A model generated the notes under the pieces. It was not told the origin of the DNA. It made no database searches and was given only the letters and a program-made list of their open reading frames with translations. 64,000 bases of DNA from the NCBI RefSeq assembly GCF_002305875.1, contig NZ_CP022098.1, positions 7,378,001 to 7,442,000 of the forward strand, given 5' to 3'. Positions within the stretch are counted from its first letter, which is position 1. Every line of letters starts with the position of its first letter. This document shows positions 1 through 64,000 of this stretch, piece after piece. The DNA is from Cystobacter fuscus (GTDB lineage Bacteria; Myxococcota; Myxococcia; Myxococcales; Myxococcaceae). A program made the position numbers and the translations under genes.

Positions 1-1465
1 GAAGGGGTTCGCCATCCGGCGTGAGGTAGCGCCGACTGTCGAAGTCCTGCTCGACCCTGAGGGCGGTGCCTTGGGGGCTATAACCCTCACGTTCCGAGAA
101 CCAATGGCAGTTCACGGCCCCCGTCATGCCCGGATTGACTGCCTTCTGCACCTTTTGGAGGAGATAGGGCAGAGCGTGCCTGAGGCTACCACGCGCAGCC
201 AGAATCAGGAGGCAGCCGGCACGTCCCGGTCCAACCAGCCGAACGCCGACCTTCTGGCGCAGCAGTCTTCGCGCATGACTGCGCAAAACATGGATAGGTT
301 CATCGACGTAGCCCGAGGACAGCTCGAGTAGCCGGTAGAGATCCTGCGCACGGTCCACCTGTTTGACAAAATCGCGCAGCAAGTCCGCGGCGATACCTCC
401 GTGCACCATCCGGCGGAGCGCATCGAAGGTCTTCATGGATTGCACCACGAGGAGATCCATCGCGCTGTTACCCGGCGTGGCCCCATCACCGGAGGAATCG
501 AGTATCGCGAAGCGTGGGCATTCCCGCTCTGGTCTCCCGGCGAAGAAGCCACGGAGCTGGTCCATGGTTCTCCGATACTGCTCGTTCTGTTTGCGGAACA
601 GATTGTCTCGTCGCGCGAGGAGCACTTCTTTCGAGTCTGCTTCCCTGCCGAGAAAGATCAACGCAGCGTCCAGTGAGGATGTCGGGTTGTGGAGATGGGT
701 CTGGAGCGTCTCGTTGGCCCTCTCTAGCGCTTGCTCTTGGTCCTCCGGCGAGATCTCCGTGAGCCGGCGGCCCTCGGGCTTCAGAACGAAGGGGTCGGTG
801 GTGGGGGACGAGGCATTACCCATGCAACGCCAGAAGACGACGGGTTCCGCCGAACGCACGAGGAGTGAGAACGTATGGTGTCCCTCAGGCTGGTACCCTG
901 TTATCGACCATTCGAGTGCCCAGGCCAGTCCAAAGATGGACTTGTAGTGCCGGTCGCCATTGAGCTCCGCTGTATTGCTCTCGGTCAGAGCGTGCAGCGC
1001 GTCCGCTCCGATCTTCCCGTGATACACGTGGAGCGCGGCCGCGAGTGCCGTTGAGAGAGTTGCATCGGCCTGAAGGCCGCGATAGAAGGGAAACTCGGAG
1101 AGGACGTGGATGGAGACAGGTTTGTTGAACAGCCCTCCCGCATGATTTGCGAGTGTCTGCTGAAGCTGGCTCTGAAGGGTGTGGTGCTTGTCATCCGGCA
1201 ATGTCGCGAATTTCTTTCGCTCCGGTTGGAAATGCCGCACGTATCCCAGTTCGATAGTATCCGACTCGCTCTCCCCCAGGCCGATGTACATCCGCAAGCC
1301 GAGCTTGCTCGTCAAGCCGAGGCCGCCGTAGCCCACGGCATACGGCGGTGACCACTCGATCGTCTGAGGGGCCGAGACGATCACCTTGCATTTGCAGATG
1401 AACTCGTTCTTCTCACGAGAGGGGATGGTGCAGGGATCGTCCATCTGAAACTGTGCGGTTTCCAT
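1..1465 (-). CDS. Divergent GHMP-kinase-fold protein, C-terminus beyond window
   Basis: The minus-strand frame is open from the ATG at 1465 to the window edge, giving at least 488 residues with the C-terminus missing. Three features recall the GHMP superfamily, above all beta-RFAP-synthase-like members: a glycine-rich GYGGLGLTSKLGLR near residues 45-58, a segment FPFYRGLQADATLSTALAAA near 125-144 where the family has its nucleotide loop (normally P-x3-GLGSS), and a late VGVRLVGPGRAGCLLILA that resembles the GHMP C-domain glycine motif. The GLGSS core is replaced by GLQAD, so ATP binding may be altered or lost. There is no signal peptide, so the protein is presumably cytoplasmic. A promoter-like box near 1566-1597 is shared with the toxin gene that starts at 4334. 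The fold assignment is by motif recognition only; substrate and role are unknown. Confidence 0.55.
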   Translation of the reverse strand, partial: METAQFQMDDPCTIPSREKNEFICKCKVIVSAPQTIEWSPPYAVGYGGLGLTSKLGLRMYIGLGESESDTIELGYVRHFQPERKKFATLPDDKHHTLQSQLQQTLANHAGGLFNKPVSIHVLSEFPFYRGLQADATLSTALAAALHVYHGKIGADALHALTESNTAELNGDRHYKSIFGLAWALEWSITGYQPEGHHTFSLLVRSAEPVVFWRCMGNASSPTTDPFVLKPEGRRLTEISPEDQEQALERANETLQTHLHNPTSSLDAALIFLGREADSKEVLLARRDNLFRKQNEQYRRTMDQLRGFFAGRPERECPRFAILDSSGDGATPGNSAMDLLVVQSMKTFDALRRMVHGGIAADLLRDFVKQVDRAQDLYRLLELSSGYVDEPIHVLRSHARRLLRQKVGVRLVGPGRAGCLLILAARGSLRHALPYLLQKVQKAVNPGMTGAVNCHWFSEREGYSPQGTALRVEQDFDSRRYLTPDGEPL

Positions 1466-2065
1466 AGGTAAGAGGCATCTTCCGTAAGGTCCTGTCTGGC
1501 GGCAAGCCAGTTTAGACTTGCCCCGGTTACGTGGCTCTCCCTCGCTTCGTATGGCTCAGGGGCGACGAATAGGATGTGGGATACGCAACCAGACAGGAGG
1601 GAGGAAGGCACTCACGCGGGGAAGAGTGGACACGGGGAGGCCAATTCACCAGCGCACGCATGACGCCGGCAACAACTCCCCGGGAGAGTAGCCGCTCGCC
1701 TCCGAAGAGCTCAAGAGGAAGCACTACGCTCGCTCTGCTGCTCACGTGCGTTGACGTTCCCGCCGAGGTGACGCTCGCCGTCACCCCGTGCGTCCCCTCC
1801 ACAGGGCCTGTCCACGCCTGAAAGATGAAGCCGCCTTCTGGAAGCGGCTCTTGCTCCGCGCGAAGAAGCGCGCGAAGTCCTCTCGTGTCGGCTCAAAGCC
1901 GAGCTGCAGCGACTCCTCGGCCGAGCGGCCCTCCTCGTACCAGTGAGTTAAACTCGGATGGCACTCCTCCTATAAAGTATAAAGGGAAGAACGTCTCCGC
2001 TCGCCCCGCCCGCTCTTCTCGCGACTCTGAGCGGGGGCGCCAGACTACAGTGGCCGAGTACGGAT
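1466..2065. other. Mostly non-coding stretch with a decayed gene remnant
   Basis: About 600 bases separate the GHMP-like gene from the immunity gene. No full gene fits. On the minus strand a 63-codon frame from 1969 to 1781 reads like real protein (it contains WYEEGRSAEESLQLGFEPT) but has no start codon and ends at a stop at 1781-1783. Just upstream on the same strand are an AT-rich TATACT (near 1980) and an AGGAGGAG ribosome-site-like run (near 1970-1963). This looks like the head of a gene that has lost its start and the rest of its body. The family was not recognised. The remainder, 1600-1780, shows nothing convincing. Confidence 0.35.
1566..1597 (-). promoter_or_regulatory. Promoter-like box shared with the 4334 toxin gene
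   Basis: On the minus strand there is a -35-like TCTGGT (1593-1588), a 16-base spacer and a -10-like TATTCG (1571-1566). The whole block, including CCTGT before it and the spacer core ATCCC-CATCC, recurs upstream of the toxin gene at 4364-4396. Transcription would begin near 1560 and leave a leader of about 95 bases before the ATG at 1465. Assignment as a promoter is inference from conservation and spacing. Confidence 0.35.
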
Positions 2066-2677
2066 CTACATGACGACCCACGGCGCCCCCTCCAGGGCCG
2101 CGCGCAGCCCCTCGACAGTCGTGTCCATTTTCTCGGCCACCGTGGGTGCATGCCACGATTCCGCGACCGTGCCTGTGGGATTCTTCGCCAGTCCCTCAAC
2201 GACGATCCCAAACTGCCCAGGCCATTCCCGGCGAACCAGCTCTGCGGCATGCCCGAGAGGGTCCATGAAGCTGAAGCACGGCCAGAGCGGCAGTCGAATG
2301 GTGCTCATGTCGCAGTTGAAGAACCGGCAGCCATTGAGGCGGGCCTCTGAGAAGTCGCAGTCCTCGACCCCACCAGCCTTCTCCCTGTCGAACAGGTCCG
2401 CGCGGAAACCGAAGTCGTTTCCGCTGAAGCTGCCCTTGAAACGGCACCCCTTCAGCTTCATCGGTGCCCACGTCACGCCCTTCAACAGGCCCTTTGCCTG
2501 AATGGTGCAGTTGATGAATTGGCCGGACATGGGGACCAGCGAGCGCCCAGCTGCGCTGATCACGACGGTGCACTCACTCAGTGTGAGGTCGGGACCGAGC
2601 CAGTAAATCGGTCCCTTCGTCAGCTCAAACCGCTCGCCGATGATCTCTCGTTTCTCGTGGTGGATGTTGGGGGTCAT
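2066..2677 (-). CDS. Probable immunity protein of the Sit-type toxin
   Basis: A 203-residue soluble protein begins 7 bases after the toxin stop codon on the same strand. No signal peptide is visible. Residues about 30-135 show irregular pentapeptide-like spacing of hydrophobic, Cys and Phe residues (for example CTIQAKGLLKGV, LKGCRFKGSFSG, CDFSEARLNGCRFFNC), which suggests a short beta-helix. The C-terminal 60 residues look globular and acidic to amphipathic. In myxobacterial sit loci a lipoprotein toxin is followed directly by its cognate cytoplasmic immunity gene, and this gene has exactly that place. Function is therefore inferred from position; the fold is a guess from the repeats. Confidence 0.6.
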   Translation of the reverse strand: MTPNIHHEKREIIGERFELTKGPIYWLGPDLTLSECTVVISAAGRSLVPMSGQFINCTIQAKGLLKGVTWAPMKLKGCRFKGSFSGNDFGFRADLFDREKAGGVEDCDFSEARLNGCRFFNCDMSTIRLPLWPCFSFMDPLGHAAELVRREWPGQFGIVVEGLAKNPTGTVAESWHAPTVAEKMDTTVEGLRAALEGAPWVVM

Positions 2678-2684
2678 GCAGGCC

Positions 2685-4334
2685 TCAGAAGAAGATCATG
2701 CGAAAGAAGGTGCTCGCCATCCGTCGCCCATGCAGCGCGAAGTTCGACTCCGTACCAGACATGATCTCGTAATGGTAACTCTGTCCGCCCGGGCCGGTGA
2801 TGTCGACACCGCGGCTGTTCCATGACAGACCTGGGAATCGCGCCTGCATCTGAGTCTCCACCCACCGTCCCCGCGCCTGTCGCTCAAGAAGGTTCGCGCG
2901 GTACTCCTTCCCCGCCTTCAACATCCTGTCGATGGCGGCGCGCTCGTCCGGTGACAGCTCAGCTTGCGACCACTTCGCCGCCACCTCCTTAACGGCCGCC
3001 TGCAGCTCGTCGCCCAGCCGGTCATCCCCCGGAATGTCCCTGTAGCTCTTGCCTCGCGGGAGGTGCCACCGCTCGCCGTTGCCGAGAATGACCTGCTTGT
3101 TGCCGCCACGGTGCTGGATGGCCACGGTGCCCCCATGCCCTCGAGCAGCTCCCGAGCCTCCGCTCCTCGCCAGGACGTTGATGGCCACTGGCGCCTGCGG
3201 GGAGGTGAGGACGACGAGGGCGCGGCTCTGCTCCACCACGACCTCCACCGCGGCCGCCTCCTCCATGGCCACCGCTACCGAGCCCTCCATGCCCTGGGCC
3301 GCCCACTGCACCTGCACCTGGTTGAACCTCGGCAGCGAGCGCAGGTGCGTCGCCACCTCTCCCAGAGTCCGTCCGGTGAGAGTGGCCACCGCGAGAATGA
3401 GGGCCCGAGCCGCGTCCGTTCCCATCCGCTTGCCGAAGGCCTCGCCGGCGTCGCGCAGCTCCTCGAACGTGGTGGCCTCGTGCGCCGCGTGCGCCATGCG
3501 GGCCCACCCGTCCAGGAGGCCCCACAGGGCGTCCACCCCCAACCAGGCCAGCAGCACCACCGACAGCGCGGCGGCCGCTGCCTTGGTGCTCGGCTCGGGT
3601 AGCAGCCAGAGGGCCAGGTACAGGCCCGCGGCCCACACCAGGGAGGAGAGCAGCGCCTGAGGGCTGAGCTCGCGTCCGAGGGCCGCTCGCGTCTCGTCCA
3701 GCACTCCGCCGAAGGCCAGGGCGAGCGCCAGGGTGCGCCTGTCGTCGGTGCGCAGGTAGGGTCCATCCGTGAAGAGGCCCAGGCAGTCCCCGCCGCCGCG
3801 TGGCTGGCACCACCGCAGGTACTTCGCCTTGAGCGCTGCCTCGGCCTCGGGGACGAGCGAACCCTTGTCTGTGAGGGGCACCAGCGTGAGGACCTTGTCC
3901 CGGTACACCTCGGCGAGCAGTTCTTCCTCGGGCATGGCCTGGAGCAGCCCCTGGGCGGCCTCCTGGGGCGTCCCGTGCACCTGGTGGTGCTGGAGGAGTT
4001 GCGCCACCGCGCGCTGGTACTCCTCCCGCGTGACGGCCACCACCCGTGTGCTGCCGCGCGCCTCCACCTCGGCCGCGTACACAACCAGCACCGGCTGCAG
4101 CTCCCTCGGCGCCGCTCTCGCCTCGCTCTCCGCGGCCTCGTCACCTGCCCGGCCGCCCCCAGCCCTCCTGCTCGCCGCGGGCCCCTGCGACGCGCAGGCC
4201 GCATGGAAAATCAGGACAATGAGCCAGAGGGCCCCGGTCGGCGCCCACGGTGGAGAGCCCCGCCGCCGAGCTTCGACCTGCGTACCGCTGCCCTCCCCCG
4301 CCCCAGGACTTCGGTGCTGCTCCGCCATGAACAT
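2685..4334 (-). CDS. Sit-type (SitA5-like) polymorphic toxin lipoprotein
   Basis: The protein has 549 residues from the ATG at 4334, chosen because GGGGGAT lies about 6 bases upstream; the next ATG is two codons on. A hydrophobic stretch WLIVLIFHAAC near residues 36-47 ends in a lipobox, so the product should be an outer-membrane lipoprotein. The central part has two hydrophobic helices (LVWAAGLYLALWLLP and the next 25 residues) and the long shared body typical of SitA5-like proteins. The C-terminal 60 residues (GVDITGPGGQSYHYEIMSGT) probably carry the variable toxin; the spaced Asp and Glu recall a nuclease core, but this is uncertain. Family knowledge: Sit toxins pass between kin by TraAB outer-membrane exchange and kill recipients lacking immunity. 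The following gene is the likely immunity gene. Confidence 0.7.
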   Translation of the reverse strand: MFMAEQHRSPGAGEGSGTQVEARRRGSPPWAPTGALWLIVLIFHAACASQGPAASRRAGGGRAGDEAAESEARAAPRELQPVLVVYAAEVEARGSTRVVAVTREEYQRAVAQLLQHHQVHGTPQEAAQGLLQAMPEEELLAEVYRDKVLTLVPLTDKGSLVPEAEAALKAKYLRWCQPRGGGDCLGLFTDGPYLRTDDRRTLALALAFGGVLDETRAALGRELSPQALLSSLVWAAGLYLALWLLPEPSTKAAAAALSVVLLAWLGVDALWGLLDGWARMAHAAHEATTFEELRDAGEAFGKRMGTDAARALILAVATLTGRTLGEVATHLRSLPRFNQVQVQWAAQGMEGSVAVAMEEAAAVEVVVEQSRALVVLTSPQAPVAINVLARSGGSGAARGHGGTVAIQHRGGNKQVILGNGERWHLPRGKSYRDIPGDDRLGDELQAAVKEVAAKWSQAELSPDERAAIDRMLKAGKEYRANLLERQARGRWVETQMQARFPGLSWNSRGVDITGPGGQSYHYEIMSGTESNFALHGRRMASTFFRMIFF

Positions 4335-4363
4335 TGGCCATCCCCCAGGTGTAGCAGCCCTAG

Positions 4364-4391
4364 AGAATAGGATGCGGGATGCCCAACCCAA
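4364..4391 (-). promoter_or_regulatory. Promoter-like box of the toxin operon
   Basis: On the minus strand TTGGGT (4391-4386) and TATTCT (4369-4364) are separated by 16 bases. The start point would lie near 4357, giving a leader of about 23 bases before the ATG at 4334. The same block occurs at 1566-1597. The left inverted repeat of the IS element begins 53 bases further upstream, so the insertion left this promoter intact. Confidence 0.45.
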
Positions 4392-4443
4392 CAGGGGGAG
4401 CGGGGCAGCACACGCCCCGAGTCTCAGCCACCGCTACTGGCGG

Positions 4444-4470
4444 CCCCTAGCCCGGATAATTCACCAGGGC
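4444..4470 (+). repeat. Left inverted repeat of the IS1380-family element
   Basis: The 27 bases begin CCCCTAGCCCGGAT and end TTCACCAGGGC. They match the reverse complement of 5863-5889 at 25 of 27 positions; the differences are at the third and fifteenth base. Confidence 0.85.
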
Positions 4471-4559
4471 AGAGGAGAAGGAGGGTGGTTGCGGGCGTAA
4501 CGCCCTGAATTAGCTTGGGTTTGCCCAGAACTCAGGTCGACTCAGAAGCGCCCGCCCGC

Positions 4560-5648
4560 ATGACACACTGTACTCCAGCCGTCCTCCACTTCCATCCCAC
4601 TCTTCCGGTTCACATCACGTGCGACGCACCGCACACCTCCAGCGATGGCGGGGCCCTGTTGCTGAGGCTGATGGACGAGCGGTTGGGGCTCACGCAGAAG
4701 CTGGCCGCCTGCATTCCTGACGCACGCGACCCGGCGCGAGTGGTGCACTCGCGTCTGGAGCAGGTGCGCCAGCGCGTCTACCAGATGGCCCTGGGCTACG
4801 AAGACTGCAACGACGCGCACACCCTGCGCCATGACCCAGCCCTCCAGGTAGCGTGCGACGTGGTGCCGCACAGCGGCTCGCCCCTGTCCTCGCAGCCCAC
4901 GCTCTGCCGCCTGGAGAACGCCGTGGACGGGCGCGGCGTGCGCAAGCTGCTGGGCGTACTGGAGCAGCATTACCTCGACTCCTTCACCTCGCCCCCCGAG
5001 GTGGTGGTGCTCGACATCGACAGCACGGACGACCCCACGCACGGCCAGCAGCAGCTCTCGCTCTTCCACGGCTTCTACGACACCCACATGTACCACCCGC
5101 TGCTGGTGTTCGACGGCACCACGGGCCAGCTCGTCACCGCCATTCCGCGGCCGGGCACCGCCCACGCCGCACGAGGAGCCGCCGGAGTGCTGCGCCGGCT
5201 CATTGTCGCGCTCAAGCAGCGCTACCCCAACGTACGCATTGTGGTGCGCGGGGACTCGGGCTTCGCCATGCCGCGGGTGCTGCGAACGCTCGAGGAGCTC
5301 AACGAGCAACTGGGCGACATCGACTACCTGCTGGGACTGGCGCGCAATCCCGTCCTCCAGCGCACGGGTGAAACCGTCATGGCCGCCGCCAACGAGCAGT
5401 ACGCGGCGGGCCGCCCCTACGTGCGCCACTTCGGCGCTTTCTCTTACGCGGCGCAGTCCTGGCCTCACGAGCGCCACGTGGTGATGAAGGCCGAGGTGAG
5501 CGCCAAGGGAGAAAACCCTCGCTTCGTCGTCACCTCGCTGCACGGCTTCCCGCCCGAGCTGCTCTACGACGCCTACTGCGAGCGCGGGCAGTGCGAGAAT
5601 TACATAATCATGGCCCTGGCCGGCTCGCTGAGCTGGGCGCCCTCGTGA
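4560..5648 (+). pseudogene. IS1380-family transposase, C-terminally truncated
   Basis: The ATG at 4560 is preferred over a TTG at 4515. The 362-residue frame has the DDE layout of IS1380 transposases: first Asp in VVVLDIDSTDDPTH, second in RGDSGFAMPRVL, and the Glu motif AYCERGQCENYI. In intact members ENYI is followed by about 80-100 residues (usually IKDLKNAL and on). Here the frame goes straight into IMALAGSLSWAPS and stops at 5648. Sequence at 5690-5790 in another frame (HLADTAEVRLVLRANHW) could be remains of the tail. A deletion with frame change is the simplest reading. All three catalytic residues remain, but loss of the C-terminal part probably makes the enzyme inactive. Confidence 0.8.
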
Positions 5649-5862
5649 GCTGACGCGCGGTGTACACCCCGCTGCTCCTGCTTCGACCACCTGGCCGACA
5701 CGGCCGAGGTGCGCCTGGTGCTGCGCGCGAATCACTGGCATCCAACCCCACGGATTTCTCTCCCCTTTGCCAACCTGACTGCCGCTCACCTGACAGATAG
5801 GGGCAACGAGCCAGATCGTGCCCCTGTGTCCCGCGCACGGCCGCTTCGCGGCTCCCCGCCAA

Positions 5863-5889
5863 GCCCTGGTGAATAATCCGGGCTAGAGG
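5863..5889 (-). repeat. Right inverted repeat of the IS1380-family element
   Basis: The sequence reads GCCCTGGTGAATAATCCGGG and continues CTAGAGG on the plus strand. Its reverse complement matches the left repeat at 25 of 27 positions. Confidence 0.85.
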
Positions 5890-6358
5890 TGGGGCCCCCC
5901 CTCGTTGGTCCCCGGACACCGCCACAACCGACCCAGGGCCAAGGTAGGGGCCAATGGCCCCCACTCCTGTCCATCTCCGTAGGGCATGCCTAACGGCCAT
6001 CCGCGTGGTGGCCTCAGTCTCTGTCGAGCGCACCCCCGAGGAGAAGTCATGGTGCGAGCCCTGGTACGAGGATGCAGCGAAAAGCTGACGCCGGTAGTCC
6101 AGTCCACGGCATGTGGCGACCGCACGTGTCCTTCGGGGACATGAGTCCACGTGACGAAAGAGAAAGAACACCGTCGCAGGGCGAGCAGAGGTGCCTCCGC
6201 GGGCAGCGGACTGCGCGGAGTCAGTCATTCAAGAGCGGGAGGGGCAGATGTTTTGGAGCGCCTCTCCCGCGCCCAAGCAGAGGCATTAACTCCCCCCAGA
6301 GACGCTTGCTCGCCATTCCTGGGGAACTCGCCCCTACACACCTTGAAAGGGATGGCTC
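5890..6358. other. Non-coding stretch rich in hairpins, possible intron or mobile-RNA relic
   Basis: No gene could be supported in 470 bases. The plus strand holds several strong hairpins: TGTCC-TTCG-GGGACA (about 6128-6142, a UUCG loop), CTCCGCG/CGCGGAG (about 6195-6220), GCGGGAGGGG/CCTCTCCCGC (about 6236-6271) and CAGC-GAAAA-GCTG (about 6073-6085). Such packing suggests a structured RNA, for example the 5' part of a group II intron, but no domain V or reverse transcriptase is present. It borders the IS element, so it may be the remains of a larger insertion. Low confidence. Confidence 0.25.
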
Positions 6359-7891
6359 TTAGCGCTTCTTGCCGGCCCCGCGCTTGCCACCCGCCTTCTT
6401 GTCGCTCTCCTTCCAGACACGGGCCATCCAGTCCTCGAGCTCGTCCACCTCGCGGGGAATGGCCTCGGAGAGGTTGCGCATGCCGCGCGCGGTGACCACG
6501 ACGTCGTCCTCGATGCGCACGCCGATGCCGCGGTACTTCGCCGGCACGGTCAGGTCATCGTTCTGGAAGTACAGGCCGGGCTCCACGGTGAGCACCATGC
6601 CGGGCTGGAGCTTGCCGTACTTGTAGGCCTCCTGCCGCGCCTGCGCGCAGTCATGCACGTCCAGCCCGAGCATGTGGCTGATGTTGTGCAGCGAGTAGCG
6701 CTTGTAGAACTGGTTCTCGTCCTTGAGCGCCTCCTCGGCGGAGGTGGGCAGGATGCGCAGGCGCTCCAGTCCATGCGCGAGCACCCGCATCGCCACGCGG
6801 TTGGGTTCCATGAAGTCGACGCCCGGTTTGATGGCCTTGAACGCCGCCTTCTGGGCCTCGGACACCAGGTTGTAGATCTCCCGCTGTTCCTTGGTGAAGC
6901 GGCCACTGATGGGCATCGTGCGGGTGATGTCCGCGGTGTAGAGCGAGTGGCCCTCCACGCCCGCGTCCAGCAGCAGCAGTTCTCCGGGCTCGAGCTTCCC
7001 GTCATTGCGCGTCCAGTGGAGGACGCAGGCGTGCTGGCCCGAGGCGGCGATGGTGCCGTAGCCCACGTCGTTGCCCTCTTCCCGGGCGCGCAGGTTGAAG
7101 ATGCCCTCCACCGTGCGCTCGCTCTGGGCGGAGCGGAGCGAGCGGATGACGTCCTCGAAGCCCCGGTGCGTGGAAGCGATGGCCGCGGACAGCTCGCGCA
7201 GCTCCTGCGCGTCCTTGAGGAGCCGCATCTCGGAGAGCGCCGTGGCGAGCGCCCGATCCCTCTCGGTCTGCTCGGGCAGCACACCGTCCACCTTCGAGGA
7301 GAAGCCCCGGAGCACGCGCCAGGGATGGATCGCCGCGCCACGCAGGGCGCCCAGCCGCGCGGGCAGCTCGGGCAGCCCCCGGCACTCCTCGACGCCGAAG
7401 CGGACCTTGCTCTGCTCCACGCCCAGCCGGGGGCCGACCCACAGCTCGCCCTTGACGCGATCCGTGAAGAAGGTGGGATCGCTCCGGCCGGGGTTGGGCT
7501 CCACGAACAGGATGTCCGTATGTCCGCCGCCCGCCTTGGGCTCCATCACCAGCACGCAGTCCGGCTCCAGGTTGCCCGTCAGGTAGTAGAAGTCGCTGCC
7601 GGGACGGAAGCGGTAGGTGGTGTCGTTGGCGCGCACCTTCTCGTGCCCGGTGGGAATGACGAGCGTCTCCCCGGGGAACAGCTTGGACAGGGCCCGGCGC
7701 CGCGCCAGGAAGGACTCCGCGTGCTTGAGACGGGGCGGCATCTTCGTGGAGGCCGGCTTCCAGTCCTTCATCATGAAGTCCAGCAGCGCCGGCGGGGGCG
7801 TGCTGTCGTAGCTGTTCTGCTTCGGCGGGGACGCCGGCTGCTGGGGCTCGGACGTCACGGGCTGTTCGAGGGCGAGCGGTTTGTCTTGCAT
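6359..7891 (-). CDS. pepP: Xaa-Pro aminopeptidase (aminopeptidase P, M24B)
   Basis: The product has 510 residues from the ATG at 7891. It should remove an N-terminal residue preceding proline. Residues about 55-200 form the aminopeptidase P N-terminal domain (SFLARRRALSKLFPGETLVI, then RFRPGSDFYYLTG). The M24 metal site is complete: Asp in LLLDAGVEGH, Asp in YTADITRTMP, His in ISHMLGLDVHD, Glu in LTVEPGLYF and Glu in VRIEDDVVVT. The N-terminal 40 residues are Pro/Gln-rich and probably flexible, and the C-terminus is a Lys/Gly/Arg tail (KKAGGKRGAGKKR), both extra to the usual 440 residues. No signal peptide is seen, so it should be cytoplasmic. It follows the cytochrome-like lipoprotein gene by 49 bases on the same strand. 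Confidence 0.93.
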   Translation of the reverse strand: MQDKPLALEQPVTSEPQQPASPPKQNSYDSTPPPALLDFMMKDWKPASTKMPPRLKHAESFLARRRALSKLFPGETLVIPTGHEKVRANDTTYRFRPGSDFYYLTGNLEPDCVLVMEPKAGGGHTDILFVEPNPGRSDPTFFTDRVKGELWVGPRLGVEQSKVRFGVEECRGLPELPARLGALRGAAIHPWRVLRGFSSKVDGVLPEQTERDRALATALSEMRLLKDAQELRELSAAIASTHRGFEDVIRSLRSAQSERTVEGIFNLRAREEGNDVGYGTIAASGQHACVLHWTRNDGKLEPGELLLLDAGVEGHSLYTADITRTMPISGRFTKEQREIYNLVSEAQKAAFKAIKPGVDFMEPNRVAMRVLAHGLERLRILPTSAEEALKDENQFYKRYSLHNISHMLGLDVHDCAQARQEAYKYGKLQPGMVLTVEPGLYFQNDDLTVPAKYRGIGVRIEDDVVVTARGMRNLSEAIPREVDELEDWMARVWKESDKKAGGKRGAGKKR

Positions 7892-7940
7892 GGTTGGTCT
7901 CCTGAACAATCGGGTGGAGTGCTTCGAATCCCCGGAGCAC

Positions 7941-8612
7941 TCAGGGCTCCGGACAGTGGGCTCCCGTGTCGATCCACGCCTGGAGGAGTTCCCCAAAGGC
8001 CCGCTGCGTGCCGGGCACCGCCTGGAGCCCGGGCCCCGGGTTCCACCCCCAGGCGACCAGCACGTCCTCGGCCATGTGGTGGTGCAGCCGCGCCAGGTCC
8101 TTGCCGCCGTTGCGCGCCGGATCCTTGAGCTGCGCGCAGATGGAGCCCAGGGATCTGCCCACCCACGCCATCTCCGCCGGAGCCAGGGCCCACTTGGGGT
8201 TGCCGGGGACGCCGCGCAGCGTCTCGCCCACCACGGGGAGGTTGGCCGCTTGATGGCACGTCGAGCAGGGCAGTCCCGGAGGGCCATGGCCCCCCGCCCC
8301 ACCGGACACCACGGGCAGGTGGCGCCGCTGCTCCAGCCCCTGGCGCGGCACGCCGTCCGCCGGGTGACAGTTGGTGCACCGCGGATGGGTGATGACCCGG
8401 CCGGCCTCGGTGAAGAGCGCGATGGAACGGGCCTGGGGATCGGCGATGGTGGAGAAGTCCGACACGGGCCGGAGCGGCGGGAGGATTTCCTCCTCGCGTC
8501 CGGTGCGCGGGGCCGGCTCCGGGGGAGGCGGTGGCCGCGCGGCGTTCTTGCACCCCACGAGCAGCACGGTGGCCGCGATCAACGCCCGAAGCATGGCGGG
8601 GAGGACTCGCAT
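7941..8612 (-). CDS. Di-haem c-type cytochrome-like lipoprotein
   Basis: The start is taken at the ATG at 8612; a GTG at 8630 is also possible. The 223-residue product begins with a hydrophobic signal ending in the lipobox LLVGCK, so it should be a periplasm-facing lipoprotein. Two haem c motifs, CTNCHP and CSTCHQ, lie near residues 80 and 115, separated by a Gly/Pro-rich loop. The C-terminal part carries a conserved-looking LARLHHHMAEDVLVAWGWNP and a final Cys. The arrangement resembles proteins annotated as isoquinoline 1-oxidoreductase subunit in Proteobacteria, though a true dehydrogenase partner is not nearby. It probably carries electrons. It sits between the DACNV gene and pepP with short gaps, so it may be co-transcribed. 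Confidence 0.7.
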   Translation of the reverse strand: MRVLPAMLRALIAATVLLVGCKNAARPPPPPEPAPRTGREEEILPPLRPVSDFSTIADPQARSIALFTEAGRVITHPRCTNCHPADGVPRQGLEQRRHLPVVSGGAGGHGPPGLPCSTCHQAANLPVVGETLRGVPGNPKWALAPAEMAWVGRSLGSICAQLKDPARNGGKDLARLHHHMAEDVLVAWGWNPGPGLQAVPGTQRAFGELLQAWIDTGAHCPEP

Positions 8613-8661
8613 GCGGCGCGAGCCTGTCACAGGCCCGGAGTCGCGGCCAGGGCCGAAGCGC

Positions 8662-9774
8662 TCAGTCCCGGCAGCAGGCGATGGCCCCGTCCTGCGAGCG
8701 GAAGAAGGCCGTGGTCAGCTCCCGCCCCACCCAGCCGCACAGCACCTCGTAGGTGCGCCGCCGGGCGCCGCCCACGCGCGCCGCCTCGCGGCTGAGCGTC
8801 TCCGGGTGCCGGATGAAGACGTTGTAGCCGAGGATGAAGCCATCCGAGCGCAGCACGGTGATGCCGTCGGTGGCCATCATCCCGCGCAGCAGTTGCGCCA
8901 TGGCGCTCACCGCCGAGGCGGACTCCACCTCCGGCGCCTCGTGGTAGCGCATCACCCGCGCCACCATGTCGATGGGCGAGTCCAGCAGCACGCCGTCCAC
9001 GAAGAGCGGCAGGGCCGAGCCCCCCTTGGGCAGCACCGCCACCAGCGTGCCGTGCGAGGCCTGCATGGCCTCGAAGAGCACGCGCCGATAGAAGTCGCGC
9101 GTGAGGCCACGCGCCGGCTCGCGCACGTCCGCCGTCAGCCCCAGCGCCAGCTCGTCCATGGCCACCGTGGGCAGCAGGTTCTCCGCCCGCGCGCCCGACA
9201 GGAACACGTGCCGCGTGAGTCCACCCAGCGCGCGCAGCTCGACGACGTTCTCCGCCAGTTGCAGCACCCCCACCATGCGCGAGGAGCCATCGCCCGCGCG
9301 CCGCATGCGCTCCAGCGGCGTCTCCACCAGCGGCGAGGGCTCGGTGCGGAAGATGCCGTAGCGGAAGCCCTCGGGCACGAGCAGCAGGTACAGCGACCAC
9401 CAGCGTCCCTGGCAGAGCGGCGCGCACTGCTTGAGCGCCCGCTGCACCGTCTCGCGCGTGCGGGGACCGGTTCCCACCGCCACCGGATCCTTGCCGTTGA
9501 GCACCCGCATCATCCCGTCCAGGTCGTCCCCCAGGAACGCCACCGGGAAGAGCGGCTCGCCCTCCTCCCGGTAGCGCGACAGCGTCACGAGCAGCTCGCT
9601 GAGGGGCTCGCCCACCTGCGCGGAGCCCAGTCCGGCCTCGGTGAGGAAGGAAGAGATCGCCTCCGACAGCAGGTGGCGGAAGGACAGCACCGTCGAGGCA
9701 CCCGGATCCACGGGACCCAGGTTCGTCCGGGGGCCCGGAACATTCGACTCATCGTCTGAAGCCAGGAAGAGCAT
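8662..9774 (-). CDS. DACNV-type putative sensor protein
   Basis: The ATG at 9774 gives 370 residues; the open frame extends to 9933, and no good ribosome site decides between starts. The sequence matches the myxobacterial family described as putative sensor domain DACNV, a relative of diadenylate cyclase/DisA-type domains thought to bind nucleotides rather than make them. The second half shows LRALGGLTRHVFLSG, then YRRVLFEAMQASHGTLVAVL, LFVDGVLLDSPID and DGITVLRSDGFILGYNVFI. No membrane segment is visible. A partial, frame-broken relative of its middle lies at about 14130-14290. The upstream neighbour (9940-10374) resembles SpoIIAA/STAS proteins, so the pair may form a small signalling unit. 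Ligand is unknown. Confidence 0.6.
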   Translation of the reverse strand: MLFLASDDESNVPGPRTNLGPVDPGASTVLSFRHLLSEAISSFLTEAGLGSAQVGEPLSELLVTLSRYREEGEPLFPVAFLGDDLDGMMRVLNGKDPVAVGTGPRTRETVQRALKQCAPLCQGRWWSLYLLLVPEGFRYGIFRTEPSPLVETPLERMRRAGDGSSRMVGVLQLAENVVELRALGGLTRHVFLSGARAENLLPTVAMDELALGLTADVREPARGLTRDFYRRVLFEAMQASHGTLVAVLPKGGSALPLFVDGVLLDSPIDMVARVMRYHEAPEVESASAVSAMAQLLRGMMATDGITVLRSDGFILGYNVFIRHPETLSREAARVGGARRRTYEVLCGWVGRELTTAFFRSQDGAIACCRD

Positions 9775-9939
9775 GGAGAGACACCGCGGCGACCGGCCAG
9801 GGCCTGGAATGAAGTATCCATCCTTCAGGCCCTTCGCGCTCCCTCCGAATTTCACGGGCCCGCGCGATGCCGGCAAGCCCTCCAGGCATCCGGGCACTCC
9901 GGATGATGGAGGGGCGACACTCCCGCCTCTCACCAGGGG

Positions 9940-10374
9940 TCAGAGGTGGAGGCGCTCGAGGATGCCGGCGGCGGCCTCGGCGTGGCCCGCGTCCCTCAGA
10001 CGGGCCGTGGCCCAGGTCACCGCCCGTGCCATGTCCTGCACGGCGACATAAGGCGTGGGCATGGGCATGACGTGGAAGACGGTGCTCATCGTCAGCCGGA
10101 TGAGGGGCGAGGTGATGATGAACGCGCAGCCGAGCAGCAGCTCGCGCATGGGCCGCTCGTGTTGCCGCATCCACTCGAACTGGCGCTGGCGCTGGCGCAC
10201 CGTGGGCAGGGAGAGCCGCGCCGTGTCGAGCACACTGACGTACGGCTCGCCGCGCCGCAGGTAGAGCGACCCCTGGAGGAGGTACTCCTCGTAGGCCTCG
10301 TCCGAGACCTGCCCCTCGAAGCGGGACACGAGCAGCGGCCAGAGCGAGTCGTCGAAGACGATGGACGCGGCCAT
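9940..10374 (-). CDS. SpoIIAA/STAS-like hypothetical protein
   Basis: The 144-residue cytoplasmic protein starts MAASIVFDDSLWPLLVSRFE and has alternating strands and amphipathic helices. The run EPYVSVLDTARLSLPTVRQR followed by LLGCAFIITSPLIRLTMSTV fits a common small family whose fold resembles SpoIIAA-like/STAS domains; myxobacteria have many copies. No catalytic motif is seen. It is the first gene of the minus-strand row 10374-6359 and is divergent from the large lipoprotein gene at 10772. A role as partner or anti-sigma-like switch is only inference. Confidence 0.5.
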   Translation of the reverse strand: MAASIVFDDSLWPLLVSRFEGQVSDEAYEEYLLQGSLYLRRGEPYVSVLDTARLSLPTVRQRQRQFEWMRQHERPMRELLLGCAFIITSPLIRLTMSTVFHVMPMPTPYVAVQDMARAVTWATARLRDAGHAEAAAGILERLHL

Positions 10375-10771
10375 ACCCCCTACGCACCTGGCTCCGAGAA
10401 GCGGCGGCCACCCCTGTTCCTCGCGACCACGACGCAGCGCGTGAACGTCATGCCGCCTACCCTATCCCCAACGCCTACCCGCCAGAAGCCACGGCGCGAG
10501 CGAGGCACCTCGAAGGGCGAGGAGACGAACCGCCGCCGCCCACCTTCCCCGAGCGGGTGCCCGACCTCGGAAATCTGATTCCTCGAGGAGACTCCGCCGC
10601 TGGCCCTCCAGGGCAACCCGCTTCTCCGCGCGCGCCGCGCGCTACGCGAACGTGACACGAGGCCACCCGTCCCGAAGCGCCACTGTCTTCCACCCGCATG
10701 ACACTCACGGGCACAGTGGGTGCATACCCCGCGTGTGCGGCGGACGAGCCGCATCACGAGGTGGGCACGAG
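10375..10771. other. Divergent intergenic region
   Basis: Nearly 400 bases separate two genes transcribed away from each other, so both promoters must lie here. No convincing gene is present. An inverted pair CCACTGT (10680-10686) and ACAGTGG (10713-10719), 26 bases apart, lies about 55-90 bases before the lipoprotein start and could be an operator. No -35/-10 pair stands out. Confidence 0.35.
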
Positions 10772-13303
10772 ATGAGACGTGGATTGGGGTGGGGCGCGAG
10801 GTGGATGGGCGGAGTGGCGGCGGTGGCGTTGTTGACCCACTGCGGTACGGGAGGGGACAGCGGGCAGGCGGAGGCCCGGAGCGAGGCGCCCGCCTCGCGG
10901 GTGGAACAGGCCCTGGTCACGACGTTGACCCTCGCGCCGAGCGCGGATGCGGTCGCGCGACGGGACGCGCCCGAGCAGAACTTCGGAAGCGGGGAAACGC
11001 TGAGCGTGGACCAGTCTCCCCAGGAGGAAGGATTTCTGCGCTTCAACGTCACCGGGGTGTCGGGCACGGTGACCCACGCGAGGTTGCGCCTGTACGTCAC
11101 GGATAGCACCACGGACGGACCGCGGCTCTACGGCACGCGCAACTGGGACTGGCAGGACTCGACGCTCACCTGGAACCGGTCGCCGCTCGCCTCCGAGCAG
11201 GATCTGCTGGACGACAAGGCGGCGCTCACCAGTGGAACCTGGGCGGACTTCGACGTGTCGGCCACGGTGCATGGCAATGGCGACTACACCTTCATCCTGA
11301 AGGCCACCTCGGCGGATGGCGTGGGCTTCGCCTCGCGCGAGAACAGCCGGGCGGATCGACGGCCCCAGCTCGTGCTCACGGTGGACTCCGAGCCCAACTG
11401 CCTGCCGCGCGTCTACACGAAGACCCGCACCGAGGGGGCGTACGGGGATACCTACGTGTCCGAGGCCCAGCCCACCCAGCGCTTCGGCGACGAGCCCGCG
11501 CTGCTCGTGGACTCGAGCCCCACGCGGTACGAGTCGCACCTGTTCTTCTCCAACTCGGGCATCTACGACCTCGACGCGTGGAACGTGAAGCGGGCCACGG
11601 TGCGGCTGTACGCCACGAACGGCACCAACAATGGCCCGCGGATCCACGCCACGCAGGGGGGCTGGACCTGGCCGGACTATGACTTCGATTGGAACACCCG
11701 GCCGACCCTCGTGGGCCCGCCGTTGGCGGATCTCGGTGCCATCACCGCCAACACCTGGGTGGAGGCGGACGTCACGAGCGACGTGGTCAACAAGCGGGGT
11801 GCCTTCTTCTTCGGGCTCCAATCGGATTCGGATGATGGGGTGGACTTCGTGTCGTCGAACGCGGCGGCGGCCGAGCGGCATCCCCAACTGCGCGTCGAGC
11901 TGGAGTCGGGCCCCTATTGCACCTACCGGGGCACGGCCGGGGGCCGCACGGGCTTCACCCGGCACTACGGCGGAGCGGGCGACGAGCGGCTGATCGCGCT
12001 GAGCGCCGACTCCCATGGCGGTTTCGTGGCGGCGGGCCGCTTTGGTGACGCGCCCTTCCCGGATGGAACGGGCTTCGCCCTCGCGCGCTACGACGCGGCG
12101 GGCACGGCCCTGTGGACCCGGCAGGTGACCACCGCGAACGTCCGCCCCCAGTCGCTCACGGTCACGCCCGAGGGCAACATCCTCGTGGTGGGCATCTACG
12201 CCGGCTCGCCCGACCTCGGCACGGGTGCGCTGCCCGAGGTGCCCTTCCAGTGGGGCGCGGGAACATTCATCGCGAAGTTCTCTCCCTCCGGCCAACCCGT
12301 GTGGAGCCACGGCTTCGTCGCCACCTACTTCTACGTCCCGGATCAGGAACTCCAGTACTGGCCCATCCAGGCGGAGGCGGTGGCCACCGATGCCCAGGGC
12401 AGCCTCATCGTCGTGGGCAACTTCCATGGAGAGGTGGATTTCGGAGGCGGCGTGCTCTTCGCGGGTCGCAACAGCGTCTACAGCGAGGATGCCTACCCGG
12501 GCAGCTTCATCGCGAAGTTCGACTGGCAGGGCCAGCATGTCTGGTCTCGTGCCACGGAGGGGGCTCCTTCCGAGCCCACTGCGAAGACCCGGGCGGTGAG
12601 CACCGACGCGGCGGGCAATGTCTTCGTGGCGGGCCGGGCCAACTCCGGCGCGGACCTCGGTGATGGGCAGCCGATCGCCTGGAGCGCGCCCTACCTCGCG
12701 AAGTACGACGGCGCCACGGGCTCGCTCCAGTGGAAGCGGGTGTTCCAGGACCCCTCCAGGGTCTTCGGCGAGGTCATCGCCGTCCGGCCGCTGCACAATG
12801 GCGACGTGGCCTTCGCCGCCAACCTGGGCGCCACCTTCACCTTCGGGGGCGGGACGTACACCGGAGGCGCTCCGTGGGATCAGGGCTACCCGGGAAACGT
12901 CAATGGCTTCACGGGCACGCTGAGCGCCACGGGCGGCGACAAGGCCCTGCGCGACCTCAAGGAGACCCGGCTCCAGGGCCTCGTCGCGGCGAGCGATGAC
13001 ACCTACACGGTCTCGGGTTTTGGCACCAATGTCGACCTGGGTGGCGGTGTCGTGGGTCCGGACATGCGCGTCGCGAACTCGGCCTTCGTGGCGCGCTACA
13101 CCGCGACGGGCGCGCACCTCTGGTCCCGCTCGCTCGAGCAGCAGTTCACGGGGGACTACTACGGGCCCCGGATGCTGCTGGCTCCGACGCCCGGAAGAGA
13201 CGTGTTGATCGGCGGAGACTTCGCCCAGCCGTTCCAGCACGACGGGGTGACGTACACGCCGCGCGGAGCCTCCGACCTGTTCTACCTGCGGCTCACTCCC
13301 TAG
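10772..13303 (+). CDS. Large secreted lipoprotein: two DNRLRE/CBM96 domains and a beta-propeller
   Basis: The ATG at 10772 gives 843 residues and places a signal peptide (WMGGVAAVALLTHCG) with a lipobox Cys near residue 22; upstream in-frame ATGs would bury the signal. Residues about 45-195 and 200-385 are two DNRLRE/CBM96-like beta domains, each with a strong pattern of FGSGETLSVD/FGDEPALLVD, then LRLYVTD/VRLYATN and TWNRSP/DWNTRP. From about residue 390 onward (FTRHYGGAGDERLIALSADS and on) there are repeated blades of the form GNILVVGIYAG...FIAKFSPSGQPVWS, typical of SBBP/delta-60-like propellers. It is likely anchored in the outer membrane and displayed or released. No catalytic residues are recognised; adhesion or carbohydrate binding is a guess. 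Confidence 0.8.
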   Translation: MRRGLGWGARWMGGVAAVALLTHCGTGGDSGQAEARSEAPASRVEQALVTTLTLAPSADAVARRDAPEQNFGSGETLSVDQSPQEEGFLRFNVTGVSGTVTHARLRLYVTDSTTDGPRLYGTRNWDWQDSTLTWNRSPLASEQDLLDDKAALTSGTWADFDVSATVHGNGDYTFILKATSADGVGFASRENSRADRRPQLVLTVDSEPNCLPRVYTKTRTEGAYGDTYVSEAQPTQRFGDEPALLVDSSPTRYESHLFFSNSGIYDLDAWNVKRATVRLYATNGTNNGPRIHATQGGWTWPDYDFDWNTRPTLVGPPLADLGAITANTWVEADVTSDVVNKRGAFFFGLQSDSDDGVDFVSSNAAAAERHPQLRVELESGPYCTYRGTAGGRTGFTRHYGGAGDERLIALSADSHGGFVAAGRFGDAPFPDGTGFALARYDAAGTALWTRQVTTANVRPQSLTVTPEGNILVVGIYAGSPDLGTGALPEVPFQWGAGTFIAKFSPSGQPVWSHGFVATYFYVPDQELQYWPIQAEAVATDAQGSLIVVGNFHGEVDFGGGVLFAGRNSVYSEDAYPGSFIAKFDWQGQHVWSRATEGAPSEPTAKTRAVSTDAAGNVFVAGRANSGADLGDGQPIAWSAPYLAKYDGATGSLQWKRVFQDPSRVFGEVIAVRPLHNGDVAFAANLGATFTFGGGTYTGGAPWDQGYPGNVNGFTGTLSATGGDKALRDLKETRLQGLVAASDDTYTVSGFGTNVDLGGGVVGPDMRVANSAFVARYTATGAHLWSRSLEQQFTGDYYGPRMLLAPTPGRDVLIGGDFAQPFQHDGVTYTPRGASDLFYLRLTP

Positions 13304-13312
13304 TTCCGGGTG

Positions 13313-13340
13313 ACGGGGAGACGCGAGGGCGTCTCCCCGT
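13313..13340. terminator. Two-way terminator between convergent genes
   Basis: An 11-base perfect stem, ACGGGGAGACG at 13313-13323 paired with CGTCTCCCCGT at 13330-13340, encloses a 6-base loop. It begins 9 bases after the lipoprotein stop codon and lies before the end of the convergent gyrB-like remnant. T-rich sequence follows only weakly (CTCTTTC at 13344-13350). Confidence 0.75.
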
Positions 13341-13359
13341 GGCCTCTTTCGAAGTCCAG

Positions 13360-14114
13360 CTACCCTCGGGTGATGTACCGCCCGAGGGCGTGCTCCAGGA
13401 TCCGCTCCGTGACCACCGGCTCGGCCTCGAAGCGCTGGCGCAGCCAGGCCTGGACAAGCTCGGCCACATCGAACTCGCACTCCTCATTGGCGAGATCGCC
13501 CTTGAGGGATCCATCCCAGATTGGCTGGGGAATGGAGACCTCGAACAGCACGGTGAGCCCGTTGAGAAGCTCCGAGGGAATGTAGAGCGGGATACGGAGA
13601 TGAGGCCTCGACTCCGTGGCGTCGTGGGGCGCCAGACGGAGGCCATCCAACAACCCCTCGAGATGCGTTCCCGCGTGAGCCCTGTGCAGGTTCACCCAGG
13701 ACACCAGGCGGCTCCCCGGCTCCTGGCACCACTGGAGCACGAGCCGGACCCGGGTCGTGCCCCGGTGACCCTCGAAGCACCAGGGGGCGTGCAGAGGGAG
13801 CGCGGGCGCGGAGAGCCGCGCGCAGTAGTCACCGAGCCCCTGCTCGAAACGGTATCGCTCCTCCCGCTGAAGCACGGCGTCGCGCAAGCGGTACGTCACG
13901 CGAGGGAACAAGGCGGCCAGCTCCTCCATCCGCCCCGAGAGCGGCAAACTGGAGAAGCGGGTGTGTGCGAAGAGGGAGCGATCCGGGATGAAACCCTGGC
14001 GGCGATGGTTCCCGCGTGCAGCAAGCTCAGCGGTAAGCGATGGAGACCGTAGGTTTCTAGGTCTCCGATGAACATGGCGGGCCGTTGGCGTATGAAGGCG
14101 ACGAATTCGGTCAA
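13360..14114 (-). pseudogene. Broken gyrB/parE-like gene lacking the ATP-site core and toprim domain
   Basis: Two frames are needed. From a TTG at 14114, with AGAGGGGA upstream, the first frame reads TEFVAFIRQRPAMFIGDLET YGLHRL, which matches the GyrB N-terminus (VRKRPxMYIGD, then GLHHL). Near 14020 it must change frame to continue as RMEELAALFPRVTYRLRDAV, YRFEQGLGDYCARLSAPALP, VRLVLQWCQEPG, LVSWVNLHRAHAGTHLEGLL and LLNGLTVLFEVSIPQPIWDG down to 13360. These are the GyrB transducer-domain landmarks in order (GGI.DYV, QWND.Y, SFVN.I.T.EGGTH..G, GLTAVISVK.P.PQFEGQTK). The GHKL Asn, Asp and Gly motifs that bind ATP are missing between the two parts, and nothing of the toprim half follows. It appears to be a decayed or reduced gyrase-B paralogue. 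Confidence 0.65.
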
Positions 14115-14129
14115 GGTGTGTTCCCCTCT

Positions 14130-14290
14130 CCGCGAGATTGACCCAGGCACCCAACGAAAACACGTTCTGCGTGAAACCACCCCGCCCCTGGAACTCGACG
14201 ACATTCTCCGCCAGTTGCCCACGCCCACCATATTTTGAATCGGAAGGAGTACCGGCGTGGCGGAACAATAAACCTCTCTGACACCCCGCC
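14130..14290 (-). pseudogene. Fragment of a DACNV-type gene
   Basis: On the minus strand the sequence encodes QLAENVVEFQGRGGFTQNVF, which aligns with QLAENVVELRALGGLTRHVF in the intact DACNV gene at 8662-9774. The DNA also matches a little further upstream (ATGGTGGGCGTG against ATGGTGGGGGTG) if one base is taken as lost. Only about 50 codons remain, and the frame breaks. It ends just before the gyrB-like remnant begins. Confidence 0.6.
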
Positions 14291-14334
14291 GCCTGCCTGC
14301 TCTGGACAATCATGGACTTCGTGGGAAACAATTC

Positions 14335-14362
14335 TTACCAGTCGCCAACTCCGGCGTACACT
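14335..14362 (+). promoter_or_regulatory. Possible promoter of the collagen-like gene
   Basis: TTACCA (14335-14340) and TACACT (14357-14362) are separated by 16 bases in a locally AT-richer stretch. The start would lie near 14369, about 35 bases before the ATG at 14404. Support is by pattern only. Confidence 0.3.
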
Positions 14363-14403
14363 CTCAAAAGAGAACGCATAAAGTGTCCTATTACTTTCCA
14401 ACC

Positions 14404-15444
14404 ATGCGGCCAACCCATACCGCCCTGGTGTTGACTTGTCTTGTGTCCGGCCTTCTTGCATCGGGCTCAGCACACGCCCAGGCAGTATCGCAGTTGGTCA
14501 TCCTGGGTGTTGATGTGGATTACGCGAGTTCAACGCTCTACATCAACGGCGAAAACTTCACCAATGGCGCAAGCCCAGCCATCAAGCTGGCAGGAGTTCC
14601 CGTCCCTCTTCTCTCCACCAAGGACACTGAGATCGCCGCCTCACTGCCAGCGACCTTCCTGGGCGCCGTGGGGTCATACCTCCTGACCCTATCAACAGGC
14701 ACTCTTCCGATTCAGAACGATGTCCTCGTTGTCACCCTGGGGGCATCAGGACCCCGAGGGCCCATAGGCCCCCAGGGGCCCAAGGGTGATACGGGCGCAG
14801 CGGGTCCCCAGGGGCCCAAGGGTGATACGGGCGCAGCGGGTCCCCAGGGGCCCAAGGGTGACACGGGCGCAGCAGGTCCCCAGGGGCCCAAGGGTGACAC
14901 GGGCGCAGCGGGTCCCCAAGGGCCCAAGGGTGATACGGGCGCAGCGGGTCCCCAGGGGCCCAAGGGTGACACGGGTCCTCAAGGGCCCGTTGGGCCTCCG
15001 GGCCAATCGGGGATTATTACCGCCATCTACACGGCTCAACAGACTGGCGAGGTCCGAGTGACCGGGCTTAAGTGGACCTCCGTGCCTGGCACGACCATCA
15101 ACTTCGTCCTGCCTCAAAGATCAACGGTCGACCTGGACGCCAATGGTTCGATTAATGGCATTGCAGGCAACCAAGGTAATGCCACTCACTGCGGCTTTCG
15201 CTTTTTTGTAGACAATGTTTCCTATGGAGAGCCTGCTTGGGGCGATGTGATCGTGGGATGTGGGACTGACAGCTCCTCCGCTGCGGGTTGGTGGTGTCCG
15301 TGGAGCATGCGCCGAACACTTCAGTTGGACGCCGGAAGTCACGCCGTCACCGTTCAACAGACGGGCTGGTCTGGCGCAACAGCCGGTTGTTTGAGTTCCT
15401 CCGCGGACTACTCGGCCACACGCCTTCGTGCCACCATTCGCTGA
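14404..15444 (+). CDS. Secreted collagen-like repeat protein
   Basis: The ATG at 14404 is chosen over 14383 because it places a clean signal peptide ([20 protein letters not shown], cleaved after AHA). The 346-residue product has an IPT/TIG-like domain at about residues 30-110 ([20 protein letters not shown]), a collagen-like region of Gly-x-y triplets at about 115-200 built from repeats of [12 protein letters not shown], and a C-terminal beta-rich domain of about 140 residues. The C-terminal domain contains five cysteines and may form the trimer head. Such proteins form triple helices at the cell surface or in the matrix in other bacteria. The gene lacks any operon partner and is AT-richer than its neighbours outside the repeats. 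Confidence 0.85.
14770..14979 (+). repeat. 36-base tandem repeat coding for collagen triplets
   Basis: Five full copies (14770-14805, 14806-14841, 14842-14877, 14878-14913, 14914-14949) and a partial sixth copy encode [12 protein letters not shown]-type units. The copies differ only at a few third positions (GATACG/GACACG, CAGCGGG/CAGCAGG, CCCCAG/CCCCAA), so copy number may change by slippage or recombination. Confidence 0.95.
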
Positions 15445-15550
15445 GTTGAGCAGGGAATGACGAACTGAAACGTCAGGACGACAGCAATCACCGTCAGTCG
15501 AACCCGCCAACTGCGAACCAAGCGCCTTCGTTCACAGCCAGCGGGGGTGG

Positions 15551-16259
15551 TCAGTCCGAGTCCTGATTCAGGACTCGGTTCACCCCCCGCTCGAAGTCCA
15601 GCAGGGCGCGTTTGAGCTTGAGCCCGCCCGCGTAGCCCGTGAGCGCGAGGCTGGAACCATTTACCCGGTGGCACGGCACCACGAGCGCGCTCGGGTGAGG
15701 CTGCGGATGCGCTGCAACCCCGTGCTCAGGCCGCTGTCCCCAATGGGGACACAATCGGCGAAGCCCAGGCCGCGCATCATCGCGTAGCGCGCGGTCCAGG
15801 GCCCGCAGCCCCTGAGTTCGAGCAGCCGCTCCTACGCGGCCCGGGCCGAGCCCGCGATAAGCTCCTCAAACGGCAGCGTCCCTTCCGCGACGGCCCGCGC
15901 AGCACCAGCAGGTACTCGGCCTTCGAGCACTAGAAGCACCGGGACGTGGCGTGCCAACGTCCAGCGCTGCGACCTCGGCGACGGTCGGATGCGCGCACAT
16001 TCCGTCCGAGCCCTCGATGGGCCATCCGCCAGCTTGATCAGTTCCCGCCGCAGCGAGGTCGCGATGCCCAGGTTGATCTGCTGACCGATAATGGCCCAGG
16101 CCAGCGCATGGAAGGGCGCGGGAGCGAGCGGGACACGTAGTCCGCGCGACCCTCCACGAGACGGGCGACCTGCTCATCGCGTCCGGTCCGAGCCTCCAGT
16201 CCAGCGGCATCCGTGCCCAGGCCCAGCATCCGCACGGCGGGCTCGTTTGCTGCGGCCAT
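15551..16259 (-). pseudogene. Wrecked alkA-type glycosylase joined to an ogt/ada C-terminus
   Basis: On the minus strand from the ATG at 16259 the sequence reads MAAANEPAVRMLGLGTDAAG, then, after a frame change, FHALAWAIIGQQINLGIATS, the DNA-3-methyladenine glycosylase landmark; then [20 protein letters not shown] followed by an in-frame stop, then [20 protein letters not shown] and [19 protein letters not shown], the helix-hairpin-helix and catalytic Asp region. It then passes into [20 protein letters not shown] and [16 protein letters not shown], the active-site and C-terminal part of O6-methylguanine-DNA methyltransferase. At least two frame changes, one stop and a deletion at the glycosylase/methyltransferase join mark it as non-functional. 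It lies 52 bases downstream of the kinase gene on the same strand. Confidence 0.8.
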
Positions 16260-16311
16260 CGTCTCGGGACGGTGGCGCCACGCAGCTGAATTCGAGTCCC
16301 ATTCCCGAGAT

Positions 16312-19299
16312 TCAAGGAGTAGCGGGCTCGTGCGCCCGCGCGACGGCCACCACTTCCTGTCCCGGCACCGCCATCACCCGCCGCGACCAGGTGGGATGCT
16401 GGGGGCAGCTCACGCGCACCTCCAGCTCCCGGCCCGCCTCGATGGACAGGGAGACCGGCGTCGTTCCCGGCGCCATGCGGCCGTCCACCTCGACGAGACA
16501 GCCCGTGGGCTCGCTCACCTTCAACGTGCCCTGGCTGCCCGGCACGGGCTGGGTCTCGGTGAGGGTGTGCACGTCGAGGACGTCCTCGCGCACCGCGAGG
16601 CCGAAGCGGCGCAGGCGGCCCTCCACCGAGGTGGAGATGATGCGCTGGCGCACCTCCGTCGGATCGAGCGTCTGGGGATCCTCCACCCGCAGACCGGCGA
16701 CGTAGAGCTGCTCCCCGGGCTCCCGATTGAGCACCTCGACGCTCGCTCCCGAGCGGCTCGCGGCCACGACCACGCCCACCGCGATCAGGCTCAGCAGTCC
16801 GATGACACCGGCCACGACCCAACGCGTGGGGATGGCGCGAGAGGCCGCTGGCACCACCTCCGCCGAGGGGGGCGGGGCCGGCGAGACCTTGGGCGGAGCG
16901 GCCGGAGGAACGACCGGAGGAGCCGCCGGGGCCGGCGAGACCGGAGGCTGAGCGGCCGGGGTGGCGGGCGGAACAGGCGCCGCCAGGACGGCGGACAGGG
17001 CTGTCCCGGCGGGCGGGGGAACCATGGGGGTCTCCCCAGTGGAGCCCCTCAGGATGGGCGAGGGTCCGGTCCAGTTCGGGCTTTTCAAGGCCGTTCCGGG
17101 GGGCGGAGGCTCCATGGGGGTCTCCCCGGTGGACCCCTTCAAGATGGGCGAGGGTCCGGTCCGGGTCGGGCTGTTCGAGGCCGACACCACGGCGGGGAAC
17201 GAGCCGGTGGCGGGCGAGATGGGGCCGAACTCCGCGAGCCGATCCCCCAGCGTGTTGAGGAAGAACCGGGCCACTTCCGCGGGGGAGGAGTGCAGGCCGA
17301 GGCGGACCATGACCGCCTCGATCTCCTCGCGCAGGGCGGCGGCCGAGGGCGTGCGGCGCATGCGATCCTTCTCCAGGGTGCGCAGGATGATCTCCGACAC
17401 GTCCTGGGGAATCTCCGGCTTGAGCTGCGAGGGCACGGGGGCGGGGTCGCGCACGATGGAGCTGAGCGTGGCCGCGTCGTGGTCGCGCTTGAAGGGGAGC
17501 TGGCCGGTGAGCAGCTCGAAGAAGACCACGCCGAGCGAGAACACGTCGTTGCGCGCGTCCAGGGGCCGGCCGGCGGCGGCCTCCGGGGAGATGTAGGAAA
17601 TCTTCCCCTTGACCACGCCCGAGCGGGCCACCTCCTCGCCCTGCACCTTGGCGATGCCGAAGTCGCCCAGCTTGATGGCGCCATCGAGCGACACGAGGAT
17701 GTTGTGGGGGCTGACGTCGCAGTGCACCACGGGGTGGGACACGCCGGCGGGATCCACGTAGCTGTGGGCGTAGTGCAAGCCGGCGGCCGTCTCGGAGATG
17801 ATGCGCAGCGCGTGCTCGAGCGGCAGGGAGATGCCCTTGCGCTTCATCTCCGTCATGAGCCGCTTGAGGTCCGGCCCGCGCACGTACTCCATGAGGATGT
17901 ACGCCACGCCCTCGGACATGCCCATGTCGAACGTCTGCACGACGTTGGGGTGGGTGAGGCGAGCGTTGGCGCGGGCCTCGGCGAAGAGCATGTCGACGAA
18001 GTCGGTGTTCTCCGCGTACTGGGACAGCACCTTCTTCATCACCACGTACTTCTCGAAGCCCTTCACCCCCACCTGGCGGGCGAGGAACACCTCGGCCATG
18101 CCGCCCTGCCCCAGCCGCCGCAGCACGCGCAGCCGGGTGGCGCCGATGTCGTTGTTGAGGTCCGAAGTGCTTTCCCTGCCCTCGTTCTCCGAGGGCTCGG
18201 TGTTCGTGGAGAAGAGGTACTGGCTGAGGGCGCGCGGCTCGAGCGCCTCGATGTCCTCCAGGCGCGTCTCCACCAGGGGGGTCTGGCTGAGCAGCTGCAC
18301 GAGCTGGGGGATGGCGGGCAGGCGCGCGGTGCCGCCGCACACGGGGCACTCGCGCTCGGGGCTGGCGTTGGCGAGCAGCCGGGCGAGGTACTCGGAGGCC
18401 AGGGTGCGCTGGGGGTTCTCGTTGCCGCAGTGGCGGCACTCGCTGGGAAGCCACAGGGTGTTGATGCGCGCGGCGGACGGTCGGCTGAAGCGCGCGAGGG
18501 CCGTGAGCGCGGGCGGCGTGACGCGGCAGAGCACCACCTGGGCGCCGCGCGAGGCGGTGTCGAGCACCTGCTCCAGCTTGGGGATGGCGTCGGGCTCCAC
18601 GCGCGAGACGTGGGAGAAGTCGAAGGCGACGCGCCCCTCCAGGCCCGTGGCCAGCCGCCGCACGTTCAGGTCCCCCGTCAGCTCGCTGGCCAGGGTGATG
18701 TAGGTGATGTCGTCCTGGACGATCTTCAGGTGGGTGGTGAGCGGCACGGGGGCGCTGGGCATGATGGCGCGCAGGTAGCGCATCACCAGCGGGTCCACCG
18801 TGCCGAACTGCTGGCGCCGGGCGTGGTCGAAGAACTCGCTCGGCAGGTCCGCGAACTCCAGCTTGCCGGCGCATACCGGGCAGGTGTGCACGGGGGCGCG
18901 GCCCTCGGCGATCACCGCCGCCTCGGCCTGCAGATCCACCAGCCGCAGCCGATCCTCGCCACAGGCGCGGCACAGGTAGGGGGCCAGCACGGACAGCACC
19001 CGCGCCACGCCGGCGAAGCCCTCCACCATGTTGAGCTGATCCACCATCACCGGGGGCGTGTTCACCAGATAGAGCGACAGGGCCCCGGGGGGCAGCTTGC
19101 TGGTGAACTCGATCCACTTGCTGACGCCAAAGGAGCTGATGCGCTCCACCTGGCCCAGATCGAGGACGATGAAGCCGACGAGATCCCTGATCTTCGAGGT
19201 CAGCGGGAACGTCTCATCGATGACGCCCGCGATGCGGACGTGGTGGATGGTGCCCACTCGCACGCGGTTGATCGTGGCACTGCAGCCCTGCGTCTCCAC
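16312..19299 (-). CDS. Membrane Ser/Thr protein kinase with STAS-like and zinc-ribbon N-terminus
   Basis: A GTG at 19299 with GAGGAG eight bases upstream is preferred; an ATG at 19362 is possible. The 995-residue product begins with a STAS-like domain (IHHVRIAGVIDETFPLTSKI), followed by two zinc-ribbon-like segments (CRACGED/CPVCAGK and CRHCGNE/CPVCGGT) and a second STAS-like piece between them. The kinase domain covers about residues 385-665: glycine loop LGQGGMAEVF, Lys in VVMKK, catalytic loop HCDVSPHN (HRD changed to HCD), and DFG. A Pro-rich linker with a 30-residue duplication, one transmembrane helix (WVVAGVIGLLSLIAVGVVVA, about 823-845) and a C-terminal PEGA-like beta domain follow. 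The kinase should be cytoplasmic and the tail periplasmic. It may sense envelope state; the partner is unknown. Confidence 0.88.
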   Translation of the reverse strand: METQGCSATINRVRVGTIHHVRIAGVIDETFPLTSKIRDLVGFIVLDLGQVERISSFGVSKWIEFTSKLPPGALSLYLVNTPPVMVDQLNMVEGFAGVARVLSVLAPYLCRACGEDRLRLVDLQAEAAVIAEGRAPVHTCPVCAGKLEFADLPSEFFDHARRQQFGTVDPLVMRYLRAIMPSAPVPLTTHLKIVQDDITYITLASELTGDLNVRRLATGLEGRVAFDFSHVSRVEPDAIPKLEQVLDTASRGAQVVLCRVTPPALTALARFSRPSAARINTLWLPSECRHCGNENPQRTLASEYLARLLANASPERECPVCGGTARLPAIPQLVQLLSQTPLVETRLEDIEALEPRALSQYLFSTNTEPSENEGRESTSDLNNDIGATRLRVLRRLGQGGMAEVFLARQVGVKGFEKYVVMKKVLSQYAENTDFVDMLFAEARANARLTHPNVVQTFDMGMSEGVAYILMEYVRGPDLKRLMTEMKRKGISLPLEHALRIISETAAGLHYAHSYVDPAGVSHPVVHCDVSPHNILVSLDGAIKLGDFGIAKVQGEEVARSGVVKGKISYISPEAAAGRPLDARNDVFSLGVVFFELLTGQLPFKRDHDAATLSSIVRDPAPVPSQLKPEIPQDVSEIILRTLEKDRMRRTPSAAALREEIEAVMVRLGLHSSPAEVARFFLNTLGDRLAEFGPISPATGSFPAVVSASNSPTRTGPSPILKGSTGETPMEPPPPGTALKSPNWTGPSPILRGSTGETPMVPPPAGTALSAVLAAPVPPATPAAQPPVSPAPAAPPVVPPAAPPKVSPAPPPSAEVVPAASRAIPTRWVVAGVIGLLSLIAVGVVVAASRSGASVEVLNREPGEQLYVAGLRVEDPQTLDPTEVRQRIISTSVEGRLRRFGLAVREDVLDVHTLTETQPVPGSQGTLKVSEPTGCLVEVDGRMAPGTTPVSLSIEAGRELEVRVSCPQHPTWSRRVMAVPGQEVVAVARAHEPATP
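16999..17178 (-). repeat. Two 90-base direct repeats inside the kinase linker
   Basis: Two adjacent units, 16999-17088 and 17089-17178, encode nearly the same 30 residues, each with WTGPSPIL(R/K)GSTGETPM or a one-residue variant of it. The phase is in frame, so the linker between the kinase domain and the membrane helix is lengthened rather than broken. Confidence 0.8.
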
Positions 19300-19691
19300 C
19301 AGCCCAACTCCTCGCGAGTCCAGAACATCCCATCCGGCGCGGGGGCACGCGCACGGCGTCATCCCGTCATGGGGAACCTGGGGACTGTAGCGTATTTTCC
19401 CCGGCGCGTGAGGCCGGACCGGACCTGGGCGGGAGGGACCCGGGGCGGATCCAGGGAAGTGCTTGACGCCTCCGCCGCACCTCGTTCTCGGGCGGCGTCC
19501 CCCACCACGCCCCCGTGGGCTTCCAGCAGACCTGGCGAGCAGGCATCCCCACCGGGGGGACCCCGCCGCGGAACACGCGTGGTGCGGGCCGGGCCGGTGC
19601 CGCGTTGCGGCATGTTTCCCAGAGGGAGACACGTGGTTCACGAGGCAGATTCCGGAGCCCCTTTGGGGTATAGGGGGCGCGTTCTCCTTCC
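19300..19691. other. Divergent intergenic region of kinase and E1 genes
   Basis: About 390 bases lie between the GTG of the kinase (minus) and the ATG of the E1 alpha gene (plus). A -10-like TATAGG occurs at 19669-19674, 18 bases before the E1 ATG, with no clear -35. The in-frame extension of the kinase upstream of 19299 (to an ATG at 19362) cannot be fully excluded. Nothing else is recognised. Confidence 0.35.
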
Positions 19692-20717
19692 ATGAACCGA
19701 GAGACGCACGTGTCCAAACCCCGCCTGATCAACCGCGAAGAGGAAGCGCTCCCGCTCGACCGGGAGCTGCTGGTCCGGATTCATGACCTGATGGTGAAGG
19801 CGCGCGTGCTCGAGGAGCGCCTCATCCAGATGTACAAGCAGGGGCACGGCTACTTCTGGATTGGTGGCCCCGGCGAGGAGGCCTTCAACGTGCCGCTGGG
19901 CCTGCTGATGAAGAAGGGCCAGGGCCCGGCCTACGACTACCTGCACGCGCACTACCGGCAGTCGGCCACGATGCTGGCGCTGGGCGAGGAGCCCCTCGGC
20001 TCCTTGCGGCAGATGAAGAACACGGCGTCGGACCCGTACTCGGGAGGCCGCAACTTCGCGGGCCACTACTCCAAGCGCGAGTGGAACATCGCCCCGGTCT
20101 CCTCGCCCATCGAGGTGCAGTACGCGATGGCGCCGGGCACGGCCCTGGCGCAGAAGCGCCACGGGGGCGAGGGCATCACCATCGTCACCGGCGGAGACGC
20201 GGGCACGGCCGAGGGGGATTTCGCCTCGTGCCTGGTGTGGAGCTCGCGCCCGGGCATGGAGCTGCCCGTGCTCATCATCGTCACCAACAACAAGTGGGGC
20301 ATCTCCACGCCGGCCAACACCCAGCACGGCGAGACGCACATCGCCGAGCGCGGCAAGGCCTTCAACATCCGTACCCGGACGATCGACGGCAATGATCCGA
20401 TCGTCGCCTACCAGGAGCTCAAGGAGGCCATGGAGTACGTGCGCCGCGAGCGCAAGCCCTTCCTCCTGGAGGCCATGGTGTCGCGCCTGTACGGCCACTC
20501 GTCGGCGTCGGGGGCGAACATGGTGGGCGGCGAGCTGGACTGCCTGACGCGCTTCGAGGAGCACCTGGAGAAGAAGGGCGTGCTCAAGCGGGCGGACATG
20601 GACGCGCTGCGCGGCCGCTACACCGAGGACATCGCCGCCCTGGCCCGCCAGGTGCGCGAGGAGCCGCTGCCGGGCCCCGAGACCATCTGGAACCACATCT
20701 TCGCGGAGAGGAAGTAA
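19692..20717 (+). CDS. 2-oxo acid dehydrogenase E1 component, alpha subunit
   Basis: The 341-residue protein is the thiamine-diphosphate-binding subunit of a pyruvate or branched-chain 2-oxo acid dehydrogenase E1 heterotetramer. Landmarks are YKQGHGYFWIGGPGEEAFNV near residue 50, the ThDP motif GGDAGTAEGDFASCLVWSS...NNKWGI near 166-205, and YGHSSASGAN in the region of the phosphorylation loop. A GTG seven codons in (19710), with GAGAG before it, is an alternative start. The beta gene follows after 3 bases, so the two are co-transcribed and probably form one complex in the cytoplasm. No E2 or E3 gene is adjacent. In myxobacteria such E1 pairs (for example the esg locus) feed branched-chain acyl-CoA into iso-fatty acids; use of that substrate here is inference. 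Confidence 0.92.
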   Translation: MNRETHVSKPRLINREEEALPLDRELLVRIHDLMVKARVLEERLIQMYKQGHGYFWIGGPGEEAFNVPLGLLMKKGQGPAYDYLHAHYRQSATMLALGEEPLGSLRQMKNTASDPYSGGRNFAGHYSKREWNIAPVSSPIEVQYAMAPGTALAQKRHGGEGITIVTGGDAGTAEGDFASCLVWSSRPGMELPVLIIVTNNKWGISTPANTQHGETHIAERGKAFNIRTRTIDGNDPIVAYQELKEAMEYVRRERKPFLLEAMVSRLYGHSSASGANMVGGELDCLTRFEEHLEKKGVLKRADMDALRGRYTEDIAALARQVREEPLPGPETIWNHIFAERK

Positions 20718-20720
20718 CCC

Positions 20721-21782
20721 ATGGCCAACATGGCTCAAGCCATTCGCATGGCGCTGCACTACGCCGAGGAGAACCTGGGCGTCACCGACATCTTCGGCGA
20801 GGACGTGGGCGCCCCCCTGGGCGGCGTCTTCACCGTGACGCAGGGGCTCAAGACGGCGTGGAACTCGCCCCTGGACGAGCGGGGCATCATCGGCATGGCC
20901 ATCGGTCTGGCCATGGCCGGCCAGCGCCCCGTCGCGGAGATCCAGTTCGCCGACTACATCTACAACACCATCGACCTGCTGAAGATCGCCGGCAACACCT
21001 GCTGGGCGAGCCATGGGGACTGGAACCTGCCCATGGTGGTGAAGACCCCGGTGGGCAGCGGCATCCGCGGCTCGCTCTACCACTCGCATTCCTTCGACGC
21101 GACGGCCACCCACATCCCCGGCTGGAAGATCGTCATCCCCTCCAATCCGCTGGATGCGTACGGCCTGATGATCTCCGCGTGCCAGGAGATCAACCCCGTC
21201 ATGTACCTGGAGCCCAAGGCGCTCTTGCGCATCAAGGGCGAGGAGCGGATTCCGGGCGAGCCCGACGACGACAAGCAGCTCTCCCGCCTCATCGACGCGC
21301 CCCTGGGCGATCAGCGCTCGCAGTGGAAGCCGCAGTGGCCCGAGGGGCTCGGGGCGTACGCGGTGCCCATCGGCAAGGGCAAGGTGGTGCGCCCGGGCTC
21401 GCAGCTGACGGTGGTGAGCTACGGCCGCACCCTGCCCCTGTGCAAGAAGGCCGCGGACGAGCTGGCGAGCGAGGGCGTGGACGCCGAGGTCATCGATCTG
21501 CGCTCGCTCTGGCCCTATGACTGGGAGCTCATCCGGGGCTCCATCGAGAAGACGGGCCGGGTGCTCTTCGTCAACGAGGACACCGAGGTGACCAACTTCG
21601 GCGAGCACCTGGTGCGCCGCACGGTGGAGGAGCTGTTCTTCAAGCTGCTCGCGCCGCCGCGGCTGCTGGCCGGCAAGTTCGTGCCGGGCATCGGCCTGGC
21701 CGACACGCTGGAGATGGCGTCGGTGCCCCAGTTGGGGGACATCACCGCCGCCGTGCGCGCGCTGGCCTCCGAACAGCCCTGA
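20721..21782 (+). CDS. 2-oxo acid dehydrogenase E1 component, beta subunit
   Basis: The 353-residue protein starts 3 bases after the alpha stop codon and matches the E1 beta family over its length: an N-terminal pyrimidine-binding domain (IFGEDVGAPLGGVFTVTQGL, EIQFADYIYNTIDLLKIAGN, GSGIRGSLYHSHSFDA) and a C-terminal transketolase domain (QLTVVSYGRTLPLCKKAADE, DLRSLWPYDWELI). It is a little longer than the usual 325-340 residues because of an insert around LSRLIDAPLGDQRSQWKPQW. With the alpha subunit it decarboxylates the 2-oxo acid and transfers the acyl group to lipoyl-E2. Downstream is a gap of 67 bases and the acetyltransferase gene. Confidence 0.92.
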   Translation: MANMAQAIRMALHYAEENLGVTDIFGEDVGAPLGGVFTVTQGLKTAWNSPLDERGIIGMAIGLAMAGQRPVAEIQFADYIYNTIDLLKIAGNTCWASHGDWNLPMVVKTPVGSGIRGSLYHSHSFDATATHIPGWKIVIPSNPLDAYGLMISACQEINPVMYLEPKALLRIKGEERIPGEPDDDKQLSRLIDAPLGDQRSQWKPQWPEGLGAYAVPIGKGKVVRPGSQLTVVSYGRTLPLCKKAADELASEGVDAEVIDLRSLWPYDWELIRGSIEKTGRVLFVNEDTEVTNFGEHLVRRTVEELFFKLLAPPRLLAGKFVPGIGLADTLEMASVPQLGDITAAVRALASEQP

Positions 21783-21849
21783 TTTTCCCGCCCCCCCGGG
21801 CCTCAGGGCTTTGCGAGGGGGGCGGCTCCATGGTGTAGACTGAGGTGCC

Positions 21850-22338
21850 GTGCAACCGACGCCCACCCGAACCCCCGCTCCCGACGCACCGACCTTCCGC
21901 ATCCGCCGTGCGCGCCGGGGAGACTCCGAGAGCCTCGCCACGCTGCTGCGTGAGATGGGCTATCCCCATGGCTCGGATGCCCAGACGGTCCACTGGGTCA
22001 TCAGCCATCCGGAAATCGAAATCTTCGTGGCGGCCGACTCACAGGATCGTCCCGTGGGGATGGTGTCGCTGTCGCACCGGCCGCAGCTGCGGCTGCGCGG
22101 GCGCATCGCCACGGTGGACGAGCTGGTGGTGACGGAGAGCTGGCGGCGCCGCGGCGTGGGCCGGGCCCTCATCCAGCAGGTCATCGAGCGGTGTGGCGCC
22201 CGGGCCCTGAGCGTCAAGCGCATCGAGGTGAGCGCCTACGCCCAGGAGTCCCTCCAGAACTTCTACGCGTCGTGCGGCTTCCAGTTCGTGGACCGCACGG
22301 TGATGCGCTACACCGAGTTCGAGGGCCAGCACGGCTGA
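21850..22338 (+). CDS. GNAT-family N-acetyltransferase
   Basis: A GTG at 21850 is used, with TGAGGTG directly upstream. The 162-residue protein has one GNAT domain: the beta-strand segment RGRIATVDELVVTESWRRRG and the acetyl-CoA loop RRRGVGRALIQQVIERCGAR, followed by a C-terminal FYASCGFQFVDRTVMRYTEF typical of the family. It should acetylate a small molecule or protein N-terminus in the cytoplasm; the acceptor cannot be told. The first 20 residues are Pro/Thr-rich and probably flexible. Confidence 0.85.
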   Translation: MQPTPTRTPAPDAPTFRIRRARRGDSESLATLLREMGYPHGSDAQTVHWVISHPEIEIFVAADSQDRPVGMVSLSHRPQLRLRGRIATVDELVVTESWRRRGVGRALIQQVIERCGARALSVKRIEVSAYAQESLQNFYASCGFQFVDRTVMRYTEFEGQHG

Positions 22339-22366
22339 TGCACCGGGCGGCCCTCACGGGCCACGC

Positions 22367-22729
22367 TCAGCGCTTGAAGCTGCCCACCACGCGCTGCAGG
22401 CGCAGCTGATCCTCTTCCTTCACGTCCACGAAGCGCACGCCGATCGCCTCGGCGTCATCCCGCACCCACGAGATGATGCCCTCGAGTTCGAAGTCTTCGC
22501 CGCTCACGGACATCTGCAGGCGCACGCGCGAGCCCACGTCGTAGGAGCGGCGCGTGCGCAGGCACAGGCCCCCCGCCGAGAGGTTGAGCGAGTAGGCCCT
22601 CAAGGCGCGCGCCGCGTCCTGCGTCTGCTCGAAGCGGACATCGAACGTCGCGGCCACCCGCTCGTGAGATCTCCGGTTGGCGTACAGCGCCGCCGGTGAC
22701 TCCGTCATATCGGCAGACTTGGTGGTCAT
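22367..22729 (-). CDS. PilZ domain protein
   Basis: The ATG at 22729 gives 120 residues. The PilZ motifs are RRSHERVAATFDVRF (the RxxxR-like c-di-GMP arm) near residue 18 and YSLNLSAGGLCLRT (the D/NxSxxG motif with Asn in place of Asp) near 47. The rest forms the beta barrel (VGSRVRLQMSVSGEDFELEG, IGVRFVDV). Binding of c-di-GMP is likely, though the Asn in DxSxxG may lower affinity. It is divergent from the Cys-rich lipoprotein gene at 22918 and convergent with the acetyltransferase gene. A motility or exopolysaccharide role is usual for single-domain PilZ proteins in this group. Confidence 0.85.
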   Translation of the reverse strand: MTTKSADMTESPAALYANRRSHERVAATFDVRFEQTQDAARALRAYSLNLSAGGLCLRTRRSYDVGSRVRLQMSVSGEDFELEGIISWVRDDAEAIGVRFVDVKEEDQLRLQRVVGSFKR

Positions 22730-22917
22730 GCGCACTGATTCCCTCGGGCGTGTGAGTCGGTGAGGTCCTTTTATAGGGAGCCCCACACGGAGGCGCATCC
22801 ACTCGAGGACCGCGAAGTGAGGAGAAGTGTCCGCTGTCCTCCATGTCCTGTTCAAGGGGGGGCCGTTTCTCCTCGGACGTCTTATTAGTCCCGTTCGTTT
22901 CTGCGACGGGAGCGTCA

Positions 22918-23796
22918 ATGCGAGCGGATTTGTTCGTGTGCAGCGGTGTCCTCATCGTCGGGCTGATGGCGGCTTGCCGCGGCGATGTCATCACCCCGGA
23001 TGCGGGCACGGGCACTGATTCCGGAGTGTTCCGGGATGGAGGAACTTCAGACGGAGGAATGCCGGACCCGGGGACGGAAACGGACTGTGACGTGGCGGCG
23101 CAAACGGGTTGTGCGGCCGGCGCGGTGTGCCTGCGGGGCGTGCTCGCGGATGGGGGCCTGGGAAACCTGTGCTTCACGGGAGAGTGCGATCCGGTGGCGC
23201 AGAACTGTCCCGAGGGCAACCGGTGCGCCTACGTGCGGCACGACAACGTGACGGCCCGCCGCTGCATCCCGGCGAGCACGGGCACGGTGGCCGAGGGCGG
23301 CGCCTGCCAGAGCGTCGCGACGGCCGGGGGTGACTTCTACGACACGTGCGCGCCGGGACTGTCCTGTACGGATCGCTCCACCTCGTCGGGGGGAAGCACG
23401 TTCACCTGCCAGCGCCTCTGCCACAGTGGTGAGCAGTGCACGGCGCCCCGCGACTGCATCGACGTGCTGCGCTTCGAGGGCTCCCACGAGCGGCCGAGGG
23501 TGTGTGGCGCTCCCGGCACCACGTGCGACGTGCTCGCGCGTGACTGCACGGACTCGCGCGGGTGCTATCCCTCGCCGAAGAGCGGCGGCGTGTGCGTCAC
23601 GGCGGGAACGATCGCCGAGGGCGAGCCGTGCGCGTACGTGAATGACTGCCAGGAGGGCAGCGCCTGCGTGAAGGACGGAGCAGGCCAGGTGTGCCGCCGG
23701 CTGTGCCGCGCCCCCTCGGGCTCGCCGGGCTGCGACAGCGCACAGACGTGCCGGCCCCTCCAGGACTACCCCGGCGTGGGCGTCTGCGTGCGGTAG
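22918..23796 (+). CDS. Cys-rich secreted lipoprotein
   Basis: The ATG at 22918 places a lipobox signal (CSGVLIVGLMAAC) at the start; an upstream ATG at 22843 would bury it. The 292-residue product continues with an Asp/Gly/Thr-rich linker and then about 230 residues with 24 or more cysteines in repeated spacing (CDVAAQTGCAAGAVCL, CDPVAQNCPEGNRCAY, CDVLARDCTDSRGCYP, CDSAQTCRPL). Such disulphide-rich lipoproteins are abundant in myxobacteria and have no known function. It probably faces the periplasm or cell surface. No neighbour points to a role. Confidence 0.8.
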   Translation: MRADLFVCSGVLIVGLMAACRGDVITPDAGTGTDSGVFRDGGTSDGGMPDPGTETDCDVAAQTGCAAGAVCLRGVLADGGLGNLCFTGECDPVAQNCPEGNRCAYVRHDNVTARRCIPASTGTVAEGGACQSVATAGGDFYDTCAPGLSCTDRSTSSGGSTFTCQRLCHSGEQCTAPRDCIDVLRFEGSHERPRVCGAPGTTCDVLARDCTDSRGCYPSPKSGGVCVTAGTIAEGEPCAYVNDCQEGSACVKDGAGQVCRRLCRAPSGSPGCDSAQTCRPLQDYPGVGVCVR

Positions 23797-23854
23797 CGCG
23801 CCCTGCCCTGCTCCTCCGGGGCCTCGGACGACGAGAGGCCCCGGAGACGAGGCC

Positions 23855-26524
23855 TCACCCCGTGTTGCGCATGCCCACGGCGATGCCGGCGAGCGTGAGC
23901 AGCAGGGGCCGATCGCAGTGGTCCTCTCCCGCGCGCTTGCGCCGCATCAGCTCCACCTGGAGGAAGGACATGGGATCGATGTAGGGGTTGCGCAGGGCGA
24001 TGCTCTGCTGGAGCTGGCGGTTGTTGGCCAGCAGGCGCTTCTCGCCCGTCACGCGCTTCACCCAGCGGCGGGTGCGCGAGTACTCGGCACGAATGCGCTC
24101 CCACAAGGGCCGCGTGGACTCGGGCGCCAGCGCCGCGTAGCGCGAGGCGATGGCGATGTCCGACTTGGCGAGCACCATGGCCACGTTGTCGATGACGGCG
24201 TGGAAGTAGGGCCACTGCCGGTACATGCGCGTGAGCAACGTGAGGCCCTCGGGCCGCGAGCCCAGCTCCTCCAGCGCCGAGCCCACGCCGTACCAGCCGG
24301 GGAGGATGGCGCGGTTCTGCGTCCAGGAGAACACCCAGGGGATGGCGCGCAGCGACTCGAGGCCTCCGGCGGCGCGCTTGCTCGGACGCGAGCCGATGGG
24401 CAGCGCGGCGATCTCCTCGATGGGGGTGGCCGCCTGGAAGAAGGGCACGAAGCGCTCGTCCTCCCAGACGAGCGCGCGGTAGGCGCGGCGGCCCATCTCC
24501 GCCAGCTCGTCGAAGGCGGCGCGGAAGGCGGGCTCCTCCTCTGGGGCCAGGCGCGGCTGCGCGTCGAGCGAGTGCAGCAGCACGCCACCGAGCACCAGCT
24601 CCAGGGTGCGCCGGGCCAGCTCGGGCCGGGCGTACTTGTGATCCAACGCCTCGCCCTGCTCGGTGGCCTTGTAGGTGCCGCCGACGCTGCCCCGGGGCAG
24701 CGCGAGGATGGCCTGCTGGGCGGGACCACCGCCGCGCGCCACCGTCTCGCCGCGGCCGTGGAAGAGGCGCAGCCGGATGCCCGCCTCACGCGCCACCTGG
24801 GTGAGCGCGGACTGGGCGCGGTAGAGCGCGGCGCTCGCGGCGAGCAGCCCCACCTCCTTGCCCGAGTCGCTGTAGCCCACCATCACCTCCTGGACACCCC
24901 GGGCCGAGAGGTGCCGGCGGTACTCGGCATGGGTGAACAGCTCGCGCAGCACGCGCGGCCCATCATCCAGCGCGCCGAGCTGCTCGAAGAGGGGCACCAC
25001 GTCCACGGTGGCGCACCCGCGCGCCTCGTCCCACAACCCCGAGGCCCGCGCGCACTCGAACGCCGCCAGCACGTCCTCGGCAGTGGAGGCCATGGAGAGG
25101 ATGAGCGTGCGGCAGCAGCCCTCGCCCGACTCGGACTGGGCCTCGCGCATGCGCTGGAGCACGGCCAGGAGGCGCTTGCCGCCCTCCGTCGGCGCGGGGC
25201 CTCCCTTGAGGGACGCGGCGGCGCTACGCGCGTCCTCGGCGGGGGCGCGCACCTCCAGCTCGGCCAGGTGGAAGCCCACGGCGCGCACCAGGGCGATGAG
25301 GCGTTGAATCTTCCGCACGCCCGCGTGTCCCCCCCTGGCCGCCTGCAACGAGCGCTCGAGCAGGTGCAGGTCCGCGAGGAGATCCGCGGGCGAGCGGTAG
25401 GCGGCATCGGGAAGCGGATCGGCGCGGCCCGCTCGGCGGCCCTCGACGTAGACCAGGGCGGCCTGGAGCCGGCCCTCGATGAAGCGCAGCTTGCGGCGCC
25501 AGGGCTCGCCCTCGGTGCGCGCGCCGTAGCGGGTCATCACCTCGGGCAGGACACGGGCGTCCTGCGCGAGCGAGCTCCGGAGCTCCTCGGAGACATGGGT
25601 ATGGCGCTCGGACTGGGTGAGCACCCAGCCCAACCGGGCGATCTGCGTGCGCAGGGCGCGCAGTCCGCGGGCGCGGTGGGCGCGCAGGGTGTCCGCGAAC
25701 ACCTCGGGAGTCACCAGCGGGTTGCCATCCATGTCCCCGCCCACCCACGAGTGCAGACGCACGGGGGTGGCGAGTACCCCCAGCGGCTCGCCATAGGCGC
25801 GCTCGAAGGCCCAATCGAGCGTCTCGGGCATGAGCGCGAGCTGCTCGGCGAGCACCTCCTCCACGTACCAGAGGACGTTCTTCACCTCGTCGCCCACGGT
25901 GGGGCGCTCGCGCCGCAGCTCGTCCGTCTGCCAGAGGGCGGAGATCTCCTCGCGCATGGCCGCGTGGGTGTCGGCCTTCTCGCGCGGGGTGAGCTGGCTG
26001 CGGTCGCGGTTCTCGAGGAGCCGGGCCAGGCGGTACGTCTTCTCCAGCACCGTGCGGCGAGCGGCCTGGGTGGGGTGCGCGGTGAGGGTGAGGGTGACGC
26101 GCATGGACTGGAGCACCTCGCGCAGCCGCGCGGCGCCCACGCCCGCTTGCCGCAGGGAGTGCATCACCGCCTCGAGCGAGCCCCGCTGGGGGCCCCGGGA
26201 GCCGGCGACCTCGTGCTCGCGGGTGCGGCGGATGCGGTGGTTCTGCTCGGCGAGGTTGACGAGGCGGAAGTACGTGGAGAAGGCGCGCAGCACGGGCTCG
26301 GCCTGGCTCAGGGGCATGCGGCGCAGCAACGCCGCCAGCTCCGAGGCGGCGGCCCGGCGTCCGGACTTGGGGCCCCGCCGCCGCTCGATGGAGAGGCGAC
26401 GCACGCGCTCCTCCAGCTCGAAGACGGCCTGGCCCTCCTGCTCGATGATCACTTCCCCGAGCAGCTGGCCCAGCAGCCGGACGTCCTGGCGCAACGGCAG
26501 ATCGACATGACGAATGGGAGGCAT
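23855..26524 (-). CDS. ppc: Phosphoenolpyruvate carboxylase
   Basis: The 889-residue cytoplasmic enzyme carboxylates phosphoenolpyruvate to oxaloacetate, refilling the citric acid cycle. All family landmarks are present in order: catalytic His in LTLTAHPTQAARRT (near residue 150), VGGDMDGNP (near 265), GYSDSGKEVG (near 545), the mobile loop FHGRGETVARGGGPAQQAI (near 580), LPGWYGVGSAL (near 740) and the C-terminal RNPYIDPMSFLQVELMRRKR plus the terminal MRNTG. The length fits the bacterial family. The N-terminus begins MPPIRHVDLPLRQDVRLLGQ and is typical. It stands alone between a lipoprotein gene (convergent) and the helicase gene (same strand, 72-base gap). Confidence 0.97.
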   Translation of the reverse strand: MPPIRHVDLPLRQDVRLLGQLLGEVIIEQEGQAVFELEERVRRLSIERRRGPKSGRRAAASELAALLRRMPLSQAEPVLRAFSTYFRLVNLAEQNHRIRRTREHEVAGSRGPQRGSLEAVMHSLRQAGVGAARLREVLQSMRVTLTLTAHPTQAARRTVLEKTYRLARLLENRDRSQLTPREKADTHAAMREEISALWQTDELRRERPTVGDEVKNVLWYVEEVLAEQLALMPETLDWAFERAYGEPLGVLATPVRLHSWVGGDMDGNPLVTPEVFADTLRAHRARGLRALRTQIARLGWVLTQSERHTHVSEELRSSLAQDARVLPEVMTRYGARTEGEPWRRKLRFIEGRLQAALVYVEGRRAGRADPLPDAAYRSPADLLADLHLLERSLQAARGGHAGVRKIQRLIALVRAVGFHLAELEVRAPAEDARSAAASLKGGPAPTEGGKRLLAVLQRMREAQSESGEGCCRTLILSMASTAEDVLAAFECARASGLWDEARGCATVDVVPLFEQLGALDDGPRVLRELFTHAEYRRHLSARGVQEVMVGYSDSGKEVGLLAASAALYRAQSALTQVAREAGIRLRLFHGRGETVARGGGPAQQAILALPRGSVGGTYKATEQGEALDHKYARPELARRTLELVLGGVLLHSLDAQPRLAPEEEPAFRAAFDELAEMGRRAYRALVWEDERFVPFFQAATPIEEIAALPIGSRPSKRAAGGLESLRAIPWVFSWTQNRAILPGWYGVGSALEELGSRPEGLTLLTRMYRQWPYFHAVIDNVAMVLAKSDIAIASRYAALAPESTRPLWERIRAEYSRTRRWVKRVTGEKRLLANNRQLQQSIALRNPYIDPMSFLQVELMRRKRAGEDHCDRPLLLTLAGIAVGMRNTG

Positions 26525-26595
26525 GACACGCCACGCTAGGCCGCCCCCATGCGCCGATCCACTGGGGAAACGGCACTATCCAGGTAAAAACGCCA

Positions 26596-29154
26596 TTACG
26601 TGCCGATCCGGCGCAGGATGAGCAGCGGCCCGTCATCCACCTTGCGGTCGGTCAGATCGATGGCGCAGTCGAGCATCCAGTCGCCATGGCCCTCGGGATC
26701 CAGCAGGCGCTGCTGGGCATCCCACTGCCGCGGACCCGTCTCCTTGAGCAGGGTGTACGCGGGCCGGCGGGCCTGGGGCGTGAGCACCACGCTGCCGTGC
26801 TCCTCGAAGTACGGCGCCATGGCCGCCTCCAGCTTCGCCGCGGTCCACGCCTCGCCCCCCGCGTCCAGGCGCAAGAGCGCCACCGCGTCGGCGTAGCGCC
26901 GCAGGCCGAGCATGCGCACCAGCCGGTACAGCTCGTTGCGCACGTGCGCCGCGAAGGCCCGGGGATCGTCGGTGAGCTCCTGCGGACGGCGCTCGGGGGC
27001 CTCGGCGCGGGGGAGGAGCGCCTCGCCCGGGTTCTTCAGCCGCTCCCACTCGTCCAGCAGGCTCTGGTCCACGTGGCGGATCATCGCCCGCAGCCACTCG
27101 ATGATGTCCTTGAGCTCGTCGTTGCGGTAGCGCTCGGGGATCGTCTGGGTGAGGGCCTTGTAGCAGTCACCCAGGTAGCGCATGAGCACGCCCTCGCTGC
27201 GCTGCAGGCCGTACTCGCGCACGTAGTCGTGGAACGTCATGTACCGCTCGTACATGTCGCGGAGGATGGACTTGGGCCGGATGTTCTCCGCGCCCACCCA
27301 CGGGTGCTTGTCCGCGAAGGCGTTGAAGGTGGTGTAGATGAAGTCGCGGTTGGGCTTGGGCCACTCGAGCTTGTCCAGCTCCGCCATGCGCTCGTCGTAC
27401 TCCATGCCCCGCGCCTTCATCTCGGCGATCTTCTGGCCCTTGAGCTCGTGGAGCTGGGCGTAGAGCACCACCTCGGGGTTCTCCAGGATGGACTCCGCGA
27501 GCGTCACCACGTCCAGCGCGTACGTCTCCGCCTCGTGGTCCAGCTTGTTGAGCGTGTCCAGGAGGTAGAGCGACAGCGTCTGATTGAGCGAGAAGTCTCG
27601 TTGCAGGCCCGGCGCCACCGTCACGGTGGCACCCGAGCCGCCCTCCCCCTTGTTCACGAGCACCAGGCCCGCGTTGCGCAGGGTGCGGAAGCACGACGCG
27701 GCCTCCTTGAGGTTGCGCCGCTTGATGTACTCCGAACCGTGCGAGCGGAAGACGAGCCGCACCAGGCGCTGATAGCCCTCGGCGCCGCCCACCATCTCGC
27801 TCTGGAGCAGGTTGAGCAGGAAGCCGTGCGTCACCTCGAAGCGGGACTCGAGCGGCTCGGGCAGCCCCGTCTGCAAGCGCTCGAAGGTGTTCTTGTCGTA
27901 GTTGACGAAGCCCTTCTGGGGCGGAGGCTTGCGCGGCAGCCGCTTGCCACCCTTGGCCTCCTTCTGGGCGATCTTCACGTTCTCGATGACGTGCTCGGGC
28001 GCCTGGGCCACCACGCTGCCCTGGGTGTCGAAGCCCTTGCGGCCCGCGCGGCCGGCGATCTGCTGGAAGTCGCGCACGCTCAGCGTCGCGAGCTTCTCGC
28101 CGTTGAACTTGAAGAGCTGGGTGAAGAGCACCGTGCGGATGGGGATGTTCACCCCCACGCCCAGCGTGTCCGTGCCGCTGATGACCTTGAGCAGCCCCGT
28201 CTGCGCCAGCCGCTCCACGAGCAGCCGGTACTTGGGCAGCAGGCCCGCGTGGTGCATGCCGATGCCGTGGCGCAAAAAGCGCTGGAAGTCCTTGCCGTAG
28301 GGCGTGTCGAAGGGGGCCTCCAGCAGCGCCTGACGGATGGCCTCCTTCTCCTCCTTGGTGGAGAAGTCCACGCTCATCAGGTTCTGCGCCTGCTCGGCCG
28401 CGGCGCGCTGCGAGAAGTTCACCAGGTAGATGGGCGCCTTGCCCTGACGGATGAGCTCCTGGAGGGTCTCGTGCAGGGGCGTCTCGCGGTACTCGAAGTC
28501 CAGGGGCACCGGGCGCACGGCGCTGCGCACGCTCGCCACCTCGCGGCCGGTGAACTCCTGGAGCTTCTCCTCGATGAGGTGCGTGTCGCCCAGCGTGGCC
28601 GACATCATCAGGAACGTGGTGGACGGCAGGGTGATGAGCGGAAGCTGCCAGGCGATGCCGCGCTCGCGGTCCGCGTAGTAGTGGAACTCGTCCATCACCA
28701 CGTAGTCGGCGCGCAGCATGGCGTCGCGCAGGGCGAGGTTGGAGAGGATCTCCGCGGTGCAGCAGATGATGGGCGCCTCGCGGTTGATGGCCGCATCACC
28801 GGTGAGCAGGCCCACGTTCTCCGCGCCGAAGGCCTCGCACAGGGCGAAGAACTTCTCGTTGACGAGCGCCTTGATGGGGCAGGTGTAGAAGGACACCTTG
28901 CCCTCGGCCATGGCCTTGAAGTGCAGCGCCATGGCGACGAGCGACTTGCCCGAGCCGGTGGGCGTCTTGAGGAACAGGTGCTTGCCCCCGAGCAGCTCGA
29001 GGATGGCCTCCTCCTGCGCCGGGTAGAGGGACAGGCCCGTGGACTCCACCCAGCCGACGAAGCGGGTGAGGATGTCGTCGGAGGCCAGGGGGCCGGCGGA
29101 GCGGTCGGGGAGCAGGGCCGCGAGCGGCGCCCGGGGGGATTCAATCGTCTGCAT
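26596..29154 (-). CDS. DEAD/DEAH-box helicase with DUF3516-type C-terminus
   Basis: The ATG at 29154 gives 852 residues. Motifs of an SF2 Ski2-like helicase are clear: Walker A KTPTGSGKS near residue 60, DEFHYYAD (motif II) near 165, SATLGD (motif III) near 195, IGMHHAGLLPKYR, the IV/V segment SGTDTLGVGVNIP and motif VI QIAGRAGRKG. The C-terminal third (DTLNKLDHEAETYALDVVTL and on) is the DUF3516 region found with these helicases. It should unwind RNA or DNA using ATP in the cytoplasm; a role in RNA turnover is plausible but unproved. There is no obvious operon partner; ppc follows on the same strand. Confidence 0.9.
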   Translation of the reverse strand: MQTIESPRAPLAALLPDRSAGPLASDDILTRFVGWVESTGLSLYPAQEEAILELLGGKHLFLKTPTGSGKSLVAMALHFKAMAEGKVSFYTCPIKALVNEKFFALCEAFGAENVGLLTGDAAINREAPIICCTAEILSNLALRDAMLRADYVVMDEFHYYADRERGIAWQLPLITLPSTTFLMMSATLGDTHLIEEKLQEFTGREVASVRSAVRPVPLDFEYRETPLHETLQELIRQGKAPIYLVNFSQRAAAEQAQNLMSVDFSTKEEKEAIRQALLEAPFDTPYGKDFQRFLRHGIGMHHAGLLPKYRLLVERLAQTGLLKVISGTDTLGVGVNIPIRTVLFTQLFKFNGEKLATLSVRDFQQIAGRAGRKGFDTQGSVVAQAPEHVIENVKIAQKEAKGGKRLPRKPPPQKGFVNYDKNTFERLQTGLPEPLESRFEVTHGFLLNLLQSEMVGGAEGYQRLVRLVFRSHGSEYIKRRNLKEAASCFRTLRNAGLVLVNKGEGGSGATVTVAPGLQRDFSLNQTLSLYLLDTLNKLDHEAETYALDVVTLAESILENPEVVLYAQLHELKGQKIAEMKARGMEYDERMAELDKLEWPKPNRDFIYTTFNAFADKHPWVGAENIRPKSILRDMYERYMTFHDYVREYGLQRSEGVLMRYLGDCYKALTQTIPERYRNDELKDIIEWLRAMIRHVDQSLLDEWERLKNPGEALLPRAEAPERRPQELTDDPRAFAAHVRNELYRLVRMLGLRRYADAVALLRLDAGGEAWTAAKLEAAMAPYFEEHGSVVLTPQARRPAYTLLKETGPRQWDAQQRLLDPEGHGDWMLDCAIDLTDRKVDDGPLLILRRIGT

Positions 29155-29352
29155 GGAGAAGGGAACTCTAGGCGGGTGACTCTCTCGGCCGCCGGGAAAA
29201 GTGCAGCCGCGCTCGCCGCTCTCCCCACATGAGACCACGCGTACGGCAGGTGGAATCAGCGCACCGGGGAATACACAAAGGGTACATAACTGCACGCTTG
29301 CTGAACAGGTATGTAGCTTTGGAGCCGCGAGACCGGTTATACCTGCATTCCT

Positions 29353-29985
29353 ATGACCGGCGACAAGCTCGTCTACGCAGGAACCGTCGAAGCGCTCTTC
29401 CTCCGAGCCCTCGAGAACCGCCTCACGCCCGCATGCAGGCAGCGGCTGGCGGACGCGGGGTTGGATCTCGAGCAGAAGCTGGCTCCCACCTACACCCTCG
29501 CTCAGTGGAAGCAGTTCCTCCGGATCGCGGCCGACCACGTCTACGCGGGGATGCCCGCGGAGGCGGCGTACTACTCGCTCGGTGAGCGGTTCATCGACGG
29601 TTACTTCTCCACCCTGTTCGGGCGCGCGCTGCTCGGGATGGCCCGGTTGATGGGTCCCCGGCGGACGCTGACGCAGGCCCGGCTGTGTTTCCGCGCGAGC
29701 GCCAATTGCAGTGAGGTGCGAATCGTGGAGCGGGGGCCGACGGAGGTGGAGGTGTGGCTGACGGACATCGGCGCGGATCTGCCGACGTTCGTGGCGGGAG
29801 TGCTGGCCCGGACGGCGGAGCTGACCGGTGGGCAGCGGGTGGTCGCGCTCCCCGAGGGCTTCGACGGCCAGTCCGCCACCTACCACGTGCGCTGGTCCGA
29901 GCAGACGGACACCGCCGTGGAGACGGCACTCGTCCCTCCGCCCTCCGTGGGTGGACGGGCCCCCGAGTCCCAGCCTCCGGCGTAG
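29353..29985 (+). CDS. DUF2378 (TIGR02265) family protein
   Basis: The 210-residue soluble protein matches the myxobacterial-delta DUF2378 family: MTGDKLVYAGTVEALFLRAL at the start, ADHVYAGMPAEAAYYSLGER near residue 60, GYFSTLFGRALLGMARLMGP near 90 and a strand-rich second half with SEVRIVERGPTEVEVWLTDI. The family is expanded in fruiting myxobacteria and has no assigned activity. The last 20 residues are Pro-rich and likely disordered. An AT-rich segment at 29265-29350 probably holds its promoter. It is divergent from the helicase gene. Confidence 0.85.
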   Translation: MTGDKLVYAGTVEALFLRALENRLTPACRQRLADAGLDLEQKLAPTYTLAQWKQFLRIAADHVYAGMPAEAAYYSLGERFIDGYFSTLFGRALLGMARLMGPRRTLTQARLCFRASANCSEVRIVERGPTEVEVWLTDIGADLPTFVAGVLARTAELTGGQRVVALPEGFDGQSATYHVRWSEQTDTAVETALVPPPSVGGRAPESQPPA

Positions 29986-30313
29986 CTGCTTCTCCCGTGG
30001 GGAGCACGTGAGCGAGGAGCCGAGCAGCGCTCCCGCCCGTGCTCGCTGCCCAGGGGTGAGACCCGGCAAGCGCGGCACGTGGCCGCCACCGGGGTTTCCC
30101 CCTTGGCCCTTATCGACCTCTCTCCTCTACGTAAAAGCCCGTCAGCAGCGGCGTCACTCGTGCATGTGTCGCCGCGCTATACTTGCTCTATAGGTCATTT
30201 GTAGTCCCTCTCTTCATTCTTCCACTGCGCGCCTCCTACAGGGTTCGGCTGTTCTCTTATTCCCAAGCCGGTGAGCGGTTAATATCGGTGAAGGCGCGAA
30301 GGGATAATCGAGG
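29986..30313. other. Intergenic region at the border of the AT-richer island
   Basis: The first 130 bases keep the high-GC character of the flank and include a small CTCCC-GTG-GGGAG hairpin just after the DUF2378 stop (29990-30002), which may help end transcription. From about 30170 base composition shifts to AT-richer, with TATACTTGC and CTATAGGTC at 30177-30197, which look promoter-like. No gene is supported. Confidence 0.4.
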
Positions 30314-31312
30314 ATGGCGGAATCATCGTTGGTCTTAGAGTTGCAAAGCTTGGCGCAAACAAGCAAGACGGATATTCCTGAGTTGCTACGACGGGCAAAG
30401 GTTGTGGCGGTGAAATTGAGGCTTCCGGATCTCACCGCATGGCTAGAGCATGAACTAAACGGATACCCGGACAACCAAGAGTTACCGCGGTATCGAAAGG
30501 CTCCGTGTGAACTACGAATGAGGAACCCGTTTCGTGGATTGATGCCTGTTGTATGGGGGCCGAAAAGCAAAGATCTTGCAGAACACTTCTCTACTATCAA
30601 TATACGGCAATCAATCGGCACGCTCGACTCCCTGCTATCCAGAATTGACAAGAGTGGCCACCTGGAATCACATCTCACTCCCCAGGAAACAGGGATTCTA
30701 ATTGAAATTAGCGACGACTTCCGCTTGATGCCGGCGGTTCGAGTCATTTACCCAAGTGCTATTGACGGCATTTTTGATTCAGTCCGAAACAGAATTCTTG
30801 AATGGGCGTTAAACCTTGAAACACAGGGTGTTTTGGGCAAAGGCATGACATTCACAACTGACGAGAAACGAATCGCCTCCACCATCCACGTCACCAACTA
30901 CGGACAATACGTACAAGGCGATCAAGCAAGTGTAGCAATCTCCCATGCTTCGCCAGGTGCGAATGTGACGTCAGCTAGTGGCGGAGCCGCAGTTGAACAA
31001 CGACTCAACACTGCTGTTTCACGGGCCGAGCAAGACAACGCGGGTCTAGCAGATGCGCTCCGTCAGATTGCTGGTGCTCTCGCTACAAACCAGCATCTAC
31101 CGGCGCTCAAGAAGGAGGAAGCTTCAGAACAACTGGCGTTCATCGCTGAGCAGTGTGCTGCTCCTGCAGAACAACGACAACCGCACTCAGTGATCAAACC
31201 AATGCTACTAACTCTTCGAGAGACACTTGGCCTTAGCGCAGACCTTCTTCAAGTATGGGGCACATTTGGCCCAGTTATCTGTGCGGCCCTGAGCGTCAAT
31301 GGAGTGGTGTGA
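30314..31312 (+). CDS. AbiTii-domain protein, candidate abortive-infection factor
   Basis: The 332-residue protein starts with the AbiTii pattern: LVLELQSLAQTSKTDIPELL RRAKVVAVKLRL, then LTAWLEHELNGYPDNQELPR YRK and LTPQETGILIEI further on. The N-terminal 190 residues carry this domain. A middle piece ASTIHVTNYGQYVQGDQASV resembles the Asn/Gly-rich strand-turn found between such domains and C-terminal modules. The C-terminal half is helical with possible coiled coil (LADALRQIAGALATNQHLPA LKKEEASEQLAFIAEQ), ending in a hydrophobic stretch. Base composition and codon use are clearly AT-richer than the flanks, a sign of transfer. The AbiTii domain is named after phage abortive-infection systems; defence function here is inference. 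Confidence 0.65.
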   Translation: MAESSLVLELQSLAQTSKTDIPELLRRAKVVAVKLRLPDLTAWLEHELNGYPDNQELPRYRKAPCELRMRNPFRGLMPVVWGPKSKDLAEHFSTINIRQSIGTLDSLLSRIDKSGHLESHLTPQETGILIEISDDFRLMPAVRVIYPSAIDGIFDSVRNRILEWALNLETQGVLGKGMTFTTDEKRIASTIHVTNYGQYVQGDQASVAISHASPGANVTSASGGAAVEQRLNTAVSRAEQDNAGLADALRQIAGALATNQHLPALKKEEASEQLAFIAEQCAAPAEQRQPHSVIKPMLLTLRETLGLSADLLQVWGTFGPVICAALSVNGVV

Positions 31313-31414
31313 GCGTTGACATTCGCAGTTCGCCCTGTTTGAGGACGCGGCACTACTTTCTGCTGTTGCCAGGAGGCAAAAGCTCGCTGCGCCCGAGGCC
31401 TGGGAGAGAGGACA

Positions 31415-32953
31415 ATGCGCGCTAACTTGTCACGGTCACAGTGGGCAGTCCTACTGCTCGTCACTGCCCTGTTGTGCACTGGCTGTGCGTCGCTGACACC
31501 ACCACCTGGCCGGGGGATGAACCTGCACTACACACCGCGCGAAACTGCCGCGTCTGCATCGGCGCCAGGGTCGAGCGTTGAGCCTCCTCGCTCCCTCATT
31601 TCTCCATTCCCCTCCCCTCATGAAGAGCCGGAGCGGCGACACCAGCGCCAAGCCACGCGGAAGATTCTGACGGAAGTAGATCCAGACGACGCCACGGGAA
31701 CTGCGCGGCAGAACGCCCTCGCCGCCCAGCTGGCATTTCGCGGTGCCGTTCTCGACGTCTCTGGCTCCACTCGCCGATTCTCCAGAGTGCTCTCCAAACT
31801 CAAAGCCAGCGAGCGGGGCATCACCGCCGGAATCTCTGGCGTCTTCATCCGCTATGTCGAGTATGGCGAACGTCAATTGAGGTGGATTGACGCCGAACTC
31901 GCCGCCTCCACCCGGTTGGCCAGCACCGCTTCGGAGGTGGATGACCCGGACATGCAGCTTGCTCTCCTGAGCCTCGCCGGCCCACGGCTTGAGGCCGCCA
32001 TGATGGGCTCGTACCTGCTCGCGACATGGCTCGACTTCCTCAATCTCGTCGATGTCGTGCTCAAGCAAGGTTTCATCAGTGTCGAGATGCTGTTCATAAA
32101 AATGGATCGCTTGCAGAAGATGCTCGAGCCCTCCATGACCGCGCTCTCCTCCTTGGAGCCAGCGCAGGTGGAGGCTGCGGCGACAGACATGCCCGCGCTG
32201 ATGAGCCATCTCTCCAGTGAGTTCAATTCCACCTGTGAGACCGCGCGCATGGCAATGAAGCGTGGCGAGCAGGCAATGCTGTTGGCTCAGCTCGTAGAGA
32301 TGGTCACCATGGTATCAGCGATGAAATTCTCGCTGCCCACTCTGCCCCCGTCTGCTCCCGCCACAGTCGGACTGAGCCTGGTGGCGGGAGGCGAGGGCGT
32401 GATGATGGGTACGCGGATGGTCGTCTCCGTCGACTGGGTGGAGATGATGCGCCGACTGGTGCAAGCGGGCATCATCTCTTTTCCCGTCGTCAGTGCTGCG
32501 GTGCGAATTCAGGCCGGCCAGGTAATGATGGCCCAGTCGTACGACGAGCTGCCGCGCGGCGTGCGCGACGCACTGGGTGATGGGCCCGAAGTGCGCGGCA
32601 TGCGGGTGACGGGCAGAGCCGGAGCCGGCATGGCCGAGCCACCTCGACACCATGTCCTGCCACGAGAGTTCCGCGAGTGGTTCGAGAAGCGTGGTTTCAC
32701 TGGAGAAATGAGCATCGATCAGTTCTGCGTCAGAATGGAGCAGGCTCACCACGAAGCGATCCATGGCGGTGGCGACTGGCGCATAGGTCGCGCATGGTCT
32801 AGTGAATGGAACCAGATGATCATAGAGGCTCTGCGCAAAGCTGAGACCAAGGCTGGCCGGATGTTGACGAGGAACGAAATCTTGGACATCGTCGCGGGCT
32901 ATATGAAGCGCTATGATCTTCCGATGATTTTCACTCCCGGGAGAGGGCGATGA
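31415..32953 (+). CDS. Toxin lipoprotein with C-terminal HNH-like (DUF2380/TIGR02269) domain
   Basis: The ATG at 31415, preceded by GAGAGAGGACA, opens a 512-residue protein with a signal peptide and lipobox (VLLLVTALLCTGCA). The middle 300 residues are helical with hydrophobic stretches (MLLAQLVEMVTMVSAMKFSL) and probably mediate transfer or entry. The C-terminal 110 residues hold HHVLPREFREWFEKRGFTGE and AHHEAIHGGGDWRIGRAWSS, the His-rich pattern of HNH/LHH-type nucleases in DUF2380/TIGR02269 lipoproteins. The next gene overlaps by 4 bases and is probably the immunity gene. The arrangement is that of a sit-like polymorphic toxin locus in which lipoproteins move between cells by outer-membrane exchange. 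Nuclease activity is inferred from motifs only. Confidence 0.72.
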   Translation: MRANLSRSQWAVLLLVTALLCTGCASLTPPPGRGMNLHYTPRETAASASAPGSSVEPPRSLISPFPSPHEEPERRHQRQATRKILTEVDPDDATGTARQNALAAQLAFRGAVLDVSGSTRRFSRVLSKLKASERGITAGISGVFIRYVEYGERQLRWIDAELAASTRLASTASEVDDPDMQLALLSLAGPRLEAAMMGSYLLATWLDFLNLVDVVLKQGFISVEMLFIKMDRLQKMLEPSMTALSSLEPAQVEAAATDMPALMSHLSSEFNSTCETARMAMKRGEQAMLLAQLVEMVTMVSAMKFSLPTLPPSAPATVGLSLVAGGEGVMMGTRMVVSVDWVEMMRRLVQAGIISFPVVSAAVRIQAGQVMMAQSYDELPRGVRDALGDGPEVRGMRVTGRAGAGMAEPPRHHVLPREFREWFEKRGFTGEMSIDQFCVRMEQAHHEAIHGGGDWRIGRAWSSEWNQMIIEALRKAETKAGRMLTRNEILDIVAGYMKRYDLPMIFTPGRGR

Positions 32954-33420
32954 GCAATGGGCGTTCCTGGGATGGCAACTGGAGGGTCCGTATCCATGAG
33001 CGGGTCCGTGAGCGCGGATACGACTCTCTCACCGCTTTTGCTGAAGCGCACCCTACCCTCCCGCTGGTTGAGTTGGCCCAGAAGCTTGGAGAGGACGACG
33101 TCAACGCGGTGCAGGTGTTCAGCGGGTTGGTCGCCGAGGCAGAACGAAGAAAACAGCTCACGCGCCTGGTGCGCGGACAACTCGTGCGTGAACTATCCGA
33201 GAGCTTCCCGAATGGATGGCCGGCCGTGCTGGACGACGCAAACCGTTTCAAGGTCGCCAAGGCTCTCGGGTTCTGGTCTACCTTCACTCCAGAAACCCAT
33301 AAGGAACGAGTCGATCAGGTCGGCGATGTGCTCCTCGCCACTCCTCCACCACCAGGTTGGCACCCACTCGGTCCCGACGACGAGCTACTGCTCTCTCTCC
33401 TACCAGACGAGAAAGTCTGA
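32950..33420 (+). CDS. Probable immunity protein (first copy)
   Basis: The 156-residue soluble protein begins inside the toxin stop codon (ATGA overlap), so translation is coupled. It opens with SWDGNWRVRIHERVRERGYD and includes the pattern GEDDVNAVQVFSGLVAEAER and RGQLVRELSESFPNGWPAVL DDANRF, ending PPPPGWHPLGPDDELLLSLLP. The family occurs next to DUF2380-type toxins in myxobacteria. A second, frame-broken copy follows at 33443. No signal peptide; it should act in the cytoplasm by binding the toxin domain. Function is inferred from position and coupling. Confidence 0.65.
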   Translation: MSNGRSWDGNWRVRIHERVRERGYDSLTAFAEAHPTLPLVELAQKLGEDDVNAVQVFSGLVAEAERRKQLTRLVRGQLVRELSESFPNGWPAVLDDANRFKVAKALGFWSTFTPETHKERVDQVGDVLLATPPPPGWHPLGPDDELLLSLLPDEKV

Positions 33421-33442
33421 ATATCACCCTTTGGAGAGGACA

Positions 33443-33914
33443 ATGAGCGAGAGCCGCTCCTGGCAGGGCAACTGGAAGATCCGCCTGTTCGAGCGGGTCC
33501 GCGAGAAAAGGGTACTCTTCACTCACCGCCTTCGCTGATGCCCATCCTACCGCCTCGTTGGTGGCGCTGGCCGAGGCTCTTGGTGAGGATGACATTAACG
33601 CCGTGCAAGTGTTCCACGGATTGGTGGCCGAGGCGGAGCGGAGCCACCGGCTCACGCGGTTGGCGCGCGGACAGTTGGTACGCGAGCTGTCCGAAGGTCT
33701 CCCCAACGGCTGGCCGGCCGTGCTGGATGATGCCAACCGTTTTGAAGTCGCAAAGGCGCTCAGCGCATGGATTGCCTATACCCCAGAGACGCATCAGGAC
33801 AAAGCAAGGCAAATCAGAGTAGCGCTTCTAGCCACGCCGCCACCACCCGGCTGGCGCCCGCTCGGGCCCGACGATGAACTGCTGCGCATGCTCCTGCCCG
33901 ACGAGACAGCCTGA
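33443..33914 (+). pseudogene. Second immunity gene copy broken by one extra A
   Basis: After GGAGAGGACA and the ATG at 33443 the frame reads MSESRSWQGNWKIRLFERVR EK, matching the first copy, then meets a run of four A (33506-33509) and ends at a stop near 33538. Dropping one A restores GYSSLTAFADAHPTASLVAL and a full match down to GWRPLGPDDELLRMLLPDE and the stop at 33914. The two copies share most residues but differ enough to have distinct specificity. The break could be decay, a sequencing slip or a switch by slippage at the A run. If intact it would be a 156-residue immunity protein like its neighbour. Confidence 0.8.
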
Positions 33915-33945
33915 GCCCCTCCTGTCCGGGCTCTTCGATCTGGAT

Positions 33946-35103
33946 TCAATCCCCTCCGGAGCCACTGCTCCAGCGCCCCTTTCCCTCTCCCCTCCCCTCT
34001 GGAGGGGCCCCAGGTAAAGACGCCACGGGCAGTATGTGCACGTAGTCGCGGAAGGCCTCGTGAAGCGCACGGCCCTCCCGTCCGGCCGCGTACGCGAAGG
34101 CACTCCGCGGAGACACCTCCCCCCGGGCGAGCTGTTCGACGAGCGCACCGAGATCCGGCCGCGCTCCGCGAACACGAATGAAGAACACCATCGCGATACT
34201 CTGGTAGTAGACCGCGCCCGCGAACAGTTCATCCGCGGTGTGGGGAAAGGCATCCACCAGGGCCTCGAAGGGAAGATGACCCTCGGGCAGCCAGTCATGC
34301 AACCCGAGCCGCGGGTCCTGCCACCACGTCTCGCGGGCGACCAGCATCGCAATCCCCTCGTGGAGCCACATCGGCTTGCGCACGCCGAGCTGGTTGAGGA
34401 CATGGTGAGAATACTCGTGAAGCAGGCTCTCGCTGAGATCCCGCTCGGCGGCCACGTGGATGGCACCATCGTAGTAGCCACGGGTCGCGCGATTGACACA
34501 GGCGGCGCTCACGAGCTGCTCGACGCTCGAGTAGAGAAAGACGGACGGGGCGCGGACCGCGTCCACCTGAGCTCCCAACAACATGCGGAGAAGGCGATGC
34601 GCCCGATCGAGCATCTCGCGTGCCACCTCCACGTGCGAGGCCGACAGGTCCGGATGACGGCGGATGTGCTCCGCGCCTTCCGGTCCGGCCACGAAGCTCG
34701 ACAGGAGTGCCTCGCGGTCCACCAACGGACGAGTCCCCTCCTCGCACAGGGCTGGTTTCCCCCAGCGCACCCGCAGCCGGGGATCATCGGAGCGCACCTC
34801 GTCCGAGGGCTGAGCCTGACCCTGGTCCGACGGAGGAGGCCGTGGGGAAGGCGCTGGCGGGGCACTCACGGTGGGCGTGACACTCCCGGCCACGGTCGGC
34901 CCCTCGTCGGTGCGCACCTCGGCGCGCGAGTCACGAGCCCTCTCCGGGGGCCGGGTGCTGGAGACGGAAGCCCTTGGCCTCGGAGGCGCGGACACCTCCG
35001 CGGAGGTGCCCACGTCCGGGGATGGCGCCCACAAGAGGAACGCACCCCACAGGGCCAGGAACCCCACGACGACGAGGAGCAGGAGACAATTCCGGAGCCG
35101 CAT
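33946..35103 (-). CDS. Membrane-anchored gluzincin-type metallopeptidase-like protein
   Basis: The ATG at 35103 gives 385 residues. One N-terminal helix (LLLLVVVGFLALWGAFLLW) anchors or exports it and is followed by a Pro/Ser/Thr-rich linker of about 90 residues. The domain from about residue 130 has the zinc motif LLHEYSHHVLNQLG (HExxH with Tyr-Ser) and, 14 residues on, LHEGIAMLVARETW, whose Glu would be the third ligand, as in gluzincin/peptidase MA-like families. Two cysteines, in LCEEG and AACVNRA, could be bonded. It should cleave peptides in the periplasm or outside. It is convergent with the toxin locus and follows the sialidase-like gene on the same strand. Confidence 0.7.
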   Translation of the reverse strand: MRLRNCLLLLVVVGFLALWGAFLLWAPSPDVGTSAEVSAPPRPRASVSSTRPPERARDSRAEVRTDEGPTVAGSVTPTVSAPPAPSPRPPPSDQGQAQPSDEVRSDDPRLRVRWGKPALCEEGTRPLVDREALLSSFVAGPEGAEHIRRHPDLSASHVEVAREMLDRAHRLLRMLLGAQVDAVRAPSVFLYSSVEQLVSAACVNRATRGYYDGAIHVAAERDLSESLLHEYSHHVLNQLGVRKPMWLHEGIAMLVARETWWQDPRLGLHDWLPEGHLPFEALVDAFPHTADELFAGAVYYQSIAMVFFIRVRGARPDLGALVEQLARGEVSPRSAFAYAAGREGRALHEAFRDYVHILPVASLPGAPPEGRGEGKGRWSSGSGGD

Positions 35104-35174
35104 CGCCGCGAGACTCGCACACTCCACCCGTGGGGGCGGGTCGAAATGCGACTCCCGGTGAAGAGCAATGGGAG

Positions 35175-36962
35175 TCAGTCCGACTCCAACGCGCGCACCC
35201 GGAAGTCATCGAACCAGATGCCCGCGATTGGGGTGAGCAGGCCCGCGAGTCCCTCGTCCCCCGGAGCGGACGAGCTCGTGTCCGTCACCCTCAGGCGCAC
35301 CTGCCCGTTGACCGAAGCGGCCAGCTGCACCGGCTGCGTCCCCCACGCGGCCAGGGTGAAGGTCGCGCCTTCCCATGCGGAGGACTGGCCACTGGCGGCC
35401 TCCGCGAGCACGGTGGGCTTCCCGTCGCGATAGCGGCGGATCTGGATGCGTCCCGACGGCAGGTACACGAGCGCGTAGAACGCGTCCCCCCTGGCGCGCA
35501 GCACCACGCCCGCCTCGTCCGCGGCGAAGTGCTGCAACCACGCCTCCACCTGACAGTCCCGGCAGCTCGAGAGCGGGGCCAGCGCCTGGTTGTTTCCATC
35601 GGGATTGTCCAGGTCGCTCACCGCGCGCTTGCCATTGGACAGCCACAGCCCGCTCAGCGACCAGTCGGAGCCCAGTCCGCTCGAGGAGTTGCTCGAGAAG
35701 TCATCGCGGAAGAGCTCCCGGCCCGGTGAAGGAGTGTCCTCCGAGGGCTCGGTCGGCGGGGGCGGCTCCGAGCCGCCGCCACCGGGCGCGTCCAGCCTCA
35801 CGCGCACCATGTTCCCCCGTGAGTTGTCATCGGGGGCCTCGCCGAAGAAGCAGGGCACGTCGTCCACCCCCTCGGGCAGGGTGTCCAGCGCATTGGGATA
35901 ACCCTTGAAGGTCCGCTTCGAGTCCAACACCACCGGGTCGCTGAACCGGCCGTCCTCCAGCGTCCGAGCATGGATTTCATAGGCCCTCCCGGCCGAGCGC
36001 ATGACGTTGTAGAAGACATACAACGTCTTGCCCACCCGGGTGACGGCCGCTTGCATCGCCCAGTCCCGCGATGACTCCAGCAGCGTGCGCGAACCAAAGC
36101 TCGTGCCGTCGAAGTGACGGTAATAGAGACGCTCCGTCTCGTCCTTGTAGACCAGGTGCATGCCCCCCTCTCCGTCCTCCACCGCGCTCAACGCGGCGCC
36201 ATGGTAGATGCCGTCGGAGAAGGCCGTCTTCACGTCTCCCCAGGACTCCACCGGATCGCTGTCGCGGCGGATGCGCATGCGCGTGGGCTCGAAGCCGTCA
36301 TGCATGGCGTAGAGGAAGACGAGCTTGGAGCCCACGCTCAACAGCCGCCCGCCCCCGCGGCGCTTGACCCGGCCCAGGTTCGCCTGGCGTTGGAAGGACG
36401 CGCCTCCATCCGAGGACACGGACAACACCGCCGTGGAGCCCCCGTCCGAGTCCAGGTGGAAGGCCTGCACCCACAGCCGGCCTTGTGAGTCGCGCGCGAG
36501 CAGCGCCCGGGTATAGGCCGTGGAGTCATCCGCGTTGAAGATCCGCACGGCGGGCTCCGGCTTCCAGTCATGAGAGTCCGGCTGGTAGCGCCACCATTGG
36601 AAGTACACGTCATGCCGGGACGAGGCCCTCAGGCTGGGGGACTCCCACGAATAGACGAGTGCCACGTCCCGCCCCACCGCGACCAGATCCGCGCGGTCCG
36701 CGTGGCTTCCATCCGGCTGGATGGGGACGTAGAAGCGGAACGTGCGGCCCTCGTCCTCCGAGCGGTAGAAGGACAAGCCTCGCCCCTCCACGCCTTCCTG
36801 CTGGATGGCGAGCAGCCAGGTAGCCGGGCGCCCTCCACCGGTTTCGAGCCGCACCGCGTGCCTTTGCGCGGGCAGAGTGAGTGCATTGCCAACCTTGACA
36901 GGCAAGACAGGCGACGTGCTCGCGAGCACCGCCGCGAGCAACGCGACCGAACCGATGATCAT
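35175..36962 (-). CDS. Secreted sialidase-fold beta-propeller protein with LamG-like C-terminus
   Basis: The 595-residue protein starts with an export signal (MIIGSVALLAAVLASTSPVL). Residues about 40-400 form repeated blades with Asp-box-like turns (FYRSEDEGRTFRF, VSSDGGASFQRQ), the mark of sialidase-like propellers. The Arg triad of true sialidases is not clearly present, so catalysis is uncertain. A Gly/Pro-rich linker near residue 390-415 leads to a 175-residue jelly-roll domain (FRDDFSSNSSSGLGSDWSLS, WFDDFRVRALESD), as in LamG or family-16-type concanavalin folds. It is probably a secreted glycan-binding or glycan-cleaving protein. The peptidase gene at 35103 follows after 71 bases. Confidence 0.68.
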   Translation of the reverse strand: MIIGSVALLAAVLASTSPVLPVKVGNALTLPAQRHAVRLETGGGRPATWLLAIQQEGVEGRGLSFYRSEDEGRTFRFYVPIQPDGSHADRADLVAVGRDVALVYSWESPSLRASSRHDVYFQWWRYQPDSHDWKPEPAVRIFNADDSTAYTRALLARDSQGRLWVQAFHLDSDGGSTAVLSVSSDGGASFQRQANLGRVKRRGGGRLLSVGSKLVFLYAMHDGFEPTRMRIRRDSDPVESWGDVKTAFSDGIYHGAALSAVEDGEGGMHLVYKDETERLYYRHFDGTSFGSRTLLESSRDWAMQAAVTRVGKTLYVFYNVMRSAGRAYEIHARTLEDGRFSDPVVLDSKRTFKGYPNALDTLPEGVDDVPCFFGEAPDDNSRGNMVRVRLDAPGGGGSEPPPPTEPSEDTPSPGRELFRDDFSSNSSSGLGSDWSLSGLWLSNGKRAVSDLDNPDGNNQALAPLSSCRDCQVEAWLQHFAADEAGVVLRARGDAFYALVYLPSGRIQIRRYRDGKPTVLAEAASGQSSAWEGATFTLAAWGTQPVQLAASVNGQVRLRVTDTSSSAPGDEGLAGLLTPIAGIWFDDFRVRALESD

Positions 36963-37020
36963 TCGAAGTCCCCTCCCTCTCTGGAGGGCAACCTAAGACT
37001 CGGCTCCACACGAAGAAAGC

Positions 37021-37058
37021 GCCCCGTCCGGCCACCACGATTCGTGGCCAGACAGGGC
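37021..37058 (-). terminator. Probable terminator of the M64-peptidase row
   Basis: A long imperfect hairpin pairs GCCCCGTC and GGCCAC (37021-37035) with GTGGCC and GACAGGGC (37044-37058). On the minus strand it is followed by CTTTCTTCG. It lies about 80 bases after the stop of the lipoprotein gene at 37136, the last gene of the row, and before the sialidase-like gene. Confidence 0.55.
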
Positions 37059-37135
37059 ATTCTTCTTCCCTCCCGAGGGCACCCGGGTCGGCGACCATGG
37101 ACACGCCGCGCCCCACTTCGCCCTCGGAAGTACTC

Positions 37136-37759
37136 TCACCGCGACCGCGCATCGTCCGGCTGGGCCAGCGGCTTTCTCGGGGCGCGGCGGCCCTGGGCCC
37201 GGATGAACGAGCCCACCTCCGCGGCCCTCACGTCCGCCGCGGCCACCAGGCGGCCCTGCTTCTCCAGCCGCCCCACGGCCTCCCGCGTGGCCGATGCCTC
37301 CCCGTGTCTCGCCTGGATCTCCAGGATGCGCACGCTGGCGTTCGTCAGCTGATCGAGACCGAAGCCAGGGATGTCCACGAAGAACGTCTCCGTGTCCGCG
37401 TCCATGTGCTCCGGAGTCTCCGGGCCGGCTCCCGCGGTGCGCTGGGCGAAGTCGACGTCGAGCCCCTGCACGGCGAGCACGTCGTCACCCGAACGCACCT
37501 CGTACACGTACTGACGGCCGACGAGGTTCTTCTCCAGCTTGAGGAAGCCAGGCAGTTCCACGGCATCCACCACGTCCAACCGGACACCGCGCAGCCAGCG
37601 CAGGGTCAGCCGGGTGGACACCTGCTCGCGCCCCGGCTGCTTCACGGCCAGCGTCTGCCGCTCGGCCGACGCCGGGTCCGGCGGTGCTCCTTCCATCGGG
37701 GCCTCGCATCCACCGAGGAGCAGGGCCAGGGTCATCCACTTCAAATGCGCGCGGTTCAT
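37136..37759 (-). CDS. Small lipoprotein of the M64-peptidase row
   Basis: The 207-residue protein has a lipobox signal (WMTLALLLGGCE). The mature part shows RLTLRWLRGVRLDVVDAVEL PGFLKLEKNLVGRQYVYEVR near the middle and an Asp/Thr-rich, then Arg-rich C-terminus. No known domain was recognised. It starts 12 bases after the stop of the free-standing C-terminal-domain gene and is the third gene after the M64 peptidase on the same strand. It could help to export, fold or hold the peptidase; this is inference from gene order. Confidence 0.65.
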   Translation of the reverse strand: MNRAHLKWMTLALLLGGCEAPMEGAPPDPASAERQTLAVKQPGREQVSTRLTLRWLRGVRLDVVDAVELPGFLKLEKNLVGRQYVYEVRSGDDVLAVQGLDVDFAQRTAGAGPETPEHMDADTETFFVDIPGFGLDQLTNASVRILEIQARHGEASATREAVGRLEKQGRLVAAADVRAAEVGSFIRAQGRRAPRKPLAQPDDARSR

Positions 37760-37771
37760 GGGAGCACCTGC

Positions 37772-38266
37772 TTACGACTGCGTGGAACGGAAGGTGATGA
37801 TGCGCGACGTCTTGCCGGCCTCGACCGCCGGCACGGTGCACTGGATGTAGAAGTGCGCGAACGTCCAGCCATCGGTGATCTCCTGGATGGTGAGCTGGGT
37901 ATTGCTCGAGGTGCCGGTGGTACTGGTGCAGGACCAGGGGCTCTCCACGACGCTGGCGCCGTTGGGCACGCGCGACACCGCCTTGCAGCACACCCCCGTT
38001 TGCGTGCTCTGATCGCTCACCCAGACGGTTGCGCTGAAGCTCGTGGCGAACGAGCCGTTGATGAGCCGGCGCTCCGAGGGGCAGATCGTCGTGACGGCCA
38101 CCGCCTGCGGGTTCTCCGCCTGCCCCTGAGCGTTGAACCTGAGGTCGTGGCCAACCCCGACACACATCGCGCCAGGGGCGTTGTCCTCCTCGGCGGCGAG
38201 GGCCGCGGTGGACAGGGAGAGGGAAAGGAAGGGGATCGACAGGAGCGTGGTGAATCGACGGTTCAT
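37772..38266 (-). CDS. Secreted free-standing copy of the M64 peptidase C-terminal domain
   Basis: The 164-residue protein has a signal peptide cut after ALA. The mature part aligns with the last 130 residues of the upstream peptidase: ICPSERRLINGSFATSF against LCPTRRVQENGSFTNHL, TGVCCKAVSRVPNG against EDVCCQLFARTPAG, and GWTFAHFYIQCTVPAVEAGK against NYTFAHFALTCSIPAASNGK. Four cysteines, including the CC pair, are shared. The gene lies 30 bases after the peptidase stop. It may be a decoy, an inhibitor or a structural partner of the peptidase; no evidence chooses between these. Confidence 0.75.
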   Translation of the reverse strand: MNRRFTTLLSIPFLSLSLSTAALAAEEDNAPGAMCVGVGHDLRFNAQGQAENPQAVAVTTICPSERRLINGSFATSFSATVWVSDQSTQTGVCCKAVSRVPNGASVVESPWSCTSTTGTSSNTQLTIQEITDGWTFAHFYIQCTVPAVEAGKTSRIITFRSTQS

Positions 38267-38296
38267 GACGTGAGTCCTTTGTTTGCGAATTGCGGG

Positions 38297-39712
38297 TCAG
38301 TAGTACTGCTGGCCAAAGCGATACGTGATGACGCTCGAGGCCTTGCCATTGGAAGCGGCGGGGATCGAGCAGGTGAGCGCGAAGTGCGCGAACGTGTAGT
38401 TCATGTGCACCTTCGGGAAGTCCAGGTAGAGGCGCTGATAGGCTCCGCTGCTCCCCGTCGTGCAGACGTTGGCGCCGGTGGCGACGTTGCCCGCGGGAGT
38501 GCGAGCGAAGAGCTGGCAACAGACGTCCTCGGTGGGGTGCTGATCGACGACGAAGGCCTGCCCGATCAGGTGGTTGGTGAAGGAGCCGTTCTCCTGGACG
38601 CGCCGGGTCGGGCACAGCACCGTGGCCGGAGTCGCCGCCGGGTTCGTGACGTGCGCCGCCGAGGTGTACGCGACCGTCGCCGTACCGGTGGCCTTGCAGG
38701 CCGCGCCGGGATAGCTCGCGTAGAACGAGAAGTCGCCAGCGACGTCGGTGAAGCCCGTGAGCGTCTGCTTCAAGGTATCGCGGCAGACCGGGCAGAACTG
38801 ATTGGTGTTGCCCCTCATCCGGCAGTCGTGGACGGGCCGGTAGATGCCCTTCCCATAGGTCGCGCACCCCTCGAACTCGCCCACCGTCTCGTCCGGATCC
38901 ATGGTCACCGCGTCCCACGTCGTGGGCAGCGCGACGTCCGGAGTCAGGAAGTCGGACCAGGCCACCTCCGTCCGGCTCAGGCTCGTGGAGCAGTTCTTGG
39001 CGTTGACGGGACCCTTCGGGTAGGGGGTCGTCTTGTAGGCATTCGCGATGTACTCGTCGTAGAGGTTGGACACCATGTGCCCCATCTCGTGCGCGAGCAC
39101 GTACCAGCTGGCTCCGATGGGCACGGTGAGCCGGCCCCCTCCCCCACAGCCTCCCGACTCTCCCGTGAGCACGTTGAGGACGCGGACCTCCAGATCCCGC
39201 TTGGGCACGAGCTCGTCCAGGATGGCCTTGAGCGTGGCCGAGGTGTTGGCGGTCCCCTCCACCCAGCACCGGCCCCAGCAGGCCGTGTAGACGAAGTCCA
39301 GGGCGGTATCGTGGGTGTAGCAGGCCGGGCTCGAGGACGTGTTGCACGTCGTGTCCACCACGTCGTCCTCCGTCTCGCGCGTGCCACAGCCCTCGCTGTA
39401 GCGGCGGATGGAGACACCCGACTGCGCGGACGTCACGTCGACCCGGTAGATGTTGAAGGCCGATTGGTTCTCCCGGAAGTACTCGTCCTGGGTGAAGACT
39501 CCGCCGAGGACCTTGTCCTGGACGTATTGGTGGTAGTCGTCCATGTCGTTGGCGGTGAAGCCATCGCCGATGATCACCAACACCTTCTTCTCGGCGTCGG
39601 GACCGTTATCGAGAATCTTGGTGGCCGTCTGCGCGTGGGCCGGACTCGTGAGGCCCAACAGCGCGAGTCCTCCAAGCAAGAGAAGGGGTTTCATGGGTCC
39701 TGTCATGGCCAT
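38297..39712 (-). CDS. Secreted M64-family (IgA peptidase-like) metallopeptidase
   Basis: The ATG at 39712 has AAAGGAG nine bases upstream and gives 471 residues with a signal peptide (LLLLGGLALLGLTSPAHA). The catalytic domain shows VLVIIGDGFTANDMDDYHQY near residue 45 and the zinc motif LAHEMGHMVSNLYDEY near 215, the HExxH with a downstream Asp of M64. Cysteines in pairs (CGTRE, CNTS, CWGRC, CGGGG) suggest disulphides. The last 130 residues form a separate domain that is duplicated as a free-standing protein in the next gene. The enzyme should be exported, and in gut bacteria M64 members cleave immunoglobulin A; the substrate here is unknown. Confidence 0.88.
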   Translation of the reverse strand: MAMTGPMKPLLLLGGLALLGLTSPAHAQTATKILDNGPDAEKKVLVIIGDGFTANDMDDYHQYVQDKVLGGVFTQDEYFRENQSAFNIYRVDVTSAQSGVSIRRYSEGCGTRETEDDVVDTTCNTSSSPACYTHDTALDFVYTACWGRCWVEGTANTSATLKAILDELVPKRDLEVRVLNVLTGESGGCGGGGRLTVPIGASWYVLAHEMGHMVSNLYDEYIANAYKTTPYPKGPVNAKNCSTSLSRTEVAWSDFLTPDVALPTTWDAVTMDPDETVGEFEGCATYGKGIYRPVHDCRMRGNTNQFCPVCRDTLKQTLTGFTDVAGDFSFYASYPGAACKATGTATVAYTSAAHVTNPAATPATVLCPTRRVQENGSFTNHLIGQAFVVDQHPTEDVCCQLFARTPAGNVATGANVCTTGSSGAYQRLYLDFPKVHMNYTFAHFALTCSIPAASNGKASSVITYRFGQQYY

Positions 39713-39880
39713 GAGGGGTGCTCCTTTCTTCGTGTGGGAAGGGAATGAAGTGCGAACCCGGCCGCGAGGAGCGCGGCCTTCGCGAGGGAGTGATTGCAGC
39801 CGCGATGCCAGCCCGGCTTCACCCCGGATCCCGGGCACTTGCGCCGCATGCCACGTGTCGGCGGAGGGCCGGACGGGGCC

Positions 39881-39935
39881 CTGGCACAGTCCGCCGCGCA
39901 CTTGAGGCACGCGAGGGCACGTGCCACTGTGCCAG
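39881..39935 (+). promoter_or_regulatory. Inverted repeat upstream of the TPR kinase gene
   Basis: CTGGCACAG (39881-39889) and CTGTGCCAG (39927-39935) are perfect inverted copies 37 bases apart, ending 24 bases before the kinase ATG. The TGGCAC core also appears upstream of the FHA regulator at 44595-44626 and in the sigma-54-like element at 44487-44502. GG and GC spacing here does not fit a sigma-54 promoter exactly (one base too long), so an operator is the better reading. Confidence 0.5.
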
Positions 39936-39958
39936 CGGAGAACCCCCCCTCCTCCCCC

Positions 39959-43147
<3,189 letters not shown>

Positions 43148-43162
<15 letters not shown>

Positions 43163-44398
43163 CTCCTCGGGAGGAATGCCGGTGAAGAGCTTGCCCGCCG
43201 TGGAGAAGTCCTTGGACGCGCAGGGCCCCACGCCGTAGGTCTTCAGGTGATGGGGATCCTGCCCGGCCCAGGCCTCCGCGTCCGGGCGGCGCCGGTTCTC
43301 CGGGTTGAAGCACACCGCTCCCTGTGGGCTCCAGAGCGCCTCGATGCGCTCGACCGGTTCGCCCTCGCCCGAGGCGTACTGGTCCCACTTCTCGATCATC
43401 GTGCCCTTCTTCGTGTAGCTCTTGAAGTCACGATGGCCAACGAAGTAGGCGGCGCGCTTGGCTTGCAGACAGGAGCGGTAGACGTAGTCGCGGGTCTCGT
43501 CGCGCACCCCCGTGCTGGAGTCCCAGGGCGTGAAGCCCCAGGCCAGACAGGTGACGAGCGAGCCCTGCTCGCAGCCCATGCTGGTCACCTGGGAGTCGAG
43601 CTTGACACTGGCGTTCACGCCACTGACGCGCTGTCCCTGGAGGAAGGAAACGACGGCCCCCCCCACATCCGCCTCGCAGTGCCGGATCCAGGCGCCGTCC
43701 GCCCGGGCATTCCGGTATTCGAGCGTGTAGCGATGCACCCTGTCCGTCGTCGTGTCCGGCTTCGGCGGCTGGTGAGCGGAGAACCTCAGCTCATAGGCCA
43801 TGAGCGGGCTCCCGCTCCCCGTGGACAGGACATCGAGGCCGAGGATCAGCGCCTCCAGGCCGTCGCCCTTCGCGATGGACTCCTTCGCCTCCCCCTGGAC
43901 CCGGTACTTGATGGAGAGCTCGGTCCGGTCTCCATGGATGGCGAGCACCTCCACGGGCTTGGAGTCGGCCGCGAGCTTGCCGCGGACCCGTGGCTGGACG
44001 AGGCGGCGGGGCTCGTCCAGATACCTCATTTCGAGCACGACGCCCGTCGGCGTGTTGATGAAGGCCTCCGGGCAGAAGAACGGCTCACCCTGGACCTTGA
44101 AGCAGTAGTTGCCGCCCTCGGCGGTGTAGATGCCCTTGGCGTTGCCACTGCCCCCGGGATCACAGTTCCCCGTGGGACAATTCTCATCGATCTGCTCCAA
44201 CAGGGACCGCTGGATGCCGCAGTGGGGCCCACCGGGGCAGGTCATGCCCGGGCCCGGGCCGGGCCCTCCCGGGATGGGCTGCCGAACGCCCCACCAGCAC
44301 CCGCTGACCACCGTCGCCAGGGCCATGCCGATGAGCCATGACCACCGCCACCCGCCCACCTCGCGGGTCTCCACTCCATGAGTCTTCGTCGCGTCCAT
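43148..44398 (-). CDS. ADYC-domain lipoprotein
   Basis: The 416-residue protein has a lipobox signal (LIGMALATVVSGC). The second half matches ADYC-domain proteins: CEQGSLVTCLAWGFTPWDSS, then YVYRSCLQAKRAAYF at the place of the name-giving ADYC, then YTKKGTMIEKWDQYA and ALWSPQGAVCFNPENRR. The name motif itself is altered to AAYF. Cysteines elsewhere are kept. Its last 15 bases overlap the end of the kinase gene on the other strand. A sigma-54-like promoter at 44487-44502 lies about 90 bases upstream. Function of the family is unknown; it is surface- or periplasm-facing. Confidence 0.75.
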
Positions 44399-44486
44399 GT
44401 GTCTTCCCCCTGATGTGGAGACACGGGCCGGCTCCCCCCCCTCCTGCCCACCCGTGCCACCACGAACTCTCGTTGCCCGCCGGCTT

Positions 44487-44502
44487 AGCCAAAGCCATGC
44501 CA
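44487..44502 (-). promoter_or_regulatory. Sigma-54-type promoter of the ADYC lipoprotein gene
   Basis: On the minus strand TGGCATGGCTTTGGCT has GG and GC at exact sigma-54 spacing (GG, 10 bases, GC) and differs from TGGCAC-N5-TTGCW at only two positions. Transcription would begin near 44475, leaving a leader of about 75 bases. The adjacent gene encodes a sigma-54 activator, which fits. Confidence 0.55.
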
Positions 44503-44594
44503 GTGCGTCAAAACGCGCGGGAGCGAGGAATCACGGACACATACCGCGCCGACGAGCCGGAAGGCGCACGGATTCGCGAGGGTGACACAACAGG

Positions 44595-44626
44595 TGGCAC
44601 GGTTGATGGCACGGCGAGCCGTGCCA
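44595..44626 (+). promoter_or_regulatory. TGGCAC boxes and palindrome upstream of the FHA regulator
   Basis: TGGCAC at 44595-44600 is followed by a perfect palindrome, TGGCACGG (44607-44614) and CCGTGCCA (44619-44626) around a 4-base centre. It ends 26 bases before the ATG at 44653. It may be an operator, possibly for self-control. It shares its core with the repeat upstream of the kinase gene. Confidence 0.5.
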
Positions 44627-44652
44627 GATCCACCCGCCTATAATCCCCGCGC

Positions 44653-46041
44653 ATGGAACAGAACGGGTCGACCCTGAAGCCGAGCGGGATTCTGGGTGAC
44701 GAGCAGCACGCTTCCGAGGAGCGCGTCCCGGGTCTGCTGCGGCTGTTCGCCGCGGGGACGGCGCTGGCGGTGGCCCTGCCGTTGAAGGACGGGGAGCTGG
44801 AGCTGGGACGGGGCTCCCCCGCGCTGGGCGAGGCGCAGGATCCCCGGATGTCCCGCCGCCATGCGCGGATCAAGTTCGACGGACGGCGCTTCTGGGTGAC
44901 CGATCTGGGCAGCCAGAATGGCACCGTCGTGGATGGGGAGCCCGTGCCCGCCCAATCGCCTCGCGAGGCGCAGCGTGTCATCCGCATGGGGGACTCGCTC
45001 TTCGTGCCCTGCGCGCATGTGGGGCCGCTCGAGCGGCGCGGGGTGGTGACGCGGGAGGGCTTCATCCGGGGCCCGGCCATGCAGGGGCTGCTCGAGGAGG
45101 TCACCCGCGCGGCCCGGCTCGGCTTCCCGCTGCACATCCACGGCGAGAGCGGCACGGGCAAGGAGGGCGTGGCGCGCGCCTTCCACGAGAGCGGGCCGCG
45201 GAGCGCGGGGCCCTTCGTGGCGGTCAACTGCGCGGCCATTCCCCAGGGCATCGCCGAGCGGCTGCTCTTCGGTGCCAGGCGCGGCGCCTACTCGGGGGCG
45301 GATGCCGATGCCCCGGGCTACCTCCAGACGGCGGATGGCGGAACGCTCTTCCTCGACGAGGTGGTGGAGCTGGACCTGGCGGTGCAGGCCAAGCTGCTGC
45401 GGGCGCTCGAGACCAAGGAGGTCCTCGCCCTGGGAGCGGCGAAGCCGAAGACGGTGGACATCCACATCTGCTCCGCGAGCAACAGGGATCTGCGCGCGCT
45501 CGTGGCGGCCGGCAAGCTGCGCGAGGATCTGTACTTCCGCATCGGCCGCCCGGAGGTGACGTTGCCGCCCCTGCGCCAGCGCCCCGAGGAGCTGGCCCTG
45601 CTGCTCCAGCGGGAGGTGCGGCAGGTGGCCCCCACGCTGGGGCTGCACCTCTCCTTCGTGGAGGCGTGTCTGCTGCGGCCCTGGCCGGGCAACGTCCGGG
45701 AGCTGCTGGTCGAGGCCCGCGGCGCCATCCAGGCGGCGCTCATGCAGGAGGCCCCCCGCGTGGAGGCTCGCCACTTGAGTCCGAAAGCCGGCACCGCGTT
45801 CGGCATCGGGGCCGCGGCGCCTCCCTTGTCCTCTCCTCCTCCAGAGCCCCCCGAGCCCACGCGCGAGGCCCCCTCACGTGCCCGGCCGCTCGATGACGAC
45901 GAGCGGACCCGCATCGAGCAGGCCCTGCGACAACATGGAGGCAACGTGGCCGCCACGGCCCGGGCGCTCGGTATGCACCGCACCCAACTGCGGCGACTGC
46001 TCGAGCGCCATGCGATCGCCGCTCTCCCCGACAGTGAGTAG
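44653..46041 (+). CDS. FHA-domain sigma-54-dependent transcription activator
   Basis: The 462-residue protein has an N-terminal FHA domain (LELGRGSPALGEAQDPRMSR, RRHARIKFD, LGSQNGTVVDG; about 45-115), which binds phosphothreonine. The AAA+ domain (about 140-370) has Walker A GESGTGKE, Walker B LFLDEV and the R-finger region NRDLRALVAAGKLREDLYFR. The sigma-54 contact loop reads GAYSGA instead of GAFTGA, so activation may be weakened or altered. A Pro-rich linker and a C-terminal Fis-type helix-turn-helix (GGNVAATARALGMHRTQLRR) follow. The nearby kinase may phosphorylate its partner and thus control it; this is inference from neighbourhood. Confidence 0.9.
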   Translation: MEQNGSTLKPSGILGDEQHASEERVPGLLRLFAAGTALAVALPLKDGELELGRGSPALGEAQDPRMSRRHARIKFDGRRFWVTDLGSQNGTVVDGEPVPAQSPREAQRVIRMGDSLFVPCAHVGPLERRGVVTREGFIRGPAMQGLLEEVTRAARLGFPLHIHGESGTGKEGVARAFHESGPRSAGPFVAVNCAAIPQGIAERLLFGARRGAYSGADADAPGYLQTADGGTLFLDEVVELDLAVQAKLLRALETKEVLALGAAKPKTVDIHICSASNRDLRALVAAGKLREDLYFRIGRPEVTLPPLRQRPEELALLLQREVRQVAPTLGLHLSFVEACLLRPWPGNVRELLVEARGAIQAALMQEAPRVEARHLSPKAGTAFGIGAAAPPLSSPPPEPPEPTREAPSRARPLDDDERTRIEQALRQHGGNVAATARALGMHRTQLRRLLERHAIAALPDSE

Positions 46042-46092
46042 GCCGGAGCACCCCCCCTCTCGCATACGGGAGCAGTGCTTACCTTTCCCCGC

Positions 46093-46371
46093 ATGAGCCT
46101 CGTCAAGATCTACACGAAGTCCACCTGCCCCTACTCGAAGCGGGCCAGGCAGCTCCTCGATGCGAAGGGCGTGCTGTACGAGGAGAAGATCATCGACCTC
46201 GACCCCTCCCTGAGGGGCGAGATGATCGCCGCCACGAACGGGAAGGCGACCACGCCACAGGTCTTCATCGCGGGCCGGCACATCGGTGGCAGCGACGAAT
46301 TGCTGGCGCTGGAGAACTCGGGCGAGCTCGACGTGCTGCTCGCGGATTCGAGCGCTCAACCGAGCGCCTGA
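46093..46371 (+). CDS. grxC: Glutaredoxin 3-type protein
   Basis: The ATG at 46093 gives 92 residues; the longer frame to 46075 adds only six. The thioredoxin-fold protein has the dithiol active site CPYS in YTKSTCPYSKRARQLLDAKG, the cis-Pro region TTPQVFIAGRHIGGSDELLA and the glutathione-binding GGSDEL. It reduces disulphides with glutathione in the cytoplasm. It is 51 bases after the FHA regulator gene and convergent with the AcoR-like regulator gene. Confidence 0.9.
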   Translation: MSLVKIYTKSTCPYSKRARQLLDAKGVLYEEKIIDLDPSLRGEMIAATNGKATTPQVFIAGRHIGGSDELLALENSGELDVLLADSSAQPSA

Positions 46372-46393
46372 GTCGTCGGCCGCACCACCAGGT

Positions 46394-48349
46394 TCAGCGG
46401 CCCTCCTCCACGTCCCAGCCCACGTCCGCCGCCCGCGGTACGGCCCTCCTCTGTCCGGGGTGTTGCCGGCCGAGCATCCGGTAGAGCGTGCTCCGCGCCA
46501 CGCCGAGGCGCCGCGCCGCCTCGCTGAGGTTGCCGTTCGCGGCGGCCATCGCCTCGCGCAGCGCTCGGGCCTCCGCGGCCTTCCTGCCTCCACCCTCGTG
46601 AGACCCCGCCGCGCCGGACGTCTCCGCGACATCCTCGGGGAGGTGTTCGGGAGCGAGTGGCTCGCCCTCTCCCGCGAGCGCGAGGGCGTGCGCGAGCGCG
46701 GACTTCATCTCCCGCACGTTCCCCGGCCACGCGTGCGCCTCGATGAGCCGCTCGGTCTCGGGGCACAGCGGGGGTGCCTCGCGGCCCTGCTCCCGGGCGA
46801 TCTTCTCCACGAGCGCGCACGCCAGCTCGGTCTTGTCCGTCCTCCGGCGCAGGGGCGGCAGGGAGAGCACCGCGCCGCGGATGCGATAGTAGAGATCGCG
46901 ACGGAACTTCCCCGCCTCCACCATCGCGGGCAGGTCGCGGCAGGTGGCGCTGATGAGCCGGAACCGCGACTCGCGCGGCTTCGTCTCGCCCAGCCGGAAG
47001 TAGTGGCCATCATCGAGCACCCGGAGCAGGAGCGCCTGCAACGACTCGGGCATCTCGCCGATCTCGTCGAGGAAGAGCGTTCCCCCATCGACCACGCCGA
47101 GCTTGCCCTTGCTTCCGGCGGCGAGCGCGCCGGTGAACGCACCCGGTGCGTAACCGAACAGCTCGGCCTCGAGCAGCCCCGCGGGCAGCGCCCCGCAGTT
47201 GAGCGCGAGGAAGGGACCGGACGCGTTGCCACTCGCCTCGTGAATGGCGCGCGCGAGCAACTCCTTGCCCGTGCCCGTCTCGGCGAGCAACAGGACCGGG
47301 AGCGAGCTGCCCGCGACCCGGGCCGCCCGTTGCTTCGCGTCCCGCAGAACCGGATCGCTTCCCAGGAGCACGTTGAACGAGCCCGGCAGCGGACCCACCG
47401 GGCGCGCCTGGGGCACGTCGCGCTCGACGAAGACGGCGAGCGCGAGCGGGCGTCCACGCGCATCGAAGTGTGGCACGGGGTGGAGGCGCATGCCGGAGAC
47501 ACGGCACGACCTGCCGCCCAGGGCCGCATCCAGGAGCGCGTTCCACGACAGCGAGAGCACGTCCTCGACGGCCCGACCCATCACGTGGGCGGGAGGGAGA
47601 CCGAGCCTCGCCGCCGCATCCACGCTCACCTGCCTGACCACGCCAGGGGCCTCGACCAGGAGCGACGCGGAGCCCGCGAGCCGGGCCTCGAGACTCCGAC
47701 GACCCCCCGCGAGCATCTCCTCGTAGCCGCGCAACCGGAGCGACTGCTCGGCGGCGTGCGCGGACGCGAGCACGAGCGCCTCGAGCAAGGGATTGGCCTG
47801 GGACACGGCTCCGCTCACGTCCAGCACGGCGACGAGCTCACCAAAGGGATCGCGAATCGGCGCCGCGTAGCAGGCGAGGCCGTGGTTGCGCTCCTCGAGG
47901 TGAGCGCGCCCGACCACCGCCACCGCCTCGCCCTCCGCGATCGCGGTTCCAATGGCATTCGTGCCGCGCGTGCCCTCCGCCCAGCGCGCGCCCTCCACCA
48001 GCCGCGACGTATCCGCCGAGAGCAGGGACGCGCCAACGCCGCCGCGTGCGAGCACCACGACCCCCTCCGCATCGCTGAGGACCGCGCGGAACGCGGAGGC
48101 GCTCGTCTCCGTGGCGAGCCGAGACACGAGCTGGACCGCATCCACGCATCGCTCGGTCAGGAACTCACGCCGGGAATGGAGCTCCGCATCGGTGACTCCT
48201 TCGGAGTGCGAGGGACCATCCGCCTTCGCTCCCAGCTCCACCGCCCGTGACCACCGGCGCAGGAGGGAGTGCGCGCGCTCCTCCGCACCAATGGCCCCCG
48301 ACACGAACCGTTCCCAGAGTCGTGGCCCTGGCTCGACCAGTTTGAGCAT
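46394..48349 (-). CDS. AcoR-like sigma-54-dependent activator with GAF domain
   Basis: The ATG at 48349 has AGGAGG seven bases upstream and gives 651 residues. The first 250 residues contain a GAF-type sensor (VVLARGGVGASLLSADTSRL, GTNAIGTAIAEGEAVAVVGR, HGLACYAAPIRDPFGELVAV), followed by a PAS-like piece, and then the AAA+ domain: Walker A ETGTGKELLARAIHEA, intact GAFTGA, DGGTLFLDEIGEMP and the R-finger region. The C-terminus is a Fis-type helix-turn-helix (GNLSEAARRLGVARSTLYRM). It is typical of AcoR regulators that drive aldehyde and alcohol dehydrogenase genes. It is divergent from the dehydrogenase genes with a 267-base gap that holds a sigma-54 promoter. Confidence 0.93.
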   Translation of the reverse strand: MLKLVEPGPRLWERFVSGAIGAEERAHSLLRRWSRAVELGAKADGPSHSEGVTDAELHSRREFLTERCVDAVQLVSRLATETSASAFRAVLSDAEGVVVLARGGVGASLLSADTSRLVEGARWAEGTRGTNAIGTAIAEGEAVAVVGRAHLEERNHGLACYAAPIRDPFGELVAVLDVSGAVSQANPLLEALVLASAHAAEQSLRLRGYEEMLAGGRRSLEARLAGSASLLVEAPGVVRQVSVDAAARLGLPPAHVMGRAVEDVLSLSWNALLDAALGGRSCRVSGMRLHPVPHFDARGRPLALAVFVERDVPQARPVGPLPGSFNVLLGSDPVLRDAKQRAARVAGSSLPVLLLAETGTGKELLARAIHEASGNASGPFLALNCGALPAGLLEAELFGYAPGAFTGALAAGSKGKLGVVDGGTLFLDEIGEMPESLQALLLRVLDDGHYFRLGETKPRESRFRLISATCRDLPAMVEAGKFRRDLYYRIRGAVLSLPPLRRRTDKTELACALVEKIAREQGREAPPLCPETERLIEAHAWPGNVREMKSALAHALALAGEGEPLAPEHLPEDVAETSGAAGSHEGGGRKAAEARALREAMAAANGNLSEAARRLGVARSTLYRMLGRQHPGQRRAVPRAADVGWDVEEGR

Positions 48350-48467
48350 CCCGGTTCCTCCTCTTGGTTCGCTACCGACGCCCCCAGTCGGACATTCCGG
48401 ATTCTGTTTCAATCCGTCTGGAGATTGCACCCCCGCCCCGCGCCATTTCATGTGACGTCCCGCGTCA

Positions 48468-48526
48468 TGTCGCGAAACGCTGCAACTGACTCGTCCGATT
48501 GACCGCTTCCGCTCCAACCCGCGACA
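48468..48526 (+). promoter_or_regulatory. Inverted half-sites, probable activator-binding sites
   Basis: TGTCGCG (48468-48474) and CGCGACA (48520-48526) are perfect inverted copies, 45 bases apart, placed 20-80 bases upstream of the sigma-54 element. A second inverted pair, TGACG-N5-CGTCA, sits at 48453-48467. Position fits enhancer binding by the divergent AcoR-like activator. Confidence 0.5.
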
Positions 48527-48547
48527 CCGGCCGAGAGGAGAGCGGCA

Positions 48548-48563
48548 CGGCACGCACGCTGCA
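48548..48563 (+). promoter_or_regulatory. Sigma-54 promoter of the dehydrogenase genes
   Basis: CGGCACGCACGCTGCA keeps GG and GC at the exact sigma-54 spacing and differs from TGGCAC-N5-TTGCA at two positions. Transcription would begin near 48575, leaving a leader of about 42 bases before the ATG at 48617, which has GGAG upstream. The divergent gene encodes a sigma-54 activator. Confidence 0.65.
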
Positions 48564-48616
48564 CAAGGGAGTCAGGGCGCGCCGCGATTCCGCGGCCCCC
48601 TACCCCCGGAGCGCAG

Positions 48617-50146
<1,530 letters not shown>

Positions 50147-50204
50147 GCAGTCACCAGCGCATCCACCAGCAGCGATTCATCCATAGACAGACAGGGAGCC
50201 AGAC

Positions 50205-51233
50205 ATGAACAAGACGATGAAGGCCGCGGTCGTACGTGAGTTCGGCAAGCCGCTGCGGATCGAGGAAGTGGAGATTCCACGTCCCGGGCGCGGCGACATC
50301 CTGGTGAAGATCCACGCGTGCGGCGTCTGCCACACGGATCTGCATGCCGCCGAGGGCGACTGGCCGGTCAAGCCGAGTCCGCCGTTCATTCCCGGCCACG
50401 AGGGGGTCGGCCACGTGGTGGCGGTCGGCGAGGGCGTCACCCACGTGAAAGAGGGAGACCGGGTGGGCGTTCCCTGGCTGTACTCGGCCTGTGGCTACTG
50501 CGAGCACTGTCTGGGGGGTTGGGAGACCCTGTGCGAGCAACAGAAGAACACCGGCTACTCGGTCAACGGCGGCTTCGCCGAGTACGCACTGGCCAATGCC
50601 AACTACGTCGGGCACCTGCCAGACAAGGTGAGCTTCGCCGAGATCGCCCCCGTGCTGTGCGCGGGCGTGACCGTCTACAAGGGCCTCAAGGTCACCGATA
50701 CCCGACCCGGGGACTGGGTGGTGATCTCCGGCATCGGCGGGCTCGGCCACATGGCGGTGCAGTACGCGCGGGCCATGGGTCTGAACGTGGCGGCGGTGGA
50801 CGTGGACGAGGGCAAGCTGCAACTGGCCAGGAAGCTCGGCGCCACCGTCACCGTCAACTGCCGCGAGAGCGACCCGGCGGCCTACCTCAAGAAGGAGATC
50901 GGCGGCGCCCACGGCGTCCTGGTCACCGCCGTGTCGCCGAAGGCCTTCGAGCAGGCGCTCGGCATGGTGCGCCGCGGCGGCACGATCTCGCTCAACGGTC
51001 TGCCTCCGGGTGACTTCCCGCTGCCCATCTTCAACGTGGTGCTCAACGGCATCACCGTGCGCGGCTCGATCGTCGGCACCCGCCTGGACCTGCAGGAGTC
51101 GCTGGAGTTCGCCGCGCAGGGCAAGGTGAAGGCGACCGTGTCCACCGACAAGCTGGAGAACATCAACGACGTGTTCAAGCGCATGCACGCCGGCAAGATC
51201 GAGGGCCGCGTGGTGTTGGACCTGGGCGCATGA
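50205..51233 (+). CDS. adhP: Zinc-dependent alcohol dehydrogenase
   Basis: The 342-residue enzyme belongs to the AdhP-like medium-chain dehydrogenases. Catalytic zinc ligands are the Cys in [10 protein letters not shown] (near residue 40), the His of [14 protein letters not shown] (near 65) and [10 protein letters not shown] (near 150). Structural zinc is held by [15 protein letters not shown] (near 93-107). The NAD fold reads [13 protein letters not shown]. It should interconvert primary alcohols and aldehydes with NAD. It follows the aldehyde dehydrogenase gene closely and probably shares its sigma-54 promoter. Confidence 0.93.
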
Positions 51234-51335
51234 GGTAGGGCGAAGGTCCGGCCGTGGGCACGCCTCCGCTCGAGGCGGCCCCCGCGGCGCATGGCGCCCG
51301 GGTCCACGCATGCATTACGTTGGACCCAGGCGCCC

Positions 51336-52163
51336 ATGACCGCTCCCCCCCAGCTCTCTTCACGGTTGCGCGAGGACCTGTCGCGGCTCTCCCCGGAGGT
51401 CTCCGCCGTGGTGGCGCGGACGCTCCAGGAGAACCTGCGCCCCTGCCTCCTGGTCGAGTCGAAGCGGGTCAGCCAGGCGCCGCTGCACCGCGGAGCACTC
51501 GGGAGGATGCTGGGGCTGCGGACGGACGAGCCGAGACTCCCGTTACTCGACAGCAAGCTGGGTGGCACACCGTACACCCTGGGTCCGATGGAGCAGGGAC
51601 GGTGGTTCCTCGGACAGCTCAACTTCGCCCAACTGCCGCCCTCGGTCCCCGGGCTCCCCCGGCGGGGACTGCTCGCCTTCGACGGTGTTCGCGGCCACTC
51701 GGCCTTCGGGCTCTCCTTCACCTCGCGCTGGTACCCACGGCCCACCGAGGAGGAGGCCGCTCCGGCTCGGAACGTGTCGCGACTCGGACGCTTCGAGGCG
51801 GCACTCCACTTCCGCGAGAGCTGGTCCCTTCCCTGCTGGGAGGACCTCCAGTCGCTTCTGCCCGATGAGGTCTGGTGGCTCTCCGACGACGTGGATGAGT
51901 GGCAGCGGGAGAGCGGCATGTGTGACGCGCGCTGCCACCGGCTCGGAGGCCATCGCTCGTTCGGCCAGGACTCGCTCGGTGTCTTCGAGCCCCCCACGGG
52001 GCTGTCGAAAGACTTCCGGGAGTACGAGCAGTTGTTCCGACTCAACTTCGACAACGCGGCCGACTTCTCCTGGGGGAGCAATCAGGTCTATCTGCTCGTC
52101 CACCGTGACGATCTGGCGGCACAGCGCTTCGATCGGCTCGCGTTCGCCGTGGCGAACGACTGA
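51336..52163 (+). CDS. YwqG-like DUF1963 protein
   Basis: The ATG at 51336 gives 275 residues. It resembles YwqG/DUF1963 proteins: LLDSKLGGTPYTLGP near residue 75, then WFLGQLNFAQLPPSVPGLPR RGLLAFDG, and a C-terminal part HRLGGHRSFGQDSLGV followed by NQVYLLVHRDDLAAQRFDRL. The family is widespread and without a known activity, although it occurs in polymorphic toxin and immunity settings. It lies 102 bases after the alcohol dehydrogenase gene and 121 bases before the biosynthetic cluster and belongs clearly to neither. Confidence 0.75.
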   Translation: MTAPPQLSSRLREDLSRLSPEVSAVVARTLQENLRPCLLVESKRVSQAPLHRGALGRMLGLRTDEPRLPLLDSKLGGTPYTLGPMEQGRWFLGQLNFAQLPPSVPGLPRRGLLAFDGVRGHSAFGLSFTSRWYPRPTEEEAAPARNVSRLGRFEAALHFRESWSLPCWEDLQSLLPDEVWWLSDDVDEWQRESGMCDARCHRLGGHRSFGQDSLGVFEPPTGLSKDFREYEQLFRLNFDNAADFSWGSNQVYLLVHRDDLAAQRFDRLAFAVAND

Positions 52164-52283
52164 CGACGATTCGCGCTGCTCATCGGCCGGGTCCGCGCAT
52201 ACGAATACTCCTTGCGTCGCCAAGACCCCCCCGGCCAGTCTTGCGCCCTCTGAATACGCAGCGCTGCTCCCTCGAGTCGCCAC

Positions 52284-53327
52284 GTGAATCCCGAATCCCG
52301 TCCTCCTCCAGCCACAACTCCCTGGCTCGTCCGACGAAAGCCCTCCGCCTCCCCCAGGCTCCGCCTCTTCTGCTTCCCCTATGCTGGCGCCGGCAGCCTC
52401 CCGTACTACAAGTGGCCGGATCTGCTCCCCAGCGACATCGAGGTGTGCGCCCTCCAATACCCTGGCCGGGAGAGCCGCCTCCGGGAACCCCTCTTCACCG
52501 CCCTGCCGCAGCTCACGGCGAAGCTCATCGAGGTGCTCTCCCCCTTTCTCGACGGCGAGTACGCCTTCTTTGGCCACAGCCTCGGCTCACTCGTCGCGTT
52601 CGATCTGATCCGTGAGCTCCGCCGGCAAGGGCGGCCTCTTCCGCGGCTCTTCTTCGCCTCGGGCTCCGCGGCCCCCTCCTACCGGAGCCAACTCCCACCC
52701 TTCAGCCATTTCGGACGGGACGACTTCATCCGCGAGCTCTCCACCCGCTATGGCGGCCTGCCCCTCCAGATTCTGGAGCAGCCCGAGCTGCTCGAGCTCA
52801 TCCTCCCCACCCTCCGTGCCGACGTGAAGGTGTCCGAGAGCTACGTCCACCGCGAAGAGCCTCCCCTCTCCGTGCGGATCTGCGCCTTCGGTGGCTCGGG
52901 TGACCCCCACGTCACCGAAGCCTCGCTCGCCGCCTGGGGCCAGGAGACCCAGCACTCCTTCACGATGCAGATGTTTTCAGGCGGGCACTTCTTCATCAAC
53001 GAAGTGCCCGATCAGGTTCTGCAGATCATCCGCGACGAACTCACCACCCGCTCCCATCCCCGCCCCATGACCAAGACCCAGTTGCTCGCCGACCTGACCC
53101 GCTACGTCGCCGAAGAGATCCTCGAGGGTGCCGCAGAAGACCTGGAGCCCTCCACTCCCCTGCTCGAGCTCGGCATCCTGAACTCCCTGGAGACCACCCG
53201 GATGATGGCCTTCATCCAGAAGCAATACGGCATCACCGTGCCCGCCGATGCGATTCGCGTCGAAGACCTCCAGACCCTCTCCGCGATCACGGACCTGGTG
53301 TACGGCATCCATACCCGGAAGCCGTAA
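52284..53327 (+). CDS. Type II thioesterase fused to an acyl carrier protein
   Basis: A GTG at 52284 opens a 347-residue protein. Residues about 25-255 are a type II thioesterase: LRLFCFPYAGAGSLPYYKWP, then the nucleophile GHSLGS near 96-101, a late Asp in AFGGSGDPHV and His in FSGGHFFINE. The last 80 residues are a carrier protein with the phosphopantetheine site LELGILNSLETTRM; the Ser follows Asn rather than Asp. Free-standing type II thioesterases clear stalled chains from NRPS/PKS lines; here the enzyme carries its own carrier, which may hold a starter or a removed unit. It is convergent with the PKS gene. Confidence 0.85.
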   Translation: MNPESRPPPATTPWLVRRKPSASPRLRLFCFPYAGAGSLPYYKWPDLLPSDIEVCALQYPGRESRLREPLFTALPQLTAKLIEVLSPFLDGEYAFFGHSLGSLVAFDLIRELRRQGRPLPRLFFASGSAAPSYRSQLPPFSHFGRDDFIRELSTRYGGLPLQILEQPELLELILPTLRADVKVSESYVHREEPPLSVRICAFGGSGDPHVTEASLAAWGQETQHSFTMQMFSGGHFFINEVPDQVLQIIRDELTTRSHPRPMTKTQLLADLTRYVAEEILEGAAEDLEPSTPLLELGILNSLETTRMMAFIQKQYGITVPADAIRVEDLQTLSAITDLVYGIHTRKP

Positions 53328-53342
53328 CACCACCCGCCCTCG

Positions 53343-53361
53343 GCTGGCGCTCGGCGCCAGC
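53343..53361. terminator. Hairpin between thioesterase and PKS genes
   Basis: GCTGGCGC (53343-53350) pairs with GCGCCAGC (53354-53361) around a 3-base TCG loop. It lies between two convergent stop codons and probably ends transcription from both sides, though no T-run follows. Confidence 0.6.
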
Positions 53362-53410
53362 TCGAGGACACGGGGGGTCGAGCCGTCCTGCCGTTCTCGC
53401 AGGCCCCGGT

Positions 53411-56400
53411 TCAGCGACCGCGGCGCAGCATGTTCTGGACCTCGTCGTCGTCCAGGCCGTCCACGTCCGCCAGGAGCGCATCCAACTCCCGATCCTCGAC
53501 GGGGGCCTCCCTCACGGGGGCGGCCTTCTCTTCCTTCATGCCGAGGACTTCGTCCATCAGGTAGTCCACCAACCCGTTGACGGTGGGATTGTCGAAGGCG
53601 ACGGTCGCGGGCAACGAGGCCCCCAGGCTCCGCTGCAAGAGGTTGCGGAGCTCCACGGACATCAGCGAGTCCATCCCGAGGTCGAAGAAGCCCTGACCCG
53701 GATCGAGCGCTTCGGAAGATGGCCGTCCCAGCACGCCGTTCACGAGCTCACCCACATGCGCACGGAGAGTGGCTCGCCGCTTGTTGGCGGGCAGGGGCTC
53801 GAGCTTCTGCCGGATTCCCTCGCCCACGGCGGGGCTCGCCTTCTGGATGAAGCCCTCGAACAGCGGAGAACTTCCCCGCTTCCCGATCACCGCCCAGTCC
53901 ACCGGGAGGATGCCGAGCTGCCCCCCCAGTCCCAGGGACTGCTCGAAGACCTGCAGCCCGTCCCCGACGGGAATCACCCCGAAGCCAAGCTGCTCCATCC
54001 GCCGCTGGATCTGCTCGTCCGCGGCCGCGCCGACCTCGGCCCAGGCGCCCCAGTTGAGGCTCAGGCCGGGCAGTCCCGCCGCGCGGCGGTGGTGCGCCAA
54101 CCCATCCAGGAACGCATTGGCGGCCACGTAGCTGGCCTGTCCGGCCGAGCCAATCAGCGAAGCCGCCGACGAGAAGAGCACGAAGAAGTCGAGCTCCACG
54201 CCCTGGAGAGCGCGGTGGAGGTTCCACCCACCGAAGACCTTGGAGGCGAACACCCGGGCGAACCGCTCCGGGGTCAACTGCATCAAGAGCCCATCGTCGA
54301 TGACACCCGCGGAATGCACCACGCCCCGGATCGGCGGCAGCCGTCCGGAGAGCCCCGCCAGGGCGCGCTCGAGCTCGGATGCGACGGACACGTCGCAGGA
54401 GAGGCTCTGGACGTTCACGCCTCGCTCCGCCAGCACCGCCAGCCGGGCGCGAGCCTCTGTCCCCGGCTCGCGCCGCCCGAGCAGCACGAGGTGGCGAGCA
54501 CCCCGCTCGGCCAATCGCTCCGCCGCGGCCAGCCCCAGTCCGCTGAGCCCTCCCGTGACGAGATAGCTCGCGTCCGGGCGCAGCGAAGGCCCGGCCTCAC
54601 CGCTCGAGAGCTGGAGCTTGCGACCGCGAACCAGGCGGGGCACCAGGCGGGTCTTCCCCCGCAGTGCGACTTCGTCCTCGGCGCTCCCACCGAGGAGCTC
54701 ATCCCGCAGCTGCTCGGCGAGCTGCTCGAACTCCTGTGCGGAGGAACCGGGAGCCAGATCCACACGCCGACAGTGGAGCTCTGGATGCTCGCGCATGATC
54801 GCCTTGCCGAGCCCCCACAGGGCCGCACCGCCCAGGCTGGAGATCCGCTCCCCCTCGACGGTCGCCTGAGCCCCTCGCGTCACCAGCCAGAGTGAAGTCT
54901 CCGCGCCCTTCGGGGCCCGCACGAGCCCCTGGGCGAGCTCCAGCACGCGCGTGCTGTGAAGGAAGGACTCCTCCGGCACACCGGGCCCTGTCCCAGCTCC
55001 ATCGAGGCTCCACAGATCCACGACATGCACCGGGCCTCGCGCCGGATCCGCGCGCAGGGCCAGGAGCGCCTCGGCACGCTCGCGATCGACGCCCTGGCCT
55101 CGCTCACCCGCCTTCGCCGTCACCACGTGCCAGCCGCGAGCCTGGAGGCTCTCGGCGAGGCGACCGCCCACGCCCGCCTCATCGGCGAGGATGAGGCACT
55201 GAGGCACCGCTCCCGCGACCGGACCGGAAGCACCCAGCGGCCGGGCCTGCCACTCCAGCTCATAGAGCCAGCTCTGCAGACGTTTGCTCTTCGCGCCGAA
55301 GAGGCCCTCGCGGGTGACACGCCGGAGCTGCAGCCGCTCCACGGTCGCCACGAGCTCCCCTTCGGAAGTCATCAGCGAGATGTCACACGTATAGCCAGGG
55401 CCCTTCGGATCCTCGCTCCGCTTGATCCGGGCATGGGCCCACACCTCCCGTGTGCCCGTCACGTGCACGCGAACCTTCCCGACTCCCACGGGAAGGTAGG
55501 CGGCATCTCCCTCCCCTTCGAGGACGGCTCCCACCATCTGGAAGCACGCATCCAGGAGGGCGGGTTGGAGAGCGTACCGCTCGACATCCACCAGCGCGGC
55601 GCCGGACAAGCCAAGCCGGCCGAGGACCTCGCCCTCGCCCCTCCAGAGGCCCTGGATCGCACGGAAGCTGGGGCCATAGGCGAGCCCCGCCCGGCCCAGC
55701 TTCTCGTAATAGCCGTCCACGGGCACTTCGTGAGCGATCACGGTCCGCAGGCGCTGGAGATCGACGCGTTCGTCCGACGCGGACACCGCCGCCGCGGAGA
55801 GCTTTCCATGAGCGTGCAGGATCCAGGCGGGCTCGACCTCACCACCGCGAGCCTCCTCCTGGCTGAAGATCTCGAACCTCCCCGCGCGGTCCCCTTCGGG
55901 CGTGTAGAGCAGATGCACGCGGCGCTCGCCCTCGTCCGGGAGGAAGAGGGCCTGCGAGAAGGCGAACTCGTCGACGGTGGCCCCAGAGGCCCCGAAGAGC
56001 GCGGCCCCCGCGGCGAGCCCCATCTCCACATAGGCGGCCCCCGGCATGACGACCTGTCCGTAGACACCGTGATCCCGGAGGAAGGCCGGCTTCGAGGCCC
56101 CCAGGGAGGACTCGAACTGCCGCACCTGGGACGGTGACTCCTGGCGGCGACCCAGGAGCGGGTGGACGCGCTCGCTCCGCGTGGAGCCCTGGGCCTTCAC
56201 CTCCTGACGGTCCCAGGTCGCGCCGGTGAGCTCCATCCAGTGCTCCCGCCGCTGGAAGGGATAGCTGGGGAGCACGACCTTGCGCCGATCACGCCCCGCC
56301 TCCAGGCCCTGCCACTTCACCGGAGCCCCCGCCACGTACAGGGCCCCGAGGCTCTCCAGCATCTGCTGCCAGTCGGAGCGCTCGGGCCGCAGGCTCGCCA

Positions 56401-58993
56401 GCCAGAGCTTGTCACCCTCCGTGATGCAGGACTGCCCCATCGTGACGAGCGTCGGCTTCGGGCCGACTTCCAGGAACACCCGCACGCCCGCCCGGTTCAG
56501 GGTCTCCATCCCCCGGGCGAACGACACGTGCTGGCGGAGGTGATCCACCCAGTACCGGGGATTCACGATCTCCGCTCCGGCCTCCTGTCCGCTCAGGTTC
56601 GAGATCAGCGGGATCGCCGGCTGCTGGAGACGCACCTTCTCCACGGCCCGGGAGAACTCGTCGAGGATGGGATCCATCAGGGACGAGTGGAACGCATGGG
56701 AGACCTGGAGCGGCGTGCCCCGCCGTCCCCTCCTGCTCAGCTCGCCGAGGCAGTCGCTCACCGCCCCCTGGCGGCCCGAGATCACCACGCTGCGCGGTCC
56801 ATTGAGCGCCGCGATGGAGAGCTGTCCCGCATACCGCGGCAACAACTCCTCCACCTCCGCCGGCTCCGCGGCCACGGAGGCCATCGCGCCCCCGGTGGGC
56901 AGGGACTGCATCAGCCGCGCGCGCGTGGCGATGAGCTCGAGCCCCTCCTCCAGGGTGAACACGCCGGCCACGCACGCCGCCACGAACTCCCCAACGGAGT
57001 GCCCCATCACGAAGTCCGGGACAATCCCCCACTGCATCCACAGCCGGGCCAGGGAGTACTCGAGCGCGAACAGCGCCGGCTGGGTGTAGCCCGTCTCGTT
57101 CAGCCGCGCACGCGCGCTGTCGCCGCGCTCCGGCGGATACAGCAGCGAGATGAGCGACTGTCCCATCAGCGGGCGCAGCACCTCGTCACAGCGAAGAAGG
57201 GTCTGGCGGAAGGAGGGCTCGGTCCGGAAGAGCTCCTCGCCCATCCCCAGCCCCTGCGCGCCCTGCCCCGTGAACAGGAAGGCCGTCCGCGGCGGCCCCT
57301 CGGCCCTTCCCCGCGGCACCGACGGAGGGCTCTGTCCCTCCAGGACCGCCTTGAGCTGGTCGCGCACCGCGTCCCGCGAGGCCCCGAGGACCGCGAGGCG
57401 ATGTCGGAAGTGGACTCGCCCGGTATTGGCGGTGAAGCAGATGTCCTCGAGCGACTCCGAGGCGAGCTCGGGCCCGCCGAGCGCCTGCTCGTAGCGCTGG
57501 ACGAGCGCTCCCAGCGCCTCCGGGTTCCTGGCCGACAACGCCAGGACGTGAAGTGGCCGCGGGAGCTCCTCCGGGACCCGGGGCGACTCCGGAGGTGCTT
57601 CCTCGATGAGGACGTGGGCGTTGACACCGCTGAGCCCAAAGCCGCTGATCCCCGCGACCCGGGGCCTCGCTCCCGTCTTCCACGGCGTCAGCCGCGTGGG
57701 AATGGAGAGCCGGAGCCGTGCCCAGTCGACGGTCGGATTGGGGTTGCGCAGGTGCAGGTGCGGCGGCAGCTCACCATTGCGCATCGACAGCACGACCTTG
57801 ATCATGCCCGCCGCGCCCGCGGCGGACTCGAGATGCCCGAGGTTCGTCTTCACCGAGCCGACGAGCAGCGGCTCCTCCGGACGGCGTCCCTGCCCCAGCG
57901 CCGCGTCGAGGGCGCGAAGCTCGATGGGGTCTCCCAGGGGAGTCCCCGTCCCGTGCGCCTCCACGTAGTGCACGTCGGACGGCGCCAGGCCCGCGGACTC
58001 CAGCGCCTTGCGCAGCAGCTTCTCCTGCGCGGGCCCGTTGGGCACCGTCAGGCCTCCGCTCAACCCATCGTGGTTCACGGCCGAGCCGCGGATGACGGCG
58101 AGGATGCGGTCCTTGTCCCGCTGCGCATCCGAGAGCCGCTTGAGCACCAGGACGCCGCACCCCTCGCCGCGGCCGTAGCCGTTGGCGGACGCGTCGAAGG
58201 TCTTCGAGCGCCCATCCGGCGCCAGCGCCCGCATCTTGGACAGGACGATGTTGCTGTCCGGGCGGATGATCACGTTCACGCCGCCGGCGAGCGCCAGCGA
58301 GCACTCCCCCTGGCGCAGGGCCTGGCACGCGAGGTGGGCCGACACGAGCGCCGAGGAGCACGCCGTCGCGACGACCATGGAGGGGCCTTGCAGGCCCAGG
58401 ACATAGGAGACGCGTCCCGCCGAGAAGCTCAGCTCGTTGCCGGTCCCCATGTACGGCAGATCCCGGGTCTGGACCGCGTTGAAGGGAACGCGCCCGTAGT
58501 CACTGCTCAGAAAGCCCACGTACACGCCGGTGTCGCTTCCGGCGAGCGAGCTGGGGGCAATCCCGGCGTCCTCCAGGGCCTCCCAGGCGACCTCGAGCAT
58601 CAAGCGCTGCTGGGGATCGACGTAGTTCGCCTCGCGCGGCGAGAGCCCGAAGAACTCGGAGTCGAAGGCGGCGATGGGCTGCGAGAGGAAACCGCCCTCG
58701 CGCACGCTCATCTTCCAGTCGGCGTCGGGATCCCGCGCGTAGTACGCATCCGCGTCCCAGCGGTCCGCGGGGACCTTGCCCACCGCATCGACCCCGGCGC
58801 GCAGCAGCTGCCAGTACGACCGCGGATCGTCGGCACCGCCGGGGAACCGGCAGCCCATGCCGATGATGGCGATCGGCTCCGAGCGCGCTCGCTCCAGTCC
58901 GTCGACACGCGCGCGGAGCGTCTTGATCGCCAGGGCCGCCCGCTGCAAGGGCGTCATTTCGTCCAGCGAGGGGGGAGTCTGACCGTTGGACAT
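53411..58993 (-). CDS. Type I polyketide synthase module KS-AT-DH-KR-ACP
   Basis: The 1860-residue protein is one extension module. After a docking helix (LQRAALAIKTLRARVDGLER) come KS (about 38-465; active Cys in VVATACSSALV, His in EAHGTGTPLGDP and VGSVKTNLGHLESAAG), AT (about 570-860; GHSVGEF, and HAFH at about 770, which indicates malonyl-CoA), DH (about 940-1210; DHGVYGQVVMPG and LLDAC), KR (about 1470-1650; VTGGLSGLG, IDD motif of B-type reduction, Tyr in ASYVAAN) and ACP (about 1730-1805; GMDSL). There is no ER or thioesterase. The C-terminal tail (DALLADVDGLDDDEVQNMLR) looks like a docking end. The product of this module should be an alpha,beta-unsaturated unit. The KS loop has Ala before TACSS where most have Asp. 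Confidence 0.95.
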   Translation of the reverse strand: MSNGQTPPSLDEMTPLQRAALAIKTLRARVDGLERARSEPIAIIGMGCRFPGGADDPRSYWQLLRAGVDAVGKVPADRWDADAYYARDPDADWKMSVREGGFLSQPIAAFDSEFFGLSPREANYVDPQQRLMLEVAWEALEDAGIAPSSLAGSDTGVYVGFLSSDYGRVPFNAVQTRDLPYMGTGNELSFSAGRVSYVLGLQGPSMVVATACSSALVSAHLACQALRQGECSLALAGGVNVIIRPDSNIVLSKMRALAPDGRSKTFDASANGYGRGEGCGVLVLKRLSDAQRDKDRILAVIRGSAVNHDGLSGGLTVPNGPAQEKLLRKALESAGLAPSDVHYVEAHGTGTPLGDPIELRALDAALGQGRRPEEPLLVGSVKTNLGHLESAAGAAGMIKVVLSMRNGELPPHLHLRNPNPTVDWARLRLSIPTRLTPWKTGARPRVAGISGFGLSGVNAHVLIEEAPPESPRVPEELPRPLHVLALSARNPEALGALVQRYEQALGGPELASESLEDICFTANTGRVHFRHRLAVLGASRDAVRDQLKAVLEGQSPPSVPRGRAEGPPRTAFLFTGQGAQGLGMGEELFRTEPSFRQTLLRCDEVLRPLMGQSLISLLYPPERGDSARARLNETGYTQPALFALEYSLARLWMQWGIVPDFVMGHSVGEFVAACVAGVFTLEEGLELIATRARLMQSLPTGGAMASVAAEPAEVEELLPRYAGQLSIAALNGPRSVVISGRQGAVSDCLGELSRRGRRGTPLQVSHAFHSSLMDPILDEFSRAVEKVRLQQPAIPLISNLSGQEAGAEIVNPRYWVDHLRQHVSFARGMETLNRAGVRVFLEVGPKPTLVTMGQSCITEGDKLWLASLRPERSDWQQMLESLGALYVAGAPVKWQGLEAGRDRRKVVLPSYPFQRREHWMELTGATWDRQEVKAQGSTRSERVHPLLGRRQESPSQVRQFESSLGASKPAFLRDHGVYGQVVMPGAAYVEMGLAAGAALFGASGATVDEFAFSQALFLPDEGERRVHLLYTPEGDRAGRFEIFSQEEARGGEVEPAWILHAHGKLSAAAVSASDERVDLQRLRTVIAHEVPVDGYYEKLGRAGLAYGPSFRAIQGLWRGEGEVLGRLGLSGAALVDVERYALQPALLDACFQMVGAVLEGEGDAAYLPVGVGKVRVHVTGTREVWAHARIKRSEDPKGPGYTCDISLMTSEGELVATVERLQLRRVTREGLFGAKSKRLQSWLYELEWQARPLGASGPVAGAVPQCLILADEAGVGGRLAESLQARGWHVVTAKAGERGQGVDRERAEALLALRADPARGPVHVVDLWSLDGAGTGPGVPEESFLHSTRVLELAQGLVRAPKGAETSLWLVTRGAQATVEGERISSLGGAALWGLGKAIMREHPELHCRRVDLAPGSSAQEFEQLAEQLRDELLGGSAEDEVALRGKTRLVPRLVRGRKLQLSSGEAGPSLRPDASYLVTGGLSGLGLAAAERLAERGARHLVLLGRREPGTEARARLAVLAERGVNVQSLSCDVSVASELERALAGLSGRLPPIRGVVHSAGVIDDGLLMQLTPERFARVFASKVFGGWNLHRALQGVELDFFVLFSSAASLIGSAGQASYVAANAFLDGLAHHRRAAGLPGLSLNWGAWAEVGAAADEQIQRRMEQLGFGVIPVGDGLQVFEQSLGLGGQLGILPVDWAVIGKRGSSPLFEGFIQKASPAVGEGIRQKLEPLPANKRRATLRAHVGELVNGVLGRPSSEALDPGQGFFDLGMDSLMSVELRNLLQRSLGASLPATVAFDNPTVNGLVDYLMDEVLGMKEEKAAPVREAPVEDRELDALLADVDGLDDDEVQNMLRRGR

Positions 58994-59263
58994 CTTTTCT
59001 CCACTGGTAGGGTGAAACCACGGCCCACGCGGGCCCCTGGCTCACCGTGGGCACGGTGCCGGGACGAGACCCGTCCACGGTGCCGAGCTGTGCGGCCGTC
59101 TTGTCGATACACCATGCCCGGGCCATCGAGGCCACGGCGGGCTCAGTGCGCCCTGGCACCCGTCAGGTTGGCGCGCCTGGCCCGCGGCATGTCCTCGCGG
59201 CTCGGGGCCCTCACCACACCAGGGCGAGGGAACTCCGTTGGCTCGCGGCACGAGTGACGCGAA

Positions 59264-59779
59264 TCAAGTCGTGGAAGTGATGATGATTTTCTCCGGAGGC
59301 TTGGCGGCTTCGCCAGGAGTGCCTTCGCTCGCTGGCGGCGCCGGCGGAGCTGCCGCCGTGCTCGGCTTGGGAGGCTCCGGCACGACGGCGGGCGGCGTGG
59401 CGCCCGTGCTCTTCGCGTAGAGCACCTCCTTGGCCTTGTCCATGATCTCCCCAAAGGACATCACGCGCATGTAGGAGCGGGGCTTGTGCGCCCCCATGTG
59501 AGCCCCCATGCGCGCCGCGGGAGCAGGACCGGAGGCGGAAGCGGGGGGACTCCGCCGCGACTCGTCCTGGATCGCCGCGTCGATGTGCTCCAGCTCATTG
59601 ATCTGGGCATCGAGCAGATGCGAGACGCCCTTGAGGAAGTCCTTCTTCGCGCGGAAGAGATGCTGGACGAACCCTCTGCCGCCTGGGACGACGACCTCGG
59701 CGAAATCAGCGAGCTGTGCCCCATCCTCGGGAGCAGCCCGAAACATCCCTCTCGAATAACCCTTGTTCTGCGAGGACAT
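59264..59779 (-). CDS. Small unknown protein of the biosynthetic operon
   Basis: The ATG at 59779 overlaps the stop of the ATPase gene as TGATG, with GAGAGG upstream; the product has 171 residues. Residues 1-65 are amphipathic helix with FVQHLFRAKKDFLKGVSHLL, residues 80-125 contain AARMGAHMGAHKPRSYMRVM, and the last 45 are a Pro/Ala/Thr-rich, probably disordered tail ending IIITSTT. No domain was recognised. Tight coupling suggests it acts with the ArsA-like ATPase, for example as an adaptor. PKS follows after 270 bases. Confidence 0.6.
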   Translation of the reverse strand: MSSQNKGYSRGMFRAAPEDGAQLADFAEVVVPGGRGFVQHLFRAKKDFLKGVSHLLDAQINELEHIDAAIQDESRRSPPASASGPAPAARMGAHMGAHKPRSYMRVMSFGEIMDKAKEVLYAKSTGATPPAVVPEPPKPSTAAAPPAPPASEGTPGEAAKPPEKIIITSTT

Positions 59780-60921
59780 CAACCACCTCTCTCTTTCCGG
59801 AAATTCACGATGAGTCTATCACCTTCCATACGAGCCCCTACCGTGGGCAGGAGCGCCATCATTCTGGGAAGCAGGATGTTGCGCCGGACGGCCCCCACCC
59901 GGACGACGAGCTCTTCCTCGCGCCGGGAGATGTCGATGTCGTCCTTGGTCGTGAAGGGGAGCTTGAGCTCCAGCCGGTACGCATCCACCGCTTCCTTGCT
60001 GAACCCGAGGGGGGCCTGCGAGACCATGGGCTGCACCGGATCCTCCCCCGCGTAGAGCTGCTCCATGAATGCCTCGAGCGGGACCTCGCCCACCACCTCG
60101 CTGGAGTGGAGTGTGGCCTTCACCACCTGAAGCGGAGCGAAGACACTCTGGAGCTTCTCGACGTGAGGCTGCTGCGTGCTCTCCCCTCCTGGCGCGAGGC
60201 GATTGATGAAGACGCAGTCGGTGGTAATGCCATGGAGGCTGAAGTAGGTATACGCCCGCTGGGTCTCCTGAACTGATACCTTCCCGGCGGTGGCCACCAG
60301 CCGCAGGGTCGTCACGGCCGGGTCGCGCAGCAGCTCGTCCACTGCCGCCAGCCTGTCTTGCGCCTCCTGGAGCGCCCCTGGCTCACGGCAACTCCTGGCT
60401 GTCAGTAGCCCACTTCGAGCCTTGCGCGCCGGAGATGACTGCCTCCGGGCATACCAACCCAGGGCCGACGCACTGCTGACCAGGCGCAGCGCCTCCGTCG
60501 TGGACGGACAGTCCACGATGAGCAGCTCGTACCGCTGCTCCCGGAGGAGCTCGCTCAGCCGCAGGAGGGTGACGAGCTCTTCCAGGCCGGGAGTGATCGC
60601 CACTTCCTCCGCGCTCACGTTCTCCAGCCCCTCGCCCAGGAGCGCGGCCAGGGAGCCGCGGCCGTGACTCCAGCCGCGCCGCAGCTCTTCCTGGACATCG
60701 AGCTCCTGGATGTCCAGGTGCTCGTTGATGCGGACCGGCTGTCCCCTGGTGGCTGGGAACAGCGGCTCCTCGAGGCCAAACGTGCGGCCCAGGCTCTGGG
60801 AGAGGCCAAACGAGACAATCCCCGTGCGAACGCCCCGGCGCGAAGCCGCCAGGCCGGTCGCGGCCGCCACGACCGTCTTCCCGGCGCCACCACCTCCCGT
60901 GACAAGAATGAGCCTGGCCAC
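59779..60921 (-). CDS. ArsA/Get3-like ATPase with HSP20-like C-terminus
   Basis: The 380-residue protein has the P-loop of the ArsA family, but the signature Lys is missing: GGGGAGKT instead of GKGGVGKT. The following VDCPSTTEALRLVSSASALG corresponds to the ArsA Asp-Pro-Thr loop. The last 70 residues (DIDISRREEELVVRVGAVRR NILLPRMMALLPTVGARMEG) are an ArsA HSP20-like domain. ArsA homologues move arsenite or membrane-protein tails; those in secondary-metabolite clusters are of unknown role. Loss of the Lys that crosses the dimer interface may change the mechanism. It is coupled to the small downstream gene by TGATG and is 48 bases after the patatin gene. Confidence 0.8.
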   Translation of the reverse strand: MARLILVTGGGGAGKTVVAAATGLAASRRGVRTGIVSFGLSQSLGRTFGLEEPLFPATRGQPVRINEHLDIQELDVQEELRRGWSHGRGSLAALLGEGLENVSAEEVAITPGLEELVTLLRLSELLREQRYELLIVDCPSTTEALRLVSSASALGWYARRQSSPARKARSGLLTARSCREPGALQEAQDRLAAVDELLRDPAVTTLRLVATAGKVSVQETQRAYTYFSLHGITTDCVFINRLAPGGESTQQPHVEKLQSVFAPLQVVKATLHSSEVVGEVPLEAFMEQLYAGEDPVQPMVSQAPLGFSKEAVDAYRLELKLPFTTKDDIDISRREEELVVRVGAVRRNILLPRMMALLPTVGARMEGDRLIVNFRKERGG

Positions 60922-60969
60922 TTCAGTCCACCTTTCCTGGTTCGATCCGTGCGGAGTTTCCCACGTGCG

Positions 60970-62064
60970 CTAGGCCCCTTGGGGCGACGGGTTGGCAGGG
61001 GCCTCACCCAGCCAGCCCGACTTCGACACCCACTTCCGCGCTCGCTCGAGATGATCCATGGTGGACTGCGAGGCCAGCAGCGTCTGGAGGACCGCCTCCA
61101 CCTGCTTGAGATCGGTCGCGGAGAGGCGCTTTTCGACAACGGGGTTCAGCCGGAGGTATTCCTTCCGGAGGATCATGCGGCACTGGTAGTGCACGGCCTC
61201 CGCGCCCGCCTCGAGCAACATCTTGATCAGGATCATGGGGTTGTGGGCGTCCAGGAGCCACTTGGCGAAGCCCCAGTTGGCGACGCCGTGATGGAACTCC
61301 GGTGCCAGATACGTGGACATCTGCCCGTTGCCCACCGAGAACAGCAGGATGTCCGTCATATCCGGCTGCTCGGTCTCCAGCGTCTCCACCGCATCGTTCT
61401 TGCTCTTGCGGCTCAGGATGCTGATGCCCTGGGCCAGCCCCACGAGCGACGGATTGTTGGCGAACAAGCCTCCGTCCACGTAGCCGCTCCCCCTCTGCTT
61501 GATCCCCTGGTAGATGGGATAGGAGAGCGGCGGCGAGCCGCTCCGCATCAAGACATCCACCACCAGCTCGTCCAGATCGGCGTCACTTTCAGGGCTGGTG
61601 TTGTGGAAGATCTTGGCCTTCCAGGTCCGCATCCCCTTCCGCTTTCCATCGAGCTGGTAGGACGCGATCGCCACCTTGTGCTTGAGATCCCCGAGCCTCA
61701 GCGTCGAGCCGAAGTAGTCGCAGAAGAAGTCGCGCATGTAGCTCGAGTCGAGGAGCGAGCTGACACCCGCCAACGCCTTCAGGAAGCGCCCGGGGGACAC
61801 TCCCTTCTTGTTCATGGAGACGACCTGGCCCCAGAAGTCGATGATCTTGGCGAGGGCGGCATCCGGATCCGCCTCGGCGGCCAGGAACGCCGCGTTGAAG
61901 GCACCCGCCGATGAGCCCGCGAACAGATCCACGGAATTCAGCAGCGGCTGCTTGTTTCCCCTGGAATCGAGCATCTGCCGGAGCGCCCTCAGCAGGCCCG
62001 CGGTCACATAACCCTCTCCGCCAGATATGGACGAACCATCCATCGACAGAATTCGATACGGCAT
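60970..62064 (-). CDS. Patatin-like lipase/acyl hydrolase
   Basis: The ATG at 62064 overlaps the stop of the NRPS gene (TGATG); a GTG just before it (62067) is possible. The 364-residue protein has the patatin oxyanion loop (SMDGSSISGGEGYVTAG), the nucleophile GSSAG near residue 50 and the catalytic Asp in DGGLFANNPS near 196. No signal peptide is visible, so it should be cytoplasmic. It could release or transfer an acyl group on an assembly-line intermediate, or act on lipid. Context makes a role in the cluster likely, but the target is unknown. Confidence 0.85.
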   Translation of the reverse strand: MPYRILSMDGSSISGGEGYVTAGLLRALRQMLDSRGNKQPLLNSVDLFAGSSAGAFNAAFLAAEADPDAALAKIIDFWGQVVSMNKKGVSPGRFLKALAGVSSLLDSSYMRDFFCDYFGSTLRLGDLKHKVAIASYQLDGKRKGMRTWKAKIFHNTSPESDADLDELVVDVLMRSGSPPLSYPIYQGIKQRGSGYVDGGLFANNPSLVGLAQGISILSRKSKNDAVETLETEQPDMTDILLFSVGNGQMSTYLAPEFHHGVANWGFAKWLLDAHNPMILIKMLLEAGAEAVHYQCRMILRKEYLRLNPVVEKRLSATDLKQVEAVLQTLLASQSTMDHLERARKWVSKSGWLGEAPANPSPQGA

Positions 62065-64000
62065 CACACCACCTCCCTTGAGTGCTGCTCGTTCAGACCC
62101 TTCGCCGACATCCCTGCCCGAGGGGCTTCATGACTCGAGGCCGCGGCCAGAACCTTATCCAGACATTCCTGCAACCGGAGTGCAAGCTTAATGACATTTC
62201 TCTCATCCATGATGAGCGTCATGTGGTTGCCGGGTACCGCAATCACTTCCACACCCGCCCGGGCGAACCTGCGCACGCTCTCGACGAGCGTGTCCACCCC
62301 AATCGCCGGAGGGCCCGCGCGGAAGAGCGTGGCGGGACCTGCGTACGAGGAGAACGTGTAGAGACGCTCGGCCTGCATGGTCACGAGGAAGTTCCGGGCG
62401 GTCCGCGCCGCGTCCCGCAGGAACCGCCAGAGGTAGGTGCGCTGGCCGTCGGTGTCCCTGCGGAACAGCTCCCCGAAAGACTCGGGCAGGCTGATGCCCA
62501 TCCACCCCCCCACGAGCCTCACGTTCTCATAGTCACGCGGCAGCGGGGCCTCCGTCAGCACCCTCACCATCTGTGAGCTGGCGAATAGCCCCTCCCCGTT
62601 CTCCCCATTGTCCCGAGCGGCCTGCCGGTCGAGCGCCGCGCCATCGATCAGCCCCAGCAGCGCGACCTGCTCTCCCATCGCCTCGAGCTGCCGCGCCATC
62701 TCACACACGATGATGCCGCCGAACGACCACCCCGCGAGCCGGTACGGTCCGTGCGGCTGGAGCTGCCGCATGGCGTCCACGTAGAGCGCGGCCGTCTCCT
62801 CGATCGTCTCCGGGGGCCGCAGGTCGTCCATGACGCCCGGCATCTGGAAGCCGAAGACGGGCTGCTCCGGACTCAAGTAGCGCGCCAGGGAGACGTAGAC
62901 GGCCGGGCTGCCGGCGGAGGGCGGAGCGAAGAACAGCGGTGGCTTGTTTCCCAGGGGCTTCAACGCCACCACGCAGTCGGGTAGCCGCAGGGCCAGCGCG
63001 GACTGGGCTCCCGAGTGCGCGTCCACCCAGCGGGCCAGCTCCTCGACCGTGGGACGCTCGAAGACCTCGTTGAGAGGAACCTCGACGCCCAGACGGGACC
63101 GGATGCGCGCGATGAGGGTGACGGCGAGCAGCGAGTGTCCTCCCAGCTCGAAGAAGCTCGCGTTGGGCGCCACGGTGCCGAGCCCCAGCAGCTCGCCGAA
63201 GAGGGCCTGGAGCTGACGCTCCGTCTCGCTGCTGCCCACCCGCCGCACCAGGGCACTGGCCTCATGCTCTCGTTCGGGCGGCGGTGGCAGGGCCTTGCGG
63301 TCGATCTTCCCGCTGGGCGTGAGCGGCAGTGCCTCGAGGATCACGAAGACCGCCGGGATCATGTACTCGGGGATCACCCCGTGGAGGGACTTCCGAAGCT
63401 CCTCCTTCAGCGCCCCCTCCGCCTGGGCGCCCCACGTGCGCGGCTCGACGTAGGCCACCAGGCGCGGCTCACGGCCCGGCGCGCGCTGCAACACCACGGC
63501 GGCCTGGACCACCTGGGGGTGCCGCCCGAGCGCCGACTCGATCTCCCCCGGTTCCACCCGATGGCCGCGGATCTTGAGCTGATCGTCCAACCGACCCAGG
63601 TACTCGATCCGGCCGTCCGGGAGATGACGGGCGAGATCCCCCGTGCGGTAGAGCCGGGCGCTCCCGGTGCCGGGGGTCTCCAGCTCGAAGGGGTTGGGGA
63701 TGAACCGCTCGGCCGTCAGCTCCGGACGGCCCAGATAGCCCCGGGCCAGTCCGACCCCACCGATGTGGAGCTCGCCGGGCACACCGATGGGCACCGGCTG
63801 TCGATTCCGGTCCAGGATGTAGAGCTGCGTGTTGGCGATCGGCCGGCCGATGGGAATCCGCTCCGGGAGCGGCCCGTCACCCGGGAGCAGCTCCTCGATG
63901 CAACAAGCCACGGCGGCCTCGGTCGGACCGTATTCGTTGATGATGCGGGTGGCGATGCGCTGCCGCCGCCAGGTGGCCAGGTCCACTCCGTGAAGGCCCT
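62064..64000 (-). CDS. NRPS terminal module, A-PCP-TE, 5' part beyond window
   Basis: The reading frame is open to the window end; the visible C-terminal 645 residues begin inside an adenylation domain. Core motifs run in order: A5 NEYGPTE, A6 GELHIGGVGLARGYLG, A7 YRTGDL, A8 GRLDDQLKIRGHRVEPGEIE and A10 LTPSGKIDRKAL. The carrier domain has FFELGGHSLLAVTL and the type I thioesterase has GWSFGG and a late His in GNHMTLI. The specificity residues lie mostly upstream of the visible part, so the substrate cannot be read. The module ends a peptide assembly line and releases the chain. Three operon genes, patatin, ArsA-like and the small unknown gene, follow. Confidence 0.93.
   Translation of the reverse strand, partial: GLHGVDLATWRRQRIATRIINEYGPTEAAVACCIEELLPGDGPLPERIPIGRPIANTQLYILDRNRQPVPIGVPGELHIGGVGLARGYLGRPELTAERFIPNPFELETPGTGSARLYRTGDLARHLPDGRIEYLGRLDDQLKIRGHRVEPGEIESALGRHPQVVQAAVVLQRAPGREPRLVAYVEPRTWGAQAEGALKEELRKSLHGVIPEYMIPAVFVILEALPLTPSGKIDRKALPPPPEREHEASALVRRVGSSETERQLQALFGELLGLGTVAPNASFFELGGHSLLAVTLIARIRSRLGVEVPLNEVFERPTVEELARWVDAHSGAQSALALRLPDCVVALKPLGNKPPLFFAPPSAGSPAVYVSLARYLSPEQPVFGFQMPGVMDDLRPPETIEETAALYVDAMRQLQPHGPYRLAGWSFGGIIVCEMARQLEAMGEQVALLGLIDGAALDRQAARDNGENGEGLFASSQMVRVLTEAPLPRDYENVRLVGGWMGISLPESFGELFRRDTDGQRTYLWRFLRDAARTARNFLVTMQAERLYTFSSYAGPATLFRAGPPAIGVDTLVESVRRFARAGVEVIAVPGNHMTLIMDERNVIKLALRLQECLDKVLAAASSHEAPRAGMSAKGLNEQHSREVV

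Follow-up and report, generated by a model that had tools for sequence, protein, structure and literature searches.

Proteins of the Get3d type, represented by AtGet3d and by NosGet3d/All4481 (PDB 3igf, 8egk), combine a Get3/ArsA domain with a C-terminal alpha-crystallin domain, lack a CXXC motif and have a degenerate active site, all of which also holds for the ATPase analysed here. Passages of the Get3d study (PMC10248533) describe a protein conserved in photosynthetic bacteria and land plants that binds a tail-anchored protein, in which lipid-like density was seen and slow hydrolysis persists with the degenerate sites; its authors knew no partner and expected new ones. According to the same passages Get3d keeps the cross-dimer Lys and the hydrophobic chamber, whereas in our ATPase this Lys is a Gly and the lid is shortened, and a small coupled partner gene is present here. 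The chains of archaeal Get3 (3zq6, 3ug6; 324 and 349 aa) have an intact P-loop Lys and stop before the alpha-crystallin part. BagA/BagB (PDB 6bs3) resemble our ATPase in that one subunit, BagB, lacks the signature Lys, but such genes occur in this genome as tandem ArsA pairs, whereas the operon described here has one ArsA. Small heat-shock proteins combine an alpha-crystallin domain with a C-terminal I-x-I/L tail, and passages on these proteins place the IXI motif in the beta4-beta8 groove of that domain (PMC4823740); in our case the tail and the domain belong to separate proteins, and the one with the domain is an ATPase.

The ATPase and its partner are encoded in a cluster with features of DKxanthene biosynthesis. 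As stated in parts of the respective papers, the dkx genes of Myxococcus xanthus are MXAN_4289-4305 (PMC3986340), DKxanthenes occur in Myxococcus and Stigmatella, with the cluster missing from Corallococcus, and are nearly insoluble in water (PMC13218925), and DKxanthene is required for sporulation and active against nematodes (PMC13218925, PMC3986340). The passages on dkx that we consulted do not discuss the ATPase/partner pair; Meiser 2006, 2008 and Hyun 2018 may already list the ORFs.

The ATPase and its partner in a putative DKxanthene-type cluster

The window, a stretch of 64,000 nucleotides of Cystobacter fuscus DNA, contains the following features, and the cluster was read 40 kb past the window in the same genome.

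52284..53327, (+): 347-aa thioesterase/carrier protein marking the convergent end of the cluster
53411..58993, (-): PKS KS-AT-DH-KR-ACP, 1860 aa, downstream of the partner
59264..59779, (-): small helical partner protein, 171 aa, counted from the conserved ATG
59267..59293, (-): C-terminal tail of the partner, EKIIITSTT with an I-x-I motif, read from the sequence
59552..59680, (-): long predicted helix of the partner, residues 34-76, from a single-sequence model
59779..60921, (-): ATPase of the Get3/ArsA type, 380 aa from a GTG start, carrying an alpha-crystallin domain at its C-terminus
59800..59985, (-): alpha-crystallin (ArsA_HSP20) domain of the ATPase, residues 313-374, from Pfam
60874..60897, (-): P-loop GGGGAGKT of the ATPase, residues 9-16, with Gly at residue 10 replacing the cross-dimer Lys
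60970..62067, (-): patatin-like lipase (motifs GSSAG and DGG), encoded immediately before the ATPase in the operon
62064..64000, continuing to 66386 in window numbering, (-): NRPS module C-A-PCP-TE with an Asn-like A-domain code, from domain search

The operon encodes, on one strand and in this order, KS-ACP, KS-AT-KR-ACP, Cy-A-PCP-KS-AT-DH-KR-ACP and two further PKS proteins, followed by the NRPS C-A-PCP-TE, the patatin, the ATPase, the partner and the final PKS, and it is accompanied by a divergent acyl-CoA dehydrogenase gene and then a stand-alone adenylation domain (AMP-binding). Specificity codes were read by hand at the code positions of the A domains. The stand-alone domain gave DLLYLALVCK, which we take to be the proline code of pyrrole-forming adenylases, and the NRPS gave DGTKVGEVAK, close to the Asn code; the heterocyclising NRPS module contains the Cy motif DGTFIDGYS (DxxxxDxxS type). 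DKxanthene comprises a proline-derived starter, a heterocycle, a polyene and a terminal Asn. Because of the proline-type A domain, the acyl-CoA dehydrogenase, the Cy motif and the Asn-like code with TE we assign the cluster, by domain content, to a putative DKxanthene type; this domain content fits the product of the Myxococcus dkx cluster. Eleven other loci contain a match of 62-64% to the thioesterase/carrier protein, extending over 255-266 aa.

Residues 3-290 of the ATPase match Pfam ArsA_ATPase (PF02374; E 7.1e-44, 150.7 bits, cut-off 24.3), confirming the ArsA-like ATPase, with its ORF in place, of a preliminary description made from the sequence. That description had not included the alpha-crystallin domain, which matches ArsA_HSP20 (PF17886; E 5.5e-18, 64.7 bits, cut-off 22.5), nor the further catalytic and lid losses and the conserved tail of the partner given below. 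The protein ends just past the last strand of the alpha-crystallin domain, without an I-x-I-type tail of its own. With TIGR00345, the NCBI model of transport-energising ATPases, it scores 117.8 bits, below the cut-off of 135 that is passed by the relative in genome G076 (159.6) and by four intact relatives (217.5-241.4). Its score with NF050088, the equivalog model of NosAFP/Get3d, is 92.8 bits and thus far below the cut-off of 325, and the four intact relatives reach 127.2-134.5. When alignments were used as query, the best-scoring solved sequences were those of archaeal Get3 (3zq6, 3ug6) for the ATPase part. A structural model predicted from two sequences had a pLDDT of 51.7, too poor for judging a client chamber. 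We rejected an arsenite pump (TIGR04291: 35.4 bits, cut-off 650; the neighbours are PKS/NRPS genes). A BagA/BagB pair is not supported either: the models NF053621/NF053622 gave 26.8 of 521 bits for BagB and 28.8 of 400 bits for BagA, and a second ArsA gene was not found in the operon.

Co-inheritance of the pair and purifying selection

Close relatives of the ATPase (E at most 2.3e-79; the remaining matches in the class have E values of at least 5.6e-23) are present in 27 of 147 genomes of the class. The stop codon TGA of the window ATPase and the ATG of the partner share one base (TGATG), in line with the stop/start overlap of the preliminary description, and 23 of the 27 genomes have a homologous partner ORF behind the ATPase, always in this +2 frame (junctions: TGATG in 15, ATGA in 5, a two-base gap in 3). 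The partner ORF of the window could also start one codon earlier, at TTG. A partner profile matched the same 23 among 195 genomes of the phylum and, weakly, one more (G158, E 3.9e-4); this match was left uncounted, as were a partner-like match in G092 (31%, two stops) and a truncated second ATPase copy in G078, which has no NRPS/PKS surroundings within the 19 kb examined.

All 23 pair-bearing genomes (of 147 in the class) show the order NRPS-patatin-ATPase-partner. The final PKS of the window has a counterpart of at least 69% identity downstream of the pair in 22 of them, the contig of G056 ending first. A patatin at least 65% identical and an acyl-CoA dehydrogenase at least 80% identical are each found in exactly the same 23 of 147 genomes. 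In G083 a patatin of 61% identity lies among mevalonate-type genes, as read from the ORFs. Within genus g19, 17 of 27 genomes carry the pair. The four other relatives, in G082, G080, G073 and G072, each have at least one neighbour protein with NRPS or PKS Pfam domains, so that every one of the 27 full-length close relatives in the class has NRPS/PKS genes around it; the clusters concerned are of two kinds or more. A Pfam patatin is next but one to the ATPase in G080, on the same contig in G073 and G082, and on another NRPS contig in G072. The matches to PF17886 listed outside the 27, the G078 fragment, G156 and G188 have E values of at least 7.6e-12 and many are short frames; we took them as ordinary HSP20.

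The reading frames are open in 27/27 ATPases and 23/23 partners. All 14 ATPase pairs for which dN/dS was computed gave values below 1 (0.14-0.73, the highest for G101/G110), and so did all 13 partner pairs (0.16-0.45), indicating that both genes are under purifying selection.

Loss of the signature Lys and shortening of the lid

The P-loop of the window ATPase reads GGGGAGKT instead of the signature GKGGhGK[ST] (GKGGVGKT), with Gly at residue 10 where the cross-dimer Lys is expected, just as first described. The survey of cluster homologues suggested at that time yielded S in 7, T in 6, R in 5, C in 2, K in 2 and G in 1, i.e. the Lys is gone in 21 of 23, and the loss does not extend to all of them, since G076 and G078 retain it. 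The four relatives from other NRPS/PKS clusters all kept it, giving 6 of 27 overall. The adenine-contacting Asn, whose role we take as described for Get3 in passages of PMC10248533, and the P-loop glycines are retained in all 27 close relatives. The Walker Lys is present in 25 of 27 and replaced by Arg in G098 and G099, which are also devoid of three switch II residues, and the switch I Asp is changed to Gly in 4 of the 23 cluster homologues.

As lid segment we defined the stretch from the conserved WYxR to the DP-x-x-T motif, which, by alignment, we take to carry the hydrophobic lid in Get3. It comprises 29-36 residues with 11-24% ILMFVW in the 23 cluster homologues as compared to 44-50 residues with 30-32% in the four other relatives. 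The corresponding stretch of archaeal Get3 3zq6 has 41 residues and 24% ILMFVW and, measured against it, the lid of the 23 differs mainly in length. Among the 12 proteins encoded by the cluster in this genome, no C-terminal stretch reaches the strength of a membrane anchor. With a lid that is shorter and less hydrophobic than in the four relatives and with no such anchor among these 12 proteins, the insertion of a tail-anchored enzyme, one form of the membrane insertion considered in the preliminary description, is unlikely.

In a tree of the ATPases the 23 cluster homologues form one clade (100/100), in which the Lys-keeping G076 and G078 are the basal sister of the remaining 21 (93/89, under the star threshold of the tool), suggesting that the lid was probably lost earlier and the Lys later. 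Loss of Lys and lid is associated with the DKxanthene-type cluster, but as the 23 form one clade the contrast counts as one evolutionary event and not as 23. The signature Lys is also missing in the solved BagB (6bs3_B) and in the BagB-like members of two tandem pairs of the same genome; because BagB lacks it, the loss has precedent and is not unique to dkx-type ATPases. The idea that Lys loss goes with having a partner was dropped, as three Lys-keeping relatives also carry a small gene with an I-x-I-like tail. The loss of the Lys itself is less interesting than the tail motif and its recurrence behind other ArsA-alpha-crystallin genes.

The partner and its C-terminal tail

The single-sequence model of the partner contains helices at residues 20-30, 34-76 and 109-125 and is otherwise of low confidence (mean pLDDT 65). 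In the long helix the block-mean pLDDT is 84-93 up to residue 70 and 68 for residues 71-80, and an 18-residue hydrophobic moment of 0.62 for residues 35-52 fits the term amphipathic used in the preliminary description. A membrane-spanning partner was rejected, as the highest 19-residue Kyte-Doolittle mean across the 23 partners is only 0.91. In their alignment conservation is seen near the N-terminus (R-x-P), in the PGG-RGFVQQLFRAKKD helix and at the final few residues, and the linker is variable and rich in Pro/Ala/Ser/Thr/Gly (60-82%, n=23). Searches of Pfam/NCBIfam yielded no convincing family (best E 0.0029 to TssA, a model matching 3 of 22), those of PDB sequences no convincing match (best 0.036) and a fold search with the partner model no match (best E 3.7).

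In 20 of 23 partners, that of the window included, the C-terminus reads EKI-x-[IL] with T or S as the next residue, and three residues are added at the end in G000 and G074; the exceptions are ERIKPT (once) and EKFKPT (twice), in which the second aliphatic residue is missing. The motif was chosen post hoc, i.e. it was noticed first and then tested. In the form [IV]x[ILV] with at most two trailing residues it is found in 18 of 23 dkx partners and in 20 of 457 background ORF ends (4.4%). I-x-[ILV] was found in the last nine residues of 17 of 379 background ORF ends versus none of the 23 partner linkers.

By analogy to small heat-shock proteins the tail plausibly docks on the alpha-crystallin domain of the ATPase. 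The passages on Get3d place this domain at the Get3 dimer interface and describe it as being without oligomerisation features (PMC10248533), and the docking groove may therefore not be free.

Small genes behind other ATPases of this architecture

Beyond the dkx type we inspected the region behind the ATPase in eight loci with an ArsA-alpha-crystallin protein (G080, G082, G072, G073, G156, G188, Nonomuraea gerenzanensis and Fusobacterium vincentii). In five of the eight a small protein that ends in [IV]x[ILV] is encoded directly behind the ATPase:

G080: 82 aa, ATGA overlap, end KSIPIE
G082: 81 aa, end SKITVD
G072: 113 aa, end TKVGIK
G156 (another class): 146 aa, ATGA overlap, end RIRISE
Nonomuraea gerenzanensis: 145 aa, DUF5304 (PF17230), end EHIDLN

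No tail-bearing small gene lies behind the ATPase in G073 and G188, and the Fusobacterium vincentii locus has two ATPases in tandem and no such small gene. NRPS/PKS genes were noticed neither on the 16-kb contig of G156 nor among the ORFs listed for the unannotated Nonomuraea stretch. The DUF5304 protein shares with the dkx partner the position directly behind the ATPase and a terminal tail, HIDLN, but the two belong to no common family.

At the background of 20/457 the chance of five tails in eight loci is 8e-6, an optimistic value as the motif is post hoc and the G080 and G082 partners are related. These two are 38% identical, and hhalign compares the dkx partner to them with a probability of only 16% (E 0.0017), so that the dkx, G080 and G082 partners may share a core. 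Because of this relatedness and weak dkx likeness the five tails are not fully independent; they represent four apparent types, or three if the resemblance to dkx is real and dkx-like types are excluded. It is possible, and we put it forward with reserve, that ArsA/Get3d-like alpha-crystallin ATPases are often served by a small co-chaperone of their own, the product of the gene immediately downstream, whose I-x-I tail plugs into the alpha-crystallin domain, that myxobacterial NRPS/PKS clusters recruited this module for lipophilic products, and that DKxanthene-type clusters then lost lid and signature Lys, leaving a nucleotide-binding scaffold.

Possible membrane location

In the passages on the M. 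xanthus outer-membrane fraction, MXAN4295 (patatin) is represented by 6 peptides and MXAN4293 (hypothetical), which an earlier study had detected as well, by 4; both were classed by prediction as beta-barrels, and MXAN4294 is not mentioned in these passages (PMC3222651). MXAN_4295 being a patatin within the dkx range, the ATPase is probably MXAN_4294 and the partner MXAN_4293, judged by gene order and the label 'hypothetical'; the opposite numbering is disfavoured as MXAN_4293 would then be a PKS, unlike a 'hypothetical' protein. Neither MXAN4295 nor MXAN4293 looks beta-barrel-like, and both are possible contaminants of the outer-membrane fraction. Nine DKxanthenes were found in outer-membrane vesicles according to passages of a further study, which name neither a patatin nor an ArsA (PMC4158809). 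These finds make the membrane role envisaged in the preliminary description plausible; overall, its proposal that the pair moves or inserts a membrane-bound product or enzyme gains partial support.

Discussion

We tentatively lean towards a reading in which ATPase and partner are accessory genes of the DKxanthene-type cluster and form a nucleotide-binding scaffold with weak hydrolysis and a tail-clipped partner, which would act at the membrane on the water-insoluble pigment or on the enzymes that make it. The Get3d-like ATPase would have kept its nucleotide-binding frame and largely lost fast hydrolysis and the holding of transmembrane helices, with hydrolysis presumably slow or absent. The Pro/Ala/Ser-rich arm of the partner, ending in the I-x-[IL] tail, would reach into the beta4-beta8 groove of the alpha-crystallin domain of the ATPase, and its long amphipathic helix would cover the vacated lid region or rest on the membrane. 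ATPase and partner, perhaps with the neighbouring patatin, may in this way make up a nucleotide-controlled adaptor that would keep the insoluble polyene, or the assembly line producing it, at the membrane, the cargo being a guess. A pigment carrier, a synthase chaperone and a membrane dock all come into question; the recurring patatin and the finds in outer-membrane material lead us to prefer an adaptor at the membrane, for either pigment or synthase.

A Get3d-type shuttle that still works as carrier, its chamber binding a hydrophobic helix, a lipid or the polyene and releasing it by ATP hydrolysis, would agree with the layout shared with Get3d, for which passages report binding of a tail-anchored protein, lipid-like density and slow hydrolysis despite degenerate sites (PMC10248533), and with a product described in parts of two studies as very hydrophobic (PMC13218925, PMC4158809). 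However, all 23 have a shortened lid, 21 of them are without the signature Lys, Arg has taken the place of the Walker Lys in 2 and Gly that of the switch I Asp in 4, and none of the 12 proteins of this genome's cluster looks tail-anchored, making such a carrier unlikely. The pair might instead act on the megasynthase, as an assembly chaperone or docking scaffold that stabilises or arranges PKS/NRPS proteins and leaves the product untouched. The location of all 27 close class relatives among NRPS/PKS genes of at least two cluster kinds, the short conserved motifs at both ends of the partner and the chaperone fold of alpha-crystallin domains, mentioned in passages of PMC10248533, argue for this, but it leaves the recurring patatin companion and the outer-membrane finds unexplained, and we regard it as not very likely.

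The Lys-less ATPase could also be half of a heterodimer whose Lys-bearing ArsA is encoded elsewhere. BagA and BagB form such a heterodimer, the solved BagB lacks the Lys, and the tandem BagA/BagB-like pairs of this genome consist of one Lys-bearing and one Lys-less member; against this, the search of the operon yielded no further ArsA, G076 and G078 retain the Lys, and co-inheritance indicates the small protein as the partner, so that we consider this arrangement highly improbable. Just as doubtful is that both are decaying passenger genes held by linkage to the cluster. The stepwise loss of catalytic residues and the one ATPase pair with a dN/dS of 0.73 would be expected in this case, but the reading frames of the 27 ATPases and the 23 partners are all open, conservation extends to the P-loop glycines, to residues of the alpha-crystallin domain and to the core and tail of the partner, and dN/dS is below 1 in every computed pair.

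A two-gene module with a docking tail that can be recognised from sequence makes the question of Get3d partners directly testable in an easy organism, and a first role for an overlooked gene pair in the DKxanthene cluster would follow. The relatives also provide a natural series from an intact to a worn-down Get3-type ATPase. If ATPases of this kind do have a dedicated co-chaperone encoded behind them, this small protein would supply the partner that the Get3d branch has so far lacked.

ArsA-type genes outside the cluster

Two tandem pairs of BagA/BagB-like ArsA genes are found in the C. fuscus genome (loci L003, L007, L004 and L006):
12097652-12099105, tandem ArsA pair
10095451-10096841, tandem ArsA pair
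Either pair combines a P-loop bearing the signature Lys (GKGGVGKT/S) with one lacking it (GAGGVGKT, GSGGVGKT), and both score under the curated Bag cut-offs.

Genes encoding an ArsA-alpha-crystallin fusion were also inspected elsewhere. In G156, a genome of another class, such a gene and a small IxI-tailed follower (L151 8829-9930) immediately precede a gene that, judged by eye, looks like the polyhydroxyalkanoate regulator PhaR. Fusobacterium vincentii carries two fusion genes in tandem without the small partner (L166 6001-8354), on a 2.1 Mb record labelled as a plasmid; it appears to be a chromosome deposited under a plasmid label, as does the Nonomuraea record (11.9 Mb). A second, truncated copy is present in the pair-bearing genome G078 (L153 9766-10233), and the genes beside it resemble the two following the ATPase in G073.

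Cluster layout and flanks

Between the partner and the last PKS, G078 contains an additional PKS together with a protein of 673 aa (5903003-5907853, L075), both missing from the window, and the larger partner-to-PKS distance in some other loci suggests the same arrangement there. Past the convergent end of the cluster, window 44653-51233 holds two genes for sigma-54 activators, of which one carries an FHA domain, as well as an aldehyde and alcohol dehydrogenase pair.

The patatin-like lipase

The ATPase is adjoined in the cluster by:
window 60970-62067, patatin-like lipase
A patatin 61% identical to it occurs in G083 (L158 4516-5739) without close relatives of the ATPase or partner; by eye, mevalonate-pathway-like genes lie nearby. 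In the clusters of G072 (L098, L160) and G073 (L106), NRPS modules of the N-methylating type occur alongside a patatin and a TubC_N docking domain, and that of G072 also has a nitroreductase-type oxidase domain; their composition is reminiscent of tubulysin clusters. A patatin-like lipase was seen with each ATPase-bearing NRPS/PKS cluster, in G072 on another contig. In M. xanthus, the outer-membrane proteomics table includes among its entries the patatin MXAN3780 (PMC3222651), numbered next after the myxoprincomide gene MXAN_3779. A lipase may be a common accessory of NRPS/PKS clusters of this kind.
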